Under the pieces are notes generated by a model. It was not told the origin of the DNA. It ran no database searches and saw only the letters and a program-made list of their open reading frames with translations. A stretch of DNA of 64,000 nt. Origin: Quercus robur (taxonomy: Eukaryota; Streptophyta; Magnoliopsida; Fagales; Fagaceae). The stretch lies in contig NC_065544.1 in the NCBI RefSeq assembly GCF_932294415.1, forward strand, positions 11,693,351-11,757,350, in the 5' to 3' direction. The position numbers and the translations under genes were made by a program. Positions 1-64,000 of this stretch are shown one piece after another; positions within the stretch are counted from its first letter, which is position 1, and each line of letters opens with the position of its first letter.

Positions 1-272
1 GAAGTTTCTTCTTTTCTTCTTTTATTTATTTTATTATTATTATCATGATCATCATCAAAAAATTTATACAAATTTAACCCATTTTTTTCATAAATTAATT
101 TATGATAGTTAACAAGCAACTTACTTCTATAGATTAAGAAACAAACACCTGAAATCTTTTAAGGTACAAAATCATAGATATATGGAAAGAAGAAAATATA
201 ACAGATATTTATACAAATCAATAACCATATAGAAATAACATCAGATAGTTCTGACAGATAGTGAAGCTTTAC

Positions 273-1892
273 CTTATAATAGTCATGCAAACCAAGGCCT
301 TCAACATCTACAGGTTCCAAAAAGGGCCAAGCCCATTTGTGCTGAGTAATCTGAAAAAGCAACAAGTAAAGCTAAATTATTACTAATTGAAGGCCTTGGT
401 GCTGACTGTGTGGTAGGGAGGAGAAATTGTGCCATTTAGCTAGGGCTCATTGGCTATCCTATCCTAGAAATTTACACTAAGTATCTTAATGATTGACCTG
501 AGTTTTTACATCAAAGATAAATGCAAAGGTTTGGAGCTTGCCTGACGTAATATTGTAGCAAATTGGCGCATAAGCTCTTGCATTCTCTTTGAAGCAGCTA
601 CTTCCCTATGTGATGCATCTTGGCGCTGCTTCTTAACACCAGGAAAATGTTTCGCTCTTTCTTTGTCCTTCACAATTGAGCTATTACCGCTGGCCAAGTA
701 GAACTGTTCAACCTCGCTCACTTGTTTCTCAAGCTGAAAGTACAACAAAGAAGTTATCAATTTATTTGCGAGTTCAAAATTTCTGAAAAGCAAATAATAA
801 AAACCAACATGCCAATACATGCACAGCTGCATACAATGGAAACCTATACAAAGGTAGTTGGATAAATCATAGCCACAAAAATCATGAATATCCTTCGTAT
901 CAATCAAATATTAGGACATAGATTCAAATCTCCCCTTACCCCTCCGGAGCCAAGATTTTAATTAGAAGAAACAAGCCAATTTTGAAAAATAAAAACCAAT
1001 AACTCTAGCAAAACAGAATTTATATTTTAATCAGAGAAGTATCACAGTGGAATAAGGCAGCAATGATGAAGCCTTCTCTACTGTAGCTATGACTGACTGG
1101 ATGAAGCAAATATGCAACAACCACCACCACCACCACCTCCTTTTGTTTACAACATTTTTACCACCACAATCAGCTTTCCAGACTCACTGGCCTCCCCTAA
1201 GCCTGCCTCACACTTTCAACCCTTTCCAGAAGTCACCTATCTATTACAGTTTACCCAATCCCCTGAACCATCAACAACCCAACTCTGCAGTCAGAAACCG
1301 AATAGCACTTAACCAACCGAAATCCCAACCTTCTGCTGCGCCCATTAGCAATGAACTGAAACCACCAATGCCACATCAACATGGGGTCACAGGAGACAAA
1401 AGGCGATCCTTCAGTGTGGGTGCGAAAACAATTACCCTGGTTTTTTATGGGGGCTGCTGACTGCAAGATCGATTTGCATAGGCCAAAAAAGATTTACTTT
1501 GGTTCCATAATTGCTGCCTTAGGTGCTGATGTTCAATATACAACTAGTCACCCTTTTGGAACTACGTAAACTATTACTAATCAAACCATAGACCCGGGCA
1601 CAAGCCTATTCCACCTCATTTTCAATTAAGCAAAGAGTAGCTGCCCAATTAATCTCTTGAACATTTAATGAAAGAAAACCAAAAGAAAAAGAAAAGCTGA
1701 TAAGTATATAATAACAAACAGATATGATTACAAATTTGAAACCTTTTAAACATAGTTCACAATAAAAAGTTCCTATTTTTGTTGAAAAAAAAAACTCACC
1801 TTATCAACCTTTGTGAATATTTCATCAACTTGATTGCTGAAATACTCAACTTCTGCTGCATTCTCTGGGTTTGCTGCATTCATCGGATCCAT
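273..1892 (-). CDS. GTE-family bromodomain transcription factor (GTE1/GTE6 clade), 5' part only
   Basis: Three coding exons read in frame on the minus strand: 1892-1800 (31 codons, starts MDPMNAANPENA), 733-542 (64 codons, contains SEVEQFYLASG and KRMQELMRQFATILRQ) and 350-273 (26 codons, ITQHKWAWPFLEPVDVEGLG). The last exon is the start of a bromodomain with its WPF shelf; the acetyl-lysine-binding remainder lies beyond base 1, so the gene is truncated by the window. The N-terminal part is a charged, coiled-coil-like region ending in the VEQFY and RQF motifs typical of plant GTE1 (IMB1) and GTE6. These are single-bromodomain nuclear proteins that bind acetylated histones and regulate transcription. 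The start ATG is the first base triplet after a splice acceptor (TTATCAG), so the upstream exon is untranslated. The intron 541-351 begins with GC instead of GT. The 733-1800 intron holds only chance ORFs. The choice between GTE1 and GTE6 is open. Confidence 0.88.
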
Positions 1893-2431
1893 CTGATAAG
1901 GAAAAAACAGGAATTTATCAAACAATGAAAACCCATATGACCAGTGATAAAAAAATACAGGGAAAAAGCAATCAAAATAAAATACCCAGATAGCAAAAAC
2001 AACAAGAGACCTCTAAAAAAACAGGCAAATATTGCTAATAAACAAAAATTACAGCCAAACATACAAAACCCATGTGACCAAAAGCATAAAGATTCTGCCT
2101 TTTTGAATTTGAGGCCAAAACATAAAGTTGCAAAATTGGCCCTTTAACAACTTATTCCTAATGAAAGTTTCATTTTTTCTTTTAATCCTTTCATTCATGA
2201 GGTATTATATTTGATTCTCAGAGAGAAAATTAAAAGCAGACAAAAGCCAAAGAATTGAAGAGAGAGAAGATACAAAGCTGAACAAAGAGAAAAACATATA
2301 CCCTTTGGGACAATGATATCAGACAAAGAAAATTGAACAAGATAATAACGCAAATGCATGTAACATTCTAGAGAGAGAGAGAGAGAGTTTTTTTTGAAGC
2401 AAGAGAGAGAGAGAGTTTGCTCAAGCTTTAC

Positions 2432-2520
2432 CTGAAGAGATAGAGAGGCATATAGGATTTTGGTGGCAACAGAGTAGGGGTCGATGCTTGATACCGCTGA
2501 GAATCTTTCGGCTTTGGAAG
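2432..2520 (-). other. 5' untranslated exon of the GTE gene
   Basis: Read on the minus strand, sequence ending CTCTTCAG is followed by a clean donor GTAAAG at 2431, and the next acceptor is the TTATCAG directly before the start codon at 1892. This makes 2432 to about 2520 a non-coding leader exon and 1893-2431 an intron within the 5' UTR. The intron holds two short GA runs (about 2371-2387 and 2401-2415). The upstream end of the exon is a guess; no TATA box was fixed. Confidence 0.6.
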
Positions 2521-3588
2521 TTTGGACTATTGGGTTTATATATCTTTGTATACTTTATTATACAATTCTTAAAATACAAACATACCCTTACATTAAAGTC
2601 CAACATTTATACTTCTGATTTAAAATTAAAAACTAGCTCAAAAAAGTAAGATGATATCTTTCTATAATAATACCATTTTTTTTTTTTTTTGTTTCAATTC
2701 CTTAAATATATAATTTAATAATTATGGTAATTATTAATAGGTCATTTATTGTGTTGATTGTGTTTGTGCATGGAATTAGTTATTTTTGGCAATATTTTAA
2801 TAGAGGAGATAAATTTATGAGGTTTTATATGGAAATAAAGTTAGAGGGGAAATTATTGTGTAGTCTCCGAGTACCATAAGTACTTCCTCCTATTATATGA
2901 ACAGTTGTTCTTATTAATTAAATTCATGGTAAGACTTACTATTTATGTGAGAGGGCGGAGTACGCATTTCTGTGAGTACTTAATAATTTTCTAAGTTGGA
3001 AATACAACAAAAATTTACAATATTTTTAAATTAGCTTTACCACATTAGACATGGCCCTACCACAATTTATAATTTAAATTCTGGAAAAAAAAAAAAAAAA
3101 AAAAAAGAGAGGTCTAGAGCCACAATTTTTTTTTACCAAACTTTTTTAAAAACAAAAGGTTGTGAGTTATAAGGGTAGACAATAAAATTGTGTTAGTGGT
3201 AAGATAAGACGAGAATCAATGATAACTTGACAATTCAACAATTGTGAAATTTGTTATGAAAAATATTGTGTATGTAGTATTATTCTTTTGAAAATATAAT
3301 GAAATTGTTGTGTTTCTATAAACTTAAATAAATAAATAAAAAAAGTCTTTGTTGAGAATCCTTACAAAAATTTTAAATTATTATATGTGTGTATATGCGC
3401 ACAAATGATGTGAAATGTTGTAAGATTTTATTAAATAAACCATATAAATTTCTCTCTAATGGTGTAAAATTTTAAAGGTATATCAAGGCTATATTTATAA
3501 ATAATGGAGCATTGCCTTTGAAAAGACAGTAATGAATACTCACTTTAGTTGAATCAATCCCTCAAAAAAATGTGTCTATCTCTCTCTT

Positions 3589-3612
3589 CTTCTTCTTCTT
3601 CTTCTTTTGTGT

Positions 3613-3643
<31 letters not shown>
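3589..3643. repeat. CTT microsatellite followed by a 31-base poly-G tract
   Basis: CTT repeats run from about 3589 to 3608, then after a short TTTTGTGT linker there is an uninterrupted run of 31 G at 3613-3643. Such a G run is rare in an AT-rich plant genome and is prone to length error in sequencing. Confidence 0.9.
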
Positions 3644-3644
<1 letters not shown>

Positions 3645-4035
3645 GGTTTTGCATAAACAACACTCAAGCTGTAACTGTCTCACTCGAGCTATCATCGAGC
3701 AGACACTGAGCAAGTACACGCAGAGCTTGGTTGTACGATTAGGTGTTTCTTGTTTATAATACTGAGGTGGACCAGTTAAAAGAATGAAGAGAAAAAACAA
3801 AATTGTAAAAGAAGGCTTAAGCTTTGAATATTAGTTGGAAAATTGAATACAGACAGAATTGAGTGTTTTTGATATACGTGTAGATAAAAAAAATGTATTA
3901 AAATGTGTGTAAAGTTGTTTAAAAAAAAAAAAAAGTGTGTTAAAACTTGCTCACCAAATAGGGCCGAAGTATCGAAAACTCCACTCGGGCACGGACAAGT
4001 AGGAATGAGCAGGTACATGACCCAACAGACAAATA

Positions 4036-4235
4036 TAACATTTCTAATTAATTTTTTATTTTTTTAATATGATCGTATTTCAAACTTATGATGTTTGTTT
4101 CTATAATAATTGTCTTTTATTATCAAACCAAAACATCAATTGACTTTTGATATAGGAAGAAATTAAATGCCAAATCTTTTATTCAACAATAATAACTTTA
4201 CTAATTAAGCTATCTAAAACTCACACGTTACATTT
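4036..4235 (-). repeat. SINE-like element (family 2), degenerate, reversed
   Basis: The reverse complement shows a leader like AGCTTAATTAGTAAAG (degenerate A box), then a TTGTTGAATAA block, a TTTAATTTC region in the B-box place, and a CATAAGTTTGAAA tail. The same block order occurs at 51350-51525 and 53268-53428 in forward orientation and at 57625-57752 and 63310-63440 reversed. Ends are approximate. Confidence 0.5.
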
Positions 4236-4832
4236 ATATTTAATGATTTGAATTTTTTTTTCCCAAAAAAAAAAAGAAAGATAATTAAATTACAAATTAT
4301 AGATGAACACCACCTCATAATTTCGTTAAGGGCAAAAAAAAATCAGTTGTGTAGGGGGAAAAACCGAAAAAGTACAAGTCCAGTTGCTCAACTTTTCCTC
4401 GTTTGGAAGCAATTTACATTAGAATTCAACCTATGTTAAAATACACAGGTTGATCATAGCCTGTTATTACCAACATCAAACCATACTGTCATTGGTTTAC
4501 CCAATCCTAGGAAAATTCAGGTAGATTTGAGTCCACATACATTTCACATGAACTCTGTAAGATTATCCACAAGTTTACAAGACCTACACAGCAACAAAAA
4601 GTTGATTTCCATGTGGGTTGCTTTGACCCACGTAAAACACATATATTGCTGTAAAATCAAGATTCAAGTGTCTACTATACAGTCATTTGTTTCACTAAAC
4701 CCTCTCTCTCCCCAAACTGAACAGAAAGTCTCGATGACAGTTTTATACAACTACTCCTAATACAATTGCATTGCTATAGAAAAATGTATAAAAAAAATAA
4801 TTAAAGAAATAAAAACCCACCAAGCATTCTCA

Positions 4833-7800
4833 TCAAACTTTATGAGATAGCAATGACAACGCGGATTGGATCAGACTTCCTAACTTGCCTCTCAAACTGC
4901 AAATGGTATTCTTTAATGGTTCATGTGACTTCTCAAGAGTGAACTCTTCATGCTCTAATACAGGGAGCTGCCTCTCTAAAAACCTACTAAGACCGGTCTC
5001 AGCAATGTTAATGAGACTGAGTGATGCATTCGTGTGCATATATTTTGTGACAAGAAATCCTGCTAGAATATGCTGACCTGCCTTCACAAGCTCTGATATG
5101 AAAGCAGGAAAAACAATTTTTCTAAAAAGTAATGAGTTGTCTCCTTCATTGCCCTTGCCTTCATTCGACCCTTTCTGTGTAAGCTTCAACAACTGGGCTT
5201 CTTGACATTTGCGAGATAAATTCCCAACCACATAGCACAGATATGAGAAAGTGGTACCATAAGAAGATTTGGAAATGATAGTTGATGTGATCCCAGAAGA
5301 CAATACAAGCAATAAAAACTCATGGTCTCTGCCAATTGTGTCTGAGATGCCTCCTTGTTTCAGTTTGTCCTCAACTTCTCCTAAGCACTGAAACTGTAAT
5401 GCTTCATAAGGCAATAACAGCACCATCTTTAAAGCCACAAAACAATCTATCCCAAGTAGAATCTGGGTCAAGCTCCTGGCACCATCTTCATCAAGCACTA
5501 ATCCACTAGATTTTGATAGGGACTGGTCAATCAGCATTAACAGATCTCTCAGCTGGGACAGCATTACAAGTTTCTTGAAAGTCTCCAGCCAACAGGCATG
5601 AAAAGGGTGAATAGATAGAGAATCTTTTTTCTTCTCATTCTCAAGAGGCTCTACTTCTTGAAAGCTTTCCCATCCCTCATCCCAGTTATCACTGCTCCAG
5701 TCATTTCCTGCATCAGGGGCTTCTGCAGAGGCTTCCTCATCTCCACCAATGATAAAAAGCCCCTCCCACTCTCCCAAAATGGCAAGCAAAGCATCAATAT
5801 GGGAACGTGTAGTAGCAGCTCCACACAACTTTAAGAAGCAAGAAACTGCAGTCTCCACATTCGAGAGATCATCAGGGGTAATTTCAATGCTGGGGGAGAT
5901 GGTGGCCGCAAGCTGAGATGATTTGAGGGCAACCAAAGTACTCGCAAACCTGCTAGAAGTATCCTTCGGATCTGACAACCCCTGATCAGCAGTAGTCTCA
6001 AAATTCTTACCAGTAAATTGCAACTCATCCCACCCTTCCCATGGTAGAACGCTGGATTGAATCTCAGGAGAGAAACCCTTGATACTTCTACCCGAGATGA
6101 ATTGCATAAGCTCTAGAACATAAACTCGAACGGAACTCGGCAGCTGCAGATTATCAGAAAACCTGGCCATCCTTTCCCAAACTACACACCTAATCCTCTT
6201 TAAGTCCTCCAAATTACCTTCTAGTTTACCCAGAGATGATAACAGATGAAACAATTTCTGATGTTCATGGGATTCATTGACCAGATCTTGTAAAATAGGT
6301 TCCAAGATGTTTAAATACAGATGGGGAAGATCGTAACCTTCAGAGTCACCAGTTTCTGCTGAACCACTCGGCTGCAGTGATATGCCTTCAGAAAACACTT
6401 CAGCAACAGATCCAAACCCACAGCCAGAAAAAACCATGGCTCTGCAGAAAATGAATATATCACCAGCAAAATCACCAATTAAACCATAATTGATATAGCT
6501 GATAATGGTGCCCCAGCCCTGACTTGGTGATACAATGTCCTCCATCACCAATCTCATAAAAACCCTTAGACAACTCATTATGCATTCCGGATTGAACATG
6601 ATATTTCTTCCTGGACTCTCATGGGATTCAATATCCTTGATTCCATCAGTCAATCTAATCCAAAAGTTCAAAAGAATGATGAGGCAGTCCTGCCATGCTG
6701 AGTCATCTGGCAGACTCCCATAAGAACAATAAATTGGTATGATTATTCTGAAGTACCGTTTCATAACATCCAAAGCATCTGAAGGAACCAGGAGTTTGAC
6801 ATACATTCTGCAGAAATCATAACTCTGCTCAAGTTGACTTACAAAGCCCTGAAGGTTTTCAGGGCTTTTAATTTTAAAATCAGTCATAGCACTAGTCTCC
6901 AAAGCTGTCAACAAACTCAGGACATGATGTTTATAGACATCCTGCCATGTTATGAGACCCTCCGGAACAGGATCAGTATAGATACTGCCAAGGGTCTGTA
7001 CCATTTTTGCCAGAGCTTCCAAACTACTTTCTTCAATGTGTGTGTAGACTTCAGAGCTGAGGCACTCCAAGTTCACACCACCTAGTCCAGCAATATTTTT
7101 AAAGTTCAAGTTCTTAATGAAGGAAACCCTTTTGCATTCTTGCTCAATGACCTTGTAGAAATGAGCAAACCCAATGCTAGATATATTTGCTTCATGTGTT
7201 TGTATCATCGGTAATGAAGCTTTGGTTTCTTCCAGCTGCAAGTAGCAGTCAGAGAGCAGGCTGTATACATAAGCAAGCCTCAACTTGTTACACCCATCAA
7301 TTGCAGGGTACACAATCAAGGAAATTGTTTTGATTGTTTCTACAGCATGATCTATTATTTCTCCTTTAAATTCTGCAATTTCAGCCATAATATCATCATT
7401 TGTCCAAACCTCGGAAACAAGGACAGAGCTTAGCCATTGCAGTAGCACCTGCAAGGAAACAGAGGAAGACATTAAATACTAATGGTCCATCCACATAGCA
7501 TGCACTTATCTTCTATATTACTGCCTTTTAAGGGACAAATTCACACACACCAGCATACCTCAGTACAACTCAAGCCATAGATATTAGCTATTTTTAAAAC
7601 ATCCCTCAAAATGTTCTTCTTCTCCAACTTTACTGATTCAATTAGCGAGGCAATAACACCCTCAATATATTTGACATCCCCAGACAAAAAGCGTTCAGTT
7701 TCAACCCCAGGAATTACTTTCTCTAATGCTCTAGAACGATCTGCTACATGCTTTTGTTGTTCTAATTTTATTTTCCATTCTCCCCAAAATGTGGACTGCA

Positions 7801-10800
7801 CTTTATCAATCCTTTCTATTTCATCTGAAAGCAAGCAAATAACACAAGAACAGGGTAATAACATCATTATATAGAAAAGAAGTTGACCCTAAATGCATGA
7901 AAGAGAGAGGAAAAAAAATTTATTTGTTTTAGTACTAAAGAACATTATAATATTGCATTATATGCAGTTTAGGAGTCAAATGATAAAGTTTGCCAATCAC
8001 CAGAACTACGTGGTGTGTGGTTTTCTTTAAACTTCCACAGTAGCAGCTCCCTCTTCTTCGCAGGCCCCTCACACTCAAGGCCTGAATTGTGTAATAAACC
8101 ATATGTCATTCCCACATTCATGATGCTGCAACGTTCTTGGTAATCCTCTCTTGTTCTCAGCTGCTCCTCTATAACTTCAACGCCAGTAAATGCATCCACA
8201 AGATTTAAGAGAAAAGAGCATCCCATTATGTCTTCCTCTTCAGTAGCAGGAGGTTCAATAATTGATTTTGCCAGAGAAGCAATCAGATTGTCTCTAGGGG
8301 CAAAACCATTTCTCGCCAACCAGGACAGAATAGTCACCAAAGCCTGTGTTCTTACGCTAACATACTGCTTTCCAGGAATTGAGCCAGAAATCAATTTATT
8401 ACCATGTTCTGCTCTCCTACTCAATTCAAGCAACCATGGAAGTTGCAAAGCAGAAAAAGACAGAAGTTTTCCATTTTCTCTCAGAACAGAGTCCCAATTG
8501 TTCCCATTCTCGATGGGCAAGTTTTTAGCAACAGCAGAAAGTATATTTTTTATCTTATCAAAATGAACTTCTTGATCATCACTACCAATCCCTCGAACCT
8601 GTTCAAAGCAATCTTTCAGGTGAACAATATCTTGAATACTGTGGGATGGATGTGAGATAATTGAGGAACCCTGAACTGAAAACTTGGGAGAAGTTGTTCC
8701 AGTCAACATCATTAATGTCTCACACTGGCCTTGCATATCTAGATCTTTCCATGCATGGAGCAATTCACCTATGGATTCCTCGTCACAATGGCTCAAAGCA
8801 AAACCTAGTAGCTGCTTTCGAGAACTTATATCCATGTTTTCAAGGGCAGGACCCCTTGCTATTGCAGCACATAAGTCCCAAATGAGACCATGTCCTTTTT
8901 TAGCCAGAACAAGGCAGAGATCAAATGCTAGTTGCAGATCACCTGCAACTGCAGCTTCTCTAGCAATAGCTTCCTCAACGGCTGATATGTCCTCTGGAGA
9001 GCTTAATCCAAGAAGCTTGGCAACCTCAATGAGTTCATCAACATGTAAATAAGCACCACTTTGACTTGTGATTGCCATTTTAACAATCTCCATTGGATCT
9101 TTTATTTGCCTGAATTGCATGGGTAGAACTGTCACTCCAAGGTTTGGAAGTTTGACCGTAAGTGCATCAATAACATCTGCTTCTGCTTTCACATTTCCAC
9201 TACTTGGATATAAATTCAGACATTCCCTAGCCTTCCAGATCTGAAACAAGTGGCAATAAAGCAATCAATGAATCTAAATATGGATATTACAATATATGTT
9301 ATCCATAATGAAATTGGATATAATCAAGTATTGTCAGTAAAGAAAGATGAATGGCAAATTACTAGATAGGTAGCCAGCCCATTTGTGAGAATTCAAGCAT
9401 TGTTCGTTCAGGTGTTGAGATTAAATGAACCTAACACAATTTCCAATGCAATATGCTGGTTGCTAATGTCTTGGTTTATTAATTGGAGCACACATTAACA
9501 GGAAGCAAGAATGATACATAGTTTGCTTCTGATCTAAATATTCTACATTATAAAGACAAAAAATTATACTGCAACAAAATCAAAATGTAAAAATTGGTGG
9601 CTTGAATCTATCAGACATCCTCAGTTGCCCACCTGGACTCTGAAGTTTATTGCAGTGTATTTGTCAACCACCTGGCAAGAGCCCCCGCCTTGCCTTGGTG
9701 GTAAACAGGTCGGGTGGAGTTTGGATTAGCCTTGGTTCATGTCTTACCAAGCAAATAGTGGTAGGAAAGAGTACTACCACATCTTTGTGCATCCAACATA
9801 TCTCAGTATAAGAAACTGTAGAAAATTTTATAACATGGTAATAGTAACAACAATGACAAAAACATATTTTTACTAATTCTTGATTCCCATATAATATAGT
9901 AAGTTCTCATGCCCCTCTACATTTATGCCACTGGTGTCAGACATCCATCAACAATGTTTTTGAGTGTACAATTTTTTATGATCAAACATTGAGCCTCATT
10001 GTTGACATTATCTCCAATAGATCACATCAAAACAATTCACATCATGTTTGATGTCCTCTTATCAATGCATTTTATAATGTAAAAAGGGAAATAAAGAGGT
10101 CTGTTGTACCTACCCAATAATAGCTTAAAGTCAAAAATCCTGAATTAATCAATTTGCTCCTAGATATCTTAATTAATCAAAGAAGATAAACTTTCCATAT
10201 ACTTACTTCAGGACAAGCAAGACTTGAAGCTGAGAAAAAATATTCCCTTGCAGCTTGAATGACAAGATTTTCTGCTTTCTCCGATGCCAAAGCAACTGAA
10301 CTTGTACCTTTTAAATAATTCCTTGCGAGAGAAAATTTCCCAGCTTTCAGCAGTCCTCTGCAGAATTCCATCAACATATACTCTAGGTCCAGAAAAGGAA
10401 ATGCCTTTTCTCTCAAACACTGCATATCACGCCACATGTTTGCCCAATCATTATCAGAACGACTAGGCTGTCGACGAACAAATTTTGAGAGTATCAGGCG
10501 CAGAATCTGCTTTACACCTTTTCCATCTGAATGAGCCTCTAGGAAGAAATTCATTGCCTTTGGGACCTGAATAAAACATCCACTGTTAAATCTAAGTCTA
10601 ATTCTCACGATCAAAAATTTTTTTTATCAGTCTCGCAATCAAATGATTGTAAGAAACACAAGAATAGAATAAATATTGCACTGTAAGTAACATCAGTTTA
10701 ATACACTTTCTGGCACAACAATATCAATTCCAAATCTGGAACTGAAACTCATTACGGCCCAAAAATTCATAAACCATAATGCTTCCACATATTTCCTAGA

Positions 10801-11317
10801 AAACTCCTATAGAAATGCTATCATATGTGTCCTGAGAATATATGATATCACAAAATTTTATGCACATCGCAACACAAAACAGCACCCAAACTGCACTGAA
10901 AGAGGATGGGGGTCTCCAGAAATTTAAATATTTTTTCTTTCCATTTTATTCAATCTTTTTTCCCAGGAGAAGATTAAACCATTTAATGCTCATGATAGGA
11001 AACCAAAGCACAAAAGCATGCTCAGTGCAACAAAGGATTACAAACCTGGTAAAATTCCAAAAGCCTCCCTACTTCAATATGGCCTTCTGCCAATTTGAGT
11101 CTTCTCTTGAGGCCCTTAACACGTGTTTCAGTATCTGTACAGCCAGAATACTTCAATTATGCTCAAGAAAAAAAGAATATATTATTTTTTTTCATTGTGT
11201 ATGTGTTATTTTTCTTTACAGATATTGGTTTAAATCTTGGGATTTCCATTACACAACTGCTCCACCTATTCGTATCAAACCATAGGTTAAACCGCAATTT
11301 TTTTCTCAACTATCAGC

Positions 11318-11360
<43 letters not shown>

Positions 11361-14300
11361 AACAACTTAGACCTGCTATGTCAAATGTTCAGTCACACAC
11401 AAGCAAACTGTGTAGAGTTGCTCTCAAGCCATTGGAGTTGCACCAAAAGGTAGAAATCAAGGAATTTTATATTACTTCAGTCAAAGGGTTCACAAAATTA
11501 AGTGGGTCTAACAATCAATTAAAACCAAAAAACAAAAAACAAAAAAAACAAAAAAAAAAACAAAATCAAAATTAGAATTAGAATTCTCAAATATATCATA
11601 TAAAAGGTGTTACAATGTAAAATCATATTAAGATCTCATTTACCAAGATAAGAATTTTTTAAAAAGCTTATAAAGCAGAAACCACCTTGTATTTGTGGAA
11701 GCTTTGACAATATGGCTGCCATGGTACTCCACTTATCTGTTACTGTGCACATATATATGCACTGTAGGGCACAATCCACAGCTTCAACCTCATCCTTGAA
11801 AAAAACATTACTCTGGAAGTCTGTCCATCCTTCCTCAACTACCATGTCTCTGCATGCTTCCTCAATTACCATCAAGCATATGTCCAACTTATTCTCCAAT
11901 GCAATTTCCTTCATCCATCTTACCAGAAATGACTCATCATTTTTGGAATCTGCAGAAAGATGGTAATCTGGCACCTGACCTAGAGAAACTGAGGCTTCAT
12001 TCTTAAACCTATTTTGCATGAATGGAATTGCTTTATCACGTAATCGTTTAACCACATTCTCCTCTTTGACACCATTGAGCATCATTCTGAATTTATCATA
12101 GTCAGATAATTGCTCCCACTCAACAAGACTTATACTGATACTCGTGTCACCATCACTGTCGTCAGAATATATAAGATGGTGCAAGTATGAGACATCCTCA
12201 AGGAATTGCTGCAATTCACTGATACCTCTGTGATAAGCAAAGTCAAGCAAGTAGAGGCAATTATCTAGCTGCCCAGTAAAGCTATCAATGTCTCTAGCTC
12301 TATTCTTGTACCATCTTGAAAGTTCGGTAGTTGATGGCCAAACATATCCTTGGCACCGCTTAACCATGGGTTCCGTTCTGATCTGGATACCAATCTCATT
12401 ATTTTGGGGCAATCTGCTTATAAAGCTTACCATCTTCTCACATTCAACCCAATCTTCTTCCCTCACAGCAACATTGGTGGGAGGAGACTTCCCAGGAAGA
12501 AGCTGCCCATACGTTTGTACAGGAAGTGTTTCAGGTATAGCACCTAAAACCTCCATCATGAAAGGAGTCAGAGAAAAAGGATGACGCTTGAATAGGAGGT
12601 TCAAGGCCCCAATTTTGCCACTTCCAGCAAGTGTAACAGCGGCTTCATTAATAGGCATAACACGAAATTCACGGTACTCCTGCACAGAAAACCTGCACAA
12701 CACTATGTCATTAAACTGTGAGTCAGTAGAAACAATCAGAGGAAAGTAATATAAATTGAAGCATTACACAATTTATCAATGATAATCATGCTATGGCACG
12801 CAATTTTTCAGTGAAAAATTACCTGCATTTTACCTTTGTAATGAAAAAAAAAAATTAGTGATATAAAAATTAAAATTCTTCACAATACTCAAATAAAGAA
12901 TAATCTAAACACCAACATGCGTATTGAATATTCTAAATCTGGTGATCAATGTATCTAATAATAAATTTTTTTTTTTTTTAAAAAAAAAAGGTATTCTGAA
13001 GTTTGCATTTATGGGACATAGAGACATTTAAACACTTTGGCAAAAGTCTATAAAAGGTTTTTAAAGAAAAAAAGAATTCCTAAAATGGATAGCAGTAAAT
13101 CTCATTCTTTTTTCTTTTTTTGTATGTAATTGATATGAAAAGCCCATAAAATCAATAATAAATCAGGATTATAAATTCAACCATTCCCTTCCATTTAATA
13201 AGATTTTAAGTACTTAAATAGTCTCTTTTGAATTGTCAAGTTGTAAATATTTATTTACAACGATCTAAGAATAGGTTATTAAATAGTAAGATGTATAAAA
13301 TTTCCTCACTTTTTTTTCGGGGAAGGGGGGCGGGGGCTCTTCCTAGAGGTCACAACAACATTCCTATTTGGAAATAAGACATCTCTTTTAATTGATTTGT
13401 ATTTACAACATTATAACATTGTTGAATGGACCCATTTGAAAACAACAAGATGATGACAAAATTATCAAAGATTGGCATTCCTTGTTCCTATACATTGACA
13501 TATGAATGGTTCCTGGATTTGACCAAGTGATTTTTGAATCCTTCTTCCTTCCTCTATTACCCAAATATTATATCTTATTCATCTTTTCATTTTTAAGATA
13601 AGCTGCATCTTGCTATACTGCTCCAGATTTAGATTTTGCAAAATATTTGCAAGCATGTTAAATTAGTAACAGGAAGGAGGTTAGATAATAAAAATGTTGA
13701 GCAGGAATGCATAAACAAAGAAATTCGTACAATAAATATATCCTTGCAGGAATGCATAAACAAAGAAATTCGTACAATAAATATATCCTTCTCCCATATC
13801 TATGTAATCTAGTTGAACACCTAGAGTTTATATGATAAGAAGTCTTATTCAAATATAGATCCCATAATATATAATGAGAACTTTTTTTTTTAATTCCATA
13901 GTTGGGAGGGGGGAGGATTTGAACCTTAGACATCTCTATTGGAAATACCATGAAATGCCAAATTGAGCTACAAGGCTCTTGGCCCCAAAATATATCATGA
14001 GAACTATTTTAAAAACACCACATCTACATGAAAAAAAATATAGTCCGAACTATGCTATGATAGAGTTGAGAGAAACTTCAATTAAAAAAAAACATTTATG
14101 ACAGACTATAATTGATTAAATAATATCTTCTATTTCTTTCTTAAGAGTATATGGCTTTAAATCCTTCAAAGTTATGTTATTTCAGCAAACAACAACAACT
14201 ATAGATTCTGCAAAAGCATAATACCTGCCCATATTAATCCCTAGATAGGTTTCCAGCCTGTCTCTGAATTGCAGTAATTGAAGTCTAGCCATGCGGAAAT

Positions 14301-17300
14301 CCCAAATCTGGCTACTTTCATGATCTTCTGGTTCCGAAAACCTATATTGGTTAGTTAGGCGCAGCCCGTATGCAAGCAAAGCCTTCACAGCATCTTCTGT
14401 AGGTCCAACTTTATCTAGACATTGAGAAATTACAAAAGCTTGATCCTTAATATTAGACAAAAACTTATTTATGTCATTAATGCCTAGGCTGGAATGCAGC
14501 CACTGCGACTTTAAAACTTCATCTTTATCCATCCCATAACAACCAGCAAAGTCCAAGGCAGCCTCATACTTTTGCTTGCTAATTAAGATATTGTACATTT
14601 CAGGAACAGATCTCTCAGAAAATGATATCAAACTCCATTGCAACCTAGAAATATCAAATTGATTATATCTATCTTCAGTAATCAGCTCCACATGATGCAA
14701 GCCATCTGTTTCCCCAAAATTTGATGCCTTGTATCTGTCTTCAGATGGTGTAGTCTCCAAAAGAAATATGTGTCCTGGAAACTGCTGTACCATTTCTAGA
14801 ACAGGCATGGAATATACAGCATCATCCTGCTGAACTTTTGAACCACTTAGGATATCAAGCATGGTGACAATACCACTCCGTTTTACAAAAGCAATGATAT
14901 GGTCAGACCACCAAGTAAAGTCCACAATATCAGTTATAAAGTCCCCGCCTCCATTTGACAAACTATTGGTCACTTGCAAGTCGTTTATCCCTCTGCAAGC
15001 AAAACTTGAAAGTGAAAAGCATTCTTTATCCAGCTTGAAAATTTGCAAGCATCCTCTAACATCTGATGTAGCAACAAAGTTGACCTGCGGTGAGATTAGC
15101 ACCTTTGGATATGATAGCTGACCCACAGAACCATTTGATTTAGAATACAAGCCCTCAAACTGAGTAGAGAACAGTTGCTCCATATCCAGGAGTTTACTTC
15201 TACGCCAAAGAGAAATATTAGAGGGTCCTGCAAGGAAATTATAAAACCAATTATTAAATACTTAAAGAATAATCTTGTTTGGTAATTTAGTTTTCCATGT
15301 TTCAAGAAAGTGATAAATATTCATAATAGAATCTAAACAACTTTGTACAAGACACAGAAGAGACTCAGACACCGTGACTCCCAAACCAAGAACATTGATC
15401 TTCAGGTTTTTAGATATGGTTCACACACATTAATTGAGGACAAGCAAAAGCATGGACTGTCAAAGCTAGGACAATCTGATAAGTCTGAAATGTTAAAAGG
15501 ATTTATGGCTCATGGTTGCATGTCTGGTATACAAGAAATGATGTTAATTACACGAAGACCTATACACTCACACACATGCGCACAAAATGTTCACCATAGG
15601 AAAATAAAGAAGTAATACAGAAACATACCAAAGTTCCCACCAGAGGTTAGTGAGCCGCTGACAGAACCGCCAACAACAACCAGCAATGAAAGTTCTGGAT
15701 TGTAGTCAAAGCAGAAAACATTGTTAAACTGCTTCGCAGGTGTTAAGCCACTATCTGAGGTGAGAGCAGAGGATATTGAGGCACTTGGCGCCTGACTGAT
15801 CTCAATATGCTGTAAGGAACCATCTGATGTAACAATAATGAAGCTGCACCTGGAAACATTTCCAATAACTTATACAGATGCCAAGTTGTATTAACCTCTG
15901 GAGTGGTCAAAAAATAAAACCAGAACCTCCAGCCATAAACAAGGTTGACAAGAAACTAGTCCTCGTAAAATTCTTTTAAAATTTCATGAGAGGCTGTGGA
16001 CAGAAAAAGAACACTTACAAGAAAGATCTCTGTTTGTCAGAATCATTCTGTGCAATCAGGCCTACTATTGGTACAGAGATTTTCAAATGCTTCCTTGTAA
16101 TTCTTGTTATCTCTTCACCATTCACTTTAATAAAATATAGTGTACCAGTATCATCAGCAACTCCAAGAACATCATGACACTCAGACCAAGTTCCTGTAGT
16201 GAATGTAGCAAGGCTTCCACCTGATACATGGAAGATAGGTTAGTAAAAATCATCACAACAAATGCAATAACATACAAAGCTGACAAAGATGAAGGGTAAT
16301 AGCTTATGGATTTGATAGCACTTACACCAAACCATCAACATCAATCAAATTTTATTTCACAAAATTACTGCAAACTTGAATCCTCATGAGCAACTGCACA
16401 TATGCTTATACTTAACCCCACCCCCCAGCTTTTCTCTTATGTATAGAGATTTTTTCATTATTTGATTATTTGGTTGTTCCATTTCCAATAATGGGTAGAC
16501 TTCTAGAAATAAAGGACTAAGTCATAAGAGTATGCTTCAATGCAAACATTAGGCGGCTACATGGCTAATCCATTAAACTATATATGTACAACATTATATA
16601 TCCTTAGCAGAATATAATGTGTCTGTGTTTTCATCTGTATTTATTATAAAAAATAAAAATAAAAAATCAGAGCTATGTCTCAACAGTCTTGATACAAAAA
16701 ATAATAATAATAAAGGGTTATATGATAAAGTATCAGTGTTACATGTTATTAGGCATTACTAGACATTTTTTGAATACTTCCATATGCTGGCATCAATAGG
16801 AATTAAGCCTATAATATATTTTCGGTTAAGTTAAATTCACATAAGAACAAAGAATATATAAATAATTAGATTATACCATTTTTATATATATGACACCAAA
16901 TGCCAACATTTTCAAGGATTTACCTCTGTAGTCAATTTAAAAAATTGTTGATCTAACCACCAAATTGACACAAATCTCTCCGTTTAGAGCATATAGAAAA
17001 ACATGTAATGTGATAGCTAAAACCAATGATATCAGAAGCATATTTCACTCATCAATGATGTCAACAAATTGAACTTACTAGTAAAAGTTCCACAGGGTTC
17101 CAGGTAGTCATCATCCTTCTGCAGAATTGTTATCTGATTTCCAGAAGCCACAGCCACACGTTCACCTCTTCGAGAGATAAACAAGGATATCATTTTTTTC
17201 AATGTTCTCGGTCGCTTGTATTCACTCCATTTGTCTTTGAGTTGACTCAGACCTTCAAGGCATTAGGCAAAAGAATCATAAAATTTATAAACTGCCAGAT

Positions 17301-18887
17301 ATTTTTTTTGATAAATTAAACGGCCAGATGTTGGCCAATGCACGCACAGTGAAATTCGAAAAACATTTTCCAAACAAAACACGCACACATTGTTGGGTTA
17401 TAAATTTATTATAATTCTTTGACAAGACAAATGCTTCTTCTTGTAAGACACAACTTGTACAATTGACAAGAGCCTTGTAACTCAACTAGCTAAGACATCC
17501 AAGATTCAAGTCCCATATTTCTCATTGTAACTATCAGAAAAACGTCACAACTTGTACTGTAAACTTCACCTTAAAAATGCTACTTTCAATAAACTAGAAT
17601 AACCCACAACATCAAAAGCACGAATGAGACATTTTTTCTATAAAACGTAACAAAACCATAACCATAGAACTTCAATATTTACTCTTACACATGGCAGGTA
17701 TAAACCAAAGAGTGCCAACCAGCAAATGATGGCAGATACCCATCTACATTTATGATCTTATAATTCAATTACAGACATGAACAAACATATCCAATTCGAA
17801 ATGCTAGAAAGAGCACATAAATTTATACCACTAACATTGCTTAATTAGAATCAATATGTTTTCGCTAAATAACTATTCATTATAACCTATTAAGAATACC
17901 CAATATAGCCAATGAGCTCTAGCTCAACTAGAACCTACTCCCCTGCAAGTACTAGGTGGAGTGAGGTTGTGCATTCAAAACTCACCGTGTGTGCAACTTT
18001 CCCTGATCAAAAAGAAAAACAATACCCAATATAAAATAATAATAATAAAAAAACCCATTTTATTTATCATACATATAACTCGTTTGAACTAAACTTACAA
18101 GTAGTTACAACTGTCATATAAAATTCCTAAAGATGAAATTTTGACAAAAGAACATATTCTTCACAGTTCAATTCTCATGTTAATAAACTACCAACAAATA
18201 AATCGAAAATCTTGACCTTCAAGGCATGTATAATAAAAAATGCGCATTACGATAAAATTACAAACAGGGGTGCCCATTTGCATAATTGCATGTGGAAGTT
18301 ATATACTAGAACTTGCCAACCAGCAAATAATGTCAGATACCCATTTGCATTTATCATCTTATTATTCAATTACAAACATGATCAAATACAATTTATTCAT
18401 TAAAAAAAAAAAAAAAAAAAACCCATTTTCACTAAATAGCTATTCATAAAAGTTATAAATAAAAAAATAAAAAATAAAAAGCTATTTTAACCAATCTTTC
18501 AAAAACTGAACAAAGATCAAAATTTGACCAAAGAACGTGTTCTTTCACGGTTTATTTCTCACGTAAATTATTAAATTTGATCTTCAAGGCACGTATAGTA
18601 AACAAAGTGAAAGTGCATTACAATAGAATTACAAAGAGACCCACCTCGTGAAGAAAGCAAGGACAGGAAGCTTCCTCTCTCAGCTTCATTTGCCTGAATT
18701 CAGTGTCAATTTGATGATTTAATTTCAACAAATTTATAAAAAAAATTAAATTAAATTAAATTAAAGGATTAAAATTAGGTTTTTGGAATTGAACCTGTTG
18801 AGGAGGGTAATTGGGAGTGTAGGGTTTAGAAGCGTGATGACGTGTCTCGTATAGCACAGTCTGTGCGTTTCGTTCTTCCATAGCCAT
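4833..18887 (-). CDS. MIP2: MIP2: MAG2-interacting protein 2, plant NBAS/Sec39 homologue
   Basis: Complete gene of 12 exons, 2439 codons plus stop: 18887-18795, 18693-18645, 17252-17079, 16220-16019, 15849-15629, 15227-14225, 12692-11686, 11134-11046, 10566-10207, 9240-8001, 7824-7559, 7448-4833. All junctions are GT-AG and keep frame. The start [20 protein letters not shown] and many blocks such as [14 protein letters not shown] and FLLNLVDAF match plant MIP2 as I know the family (about 2,380 aa in Arabidopsis). Residues 1 to about 450 form the NBAS N-terminal propeller-like region; the helical Sec39-type region follows over the middle exons. A tryptophan-rich acidic patch ([13 protein letters not shown]) begins near residue 2149. 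The protein is a peripheral ER-membrane subunit of the MAG2-MIP1-MIP2-MIP3 (Dsl1/NRZ-like) complex that tethers Golgi-derived COPI vesicles at the ER and is needed for seed storage protein export. No disabling change was seen. A decayed copy of its 5' end lies at 27092-27595. Confidence 0.96.
11318..11360. repeat. (CT)n(CA)n compound microsatellite in MIP2 intron 7
   Basis: A run of CT repeats passes directly into CA repeats inside the intron between exons 7 and 8 of MIP2. Nothing suggests a coding role. Confidence 0.9.
13701..13790. repeat. Exact 2 x 45-bp tandem duplication in MIP2 intron 6
   Basis: The unit beginning GCAGGAATGCATAAACAAAG occurs at 13701-13745 and again at 13746-13790 with no difference seen between copies, so the duplication is recent. 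It lies in the 1.5-kb intron between exons 6 and 7. Confidence 0.95.
13883..13988 (-). mobile_element. tRNA-derived SINE in MIP2 intron 6
   Basis: On the minus strand the element has an A-box-like TAGCTCAATTTGGC and a B box GGTTCAAATCC, and ends in an A tail (poly-T at 13883-13892 on the plus strand). It is flanked by 17-bp direct repeats with one mismatch: 13866-13882 and 13989-14005 (AATATATMATGAGAACT). Target-site duplication, A tail and Pol III boxes together support a SINE. It is not a tRNA gene because no cloverleaf can be drawn. Confidence 0.85.
17690..18640. repeat. Diverged tandem duplication inside MIP2 intron 2
   Basis: Block B (contains GCCAACCAGCAAATGATG) at about 17690-17890 recurs at about 18290-18455, and block C (contains CTTCAAGGCATGTATA) at about 18090-18260 recurs at about 18500-18640. 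The order B-C-B-C shows a tandem duplication of a unit of about 0.35-0.4 kb. The second C copy runs up to exon 2. The first copy carries a SINE that is absent from the second. Confidence 0.85.
17908..18020 (+). mobile_element. tRNA-derived SINE in MIP2 intron 2
   Basis: 113-bp element starting GCCAATGAGCTCTAGCTCAA and ending in an A-rich tail, flanked by perfect 13-bp direct repeats AATACCCAATATA (17895-17907 and 18021-18033). The A box is clear; the B box (GTGCATTCAAAACTC) is degenerate. The matching place in the duplicated intron block near 18455 has no insertion. Confidence 0.88.
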
Positions 18888-18906
18888 AGCTAAAATTCGA
18901 GATCTC

Positions 18907-18915
18907 AAACCCTAA
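18907..18915. promoter_or_regulatory. Telo-box AAACCCTAA in the MIP2 leader
   Basis: AAACCCTAA lies 20 bases upstream of the MIP2 start codon (reads TTAGGGTTT in the direction of transcription). Telo-boxes near the transcription start are common in plant housekeeping genes. The decayed copy at 27092-27595 has lost the perfect motif (CAACCCAAA). Function here is inferred. Confidence 0.5.
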
Positions 18916-19272
18916 AAAAAAACCATTAACGCACTCACATGCATTTCAAAGAATGAGAAGAGTTAGAGGGAGGAGTGAAGGCGAATACGACACCGTTTTT
19001 GGGATCGGAAGGTTTATATGTATTCTAGTACAGGTGAACTTGTCGTACGACACTGTTTGTTTGAAATTCAAAAGTAAGGGAAAAGGAGTTAAAAGACATA
19101 GAAGGCCCAGTCCAATTGTGTATTGTTGGATAAGGCTTTTGAGGTTTCCGAGATAAATGGGTTTCAGCCCAAACCAAATTTAATTCATCTGAATTATTAT
19201 GAAAAAATTTAGAGAAAGAGAAAATTTGTGGAAAAAAAAAAAAGTAGGGAGGGAGAAAGTGAGAGAGCTCAT

Positions 19273-20130
19273 CCTTTGAAGATGTTTCAGATACTGGTTT
19301 TGGTCCTGAAAACCCTATCTATATATAACATGGTGAACATGAAAAAAAAAAAGAAAATTAAATGATTATTAATCAAGAAAAAGTAAAATACAGACCGCAA
19401 AAAAGTTACTAAGGGTAGTTAGTAAAATATGGTACTCATATAATACAGCAAGTATATGGGCGGATATATTTCGGCATCTTTCAAAAAAGTATGTTTCAAA
19501 AATTCTTATATCTATATTTGAGCATTCGAATGTTACGGGTAGTGATTATTACGGAATTTTAACTTTCAAATTGAAATTAACACATTTATCACTTTATCTT
19601 TGGAAATAGAAGGTTAAACGTGAATTATTTTAATTGTTACATACGTACGCGAATTTTACGCATATATGATGCGTTTGAACTAATTAGTCTAAGACAATAA
19701 CATGATAAAAAATTATATTGTACTCACTTGTCTGTAAGTGTGTTAAACTATTAAAATTCATAATTTTCTAACAATTTAAACTTTTAGGATAAAAGGTAGT
19801 TTTTTTTTTTTTTTTTTTTTTTTAGTATTAAGTGTGATAGTGTCAAAATATAAATGATAAAATTTATTATTTCTTATCGGTTTATACTTTTATAATAATT
19901 GGTCATTTATTAAGGATCGTAAAAAAAAATGCCAATTTTCACCAGCTCTTTTATGAACTTGTGACATCTTGTTTGAGGTGAAAATTTGAAGTTGGTTAGC
20001 TGAGCTCTCTCTCTCTTTTCTTTTTTTTCTCCTATTTATTGCCTCAAGTTGTTGGTGTATAATCTTATCTGACCCTGATCTTGATTTCTACTGAGGAAGC
20101 CTCATATATTTCTAGCACTTTAGTTGGGCT
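19273..20130 (-). pseudogene. PCaP1/DREPP pseudogene fragment (exons 4 to 2 remnants)
   Basis: Colinear with the intact gene at 31317-32589. The start of exon 4 is recognisable at 19273-19313 (CTTTGAAGATGTTTCAGATA on the plus strand against CTTTGAAGATGCTTCAGATA in the intact copy). Intron 3 similarity runs through 19314-19931 with about 290 extra bases. Exon 3 (about 19932-19985) has an internal deletion of roughly 50 bases, and the end of exon 2 is at about 20068-20126. Exon 1 and most of exon 4, including the acidic C-terminus and stop, are missing. It cannot encode a protein. It lies between the MIP2 promoter and GPN3. Confidence 0.88.
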
Positions 20131-20580
20131 GCCACAGCCTCAAATTTTTTTTTTTTTTTTTTGGTTAAGAAAAAAAAGGGGTTCATTAGGTTACACTAGG
20201 TCCCAGATAGGGTGTTAGAGTTGGACTTTGTTATAGCCAACTCGTGTGGATGCTTACTAACGGACTCCTGCTAGCAACAGACTCGAATCTAGGTGGATTA
20301 GACAAAACGTCCGAATCTTATCAACGGAGCCAAACCCCGTTGGAATTTTTTTTTATTAGATATAATCTCTTACAAATCCTTAGGTCCCTCCTCTTCAAGA
20401 TTATCAGCCCACTAACCCAGACAGCCCAGCCCAACTTCCCAACCCCAAAAACTTAGTAAGAACAAAAATTAAAAAAATTAAAAACCTATTAGCCTTTAAC
20501 TGAGAGTTTTTTTTTTTTTTTCTTTTTTTTTTTCTTTTTTAAGAATCAACTAAGAGTTAACAAACCAAATTCAGAAGAGA
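20131..20580. other. Region upstream of GPN3
   Basis: Starts where similarity to PCaP1 stops. It contains poly-T tracts (about 20144-20162 and 20509-20540) and an anonymous moderately GC-rich block at about 20190-20340 that may be a repeat (it contains a B-box-like GATTCGAGTC on the minus strand). The GPN3 leader with CCGCCGCCGC follows at about 20580-20683. No TATA box was fixed. Confidence 0.45.
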
Positions 20581-20683
20581 GAGTCAGGAGTTGAGATTGT
20601 GAGAGACCGAGAGAGTGACTCACTCAGCCACGCCGCCGCCGCAGCCAGTCGGCCGGAGTCTACACAAAACACTCGTTTTTATC

Positions 20684-23600
20684 ATGGGGTATGCACAGCT
20701 TGTTATTGGCCCTGCTGGCAGTGGCAAGGTAAATATTTTATTGTCACAGTCTAATCTAAATTCTATTTCTATATATGTTGCTTCTTATTATTTTTAAATA
20801 TGGTTGGACTAACTGACTAACTGTTTACACTTTTATTTATATATACACTCAGTCAACTTATTGTTCTAGTTTGTACCGACATTGTGAAACCATGCAACGG
20901 TCGATACATATTGTGAACTTGGATCCTGCTGCTGAGAATTTCGACTATCCTGTTGCAATGGGTGAGTTAGTTGGGGTTGTTGGTTTTTTTTAAGCTCTAT
21001 CTTGTTAATTAGTTATATATGATTATTTCAGGATAAACTGTTTAGCGCGTAAGTGATTACCCGGTAACTAGTTGTAGCGGGTGGGGTTAGTTACTAGTAA
21101 GAATTTGATTGTAAGTTCTTTTATGTCATTGGATAAATTGTTTAGCCCGTCAGGGGTGAAAAGCTCCTGGATTACCCTGTAACTGGTTCCGGTGGGTGGG
21201 GTCAGTTGCCTGTAAGAGTGTGATTAACAAAGTGAAATTCTCTTACGTCATTTTAAAAAAAAAAAAAAAAAATGTTATATCTTATTTGTTGGATTGGAAA
21301 TGATGGGTTACCAATGAGCTTTAGCTCAATTGACATTTCCTCCTTCCATAATAATTGAATGGAGGTTGAGATCGTAGATTCTAGACCAACTAAGTGTATA
21401 AGTAACTTGCCATTTAAAATTTGGAAATGATGTGTTGTTGGCTTTTTTTCCCCCTCTTGATTGCAGATATAAGGGAACTCATTAACTTGGAAGATGTCAT
21501 GGAGGAACTTGGGTTGGGTCCCAATGGGGGCCTTATGTACTGCATGGAGTATCCTTCATTAAATTTGTACAAATTTTTTCTTCATTTACTTGTGATTATT
21601 GTCTATGTTTAAGTCCATAAGGACCTTGAATGTTTTTACCAGTAAAGCTGTAAGCATGCTTGTGTTGGCTACCTTGAATGATTATCTTGCTGCAAAATGA
21701 ATGGCCTTAATTTCCATATTTAGACACCTCGAAGATAATCTTGATGATTGGTTGACAGAAGAATTGGACAACTATTTGGATGATGACTACTTGGTTTTTG
21801 ACTGCCCAGGTATCCCTACTTGTCTAGTTGTATGCTTGTTTGTGTATTTGTTTATATTTATCATGATTTTGACTTCCCTTTATGGCAAACTACTTGTTAG
21901 TTGTAGTTTGTTTCCATATGTTGACAATTTATGGATGTCTCATGACCATGGAAAATGCATAAACACAAAAGCAGAGAATACCTTAAGATATTTTTCTAGT
22001 TTTAATTTTATTTTTTGTTTTTTATACAGTATTTTATCCTTAATTTGCAGTAGATCATTTATTGCCTAGTAAAAAAAGAAATGTAAGAAGAAAGAGGGCT
22101 AGTGGTCTTTGGATCTAGTGGGATTTCCTCACCCCAGAAATATGGATTGGAGCATAAGGTTATCTGTTCAATTCCATATAGGTGTGTGAATTGTATTAAT
22201 CTATCCAGTAATTTTTTATTTAAAATGAAAAAAATATTTTGGGGTAAGTTCTAGTGTCCCAGGAATCATTCTTGAATATTTTAGGGAGTTGGCAGGATTG
22301 TCCTTGTTCCTTTCATGTTCACTATTGTGCAAATGAGCACCCTGTAGTAATGAATATCTGAGATCCCATACCAATTTTGCCTTAGTAAACATTATGAAAG
22401 GGGAAACTTTGGAGGTACCCATTAACTTGACTAGTAAAATCTCTTGGCCTCACTAAGGGGGGAGAGCTCTCTCTCTATCTCGTAAATTTTGCGTTTACTA
22501 TAAGGGTGACTGGAACTTTTACTTTTAAAAGCTAGAGAAAAGTAGAAAGGGGATTGGAAAAAATGTAAGAAGAAAAAGACAAGCAACATGAACCTTGAAT
22601 GAAACCAACTAAATTGTAATGGAAAAATGTCTCAATGATTTCATTTTATTTTATAAGTAGGAATATTTTATTAAAAATATATATATATTTCATGTGTGAA
22701 GAACATAAAGAAGCCTAAAAAATTACAAAGAATAAGTAATCATTTGCAGAAGTATCGACTCTTCAAAATCAACATTAGAATTGCTATTGGTAAAACCTCA
22801 TTCATGGAAGTTCTAATCAACAATTTTTGCAATTGATTCACTGAACTTAAATCTTCAAAAGCACGGTGATTCCATTCCTTCCGCAAAATCCACATCAAAC
22901 ATAAAGGGACTAAATTCCAAATTGTTAAATGAGTTCATAGAGCATATCCTTCCTATTTCAGCCAGAAGATGTTCCTAGCAGTTCTGCCGATGAAAAATTG
23001 GATTCTGCATTTCCAATGAGCTATAGTTCAGTTGGCACCTCTCCCCCTATGAATTCTAGGTAGGAGGTGTTGTCTTGGGTTGAAGAACCATTGGGCTTAT
23101 CAATCAAATAAAAAAGATTCAGCATTACCACTCATATTTTAGCCCTTTGATGTGATATAGAGTGGATATTTTGAGCTTGTATCTTCAACATGCCTATTTC
23201 ATAACTGCAAAAATATAATTATATATCCTAACCTTAAGATATATATTCAGGCCAGATAGAACTCTTTTCACATGTGCCAGTGCTGCGTAATTTTGTGGAA
23301 CATTTGAGGCGTAAAAATTTCAATGTTTGTGGTGTATACTTGCTTGATTCACAGGTTTGTATGAAATTGGTTTCTTGCTTTGGCTTGTTCTTCTATCATG
23401 AACTGTCTCATAATTAAAACTAATGGTTTCAATATTTTATTATTAGTTCATGACAGATGTGACCAAGTTCATTAGTGGTTGCATGGCATCACTTTCTGCA
23501 ATGATCCAACTTGAATTGCCCCATGTTAATATCCTCTCCAAAATGGACCTTGTGACTAACAAAAGGGATGTTGAAGAGTGAGCTCTTTTACCATTACTAC

Positions 23601-26088
23601 TTTATATAACTTGTATGGTATACACCATTTTTATTAAATTTAACAATCTAATATGTTTTGTACTTTTACTGCTCTCAGTTTTCTGAATCCAGAGCCTCAG
23701 TTTTTGTTATCAGAGTTGAATCAACGCATGGCTCCTCAATTTGCTAAACTGAATAAATCTTTGATTGAACTAGTGAGTAACTAAACTACTTATAATTTTA
23801 ACACATTGCCTCTGCTGGAAACTACTTGTCAGTATTGTGGTCACATATAATCAATGTTGATCTACTTTGCATTTCTTTTGGAGTGATCTTGATATCAGTG
23901 TAAACTTCTTTGGTGTTTTAAGGATATCTTTATTTTAATTACTTTCCGACTGCACATTACGGCTGTCCCTGACCATTTTTTGCTTATGTTGTATGAAATT
24001 TGTCGTATGAAGCATCTCCATTTACTCTGATTGGTAAGTTACACACGCACCCAATGAGTCTTGAACCCATGACCTCACCCTCTACCTAGCATTTATAAGG
24101 GGGAGGAGGTCTCAGTTTAACTAGAGGCTAGGAAACATCTTTATTTTTTAGAGGTACATGATTAAGTTTCTTGGAAGAGATACTCTTTCGTGAGTGGTCT
24201 GTTTTCTTAGTTAGCTTCTCCTGTATCAGGGTATTGTAGATGTGTTGATTTGCGGTTCTGGTTGTATGATCTGTATCAATATTTTACTCTCATTTGGGAG
24301 ACTACGTATTCTGATATAACATAAGTTGCACCATCTTAGATTGCACATTTACCTGAGAGCTTATAAGGAATTAATTATTCTGTTAGTAAGTATTTTTTGG
24401 TTGAAGCATTGTAATTGTGCATGGTTATGTGATTTGTAGTAATTATCGGCCTTCATTGGTTGTAAAAGATTATTTTCATTTTTCAAGCAGCAAAATTGCT
24501 CTTGGTCTCTCTTTTTTTGACCTGCAATGGGGATTGGCTGGATTTTTTGAAACTATTATATAATTTTTGTTGTTTTAGGTGGATGGGTTTAGCATGGTGA
24601 GTTTTGTGCCCCTTGACCTGAGGAAGGAGAGCAGGTATTCTCTCTCTCTCTCTCTGACAGTATTATGTTGTGCTTGCAAACTTAGCTTTTGTAGTTTTAA
24701 CCTATGAAAAAAATCCTTGGAACTGGATTTATGAAATTTTTTTAAAAGTTTTTGATTATTTTAGTCCAGAGGTTTATTTACCTTGGGATTTATCATTTGA
24801 ATAAAAAAAATTTAGGCTGACAGTGAAATGTAGTTAAAAATTTCAGATGGCATTTAGATTTAAATTTTGGGACTATGATTCTTATAGTTTTTGCTGTCTT
24901 CTTGACTGAATATGGTGTAGCATAAGTTTTCTTATTTGCTCAACTATAGAAGAGTGGTGGAGTTGCCTGTGTTGGCATCAAATTGATGCCTTTAATAGGT
25001 TGCATTCTACTTAATATATTTTTTATTTCCGTAACATTGGGAATAGGTTTAGGATAATGTCCGAAGACTAAAATATTTCAGTATAAGAAAAGGTTTTGCT
25101 CATCTTATTTGTTAAGCTTGGTGATAAATCAGCCTAGGAAGGAAGACAGATGGTTGAACCTCTGAAGTCACAACAAAGAATGGATAAAATAAGAGTGAAA
25201 AGAAAGAAAAAAGATCAAGGTTTAAAGAACTGGAGAAGACAAGTGAAACTAGGGAATCAATAATACCTACAAAAAAAAATACTTAGGCTGAATCGAACAT
25301 TACCCTTTTGGCCTATTATTTATTGGTCGGATTGTTGTGACCCTTTACCCTTCAAGAGTCAAGACCTACATGAGGCTATCTTTTCTAGTGCCGTCGAGGT
25401 TCTTGCAGGGTGTTTGGAAACAAGAGAACTGGTTTAGTTTGGTTTTAACCAATTCCAAGACAGTGAAATAAATTTTGAATTGGTTTTATTTGATTTGTTG
25501 TTTCTCGAAACCTAAGCCTGTATTTGTAAACCAAAATTTCTGCCATACTACATTTTGTCACTTGCCAGACACCATACGTTGCCATTTCTTTTGGGGGTCT
25601 GCACTTAGGATTTTAGCGTTGAAACCCTCTCAAAACCAATAATACATTTGTCAGAACTTTAGCTAATTATTTGCAATGAAGAAAAAAATCATTTGCAACT
25701 AAGATTTATTAAAAATAAATCTTAGTTGCAAATGATTTTTTTCTTCAGCTGCTGCACAGTTGGTAAAAGATCATATGTTGAAGCTTCAGGCTTCAATTGG
25801 TGGTAGAGAAAGTGTACTATATATGTTCTTAATTATTAGTGTTTCTTTTGTTCGTAGACTTCCATATTTATCTTGGCTGGTTTGTTTACTTTTGAAGTCA
25901 TGAAATATTTTCAAGCAAATTTAGTTACAAAGATGACATAATTCCGATTTTTCATATAATTAGAGGGTAAATGTTGACTTGTCTTTTGCAGTATACAATA
26001 TGTGCTGGCTCAAATTGACAACTGCATTCAGTACGGAGAAGACGGTGATGTGAAGATTAAGGATTTTGATCCTGAGGATGATGACTAG
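20684..26088 (+). CDS. GPN3: GPN3: GPN-loop GTPase 3
   Basis: Complete gene of 9 exons, 267 codons plus stop: 20684-20728, 20853-20961, 21467-21548, 21724-21809, 23251-23354, 23447-23577, 23679-23772, 24579-24634, 25992-26088. All introns are GT-AG and frame is kept. Protein starts [15 protein letters not shown]: the P-loop (G1) is residues 9-15. The family signature GPN is residues 69-71 ([11 protein letters not shown]), G3 is DCPGQIE at 105-111, and G4 is SKMD at 173-176. The C-terminus is acidic (DFDPEDDD). Length fits the family (about 270-285 aa). GPN GTPases act as dimers; GPN3 with GPN1 is known to help assemble and import RNA polymerase II in the nucleus and cytoplasm. The start is chosen because the P-loop follows immediately, as in all members. 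It is the only gene here on the plus strand and sits between paralogous MIP2/PCaP1 fragments. Confidence 0.96.
21031..21252. repeat. Diverged tandem duplication in GPN3 intron 2
   Basis: Units 21031-21130 and 21131-21252 both start GGATAAA[C/T]TGTTTAGC and end TTACGTCATT or TTATGTCATT, with a shared GGGTGGGGT core. The second unit has about 20 extra bases. Confidence 0.75.
21310..21420 (+). mobile_element. tRNA-derived SINE in GPN3 intron 2
   Basis: Starts ACCAATGAGCTTTAGCTCAA, the same head as the MIP2 intron 2 SINE. It is flanked by 16-bp direct repeats with one mismatch, TTGGAAATGATGKGTT, at 21294-21309 and 21421-21436. A-box-like sequence is present; the B box is eroded. Confidence 0.85.
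23012..23115 (+). mobile_element. tRNA-derived SINE in GPN3 intron 4
   Basis: Starts TCCAATGAGCTATAGTTCAG, has a B-box-like GGGTTGAAGAACC and ends with AATAAAAAA. Flanked by 11-bp repeats GATTCWGCATT at 23001-23011 and 23116-23126 (one mismatch). Confidence 0.82.
24024..24131 (-). mobile_element. SINE-like element in GPN3 intron 7, reversed
   Basis: The reverse complement contains CTCTAGTTAAACTGAGA (A-box-like) and GGGTTCAAGACTC (B box). Candidate target duplications GAARCATCTYYATTT lie at 24009-24023 and 24132-24146 with three mismatches in 15, so this is an old insertion. Confidence 0.65.
25678..25746. repeat. Perfect 33-bp inverted repeat with 3-base loop in GPN3 intron 8
   Basis: Arm 25678-25710 and arm 25714-25746 are exact reverse complements separated by AAA. 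In RNA it would form a 33-bp hairpin. No coding content was seen. Perfect arms imply recent origin or conversion. Confidence 0.95.
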
Positions 26089-26420
26089 ATTTATCTTATC
26101 TGTTGACCGCAAGAAAATATATTACTGTTTCTGTGTCAATATGTAGGATCAAATTATAAACTTCTTTTTGAGAAAATTCAATCCGATCTTGCAGAATGGA
26201 AATCAAATTTGATGTCTCTGGAAGAATTACTCTCGGCCAATCTATCACATAACCAATTCCAACCTAGTTGTCATGGACCCATGGTTTTAGAATTTTCCCA
26301 AAGTCTGAAATGATAAATGCTGTAGATTATGTTACTTGTTTTGTCTTCGAGTAGATTTCATTTCTAAAGTTTGGTCCAATTTTTGAAAACTTTGGCCAAT
26401 TAGAAAATTATGGTTGTACT

Positions 26421-26675
26421 TTTAAGACTTGGCCGTGGGATAGATTTTCCCGCTAACAATATATGTGAATAGGCAAATTTTATACTCAATATTCTCTTAA
26501 GACTTGGCCGTTCTTCTTCTTCTTTTAAGACTTGGCCGTGGCCCGTGGGATAGATTTTCCCTCTAACAATATATGTGAATAGACAAATTTTATACTCAAT
26601 AATCTTTTAAGACTTGGCCGTGGGATAGATTTTCCCTCTAACAATATATGCGAATAGACAAATTTTATACTCAAC
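26421..26675. repeat. Imperfect tandem repeat, three copies of about 70-80 bp
   Basis: Copies at 26421-26490, about 26523-26600 and about 26605-26675, each with TTTAAGACTTGGCCGTGG and GATAGATTTTCCC near the start and AAATTTTATACTCAA at the end. A partial fourth copy (TCTTAAGACTTGGCCG) lies at 26495-26510. Confidence 0.9.
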
Positions 26676-26891
26676 AGTACCTTTTTTTTATAATCAACAA
26701 CCTAATAGTATAATAGAAACATTAGATTTTTCTTAAAATTTCCTCATGTACCCTAACACCAGGTTCAAAAAGTTTGCCTTTTCATGCTAGTTTCAACACT
26801 AGTATAAAACATGCTAACTTGTGGTATCTCCTTGAATTTTTAATGAAGACATGTGAGGTTCAAATTCCTTCCCCTAACCATTGAATTATTT

Positions 26892-26896
<5 letters not shown>

Positions 26897-26927
<31 letters not shown>

Positions 26928-26929
26928 AG

Positions 26930-26959
<30 letters not shown>
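26897..26959. repeat. (GA)n(GAA)n microsatellite
   Basis: GA repeats change into GAA repeats without interruption. Confidence 0.95.
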
Positions 26960-26960
<1 letters not shown>

Positions 26961-27091
26961 GAAGAGAATGCTACATACGCACAAAATTTGACAACACTTT
27001 TAATGTTATTGATGTAGCAAGCATATACCGATTCTCATCTAGACTCATCATTGACAATACTTTTTTACCTATCACTTACAATTATGTCAGT

Positions 27092-27595
27092 GATGATGTG
27101 TCTTGTATAGCACTGTGTGTACATTTTGTTATTCCATTGCCATAGCTAAAATTCGAGATCTCAACCCAAAAAAAACCATTAACTCACTTAAATGCATTTC
27201 AAGAATGACAGAGTGAGAGGAAGGGTGTTTTGGTCATTTTATTTACTGAGAGAGAATGCAGGTTTGGCTTGGTGGTGGAGAACTAAGCAGAGAAGAATGA
27301 GGCCTAAAGGAGTGAATACAACACCATTCTTAGGATGCTAAAATGTTGTTATCTACTAACTATTCTGATACAACCATGGTTTTAAAAACCGAAACAATCA
27401 AATAACCGGAATTGAGTTTGGTTTTCGGTTTTTACCATATCAGATGGTTTGGTCCGGTTTTTAAAACCATGGATATGAGTCATATGACACTATTCGTTTG
27501 AAGTTCAAAAGGCGGACAGTGAAAGCCTAGTCCAACTATGTGTTTGGATAAGGCTTGAGGTTTCCAATTGTGTGCAAGCCCAATCTAATTGAATG
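27092..27595 (-). pseudogene. Decayed copy of MIP2 exon 1 and upstream DNA
   Basis: Aligns by eye with 18837-19190. The minus-strand reading of the exon part gives ATGGCAATGGAATAACAAAA, i.e. MAME then a stop, against MAMEERNAQ in MIP2; further residues (TVLYKTHHH against TVLYETRHH) remain recognisable. Upstream similarity continues through TAAAATTCGAGATCTCAA and CATTAAC, then patches such as ATAAGGCTTGAGGTTTCC up to about 27595. It starts within exon 1, so only the 5' end was copied or kept. A 99-bp MITE sits inside it at 27374-27472. It has no open frame. Confidence 0.88.
27374..27472. mobile_element. MITE with perfect 18-bp terminal inverted repeats
   Basis: Begins CCATGGTTTTAAAAACCG and ends with its exact reverse complement. 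The corresponding stretch of the intact MIP2 upstream region lacks it, so it inserted after the duplication. The target duplication is not clear. Confidence 0.82.
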
Positions 27596-28897
27596 TTACA
27601 GCCACAAACTATTTTACAAATTGTTATTATGACAAATTTTTATTAGTTCTCATTTGGACCCACCATTGACATAACTTTTTCACTTACAAATAATCACTGA
27701 CTACATTAGCAATTTGTAAAATAAAATTGTAAAAAAGTTTGTAATTCCAGCATTTTCCAATGTAGTTAATTTTGGTTATACAGGAAAAAAAATGTCTATA
27801 AGTATATAGGCACAAATAATTTCATAATTATCAAGGTTGTAAGTTGTTTTTGCTAGATAAACAAATAATGTCAGTGATGAGCTTAGACAAGAACCACTAA
27901 AAACTTGTTAATTTAACTGTTGTGAAAATTGTTGTCTTTGGCATTACTCTAAATCTATCGTTCTATTTGTTTTTACAATAACATTTTTTTTTTGGAAAAT
28001 GAATCATTTTTCTAAAAATTATTTTCTAGATAATTATCTTATTTTCTAATTATACTTGGTAGCAACCTTAAAATAATTTGGAAAACTATTTCTACAGTTT
28101 CCTTATTTAACTTGGCGTGAGATAGAGTTATTTTTTAGAAAATTTAAGTGAAAAACAACTCTAACTCATGCAAATCTTAAAAAGATAAGTTAAGAAATAA
28201 TTTTCATTTAACCCATTTTTTTCTAAGACTATCAAATACAAAAACAAAAAAAACAAAAAAAACAAAAACACAGAAACCTGTCTTCACAAAAGGTTTTTCA
28301 TAAAAATAAACGAAGTCTTGCATTGAAAAGGACACATAGGCATCCCAAATTGCATTCTAGGTGGCATAAAATTATTATTTTAATCTTAACAATTATAATG
28401 TCAGATTTTTTTCATCCATTATTTAACGACAATGACTATTTTGACCAAAAAAAAAGGTTAAAGACTAAATATAAAATCACATATTTGAAAGGTTAGGAAA
28501 CAAAAGGTAATTAAACCAAAGAAAATTACACAAAGGTTCTCCGCTTAAGCCAACTTGCAAGGTTCACCATTACGTGAGAGAGTGGCTAAATATACTAAAT
28601 ATATGATATCTTTTTCCTCACTCTGGGCCCATAATTAGCATTCGTCATTCAATGAGTACCATGGCCATGAGCCAAAATTCATGTGTAATTTGAATTTAAA
28701 TTGTATTGTTGAATTTTCATATGTGAGTGGAAATTCTAAATAATACAAAATTTTAAATATTAAAATAATATAATTGAACTCAATTTATTATGGTTAAGTT
28801 TTTGATATATTTAAGTAGTATTTTAATATATTATATTAAGCCCTAACTTGAAATCCTACAATGATTAGGCTTTTATTAGAGAGTGATAAGTATAATT

Positions 28898-28947
28898 AGA
28901 ATTACACATTCATTAATTTTAAAAAAAATTAATGAATGTGTAATTCT
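28898..28947. repeat. 22-bp-arm inverted repeat plus a third copy
   Basis: AGAATTACACATTCATTAAT at 28898-28917 pairs with its reverse complement ending at 28947, with a short A/T loop. A third direct copy of ATTACACATTCATTAATTAA follows at about 28963-28982. Confidence 0.85.
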
Positions 28948-30623
28948 TGACCATATAGAAAATTACACATTCATTAATTAATAATGAAAAATGTAACAAG
29001 TAGATGAACCTATGAGTCTTCCCTGGTCTGAAAAAACCCAATTACATGGAAAATAACATGCACATTCTTACACGAAATAAATAGATAGATGTTTGTCATG
29101 TTAGCAAGTACAACAGTGTTTGAAATCATGCCATTTTAATTTATAGTATTTTTAAATTATCAAATAGGGCCCAAATGAGTACATCTTGACCATATACTTT
29201 CTTTATTGATAAAGTGAGCTGTCGACATATTTTTCGATTGGAAATTGTCGTTACTTTAGGCACAAAATAGTTTTAAAAGTTGATATTAATATAAGTTTCA
29301 AGACTTTGATTGCTTGTTTCGTATTAAAAAAAATAAATTAATAAACTTTAATTGCTTAGCACTTCGATTTTATCTATTAGGAAACTCTTTTTGTTGGATA
29401 TGGCGGCGGGTTGGCTGTTGTACTTGTCCACAATGCGTTGGACATAAATTTCACTATGACTCAATAGAGGTCTCTAATTAATATAAGCTAGTCTTTTCCC
29501 CTCCAATGTCTTTGTAGTTAATTACCGTATTAAAAAATAATAAAACATAAAATAAAATAAAAATTACCATAGCTAAAGGTAATACTAGGGTTGAATGAAT
29601 TATGCTTGGAAGTGAGGCAAACAATTTATTTCTTTATTTCTATAAATAAATTTCTTATTTGTTTTTTATTTTGTATGAATTGTCTTTGTGTTTGCTTTGT
29701 TGTAGGATGGAACACTTGTCATATTTGTCTAGTGTTTGCTTTGTTGTCATATATTGAAAAGCCAAAAAAAGTCAAATCATGAATTTTTTTTTTAATATTT
29801 CGTTATTTAAGAGAGAGAATATGAATAAACAAAATTTTACTCCAAATTAAGTTGGTGAAAATTTACTTTAACCTATTAAATGATGATTGAAATAACTATT
29901 TATATTTACTTTTGATTGCATAATATATTTAAAAATTGTATGGTTGGTTAATTTAGATGATTTATTGGCCATCAACTAAAAACAAACACACATAAATAAT
30001 TATTATATATCATATCACTTCACCCAAAAAAGAAAAAAAGAAAAGTCATGTCACCCTTATAAAGCGGGAATTGCATGCACTGAAACCCCACACATTGCAC
30101 ATAGTTTTGGCCAACTTTTACGTCTCACACCAAACGCCATGTTATTCTCCACTAATTCCGTTTGTTTTCTAAAGGCTAAAACCGCTAAAATTAAGGCCGG
30201 TTTGGTACATGTGCTTAAATGCATATTTTCAGTTTTTAAATAATATTATACGTATTTTTACATATATTTTCATTACACGTATTTTCAAAAAATACAAACA
30301 ATATTACTTGAACAACGTTACCAAACGGCTCCTAAAATATTACAATGTTGTAAAAATATTTTCCTCTTTTAAGACCTATGCGTAATTATCAAGCACTTTT
30401 AAGAGAATGCTTAAATTTTCCTCCTACTCTAGAGCTAGAATCTTAGACTGAAATCAAATGTTGAAACTACTTTGGATCACTATTCCAAAGGAAAAATTTC
30501 ACCAGAGAAGCATGATTACAAAATTGTAGTTGATGAAAATGGATCAAGTGGATGTACCCTAGATTTACCTTTGGAAATTTAACGAATCTATTTCTAATAT
30601 TAAAAACTATATAATAATAAGAG

Positions 30624-30790
30624 TAATGCTACAGTCACAAATTATTTTACAAAATGTTAATGTGGCCAACCTCTTATTGGTTTTCACTTAATCCCACCAT
30701 TAATATCACTTTTTCATTTACCAATAGTCACTCACCACATCATCAGTTTATAAATTTTTTTGTAAAATAGTTTGTATCTATAGCATTATT
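30624..30790. mobile_element. MITE with about 30-bp terminal inverted repeats
   Basis: Left end TAATGCTACAGTCACAAATT and right end AGTTTGTATCTATAGCATTA are inverted copies, followed inside by ATTTTACAAA / TTTGTAAAAT. It is flanked by TAATAATAA-like sequence. A related copy lies at about 27596-27757. Confidence 0.8.
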
Positions 30791-31316
30791 CTAATAATAA
30801 TAAATGTTACTCGAATAAATCATATTTGTGAAAAATTGTCACCAAATATTTATGGTTTTACAGTAAAAATCATTTTTAACTCAATATGTGACAATTTATA
30901 AAACTATTCATGTATATATATATATATTTTTTAAAGTCATGTGATTAGAAGTATATATAAATTTGGAGGTAATATTTTTTTTTTTTTTACATTAGCAAAA
31001 ACATTTTAAAAAAAAAAAATCCTTATGAGAGAGAGAGATAAATCCAAACAAATAACTCCTTATGAGAGCATTGTTTTTTTAATTACATCACTTCACTATT
31101 TTGTAAATGATACAATTAATTCACAAAATTTATACACTTAAAACATAAATAAAAAGCTTTGAAAAAGTTTTTTAAAAAAAACCCATAATAAAACAAATCC
31201 AAGAGATCTTACAAGAAGAGGATGGAGGAGATGAAAGAATAACAAATCAATATTTCACTTTTATAAACTTTCACACAAAGTTCACTTTAATAAGAGAGTT
31301 CCTGTACTTGATTTTA

Positions 31317-32589
31317 TCAAGGCTTTGCTGGTTCTGCAGCTTCTTCTACCTTTGCTTCAGGCTCAGTTGGTGTTGGTGTTGGTTCAGCTTTCTCAGCCTC
31401 CACCACCACTTCTTTTTTCTCTTCTTCTATTTTCTCCACCACGTCTTCTTTCTTCTCTTCTTCTTCTATTTTCTCTACCACCTCTTCTTTCTTCTCTTCT
31501 TCAACAAGTACTATCTCCCTCTCTTTTTCAGTTGCTGTTGTTGCTGCTTCTGGGGTTGGCTCGACTTTCTCTTCTGTGACGATGAAAGTTGATACCTTCT
31601 CAAAAACAAAGAAAACTGGGCCTGGAATCAATGCTGGACCATACTTTGAAGATGCTTCAGATACTGGTTTTGATCCTGGAAACTCTGTGAATATATAACA
31701 TGGCGAACAGGAAAAATAAAGAAGATTAAACGATAGTTAATCATGAAAAAGTAAAATACAAGCCATAAAAAGTTACTAAAGACAGTAACATAACAAAAAA
31801 ATTATATTGGACCCACTTGTTGGTAAGAGTGCTAAACGGTTAAATAGTAAAATTCATAATTTTTCTAACAATTTGAACTTTTGGTATAAGTTGTAGTTTT
31901 TTTTTTTTTTTTTTTTTTTTTTATTTAAGCGTATTAATTATCATAGCATATGGCCTTGAGTTAAGTGTGACAGTGTCAAAATATTATAGTTAAATGATAA
32001 AATTTCTTATTTCTTATCATTTTATGCTTTTATAATAATCTGTAAATTAAAAAAAAAAATCCATACCAATTTTCACCAGCTCTTCTATGAACTTGTGAAC
32101 TGCAACTGAGTGCTTCTTCAAGCCTGGCTCCTTAGGTTCCTTAACCAAAGTCTGTTTGAGGTGAAAATTTGAAGTTAGTTAGCTCTCTCTTTCTATTTTT
32201 TTTTTTACCTATTTATTGCCTCTAGTTGTTGGTGTATAATCTGACCTTGACTTCTACCGAGGAAGCCTCATATATTTCTAGCACTTTAGGTTGAAGCTCA
32301 GTCTTCTTCTCTTCAAACTCCTTAGTAATTTGCTCCTAAACCAAATACACACATATCAAACAATAGTAAGAACCTTTTTTTGAGCTATTCTTTACATAAG
32401 CATGTATGAAAACATCAAAAAAGGTTTTTAGATTTTTTTTTGTTTGAAGATAGAAGTAGATTTTAAGTAACATACCTTAGACTCGTCGAAGGACTTGCAA
32501 GCCTCAGCAGCAGCAGCAGATTTCTTGGTACCATTTTTCTCGAAAACCTTCTTGATCTTTGGAAGAACTTTTGATTTCCAATAACCCAT
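31317..32589 (-). CDS. PCAP1: PCaP1/DREPP: plasma membrane-associated cation-binding protein
   Basis: Complete gene of 4 exons, 218 codons plus stop: 32589-32476, 32335-32246, 32151-32067, 31684-31317, all GT-AG, frame kept. Starts MGYWKSKVLPKIKKVFEKNG: Gly2 fits N-myristoylation and the Lys-rich segment fits the region that binds phosphoinositides and calmodulin in Arabidopsis PCaP1. The DREPP core (KTELQPKVLEIYEASSVEVK, EELVKIEFPGSKPVSEASS, PGPVFFVFEKVS) follows. From about residue 120 the tail is Glu/Lys-rich, with repeats of VVEKIEEEEKKE, ending in a Pro/Thr/Ala-rich stretch. It has no membrane-spanning segment. The family is bound to the plasma membrane, binds Ca2+ and Cu2+, and is linked to PtdInsP signalling and microtubule or actin effects. 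TA and GA microsatellites lie just upstream (32714-32766). A broken paralogue is at 19273-20130. Confidence 0.94.
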
Positions 32590-32711
32590 CTCGTTTCTTA
32601 ATTCAACTATGTTACCTATATAGCCTATAACAAAAACAAACAAACTAAGCAAGAGCAAAAATCAAATACTTAAAAACTCAAAGGTAACCTCTTTTTTTCT
32701 TTTTTTCTTTT

Positions 32712-32713
<2 letters not shown>

Positions 32714-32766
<53 letters not shown>
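32714..32766. repeat. (TA)n(GA)n microsatellite in the PCaP1 5' region
   Basis: TA repeats followed by GA repeats, about 125 bases upstream of the start codon. GA tracts often occur in plant leaders or core promoters, and the TA run could supply a TATA element. Either role is inferred. Confidence 0.7.
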
Positions 32767-32770
<4 letters not shown>

Positions 32771-33192
32771 GACAACAATATTCACAGATAAAATTGCTAG
32801 AGATCCACCACAAAGACAAGAGAGAAACTTGATGAAGCTAAGAGAATCTGTCTCTCTTTTTCTCACTTACCCTCTAAACTCTGTGTCTTTGTCGTAGCTA
32901 CTGTGGTCTCCAGTTGAAGTGGACCTCAATGCAACTATTCCAGCAATTGTCCCCTCCAAATCAATGCATTATGAGCTTAACCGTGGCATCAAAATATAGA
33001 CATACTTCCTACCAAACCAACCCCCAGGTTCCAATTTAATTACCAAAATACACACCCACTTTTTTTTTTTTTGGTAAACAATACACACCCACTTGTTCTT
33101 TTACTCTAGCCACCCTGTCAATCATATGATCTTCATTACCCTCCTTTGTCTATTAATTAAATGCAGTTTTTATTATGCACACTCTATTACAC

Positions 33193-33458
33193 GAGAAAGT
33201 ATACCATATTTCGGTAATATCAACTCGGTATCTGTTTTGGTATTTCCTACTCAATAAATGAGTGACACCTGTTTCAAAAAACCACATCCGACTACTCTAA
33301 TAAATGATTAATTTATCTTCCCGATAGTATAAAAGATTGTGATTAATTTATTGGAGTAATCTGATGTGGTTTTTTGAAACAGATGTCACTCATTTATTGG
33401 ATAAGAAATACCAAAACAGATGCTGAGTTGGTATTACCGGAACATGGAATACTTTCTC
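33193..33458. mobile_element. Mutator-like MITE with long inverted repeats and 9-bp target duplication
   Basis: Inverted arms of about 110 bp (33193 to about 33305 and about 33345 to 33458) begin GAGAAAGTATACCATATTTC and are some 85% identical by eye, with a spacer of about 40 bp. A perfect 9-bp direct repeat CTATTACAC flanks it at 33184-33192 and 33459-33467. Long terminal inverted repeats and a 9-bp target duplication are the marks of Mutator-type elements. No transposase is encoded. Confidence 0.88.
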
Positions 33459-33590
33459 CTATTACACACATTCTTATACATACTCAAAATGCACTAAACA
33501 CGATTTATAGGGTGAAAATCGCGATTTCAAGTCACGATTTCAATGCATTTCAATTATGTGTATAAGAGTGTGTAATAGGATGTGTATACT
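33459..33590. mobile_element. Small MITE that received the Mutator-like insertion
   Basis: CTATTACACACATTCTTATA at 33459 and its inverted counterpart TAAGAGTGTGTAATAGG near 33563-33580 form terminal inverted repeats around a core with GAAATCGTGACTT-like sequence on the minus strand. A related core lies near 36530-36670. The end nearest the Mutator-like element is split by it (CACACTCTATTACAC before 33193). Confidence 0.6.
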
Positions 33591-33679
33591 AGTATTTTTC
33601 AATTAATTAATACCTTTTATTCCACTCTAAGTACTCCACAAACTACATTATATCATTTTTTAACATAATAAAATGAAAC

Positions 33680-34740
33680 TTGTATAGAATTTTTAAAATT
33701 TTTTACTTTGACATCCTAAAATAAAATTTTGAACATCTTGACTCTAAATTTTGTTTAAATCCAACTAAAATAAGCTTGAATATGACCATCTTACTGCCAC
33801 TTTCACAAAAAAGGTTATGTGGCAAGTTGTAGTTAGTTTTCATCTAGACCTACAACTGACATCATTTTTTTATCTACCCTTAACTACTTGCCACCTAGAC
33901 TTTGTTGTGAAATTTTTTGTAAAAGTATTGTGACAATAGCACTACTCTTAAAATATTTAATTTTATAAGAAAGAAAAAAATGTTTCAAAATTTTGCTCAT
34001 TTGTTAAAAATAAATAAATCTTCTCTTCGGGACTTTGACTTACCTTGCCATTGACAATGAAATGAAGCTATTTTTTCTTGTACTTTTCTTGTTCATCAAC
34101 AAAAAAATTACATCACTATTACAACCAACAAATCTGTATCTACATCTATGAATTATTGCCTCATTCTCCCTTCTATGTTTTCTTAGTTTTTCTTTTTGTT
34201 TGACCAAGTAATTTGATAAATGCTCTATAGATTGTCAAGTCCAAGAAGTCTTTTAGAACTTGCATCAATTCTAAGAGAGTGACCACGTGTATGGTTAAAA
34301 AGTCATATACTTCAAAAACAAAAACTTATATTAGTTACTTTTTTTTTCTTAGTTTCACATTTACTCCTACTCTTAGGTGTGTTATTATTCTTCTTTATCA
34401 TATATTTTTATCTTATTTATATTACATATAAATATAATAAGTTATTATTAATTAGACAAAAATTTATTCAATTATAATTAATTTATTAGTTATTTAATTA
34501 TATTTGTTTATGCATTCAATAGTTGTTTTCTAGTACCGATCTCATTTTTAGACTATTGTACATATATAATTATATTGCATACTAAATTGTATTTAGAATA
34601 CTATTTTAGATTATTGTATAGAATATGGAAGTTGTACATACAGAAAAAATTATTTTTTTATTTTATTTTTTATTCGCCCCCATGACAAATTCCTAACTCT
34701 GCCATTGTTGACCCCATGGGCAGCTCCACATTGGGTCTAG
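33680..34740 (-). mobile_element. Non-autonomous hAT-like element, copy 2, reversed
   Basis: The reverse complement of this stretch matches 58562-59656 over most of its length, including CTTCCATATTCTATACAATA, ATACAATTTAGTATGCAATA and TTGTTGGTTGTAATAGTGAT, and also shares the inserted MITE (here about 33813-33950). No ORF. The end nearest 34740 runs into a second terminal-like sequence (CATGGGCAGCTCCACATTGG) followed by GGGGTCATAGGACCACCCC, perhaps the end of another element of the same kind. Confidence 0.75.
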
Positions 34741-34865
34741 GGGGTCATAGGACCACCCCGACCTGGAAATAACTATTATTATATATAAATTTTTAAAAAT
34801 ATGATTTTTATTTTAAAAAAAATTTGACCACCCCAAATTTTTTTAGGCCCAACATAATTAAACTT

Positions 34866-35283
34866 TGGACAAAGTTTGGTAACAAATTTGGTTGTAAACT
34901 AAAGCAACAACTCCACTCAATATATATATATATATATATATATTTTTTTTATTGGATGTGAATTTTAACAAATCCACGATTGGATTACATTTTCTTCTTA
35001 TATCCTCCATATTTGCAAAATTTCAAGAAAATCAAAGAACAATAGTTATATTATCAATTAAATGTTTAAATTTCGAGTTTTTATAGTCTAAAATTATTCA
35101 TGAAAAATAAGTTTATGGATCAAATAGTAAATAAAATCTGATTGACATGAAATTTGACATGTATTTTAAGAACATAAAGAACATGTAATTCAACGGCTAG
35201 ATTTTCAAAATATATAACCATGTTAATTTGTTTAGTGAAAGTTGTAGTCTTAGGCTACAACTAAATTTGTAACCAAACATTAT
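34866..35283. mobile_element. MITE-like element of about 415 bp with 30-bp terminal inverted repeats
   Basis: Left end GGACAAAGTTTGGTAACAAA and right end TTTGTAACCAAACATTATCC are imperfect inverted copies. The body (TTATTGGATGTGAATTTTAA ... GACATGAAATTTGACATG) recurs at 39385-40165. A TA microsatellite lies inside. No coding capacity. Confidence 0.78.
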
Positions 35284-38200
35284 CCTTAAACTTTGGTCCT
35301 CTTAACAATATATTAGGTCCTTACAAAGAAAAAGAAAAAACCCAAGAAAAATTTTATTTAACTAAAATTTTGAAAGAAACATAGTTTATAACATTGAGTT
35401 TCTTAATGACCACCTTTAAAAAAATTCCTAAAACCACCACTGAATAACCCTTCCGGAAAAAGGTCCTAGATTTATGATGGCATGTTACCATATAATTGGT
35501 AAAATATAAAATAGAATACTTAAATATAAAGTAGAATACTTTGACTGAGAAAGCAGATTTTAATTCAATGGCATAGTAGATCAAACATGTGAAAACTCTC
35601 AAAATATAAATATATCATGCTTATTCATGCAGGGCTATAAAGGACTTTATGATAAAAGAGTTAGGTTTGTTTACTATGTATTATGATGATTGACAAGGTT
35701 CAAAGCAAGGGTAGGAGCTGTAAATAGGTGAAAACACTGAGGGGTATAATGGTAAAGATCGATGGTGGGGAGATGACAGCTGGCAATCACCTCAAACTGA
35801 GGTGGCAAATAGAATGTGTGGGGTCCTCACATAGGTTTCAAACTTTGGTTTGGAGTCGATCTGTACAAATGTGTTTTCTTTCTTGCGCCTCTTCTTTGCC
35901 TTCTCAGACTTCCCACGTGGCTTCGCTGGTTCTACCATCACGCCGTCAATGACTTGTATTGTATTATGTCAGTCTAGAACCAAAATGTTGAAATTCCCAA
36001 CCCTTATCTAGGAATTTTAGGGTATTCAAAACTCTTCGAATATCTGTGTATTATTTGTTTGAGTGTGTGTAGTCATGCCGTCATGCATATTTTAAGTTAT
36101 ATTACTGTGTAGCTCATACGGATATAATTAAAAACAATCATAATAATACTTTTTTTTAGAAGAGATTTAAGTTACACATAGTATTAGTTTACACTTTTTT
36201 AAACTATTCATTTCTAAAATATGTAATGGTTTCTCAATATATATATATATGATTTAGAATTTAATTAGATTTAAACTCTTTGATTTTTTTTCACCCAATA
36301 ATTCCCTTACCACAAAAAAAAAATTTTAAAATAAATAAATAGACACTTGACGGAAAATTGAACTCCAATTGAAATCCCTCTTCGATTTTTACACTTAATA
36401 ATTCACTTAGCATAAAATTAAAAATTAAATGAGACATATGGAGCAAAATTGAAAATTCAATTGAAATCTAATTAGATTTTCTCTGAGTTTTGGTTATTAA
36501 TATATATTGATTATCATTAAATATTAAGGGTAATACTTGTTGCACACAATCCAATTTTTGAACTGAAATCATGACTTGAAGTCACAATTTTTATGTTGAA
36601 AATCATTACATAAATTACGGTTTCAGTTATAAAATAGGGCATGTGTAAAACTGTGTAGTATGATTAGAAGAATATGATTATTTGACTTGTCAAGTAATAA
36701 GATAGAATGATTTTTACTCTAATATATCGGTTTCAAGAAAAATCTTGTCATATCTAGAAGAAAAAAAATATGACCTTGACAATAGAGGGGACTAGCTGGC
36801 CCATGATATATTGTACATGCACGTGTAGAAAATTTGTTGCCATTGAATGGTGCTGGAAGAGATTACATTTTCAAGGGAATGTAATCATGTTGTCATGCAA
36901 AAAATGATAGGAAGCAAGCTTGCACTCACATGGGCCTTGATTTATAATTTGTGTTTGGGCAAAAAACAAAGGACTTGGAGACAGACAAGAAACATGGATT
37001 AGCTAACGGTTGCTGTACTTTTGAGGCTATAATAAGCCATGAGTTTTTATTAACATGGTCCCTTAGTTAATTTCGTAAAAGAATATGGTACCCTTAAACA
37101 GTAGGTATGGGACATTATATTTATTAGATTTGTATTTATGGTATACGACACCATTTGCATGCATTATTGACAATATCTTCTGGCTGTAAGAACTAAGAAA
37201 GATGGTGGGAGGTAACTATAGCTAGGGTAAGTAATTACTTTTATAAGGACTATAAAGATATCTACAACCCTAATTCAGAGACTTTATGTGTGTTTTAATT
37301 AATGACCAAGGGTCATAGAAATTATTATTCTTATTTTTAACGTAACATGATTCTTATAACCTATGATACTACTTCATACCCATAGTATAACACCCAAATC
37401 AGTGATAGCCATATAATCCATGGAAATGATCCTGTTAGAGATTATTATTCTTTTCTAGTTAACATGATTTTTATAACCAAATGATACTTTTTTCATACCT
37501 ATATATTATATCACTCAAATAAGTGATAGTCATGTAATCCATGGAGATGATCTTGTCCTTTTAGGATTCTAAAATTATCTTTCATTACTTAATGGAATGA
37601 AATTTTAAATTACATAGCACCATACACCTTTAGATATATGAAAAAACTAAAGTTTCACAAGGAAATATACCCTTTTCATTTGGAATCAAATGTAGAGTAT
37701 CCTGATCTTGATTTAGGATTAAAGTCATCTGATTAGACATTAGCTATCGTAGAGTTAGATTGAATGTGGGAAAATAGTGTTGATCATTGTATTATACTGA
37801 ATTCCTTTCTTATTTCAAATTAGATGCTAACCTATCTTCAATTAAAAGTTATTAGTATTTAGACACTAATATTTTTTTTAATCATTTACTAATTACACAC
37901 AAATGGAATAATTATGGACCCTTGTTTTCTAGATTTTCAGCTTTTCTTTTCTAATGCTAAAAATATTTTATATGTTATCTCTAAGAGAAAGCAACATAGT
38001 TAGAAAAAAAAAAAAAATATATATATATATATATATAGTTTTTAACAAGCTGAAAAATAACTAAAACTTCAAAACTTTGATGACAAGCAATGCTTTTGAA
38101 GGAAATAAGTTGGACTAGTCCAACTTGCACCATGCAAGTCCTTAAATAATTAAAGCCTCTGAGGATTAGTACAATAATTTTTGTTCTGAGTATTACACTT

Positions 38201-39067
38201 TTTCAAAGATACAAATAGTAACTTGTACGTTTTACCAATTTCTAATTAACATTTTTAAGTTAAAAGATAATTTGTTAATTAGTTCATGCAATGGAAATTA
38301 GTGTCTCCAGGGTCACCAATCTATACTTTTTTTTTCTCAATTTAAAGGAGATTATAGTGTTTAATATGAAACTATAGGGAAGAAACCAGTGTAATGTAGT
38401 GAATTTTCAAAGAAGATTAGTGTAATTTTTGGGATATTCCATGTAAATTTTCTGAATTATAAGCTAAGAAATCGTGGACTTCTATAAACTTCTAGACTCC
38501 TCCAAAATTTATTATAATAAAAAAAATAAAAATAAAACCACCTTCTAGACTCTAAATACTTTCTGTTGGTTTCAAACAATTGAAAGTTGAAAGCCAACAA
38601 TAAAACAAAACACATGAAAAGTTTCTTGGTCAAACAAAGACCATGTTGATTCTCCAAAACGAAAAAAACCATATTCCCTTTGTTTTTGCTTTCGTAATTG
38701 ATGATTCAAAAGATGTTTGAATAAGTATATAGCTTCATGTAAAATATTCCTTGCTTCCCAAGTAAATAAATTAAAAATAAATAAAAATCAAAGCAACATT
38801 TATCAAAAAGAACAAAGCAAAAAAACAAAAATGGATTTCAAAGTAAAAAAAAAAATCCCTCTTGGGTGCTAAGTTTTGGTTCCGCTGTCACTTTTGACAC
38901 CAACTGGCTCATGTGGCTCAATTAGTGTTACAATTATTAGGGTGTAATATTTTAAGCCTGCCCCACCAACCTGCAAGTGTCTTCTAATTATTGAATCAGT
39001 AATATATTAATAACGCTAATTACAAAGAATTGGAAGAAGTTTTGATTGAGTGTCATGCCCTTCCATC

Positions 39068-39105
<38 letters not shown>

Positions 39106-39384
39106 ATTTTACTCTAAACTAAGAAAGCTAAATCCTAGCTAGAAAAAGAAATTAATGAAAATAATAATTGAGCTCTCTCAGATTCCATCATTGTTAACAA
39201 TTATGATCCCAGACAGCTAGCTAGACCAATCATCCAAGTGGAATCGTGACTACCCCTGTCAACCACATCATATACATCTAATCTTAATCACTGAATTTAA
39301 AACCTAAATCCTGTTTTGTCTATTAAGATCTTAGAATATCTTTGTAATCTTTTACTAGACCACTAAACAAAAAAATTAAAGGGA
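35284..39384. other. Intergenic stretch without a gene
   Basis: AT-rich DNA. A more GC-rich patch at 35740-35950 contains a G-box-like CCACGTGG and an ORF of 74 codons without recognisable features. A tandem duplication lies at 37321-37556 and long TA microsatellites near 38020 and 39074-39100. I see no supported coding or RNA gene. Confidence 0.5.
37321..37556. repeat. Diverged tandem duplication of about 115 bp
   Basis: Units 37321-37434 and 37441-37556 both begin ATTATTATTCTT and both contain ATAATCCATGG[A]-type and GTGATAG blocks in the same order. Confidence 0.85.
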
Positions 39385-40165
39385 AAAGTTTGGCTATAAA
39401 GTTGTAGCTAAATGATTATAATTTCACTTAATATTTCTTTTGAGTAAACTATATATTTGATCCCTATCATTTACACTATATTTTAATTTGATCCCTAACC
39501 TTTCAATTGTGTCAATTTGGTCCCTAACTTTTCAGTCTCGTGTCACTTTAATCTCTACTATTATATTTTAGATGAAAATTGATGACATGGAAAACGGCCA
39601 AAATAAAATTTTAGTTTATTCTCACATCAACAGAAGCTAATGTTTTATTTTGGCCATTAGACATGTCATCAATTTTCATCCAAAAAATAACAATACGGAC
39701 TAAATTGACATGGTACTAAAAGGTTAATGACCAAATTGAAACAATTGAAAGGTTAAGAATCAAATTGAAATATGGTGGTATATAAAATAAGGACAAAAAA
39801 CGTAGTTTACCCTTTTTTTTTTATTGGATGTGAATGTGAATTTTGATAAATCCACCATTGGATTATATTTTCTTCTTATATCTTTTATGATTACAAAATT
39901 TCTAAAAGATCAAAGATTAATAGCTATATTATCAATCAAATGTTTAAATTTCAAAGTTTTGTAGTCTAAAATTATGTATAAAAATTAAGTTTGTAAATCG
40001 AATGGTAAATGACACTCTATTGATATGAAATTTGACATGCATGTTAAAAACATAAAGAATATGAAATGTAATAATTAAAATTTTAAAATTCTTAGTCATG
40101 TTAATTTTTTTTAATGAGAATTGTAGTCATTGACTACTACCAAGTTTGTAGCCAAGTCCATAAAT
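39385..40165. mobile_element. Second copy of the 34866-35283 family, split by a nested MITE
   Basis: Outer ends AAGTTTGGCTATAAAGTTGT and AAGTTTGTAGCCAAGTCC are inverted copies. The body matches the 34866 element from TTATTGGATGTGAATG onward, and the match to the first part stops exactly where a separate inverted-repeat element (39442-39812) begins. Confidence 0.8.
39442..39812. mobile_element. 371-bp inverted-repeat MITE nested in another element
   Basis: Begins GAGTAAACTATATATTTGAT and ends ACGTAGTTTACCC; the ends are inverted copies extending over roughly 90 bp (CCTAACCTTTCAATTGTGTC against GAAACAATTGAAAGGTTAAG). It is bounded by poly-T, so the target duplication cannot be measured. Confidence 0.85.
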
Positions 40166-40298
40166 AAATAAATACGGTATAGCTTCAAAGTTTCCAAAGT
40201 CTCAAGTAGTTCACCTCCCAAAATTGCGCCTGTAAAATGCTAAATTATACTTAGATAGTGTGTCATGTGTGTGGTACACGAAAACGTTTAGATGAAAT

Positions 40299-40341
<43 letters not shown>

Positions 40342-43300
40342 TAAAGTTAGACATGAGAAACTATACAGAATATCAAACTTAATTTAATTAGAATTTTTTA
40401 AGAGAAAACTAAACATAATAAGTAATGACTCGAGTTCTAATTCAATATCTTTTTAGAGAGTTTCAATCTATAACGTTCACTCCTGATGATAACTCTTTAT
40501 CATCAAACTAAATTACTAATCAATTTATTTATTTATTTTTTATTATGTAGATGAAGATTGAGTTCTATTTCAATTAAACGAATATATAACAGCTCAAAAC
40601 TTTTTAATTATATACAATATAACACTTTCTATAAACTGATAGGATAATTAGCTCTTCATAGATTTTTTTGAGATTTTTTTTCCCCAAAAGCTGTATTATA
40701 TCATCTATAGACTATAACTGCCTCATATTTAGGTGGACAACCTGTCAAATATACATCCACAATCAAATATACATCCACAAGAATAAACTTATCAATTCTT
40801 TGAACAGTAGTACAAGATTTAAGACAAACCATGTAGGGCCATTTTTCTTGATTCATTTTTAATGGTAGCTTTATAGTTGATACACTTGTCAAATCAGAAT
40901 AATAATACACTTTACATCACAAGCAAAGTCTAGAGCTGGCCATTTTGTAGATTAATATAACTTAATCCAAGATTATGGCAGAGGTGATAGGATGCAATGA
41001 AGCTCTAGTGCACTTATTTTATATAAATTGAAAAAAAAAAGAAAAAAAAGAAAAAAAAAAGCGCTAGATGAAAGAGACTAGAAAGTAGTAACTTGATAAT
41101 TTGATCAAAAAGCCATGGTGTGGGCGTGAGCAATAGCCAATAGACACAAAAAATTAATCTTATAGTTGATGAGGTTAGGGGTGACATAAATAAGAAAGTC
41201 TATTTCAATGGTCTTAGTAGAAAACTGATTACATTCTTTTAATTTTTTTGTTAATTTTTTTATGGAGTAGAACACCTATGAAGACTCAAACAAGATACAA
41301 AAAATGACATAGTATAGCGTTTGAGTGCAGAACTCCAATGACAAGGACGGATTATAAATGCTCTCTTTGTCATCTTCTTTTCTTTTCTTTTTTTGATAGG
41401 ACTCTCTTTGTCATCTTGAAAACGAAAGTGATTATTGGTAATTAATAGTGATAAGACTTATAAATTATAATTTATCCTTATTCCTATCCAAATTTGAGAT
41501 ATTCCCAAACGTAAACACATTGATTCTTAGAAGTCTGTATCACACAAGCAAAAAAAGTTCTCATAGGATAGGGCTAAAGGAAAACTGATAGGTAATGAAA
41601 AGGGAAAAAAAATAATTGATGTTAACTATGTATGGACTTGATTTTGGGATGCATTGGCTTCCATAGATTTTTATTAAATCTTATCTGATCAATTCTGGAC
41701 AAAAATATTTCAGTTTTGAGCCTCCAATTTTATCTCAATGAATCAGCACCATCTATTATATCCTATAAATAAATATTAAATTACTAATTGTCTTAAAAGT
41801 TTAAACACCATCTTAAAACTATATAAAAGGATGAATTTAATCATTCTTTTAACAATACCAATTTTTTTTCTTCTGAATAATACCATCTTATCTTAACATT
41901 ACAGTTCATAGTCACAGATATACAGGATAGCAAATAAATGAAATTCATATTACATGTCATGTTCAGATTGGAGAAAAAACTGGGGTGGGTAGAATCAGTA
42001 AAATCCAACTCCCAGGGCCACAGGGTCTAAATCCATTGCTGTTTGACCCACATATGCATGAGCATGACATTGATTTTTGATGAACTTGTAAGCAATAGTG
42101 GCTTATTGAGTGAAAGCAAGAGATTTTAAGTTCCTTTATGAGACTGGCTTCCTTCCTAGAAGAATTAAATTACTGGTCTAGCTTCTTCGCAGGATTAGTT
42201 TTCTCATAAATACAAAAAATATCTGCTGGGATATCCTTAAAAAAATTCAATTTCAGGTCTGGACTTAAGTGAAAGATTTTGACACAAAAGTTCTATCAAG
42301 AAAGCCCAAGCCCTAATCCACCTTAGGTCAAGGCATCACCATGACCAAATTGTGTGGGATGGTATGTCAAGCCACACACTACATCAACAAATTTGCACCA
42401 TTTCTTGAATCAAAATGAGAGTGGCCTGAAAAGATTAGCTTTGGTTCAATGTATTGAATGGGACACGAAAGTGACATGTGATCATTTTTAGATATGTGCC
42501 CCCCAATTAGAGAAAACTCCAACTTGACACCCTCACTCCCATAAGCTTAGAACTCATCTACACCATGCCTCTCCCCTATCATTCTCATCATTAAGTCAAT
42601 CTTCCCAAGAATAGTCATTCCTCTATTAATGATAATTTTGAAAATAAAAGTGTCTTCAAAAGACAAGCTTGTTGCCGACTAATAGTAACTTCTAACTCTC
42701 TTTGGAAAATTGATCATATCATGCCCCCTAACAATTTAGAATTGTTGTGGCTTGCTTGGCAAGATGGAGCGTTTAAAAACAAGTTATCAAATAAATCTCT
42801 CTTTAAAAAGTGGGTCCAATTATGATATAGTTAGTTGAGGAGCATTCATAAGGTTTTTTTTTTTTTTTTTTTTGGGGAGAAACCAATTCTTAGGCGAGCT
42901 GTCTCTTTGGGTAAAAGACACTTGTAATTGCATGAAAGCTCAAATGCATGTGCAATTGCATTTTAATTGAATTAATTACTCTTGTATTTTTTTTTTTTTA
43001 ATTTGATATTTACAATGGAGAGAATTTGAATCTTGAATGAAAATCTACGTTAAAAATACCAACCAAGAGGCCTAAATTGAGCTAGAAGTCCCTTGAAATT
43101 ACTTTTGTATGAAATTTTGCTTTCCAAGTGAGTTAATTAGGTGTCGCTTTATGCTTAATTGAAGCATTTTACTTTAATCAAATATGGGATTTTTCCTAAA
43201 TTGAGGTTTCCGCATAGCTGGTTATAGTACTAAAAGATTGAAGAAACTGCTACAATAAACACTTCAGCAAACAAAAAAAAAATGTTACAATTAACGGCTT
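40166..43300. other. Intergenic stretch downstream of MCM6
   Basis: No gene recognised. Contains TA runs (about 40303-40336), a SINE-like relic near 40455-40575, A-rich tracts (about 41030-41060), and a SINE at 42988-43096. Confidence 0.5.
42988..43096 (-). mobile_element. tRNA-derived SINE, reversed
   Basis: The reverse complement contains CTAGCTCAATTTAGGC (A-box-like) and GATTCAAATTC (B-box-like) and ends in an A tail. Direct repeats AATTACTYTTGTAT at 42974-42987 and 43097-43110 (one mismatch) are the target duplication. It closely resembles the MIP2 intron 6 SINE. Confidence 0.85.
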
Positions 43301-43642
43301 GAAACTCAATCTCACAATGAAATAGATTAAGATTCAAGGAGATGCACCACTGACATAAGTTACAACAAATTACTAGAAAAATTCAGCTCTTGCAGCAGCA
43401 GCCAGCTGTACTTTAGATAACATCGAAAAATAATCAGTCAGGCAACCATACTTCCTTTCATTAGTAAACTGTCTAAGACGCACTAGGCTGTTGATGGCAC
43501 CAAACTTTCATCTGTACCAGATCCACCATAGAATTGTAGAGCCTAACTTGCTGCAGAACACATGGCTAAGTTACATGAAGAAAACTACGAAGTGTCGAGA
43601 CCATAGATGAAGTGGTTTCATAGTCTTAAAAGCTTTGCCTCC

Positions 43643-50395
<6,753 letters not shown>

Positions 50396-50492
50396 TTTCT
50401 TCTTCTGAGTCGGATTCAGAAACCCTAGCTTTCTCTCTCACTCTGAGTGAGTTTCTGAGAGATCTGAATTCTAAGGAAAGGGGGCTAGATAT

Positions 50493-50502
50493 GGCGGGAA
50501 AA
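50493..50502 (-). promoter_or_regulatory. E2F-type site upstream of MCM6 (proximal)
   Basis: GGCGGGAAAA on the plus strand, i.e. TTTTCCCGCC in the MCM6 direction, fits the E2F consensus TTTSSCGC. It is about 100 bases upstream of the MCM6 start codon. E2F control of MCM genes at G1/S is well established in plants; use of this site is inferred. Confidence 0.72.
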
Positions 50503-50522
50503 TAAGGAGAGGGACCCAACGG

Positions 50523-50531
50523 TTTCGCGCC
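50523..50531 (+). promoter_or_regulatory. E2F-type site upstream of MCM6 (distal)
   Basis: TTTCGCGCC matches the E2F consensus exactly and lies about 130 bases upstream of the start codon, 20 bases beyond the proximal site and in opposite orientation. Confidence 0.72.
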
Positions 50532-50549
50532 AAAAAACCCTTCTCAGAC

Positions 50550-50828
50550 ACCACCTCTCTATTTTGTGGGCCTTTTGTTCAGAATATTGGACCATACGAA
50601 TATAAGCCTAATGTGGCCACTACAAGAAATGTTGTTGTTATTGTTAAGGCCCAATTCCATCACAACATTTTTTGGTATTCGGGCTATTTGCCAATAGTTT
50701 CATTTGGGACCAACTCTCCTCCCATTTAAAAATCTCTCGTTCTCTCCTGTTTTTTTAAGATGAAAGATACGTGGTTACTAAACAATCCCTTTGTTTGCTC
50801 CCAAAGAGAAATACAATAGCTTGGTGAC

Positions 50829-50863
<35 letters not shown>

Positions 50864-53260
50864 TAAGATGAAAATTGTATTTAACGAGGTTATGTTCTAA
50901 CACTTGGATTTTTTAGTAGCCACATGTCTTTCCCCTTAAAAAAAAGGAGAGAGAATAGGAATGGAGCCGATCTCGCAAGTTAGGGCTAATATGAGGGGAA
51001 AAAAAATGAAGCATTGAAATGAAAATTTTGAAATTTAAATGGCTAAAATAAAAAACAACTCTAAACCCTTACGGACCAAAATTGTAAATTTGTCAAAAAA
51101 AATATAATGACAAGGGTATGATTCTCATAAATATCCAAACATGTTATTACAAATGGTCTTAAATGAAAAAAACTTACAACAGAATGTAGCTCTAAGTATT
51201 TGCAAGACTTCCCCCCCCCCCCCCCCCCCCCTTTTATGTAGACATCCTATTTCATAACCATTAAAATCCTTTTTAAACCCAAGTATTACTAGGGGGTAAA
51301 ATTTTCACTTCACATAGGTGAAACATTTCATAGTTGAGCCAATATTAAAATTGATCTTATATGGATTCCAGTTAGTCCAATTAATGAAGTTTTTGATGTT
51401 TAAATAAGAGATTTGAGGTTTAATACTCATCTACACCAAAAATCAATTGGTATATTAGTCTAATAATAAAGAAGGGCAATCATTAGAAGCGAATGTCATA
51501 GGTTGAAACTCTATATAAAAAAAATAGATATTATATGAAGCCTTCAATGAATTTAAGTGTAAAATGGTTCTTTTCACTTTTAGGAGTCAAAAGTCAAAAT
51601 TTTTTTTTTTTTTTAAATTTTTTTATCAAGGTATACAATAGACCAATCTTTATTATTTAAAGGATGTTTTCACCATTGACATGCATGCATAAGATTCATT
51701 TAGTTTTTAATTGGTTATTTAAAAGATTATTTAGAATTTAACAAAAAACTTATTTCTGTTGATTTGAATTGGAGATAATGTTATGCATGCAAGAACAAGA
51801 TAATCCAAGTAGACAATGTGTGATTTATTGAATTATTTACATAATTATTTATTTTTCATTTAAAAAATTATCTGCCAAAGGGCTAATTACTGTTCTCTCA
51901 AAAAACTATATATATATATATATATATATACACACTCAAAATCTCATTTGTAGAGATTTTTATTTTTATCTGAATTTTTTCATTAATTTTAGTGATTATC
52001 CATGGTTTTCAACTTATTTCGACTATTTCTTGATTAATTATGTTCTTCAACAATTAAAATTCAATTAATCAAAATAATTACATTATCCAATAAGATAAAA
52101 TAATTATCGTAAATACTTAAAAGAATTCAGCATTATCTACTTAGAATTATCTAGTGCTTAAATGTCTACCATTATTAAAAATTCAAACTAATATCAATTA
52201 AATTATAATCAGTTTTTTTTAAGGACATTAATAATCCTAAGCATGCATGTCTATAGTAAGACTGTTCTTGATCAATCAAAATTAATCTTTCATAAAAGCA
52301 CTATTTTGCACCCCCAAAAAAAAAAAAAAAAATCAATATATTCTTGATTGCATAATGACCACATGTGTTTGAATTTTGGGGTAAATGTCAATTATGGGAT
52401 TTCACACCCTTGTGAAATTTTGTTACAATAAATCTTGTAGTTCAACTTACACTTTTTGGTGTTTTCAATTGAGAGATATACAGTTTAAATCATCTTTTTC
52501 ATAATTATTGGATTTATATATATTACTATTTCATTTTTTTTTCTTAGCACTAGAAAGGATTGAAAATTGAAAATTTTAATGTTTATAAAATGAGGTGTCT
52601 ATATACTTGTACCAATAAACTTGCAATATGCCGATACGTGGTGATTGTGTAATTTTGGTTCCCTGAGATTGGATAATGACGTGTAAATTTGTAATACGTG
52701 ACTATTTGTTTTATGAGTGTGTATGTGTGTGCGCCCCCATAAGTCATGAGTAAGGCTGAGAAGAGATTGTTTGAATTTTATAAACGATTTTTGTGAAATT
52801 TATGAACGGTTCTCCTTACATTTGAATTGTAAAATTATTATCTGAATATTTATTAGGTAATTAGGTTGGATGAGTACGTGTAAAATTGTAAAATTCAAGT
52901 ATGTGACTATTTGTTTAAGTGTGTTAGAATCTTAGATTTTATTATTATTATTATTATAAGTTTATAACGCGTTGCGCTTGCATGTTGGTAGTTGTCAATT
53001 TTTTTTTGTTTTTTTGAGAATCATGTTGAAGTTGTCAAATTATTATTATGTATTTAGAATTTGCGAGTGATATTCAAAATAGGTGTTTTTTTTTTGGAGG
53101 TGGATATTTGTAATTGTAAATTCCTGTTGATTCATTCAAAAAAAAAAACACACACACACACATTTGGATGAGTGTATATCTAGTATAGTCAATAGTGTCT
53201 TTTTTTTTTTTTTTTTTTTTTTTTGGAGAAGGTAGCCAAATGTGTCTTGGTTCATGGTTG
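50550..53260. other. Intergenic stretch upstream of MCM6
   Basis: No gene. Contains a GA microsatellite (about 50829-50860), a run of 21 C at 51211-51231, a SINE-like element at about 51350-51525, a TA microsatellite at about 51908-51930 and poly-A/T tracts. Confidence 0.5.
51350..51525 (+). repeat. SINE-like element, family 2
   Basis: Contains CCAGTTAGTCCAATTAATGA, TTTGAGGTTTAATACTCATC, CTACACCAAAAATCAATTGG and GTCATAGGTTGAAACTC followed by A, in the same order as the copy at 53268-53428. Confidence 0.65.
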
Positions 53261-53267
53261 CATGTGG

Positions 53268-53428
53268 GTTTCAACTAGTTCAATTGGTAGAGTCTTTGAT
53301 GGTTGAATAAAAAATCTGGGGTTCAATCCCCACCTACACCAAAAACTGATTGGTGTCTTGGTCTGATGATATAAAATTATCATTAGGAACAGATGTCATA
53401 GGTTGAAACTCTCTCTAAAAAAAAAAAA
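53268..53428 (+). repeat. SINE-like element, family 2, best-preserved copy
   Basis: A-box-like TAGTTCAATTGGTAGAG and B-box GGGGTTCAATCCCC are spaced as in tRNA promoters, followed by a unique body (CTACACCAAAAACTGATTGG) and a poly-A tail at about 53418-53430. It is not a tRNA because the sequence after the B box does not close an acceptor stem. Confidence 0.75.
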
Positions 53429-53713
53429 AACCTTCAATGAGTGATTCTCAAAAAAAAAAAGTAAGTCAAACCAAATAAGAATATGGTTTAAACAATAAAA
53501 GTTGGATTAAAACAAGAAAAAAAAAAGGGATTATGATGTATATATGTATATATATTTTTTGATGAATTATTATGGTGTATATTTGATTGGCCTTTTCTTG
53601 TTATTAAAAAAAATAAAAATAAAAACCTCAACCTGAAAAAGGGCTTAAAAAAAGCCCAACCCAGTTTGTAGTTTTGAGGCAGTGTAAAATTACAAAACAT
53701 GAAACACCGATCG

Positions 53714-54407
53714 GGAGTAGGGTTGTACACGGTGCGGTGCGGTTGGTTATGGGGGGAATTTTTGCACCGCACCTATAGGGTGCAGTTTCCCTCATGCTTG
53801 ATCGCACCTCACATGTAAAGGGGCAGGAACCGGTCTACTCCAGTTTCGGTTCACCCTAACAGTGCGGTGCGGTTAGTTTGGTGCAAAAATAAAACAAACA
53901 TATAAATTAAAAATAAAAAATAAAACAAATCAATCCTCAAACAAGCCACACAAAATTATCAAACAACCCAAATATTCAAAATAAAAAAGTTCAGATGTTC
54001 TATATATATATATATATATATATCAAATTTCCACACAAAATTTTCAAACAAATTCCCAATATTTATAGAAGCATAGCAAGAAGCCAAGGAGAGGTAGCCT
54101 AGGTATTGAGCATTATACAAATTCACATACTTGTTACTGAGCATCAAAACATACTCTAGAAATTTCTATATAACAGCCATGATAGAGGAGAGAAGAGAGA
54201 GGAAAGCTTGGAGAACATTGCCATCAAGCTGTAGAAGACGTTGTTGGTGAGTGGTGACGAGCGGCGGAGGTAGGTGGGAGATAGAGAGAGAGAGAAATAG
54301 AGAGAGAGAAGAGGCGAATGAGAGAGAGTGAGGAGAGGTCTGCATCTAACTAAAGATTTTTCAAATTTAACCTAACCTCTAAATAAAACGACGTCGTTCC
54401 TGGCGTT

Positions 54408-54448
<41 letters not shown>

Positions 54449-54925
54449 CTAACACTAAATCGACGCCGTTTTGAACTTGATAGTAAAAATTTTAAATGGT
54501 TCCAAAACAACGTCATTTTGAATCAGATTTAAAATAAATAAATAAATAAATGAAACGGCATCGTTTCTAACTAAATTAACCTAAACCCTATTTTGCCTTC
54601 TTCTTCCTTTGCTTCTTTCAGTTTCACACCAAACTAGTACTCTCTCTCTCTCCCTCTCAATTTCTTTTATTTTAAAACTATGATTATATATTATATATGT
54701 ATAAGTTAAATATATATATATATCTCGGTTCGGTTCGGTTTCCCTTCGGTTTGCAGATCTTGCTGCCGACCACCGCACCGGCTGACTTCGGTAACGGAAA
54801 AAGCCTACCGATCATCGCGCTGAGAACCTTCGGTGGAGCTTTCAATGGTCAGATCGGCACGGTTTCGGGCGGTTTTGTCGGCATCGGTGAATTCTTGAAC
54901 AGGCCTAATCGGGAGCGGTGCAATG
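53714..54925. repeat. Composite repeat with CGGTTCGGTT and ACGACGTCGT motifs
   Basis: The left part begins AGGGTTGTACACGGTGCGGT and repeats GTGCGGTGCGG. The centre has degenerate copies of an ACGACGTCGTT-type palindrome (about 54387, 54461, 54506 and 54553) and a long poly-T. The right part (54726-54920) has TCGGTTCGGTTCGGTTT and GC-rich DNA. I know such GGTTCGG-type ends from plant DNA transposons, but the exact ends were not fixed and no transposase is present. The ORF at 54697-54945 is low complexity and not convincing. Confidence 0.5.
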
Positions 54926-55344
54926 CCAAAAAAAGACAAACATAATAAATTTGTTGATAATTTAATGAGCATTAACTTAAAGAAGTTTCACCTGTATTTT
55001 GTATTTATCAAAAACACAAATTTAAAAAAACAATCCAAAACACAAAATAATAAATTAGTAGTAACCCCTAATAGCCTGTTTGGATGGAGGGGGGAGTGGA
55101 GGGGAGTAGAGAAGAGTTACCTAAAAAAAAATTAATTTTGTGCTAAATCTACTCTACTTCTCCTTCTTCTCTCTCAATCCAAACGGATCATAATATCAAT
55201 TATCATTGACCACATGCGTGTAAATAATATTGTTCTTCAAATTTTGTTGATTATTTAATGAGCATTAAAGAAGTTGATTGTTGACTTAAATATAGTACTA
55301 GTATTTATCTAAAAACTACAAGCACTAAATAAATATGATTGAGT

Positions 55345-56757
55345 GGTGGACCCACTGTGGGTGGTTAGTCCAGTATTAAGAGTTTAGGAGGTAGAGATTT
55401 GTTGAGGTCTAAAAAGTTATAACACCAAGGCTTAAAATAACACATTGGGTGAACCTCATATAAAAGGGTTGAGCTCACCACAAGAGAAAATGATGGCACA
55501 AGTCCATTAAAAAAGATTTAAAACCCAGACCCCACAAAAGGACAAGCCTTAGGGCCCATGAAATGAAGGGAAGAAAGGAAAAAAAGCTCAGCCTGTCAAG
55601 ATCAGAAAATCAAAGGAAGTCCAGTGGGAAGAATTAGGCTGGGATACCTAGAGGCTGCTAGGGGCTCGGGATCCTCGGAACGTGCAGCACAGCTAGGATG
55701 AGATTGAGACAGTTCAAAAAGAGCACCAAGAAGCATATGGAACGAAGGACAAATACGTCATTCTCAATCACCTAAAGATGCAGAAAGGAACCAGAAGGCT
55801 TAAAGAGTAATAATTCATGAACAAGGGGCTGGTACCTAGGGCAACCCAGAAAGAAGAATTATAAAGAGAAATAGCCGGGAAAACCTTTAACCTGACAGGA
55901 ATGGATTCGGCTCACTTGGGAAAATTGACAAAAAAAAGGATAGCCAAAAAGCTGAATCTGAAAAGGTAAGGTTTAGAAGCCTTGAGGGAAGAGAGATTGG
56001 AGGTTAGCCCTCTAAGGACACCCCAGAATGGAAAGTCAACAAGAAACTTTTAGGGAAACAGTACCGAAAGAAGAAAACTATAAGAAATAAGGAAAGGACT
56101 AGTCAGTAGAGTGGCTAGCACAACATGGGCTCTAGTACTCAGGGGAGCAGAGGAGGGGAATCAGTGGTACCCCAAAACCCTAAAATGATGCTATAAAAGG
56201 GAGAAGCAGCCAACATTGAAGGGGCATTCAACAATAGTGAATCATAACGGGATCATTAAGAAAACTCTGTTAAAAACTCAAAAAAAGTAGTAAAAGAAAG
56301 AGAAATATCGTCCGGTATCCCAAAACAACCACTATAGAGCATACTTGGATTCAAAGGGATTCAAACTTTGCAAGTCTTAGAGGCTTAGATAGTCATCTAA
56401 ATCTATAATTTTTGAGTTTATTTGGACTTTGTAACACGTCTTAGTAAACACATTGTGATTTACAACTAAAGAAAGTAATGAAATATTTCATAGTGTTTTA
56501 AGGATTCTTAACAATATATTTGTCTCTCTCTTTATTACATTGTTCCTTTACTGTTTCTTACTGTTCAATACATATATATTCTTGCTTGCTAGTATGTACG
56601 TATTGTAGGATTCTTGCTCTGTGCACCACTTGGTTTGTAAACAGCCCATTTCGTTGCGGTAAACCAAGCTCAGTCCCTTTAAACAACAACTTAAAGGCCC
56701 AGGATCCTTGCTTCAACTTGGGCCTGGATACTGTCCAAAAAAGGACCCTCACATAAG
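55345..56757 (+). mobile_element. Candidate solo LTR of a retrotransposon
   Basis: A 1.4-kb block whose composition differs from its AT-rich surroundings, with a TATA-like CTATAAAAGGG at about 56191 and a transcript-end-like T-rich stretch after it, ending GGACCCTCACA. No gag or pol ORF was seen. The target duplication and the left boundary could not be fixed, so the call rests on layout only. Confidence 0.45.
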
Positions 56758-57624
56758 ATTTAAATTCAAATCCCGTAATGGGAAGCGTCTAGGAAAAAAT
56801 TTTTATGTTCTTAATTCATACTCACTAGTGATCAGGATCCTTTACTCCTGTAGGATCGAGCTCAATAAGTAAGTTGTCATCATAATCACGTCGAGGTAGA
56901 AGACGTCAACTAGGTTGCTCACTTACCCTTTTTTTTTTTTTTTTTTTTTTTGTAAATAAGCAAAAAGAAAAAGATTGAGTTGTGGAAATGATTTGGCAAA
57001 CCCACACCAAGATAGGAAGATGGATCTTTAAAAAATAAAAAAAGAAGAAGAGTATTACAAAATACAAGGTGTTAGTTTTGTAATACTAGTGGTTCCATTC
57101 CTGTAAGGCTCTAGGAAACTGTGTACTAAAATTTAGGTAGAAATTAAAGAGTCGGAAAATACCAGTTCATGTCCACCAATTGTTAATGGTTAGGCCCTTC
57201 TCACCTGAAGACTAAATTTGTTCTAACCTCCATCCACAAATTCACGTGAGGCTGGCTTCTTTTTTTAATATCCTAAATACATCTTGGGAAGTGGGAACCA
57301 AAACAATACAACAGAGTATAGAGGTCCCGGGGGGACACTGTTTAACTTGTGAGATGTTCACACTGTCTATTACACTTAAAAAATTTGGAAGTTTTAAGTC
57401 TATTTTATCACACTATCCATTAATAAAATTTTCGGTTTAATGTTTTAAAAATCTCATCATTAAATTATATGTTTTTTTTTTATATTCTTAATATATATAT
57501 ATATATATATCAAGTTTTGTGCCAATCAATCTCATTTACTATTCTATTTAGAAGTTCATCTTTTATACAAAATTTTAAATACAAAAATTTGAAGTTTAAA
57601 TATTTGTTGGATAACATAATTTTT

Positions 57625-57752
57625 TTTTTTTGAAGTTTATAGTTATTTATCATTAAACCGATCAGTTTTTGATGTAGGCGGAAATTGAACCTCAAATATC
57701 TTATTCAACAATTAGAGACTTTACCAATTGAACTAGCTGAAACCCACAATTA
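57625..57752 (-). repeat. SINE-like element, family 2, reversed
   Basis: The reverse complement reads GTGGGTTTCAGCTAGTTCAA (A box region), TTGAGGTTCAATTTC (B box region) and CTACATCAAAAACTGATCGG, as in the copy at 53268-53428. Confidence 0.72.
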
Positions 57753-58561
57753 TTGATCTAAGATTACCTTAAAATTTTAGAAGCTTGTAGAGTATAAGAA
57801 GAAAATTTAATCCAACCATATAAAAAAATAAAATAAAAAAAGTTTTATAACATAGCTTATAGTTACATACTTACATTAACTTGAACTCATCAACACACGC
57901 ATATATATAATGGTGGATGAACCTAAATACAACCAAACAACTAGCATGGAAACCTAGCAGAAACAAATACTAAAAACAACAACAACATATGAGAGAGAGA
58001 GAGGGGGAGAGTTTTATTATAGAAACGGGCATTCTGGCAAGTTCTTCTAAATGCAGTTCATATTCTGCATTTTATTTTCTTTAATGTTTAACGTTTCTAA
58101 ATGTCATAGAGTTTTAATATTAATACACACACGTCTCTTGCGCTTTGTCCGCTAATACTAGTATTATAATAAAACCAACATTTTTTTTTCCTGTTAGAGG
58201 ATGATTGATTAGAACCTCCATACTTACATTATCACATAACATGTTAAATCTAAATGCCTTGTATTATGAATAGTAAGCTTCATTGTCACTGAACAGAACC
58301 GAGTACCTACTTTACGTACATTCTCTTAATGATTCTTCATAAGATCCTAAACCAGTCAATTTTATGAACTTTAATTCACTCAGATACGTACCTATACCAT
58401 TATATCTGAATAATCAAAAATAGCATCGACTGGGGCTAACCAAATCCACATGGAGGAGATGTAGTTCCAACCCTATCTCAACTCCTAATTGAATACTTTT
58501 GCAAATGGTTATTTAACTGTATAAGCAAAGGACAAAGTTTGGCTCCAAACATGTTTCGAAC

Positions 58562-59656
58562 CAGTGGCGGTTCTAGGATTTTTTCCAAGAGGGGTCAGTA
58601 ATGACAGAGCTAAAAACTTGTCATTTGTCATGAGGGGCAAGTAAAAAATTAAATGATTAATCTTTTTTTCTATAGATATAACTTCCATATTGTATATAAT
58701 AATCTAAAATAATATTCTAAATACAATTTAGTATACAATACAACTATATTATACAATAGTCTAAAACCATTAAAAAATAGGTACAATTAACAACAACTAT
58801 TGAATACATAAACTAATATAATTAAATTACTAATCATACATTTTTGTCAACTTAATAATAACTTATTATATATATATATGTAATATCAATTATATAAAAA
58901 TATATGATAAAGAAGGAGAAGACTAGCAACACACTTAGGAGTAAGACTAGGAGTAAATGTGAAATTAAGAAAAAAATAATAACTGATATAAGTTTTTACT
59001 TTTGAAGTGGATGACTTCTTAATCATACACATAGACATAGTCACTCTCTTAAAATTGGAGATAAAAAGAAAAAATTAGAAAAAAAATAGATGGGAGAAAC
59101 AGAGATAGAAAGAATGAGGAAAAAATTACAGATATAGATATAGATTTGTTGGTTATAACAGTGATGTAATTTTTTTGTTAATGAAGAAGAAAAGTGTAAG
59201 GAAAAACAACTTCATTTCATTGTCAACTGTAAAGTAAGCTAGAATCTTAGAAAGAATGTATATAAATATATATATATATATATTTTTTTTTTTAATGAAT
59301 GAGCAAAATTTTTGGAACTGACACAATACTTTCAAAAAAATTCCACAACAAAATCTAGGTAACCAATTGTTAAAGGTAGATAAAAAAATCTTTTTAGTTG
59401 TGGGTCCAGATAAAAATAGTTACACCTTACCTCATATTATTGTAAAAATATTGTGAAATTAAAATTAAGATGATCATAATCTAACTTCAAGCTTATTTCA
59501 ATTGGGATTAAATAAAATTTAGGATTAGGGTGTTCAAATTTTTATTTTACGGGGTCAAAATGAAAAAATTAAAAAAAATTTATACATAAAAATTTTGTTT
59601 AGGCCAGGTCAGGGGGTTCATTTGAACCCCTTGGCCTTAATGTAATGCCGCCCATG
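58562..59656 (+). mobile_element. Non-autonomous hAT-like element, copy 1
   Basis: Begins CAGTGGCGGTTCTAGG; the reverse complement of the right end begins CATGGGCGGCATT. Flanked by related 8-mers TTTCGAAC (58554-58561) and TTTGAAAC (59657-59664). The body matches 33680-34740 in reverse and includes a nested MITE at about 59325-59455. It is itself inserted in another element with ends GACAAAGTTTGGCTCCAAAC (about 58531) and GTTTGAGTTAAACTTTTGCCC (about 59814-59834). No ORF. Confidence 0.78.
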
Positions 59657-60088
59657 TTTGAAACTATATTTTTTAGCTCACTATATAATGATTTATAAGA
59701 CTATTTATATGTTTATTTAAACAAATCACATAATTTATAAAGAAGTCATGTAATTAAAACTACAAATAAATAGTCTCTTTAATCACCACATATAGCAAGA
59801 TAATCCCAAGCATGTTTGAGTTAAACTTTTGCCCTCTTCTAATATGTATGTACAATCTATACATCTAAAGTCAACATAAATTTTAACTACCTTTGGATTA
59901 GTTCTTTAGTGAAAAATGTTACATATTAAGAAACAACAAATATACAATTATGAATTAAAAACACACACTTTTCAAAGATAAAAATATAACTATCAACAAT
60001 TCATTAGTTTGCACTCAAAAATCATTGTAATTGTGTGTTTATATATATTAAAAATTTGTTGTAATTGTGTGTTTATATATATTACAAC

Positions 60089-60862
60089 TTGTCTTTGTAT
60101 TTTGGGTTTTGTTAATACACATACATACCTTAAGCACTCATTAAGAAGACTTCAAAGGTCTCACCTACACTGAAAAACATCTAAAGTTAATTAATAAAAA
60201 TCTAGATTGAAATTCGTTTTGACTTCTTCTAAAAGTGGTTTCGACTCTATCATTAAATTCTACCTTAGAAGGTGCCATTTGAGACCCAGGACCCTTTACA
60301 AAATACAGTACATAAAAACATTACGTAACATTAAGTGCATCAATTTGTTCTCTTAGTTATAAGTAAACTCCCAAATCTTAGTTTATTTGTTGAAAGTTTA
60401 TTTATTAAAAATTTGACCACAATGCACAACTTGTCTTTATTTTTTGGTTTTTATTAATAGGTACCTTAGGCACTCATTAAGGAGACTTCAAGGGGTCTCA
60501 CCTACACCGAAAAATAGCAAAAGTTAATTAAAATTTGGGAAATGTGACATTTGTTTAAAAACTATTTTTAAAAACATTTTATCGAGAATAATAAAACAAT
60601 AAATATTGTTGACAAGTTTTTATATTTCTCATAAAAGTGGTGTTAAAACTTTTCTATTATGGTTTATTAACAATTGCCCTAAAGATATTCATTAACATGA
60701 CCCTAAAAATTTAGATTGAAAATGGCTTAACTTCTTATAAAAGTGGTTTCGACTCCATTATTAAATTCTACCTTAAAGGCGCCTTTTGATACCCAAGACT
60801 CTTTGTATAAAAACATTACTTAACATTAAATGCACCTACTTGTGTTCTTAGTAAGTACACTC
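60089..60862. repeat. Tandem duplication of about 290 bp, second copy enlarged
   Basis: Copy 1 (60089-60378) and copy 2 (60430-60862) share CACTCATTAAG, GGTCTCACCTACACYGAAAA, TGGTTTCGACTC and ACATTAARTGCA in order. Copy 2 has about 150-170 extra bases after AAAGTTAATT, probably an insertion. Confidence 0.82.
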
Positions 60863-61667
60863 CAAAACCTTTAGGACACGTTAGATACATTGAATAAGGA
60901 TTATATTAGGAATAGTAATTTTATATATTTATACTACTATTTAAGAGATTTCTCCTGTTTGGAATGAACATTTCGTTGGTTCAAAAATACCCTAAACTCT
61001 AAGTTTAAGCAGAAACAAAACTAGAGGACAACCTTGTAAAAATACATTTCTAACTCCTACATAAAATATTGCCTATAAAATAGAACCACTCTCCTATTAG
61101 TTTTTAAACTAAGTATTTAGAATTTTGAATTGCTCCAACTCCCTTATATTCCTCCAATCACTCAAACACATTTTCACCTTTTTTTTTTTTTTTCCTTTAA
61201 CAAGATTTACCATTTATTACCTTCTCAAAAAACAAAAAAAGATTTACCATTTATTTATAATTTTCCGGCTTCCTAATCGCATTTTTTTTCTTTCTTTCTT
61301 TAATGTCATCTTCTTTATTTTGAATTTGAAGGAAAAAAACACACTAACTATAAAACTATTACTATAACTTATCATCCACATTCCTTAAATTTAGGCGCAA
61401 GCAGCTTTCAAAACAAAACATAAATAAATGTCCTCTCTCCCCCTCCCTCTCTTTCTCTTTGAGGCATAAGCAGATGAAATTTTCTTAATACTCATTATTT
61501 TTATGTTTTCTTACTTACATGTTTGTATGTTTATCTTTATTTTACACAAGTTTATAATTCTAAAAAGATTTTCTTTTCTTTTGATGGTAGATCACAATTT
61601 GGTCTAGACAACATTAATTCTCTTTAGGCTTTCAAACTTGAAAGTTGAAACATTGTTCTATTCTACT

Positions 61668-61792
61668 ATTGGTGTATATTTAAAATAATCATTTTGTATA
61701 TACAAATGCAAAAAAAGAACAACCAACGCAATGTAGAAATACAAATGATTGGTATATATTTCAAATTAATGGTCATTTTGTATATAGAAATA

Positions 61793-61826
<34 letters not shown>

Positions 61827-61858
61827 GAATCACCAATGCAATGTAGGAATACAAATAG
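61668..61858. repeat. Tandem duplication of about 80 bp with a 31-base A run
   Basis: Units 61668-61747 and 61749-61858 share TTTTGTATATA, CACCAAYGCAATGTAG or CAACCAACGCAATG blocks and AATACAAAT. The A run of copy 2 (61794-61824) is far longer than the 7 A in copy 1. Confidence 0.82.
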
Positions 61859-64000
61859 TTTTTTTTTTTTTTTAATTTAAAAAAAGCCCCTAAATTCCTA
61901 ATAATAGATGATGTATAAGGAATAATTATATTTTTGTGAATATATTAATTTTAAAACCTATTACATGAACCATAAGATAACTATTACAAGTTTACAACTA
62001 CTTTAAAAAAGGAATAGTCACATTCATTAATTTTTAAAGAATAGTTATTGTTATTGTTATGTAATAACTAATCCATGTAATAAAAATAAGATCGGGTAAG
62101 TTTTATATTTATATGGATTTGTTGGCAAATACACAAACATAAACTTGTTTAGATATAAATTATAGAGTCTATAAATATAATTAGACAATACTCAAAGTGC
62201 TGCTAGTTAGTGTGCAAATGATTGAATCGTTTTTACACACAAATAACTATTTCATTAAATGAACTATTATAGCATGCATAATATACCCTTATTATTCTCA
62301 ATATACCCTTATTTATTTGTTGAAAGTTTGTAACATGAAAAGATATACTAATAATATAATCACATGTCAGAATCTTATTCTCTGTTTTTCTTCTTATTCT
62401 TCCTTTATTTTATTTTATTTATTTATTTATTTTTTTTTTTTTTTGTGGTATACGCATGTTGGTTTTTTGAAAGAAAAAAGAATTGTAATTATCTTTGAGT
62501 TACCTCAACTATTAAAATATTTTGTAAACGCGTATCAAGCTGTTCATGAAAATACGGCCCTGAAGAATAGTAGAAGGCGTTACTAGTCGGGTAGAAGCCG
62601 GGGTGGAAAAGGAGACCAAAACTGAAAAGAGAGGACACGTGTAAGACACCCACATAACCTGAAACCGTAATACTGCTGTAGCTGCCAACGCCACCATCCT
62701 TTGTTGTCCTCTCAGTATTAATGACAGATTTTTTTTTTTGATGAACAGTATTAATGACAGATATATCTGTCTATATATGCATGCAAAAGTCTAGCTGTGT
62801 TTACCACATAGCCGTTTCAAAATCACGATTCCCTTGCTTTCAACAATCCTAATCCTACCAAACTCCATTGAAGCTTTGGACCTTTCTCTGCCGAAATCCT
62901 CACCTTTTTCCTCCTTCTTATCCAGCAAGTCTCTTTAGTCTTTCATGTGACGAATCATATACCCTACTAGGCTACTAGCATTAGTCATATGCATAGAAGA
63001 AGTGCTTTTGAGTTATGGCATGCACCTAAGGCACATCATTTTATACATCACGAGGTTGATCATCACCCATTAGTCATAATCATATCCACAATATTTGTTT
63101 GTTTGTTTTTTTATTTATTGAATTATTAAATCAAGATATTAATCGATTTTTTATATAAGCAGGTGTCAAATCCTAGAATTATTATTTGACAACAAAGAAA
63201 TTTTACCAGTTGAACTACAAAATAAAAAGAAATGGACTTTTTTTTTTTAAGGTAAGTCTTCACTCTATATGTATAGATTTTGTTAATCATACTTGAAGAG
63301 CATAAGTTAAAGTGTATTTAATATTTTTTTAGAAAATTTTAATCTATGGTGTCCATTTTTTATAATAGTTCTTTATCATCAAATCTAGACATCAGTTTTT
63401 GATATAGATGGAAATTAAATCTCAGATCTTTTATATAATTTTATATATCTTTAGAAAATAAAGTCAAACGATGTATAAATATTAAAACAAATCAATTAAA
63501 TTTATGTGTATTTTCAAAAGTATGCATTAATGATTACATCTCATAACTATTTATTATTAATTTCCCATTTGCAGTCTTATTACACTCTTTAAGAAGTTGA
63601 AATATATGGGGATTGAGAGGTTGAAGTATATGGGATTGAGGGTGATGATTGAAGCATTCAAATTTTATAATCATTGGACCCTTCTCTTTCAAGCCTTAAG
63701 CCAATTAAATCAACCTAGCTCCTACATGCCGAAAGCTTTGTTAGATCCCACAGTTTCTTTTTTTAATTTTTTGATAGACCCCACTACTTCCATACCATCC
63801 AATGTAAAACCTCATTCACTACTTAAGTTGAGCAAACAACTTCACTAACATCATATCAGACTTAAAAGGCATCACTCATCGTCAGAGATTCTCCTAGATT
63901 GATATCAATCTCTTTAAATGGAGACCTCAGCACAAGGCCCACAATAGCAAATTCTCTCAAAAACCTTTACCAACAACACCCTCACCACTCCCTCAAGTCC

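Follow-up and report, generated by a model that had tools for sequence, protein, structure and literature searches.

A nearby duplication of the MIP2 5' end and PCaP1 on either side of GPN3 in Quercus robur

Genes and relics at the locus

In the window (the whole 64,000-nucleotide stretch of Quercus robur DNA that was analysed), an apparently intact MIP2 gene (NAG/NBAS, Sec39 domain) occupies positions 4833..18881 of the minus strand, its left limit being that of the last long open reading frame (ORF) and its intactness being judged from the long ORFs and three Pfam Sec39 pieces, one of them just below cut-off. Exon 1 of this gene (18795-18881, minus strand) comprises 29 codons, the last of which were read by hand. 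To its right lies an intact GPN3 (20684..26088, plus strand), with nine exons and 267 aa in a splice model; it carries the Pfam domain ATP_bind_1 and finds its best PDB match in GPN-loop GTPase 3 (9t5j_C, E 2.9e-88). Further right, an intact PCaP1 gene of the DREPP family (31317..32589, minus strand) was modelled with four exons (32476-32589, 32246-32335, 32067-32151 and 31317-31684) encoding 218 aa, of which residues 1-214 match Pfam PF05558 (E 2.9e-76, 256.4 bits vs a cut-off of 23.2). The next gene identified beyond PCaP1 is MCM6 (43643..50274, minus strand), recognized by Pfam MCM, MCM_N and MCM6_C on three ORFs.

A second, broken PCaP1 lies between MIP2 and GPN3 (19270..20123, minus strand), in agreement with the original prediction of a damaged left and a whole right copy. 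Alignment to the intact gene shows this relic to be truncated at both ends, retaining 45 bp of exon 4, intron 3, an exon 3 short by about 50 bp, intron 2 and 44 of the 90 bp of exon 2, where its right edge falls (20123-20128); exon 1 and the 3' end are missing. Introns 2 and 3 align to those of the intact gene, marking the relic as an unprocessed (DNA-level) pseudogene. An alignment gap in intron 3 reveals a left-only insert of about 275 bp (19417..19690) that, with CTAA at both edges, is probably a small transposon. Just right of the relic edge there is a SINE-like insert ending in poly-T (20149..20345, minus strand), with putative tRNA-like box A and box B motifs; ARAGORN gave no match to it, nor did a gathering-threshold Rfam scan.

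The counterpart of MIP2 on the far side of GPN3 is a relic (27090..27591, minus strand) that preserves 16 exon 1 codons, the third of them a stop, together with 5' flank; a repeat-like piece was later inserted into this relic at about 27377-27469. Ranked local alignment found no counterpart of the adjoining MIP2 stretch 18700-18833 within 26600-27150 (ranks 656 and 529 of 1270). With only 16 exon 1 codons and so early a stop, the right MIP2 piece was therefore probably never a gene copy, although a larger piece that was lost later is possible. The earlier description of the locus as a reciprocal gene loss thus seems only half right, because one PCaP1 copy died whereas the right MIP2 starts within exon 1 and was probably only clipped. 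Neither gene has a full second copy here, the right MIP2 being limited to 16 codons and flank and the left PCaP1 lacking exon 1 and the 3' end, and the window seems to retain one working copy of each.

Both edges of the MIP2 relic abut members of one repeat family, identified by nhmmer with a model built from two copies only. A truncated copy (26967..27089, plus strand; model positions 1-99 of 173) stops where the relic starts, and a full-length copy, itself one of the two model sequences, follows it (27592..27762, plus strand), so that the sequence from 27592 on is repeat and not MIP2 flank. Beyond that full-length copy no homology was detected with three queries, whose scores were equalled by 38 to 61 of 214 pieces of real sequence. 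Another copy at 33793-33948 (plus strand) aligns to model positions 7-169 and is therefore near-complete; the GPN3-side flank 26089-27092 gave no blastn match to it.

Homology between the two sides of GPN3

Comparison of the window with itself yielded two direct colinear pairs of matches, 18834 to about 19175 with 27090 to about 27590, and 19270-20123 with 31640-32289. The left member of the first pair (18834..19175, minus strand) belongs to the working MIP2 and takes in the beginning of exon 1 with the 5' flank. In self-blastn of the whole window (E<1e-4), 18834-18973 matched 27090-27224 at 85% (E 5e-36), and gapped extension carries this alignment to about 19175 and 27590. The PCaP1 pair spans exon 2 to exon 4 and comes in two parts, 19270-19412 with 31640-31779 (84%, E 5e-36) and 19691-20123 with 31779-32289 (69% with gaps, E 3e-71). 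In local alignment the MIP2 pair scored 170.8 and the PCaP1 pair 472.2, compared with maxima of 32.4 and 43.0 among first-order Markov shuffles (n=200 each). A nearby duplication of the MIP2 5' end and PCaP1 is thus real: the off-diagonal matches foreseen for a dot plot are both present, and the two colinear same-strand matches bear out the claim of a direct duplication with common order and strand. Chance similarity or an assembly artefact is exceedingly improbable; no supporting point was found for either, E-values reaching down to 3e-71 oppose the former, and a piece assembled twice is contradicted by 11-13% non-coding divergence and by separate insertions in each copy.

The copying seems to date from long ago. 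Non-coding K2P distance was 0.144 for the MIP2 block (95% 0.090-0.207, 201 sites; 3 sites are misclassed, the MIP2 coding limit having been set at 18884 rather than 18881) and 0.117 for the PCaP1 introns (95% 0.081-0.155, 380 sites). The interval of their difference, -0.040 to 0.100, includes zero but is wide, with low power at these lengths, and the similar divergence fits a single event without proving one. The distance between the copies is now 8.3 kb for the MIP2 part and about 12.2 kb for the PCaP1 part. Within each side the two parts are spaced very differently, by 94 bp at left (19176..19269) vs about 4 kb at right; alignment searches found no colinear counterpart of the 94-bp spacer in the right block, nor of the 4-kb spacer at left, and therefore at least one extra deletion or insertion is needed.

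One event or several

We favor, as the probable explanation, a single direct local duplication, in which a segment that began in MIP2 exon 1 and extended across the 5' flank into PCaP1 would have been copied nearby in direct orientation. The truncations are complementary, the left copy being cut within PCaP1 exon 2 and the right within MIP2 exon 1, and we infer that both blocks derive from one event. The left PCaP1 would then be the redundant copy, which decayed through insertions and through deletions that removed the 3' end, a portion of exon 3 and, on one variant of this history, exon 1.

In an unlikely alternative, the order MIP2-GPN3-PCaP1 is ancestral and two fragments were copied separately, with part of PCaP1 placed beside MIP2 and part of MIP2 beside PCaP1, for instance as filler during break repair. 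Each relic is sharp-edged on both sides, as for separately copied fragments, an observation that speaks against a single duplication. Separate copying would also make both spacers (94 bp at left, 4 kb at right) simply native sequence, is in keeping with copies of one repeat family at both edges of the MIP2 relic, and has precedent in plants, where gene pieces copied as filler have been described (PMC3445842). However, it needs two reciprocal direct-orientation events of the same age within error, involving the same two neighbors.

Returning to the single duplication, its course depends on whether GPN3 belonged to the copied unit. Tentatively, an ancestral MIP2-PCaP1-GPN3 order may have been followed by tandem duplication of the MIP2 5' end, PCaP1 and GPN3, with loss of the left PCaP1 ends and the right GPN3. 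Deletion of redundant copies is ordinary, which favors this course, and a second GPN3 that was deleted later is possible. Searches to the right of PCaP1 nonetheless count against it. In agreement with the original reading, no GPN3 relic was found there in the window by self-blastn (E<1e-4), flank blastn or tblastn (E<1), and the best places for the leader, exons 1-2 and 3' flank of GPN3 stood no higher than 5th to 63rd among 1266-1268 pieces. Farther right, blastn of the GPN3 flanks returned only a 25-bp T-rich stretch (52999-53023) and a dispersed repeat family match. The rest of the truncated repeat at 26967-27089, which two models predict to lie right of PCaP1, was likewise not found there, and three additional deletions would be required.

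A weak hint in favor of this course comes from an A-rich stretch of 37 bp left of GPN3 (20449-20485), which resembles the PCaP1 5' leader (32642-32677) and stands at the colinear position, as if the left PCaP1 had once extended to its own leader beside GPN3. In 12 rank lists (three nested queries under four scoring schemes, each against 1268-1270 overlapping window/strand pieces) the match headed 5 and took second to fifth place in the other 7; its scores of 34-50 under the four schemes are barely over background, which weakens the hint, and two control homologies reached 68-125 under two of these schemes. No shuffle of 1000 reached its score of 47 under one scheme, and a fraction of 0.012 reached 112 under the other; under the first scheme the shuffles overstated the match because A-rich-then-T-rich blocks recur in the window. 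With a longer query (20346-20684) the leader place ranked 19th of 412. The sequence following the SINE-like insert (20346-20480) gave nothing against 32290-32600 (shuffle fractions 0.126 and 0.459), nor did the short piece 20124-20148 (0.750 and 0.594). The putative leader trace is therefore marginal. It is also the sole left-block match to the region upstream of the intact PCaP1 (32590-33200), and the suggestion that PCaP1 may use regulatory DNA from a duplicate finds no support, nor does a promoter swap.

Alternatively, and more doubtfully, breakpoints of the same single duplication, one in exon 1 of MIP2 and the other in exon 2 of PCaP1, may themselves have given both truncations, with a 7-kb GPN3 segment entering the junction, for instance through template switching in break repair; no reciprocal loss would be needed. 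Such breakpoints predict the complementary cuts observed, with the left copy intact up to PCaP1 exon 2 and the right from MIP2 exon 1, and the lack of a GPN3 match right of PCaP1 is as expected. In Arabidopsis the identifiers of MAP18 (At5g44610; presumably PCaP2) and MCM6 (At5g44635) are numerically close, whereas GPN3 is At4g12790. On the other hand, it would be unusual for a complete gene with introns to sit exactly at the junction, a deletion is still required for the left PCaP1 3' end and the 94 bp vs 4 kb spacing, and the leader match, if real, argues against an exon 2 breakpoint. That one break-repair event with template switching both copied the MIP2-PCaP1 junction and brought a whole working GPN3 into the new one is quite improbable; if true, a single accident would have moved GPN3 and clipped MIP2 and PCaP1 in a complementary way.

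Known counterparts of the duplication

The MIP2-PCaP1 duplication is an ordinary, known kind of plant genome change. Local gene duplicates, tandem or proximal, are known to lose their redundant copy afterwards, and the locus resembles such cases in its direct repeat, kilobase scale and intron-containing copy, one of the two having decayed. It differs in where the unit ends fall, within the first exon of one gene and perhaps within exon 2 of the other, and in that an unrelated intact gene, GPN3, separates the copies. Tandem duplication with both ends inside genes is also a known type, and likewise truncates one gene at each end of a single unit, but here the head-to-tail junction is indirect, with 6966 bp including GPN3 in between (20124-27089). 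Wicker et al. in 2010, as cited in PMC3445842, reportedly described how genes move when filler sequence is copied in double-strand-break repair. The locus is like such copying in its intron-bearing genomic fragments with edges near transposon-like sequence, and unlike it in that the copies lie only about 8-12 kb apart and pieces would have passed both ways between the participants.

Three histories remain for the locus, distinguishable by outgroup gene order. The duplication alone alters no view of MIP2, PCaP1 or GPN3 function, and it cautions against taking a truncated neighbor fragment next to an intact gene as proof that two full copies once existed. The traces that are still legible here illustrate how small-scale duplication and subsequent loss move plant genes over a few kilobases and wear down the conservation of gene order.

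Two direct matches on either side of GPN3

Self-comparison of the window contains two direct and colinear matches, one covering the start of MIP2 and its 5′ flank (block M, 18834–~19175 against 27090–~27590), the other extending from PCaP1 exon 2 to exon 4 (block P, 19270–20123 against 31640–32289). Since both matches are present, and their alignment scores (170.8 for M, 472.2 for P) far exceed the maxima of 200 shuffles each (32.4 and 43.0, respectively), the original prediction of a direct segmental duplication survived the self-alignment by which it had proposed to be judged. Its coordinates are off by no more than a few bases, apart from the left copy of block M and the ends at 27595 and 32335, which overshoot the homology somewhat. 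The duplication signal is real and was seen correctly, and the event is of an ordinary kind.

From left to right, MIP2 (minus strand, exon 1 at 18795–18881) is represented by long open reading frames, with Pfam Sec39 on three pieces, one slightly below cut-off. GPN3 (plus strand, nine exons, 267 amino acids), whose best solved match is GPN-loop GTPase 3, lies between the two blocks, followed by an intact PCaP1 (minus strand, four exons, 218 amino acids, no internal stop) and, to its right, by MCM6 on the minus strand. In the left PCaP1 relic, exon 2 is down to 44 of its 90 bp and exon 4 to 45 bp, exon 3 lacks about 50 bp, and exon 1 and the 3′ end are missing. In the right MIP2 relic (M′, 27090–27591) 16 codons are left, the third being a stop, and the MIP2 stretch adjoining block M (18700–18833) has no match immediately left of 27090, so that the past existence of two MIP2 copies is unsupported. 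Thus, of the reciprocal loss proposed for MIP2 and PCaP1, the broken left PCaP1 is supported; a full second MIP2 copy is not, though a larger MIP2 piece may have been deleted later.

Block edges and the ancestral gene order

The left P relic stops at 20123–20128, within PCaP1 exon 2, and adjoins an insert (20149–20345) that we take to be SINE-like and that found no match in ARAGORN or an Rfam gathering scan. M′ starts at 27090, within MIP2 exon 1, abutting a truncated repeat copy (26967–27089), and beyond its other edge comes another member of that repeat family, this one full-length (27592–27762). The family has nine nhmmer matches in the window (E < 1e-2), one being the reverse reading of another, and therefore some eight places; its occurrence in the window is unremarkable in itself, yet two of the eight lie exactly at the M′ edges. 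An insert within M′ (27377–27469), with mirrored ends (TGGTTTTAAAAACCG / CGGTTTTTAAAACCA), is probably a small transposon, inserted later than the duplication.

The best explanation so far is one direct local duplication, and the histories considered here were weighed by judgement, not calculation. In one form of it, the duplicated unit would have broken within MIP2 exon 1 and within PCaP1 exon 2, where these edges fall, with GPN3 in the junction; this form is somewhat doubtful, and requires a gene in the junction plus at least one deletion. The form originally predicted, duplication of MIP2-PCaP1-GPN3 with losses afterwards, is tentatively placed ahead of it, at the cost of three subsequent deletions. 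As had been reported, GPN3 coding sequence has no match right of PCaP1, either by self-blastn of the window (E < 1e-4) or by tblastn (E < 1), whose sole row outside GPN3 is a chance match in MIP2 (E 0.35). Right of PCaP1, the leader of GPN3, its first exons and its 3′ flank have best places that rank 5 to 63 of 1266–1268 pieces, which is background; blastn with the flanks gave a T-rich match of 25 bp at 52999–53023 (E 0.008), and matches through dispersed repeats near 46.8 and 47.1 kb. The sole hint that the left PCaP1 may formerly have bordered on GPN3 comes from an A-rich match of 37 bp between 20449–20485 and the PCaP1 leader (32642–32677), ranked first in five of 12 lists and second to fifth in seven, with scores (34–50) barely over background; two control homologies score 68–125 under two of the schemes used.

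An ancestral order MIP2-GPN3-PCaP1 with two fragment copies is unlikely, and requires two reciprocal copies sharing orientation. MAP18 of Arabidopsis is presumably PCaP2. By locus number, MAP18 (At5g44610) and MCM6 (At5g44635) are near each other, with MIP2/NAG (At5g24350) and GPN3 (At4g12790) apart (PMC4651559, PMC5452130, PMC3654999, PMC6748027). The locus numbers suggest that the PCaP-MCM6 neighbourhood on the right is old, and do not fix the position of GPN3 in oak ancestors.

Age of the duplication

Non-coding K2P divergence, over well-aligned pieces that we selected after removing inserts, poly-T runs and badly aligned stretches, is 0.144 in block M (201 sites) and 0.117 in block P introns (380 sites). 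The interval of the difference is -0.040 to 0.100, and equal age fits a single event, in a comparison of little power. The pooled value of 0.126 (0.097–0.158, 581 sites) places the duplication roughly 42 to 10 million years ago under assumed rates of 1.5 to 6.5e-9 substitutions per site per year.

Promoter regions and other repeats

The suggestion that PCaP1 borrowed its promoter from a duplicate is unsupported, the right PCaP1 having its own 5′ side. About 290 bp of MIP2 5′ flank is common to M′, and the PCaP1 relic is now upstream of MIP2, past this flank and a further 94 bp. No paper on the MIP2/GPN3/PCaP1 locus was among the matches listed, a weak guide to what is in print because the queries carried no species name.

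A hairpin-like element (33193–33458) lies some 600 bp 5′ of the start codon of PCaP1; its two 113-nt arms are 88% complementary and 40 nt apart. Early MIP2 contains a 101-bp direct repeat, probably intronic (17685–17785 and 18286–18386, 601 bp spacing, 81% identity), with an additional weaker match nearby (18129–18267 against 18512–18638). The last intron of GPN3 holds a nearly perfect (96%) 71-bp palindrome (25677–25747), and a unit of 71–79 bp is present three times directly downstream of the gene (26419–26696). Elsewhere, a near-palindrome of about 370 bp (39444–39810) is 76% identical to its own reverse complement, and an inverted pair of about 1 kb (33681–34715 and 58591–59586, 71% identity by self-comparison) probably represents transposon copies.
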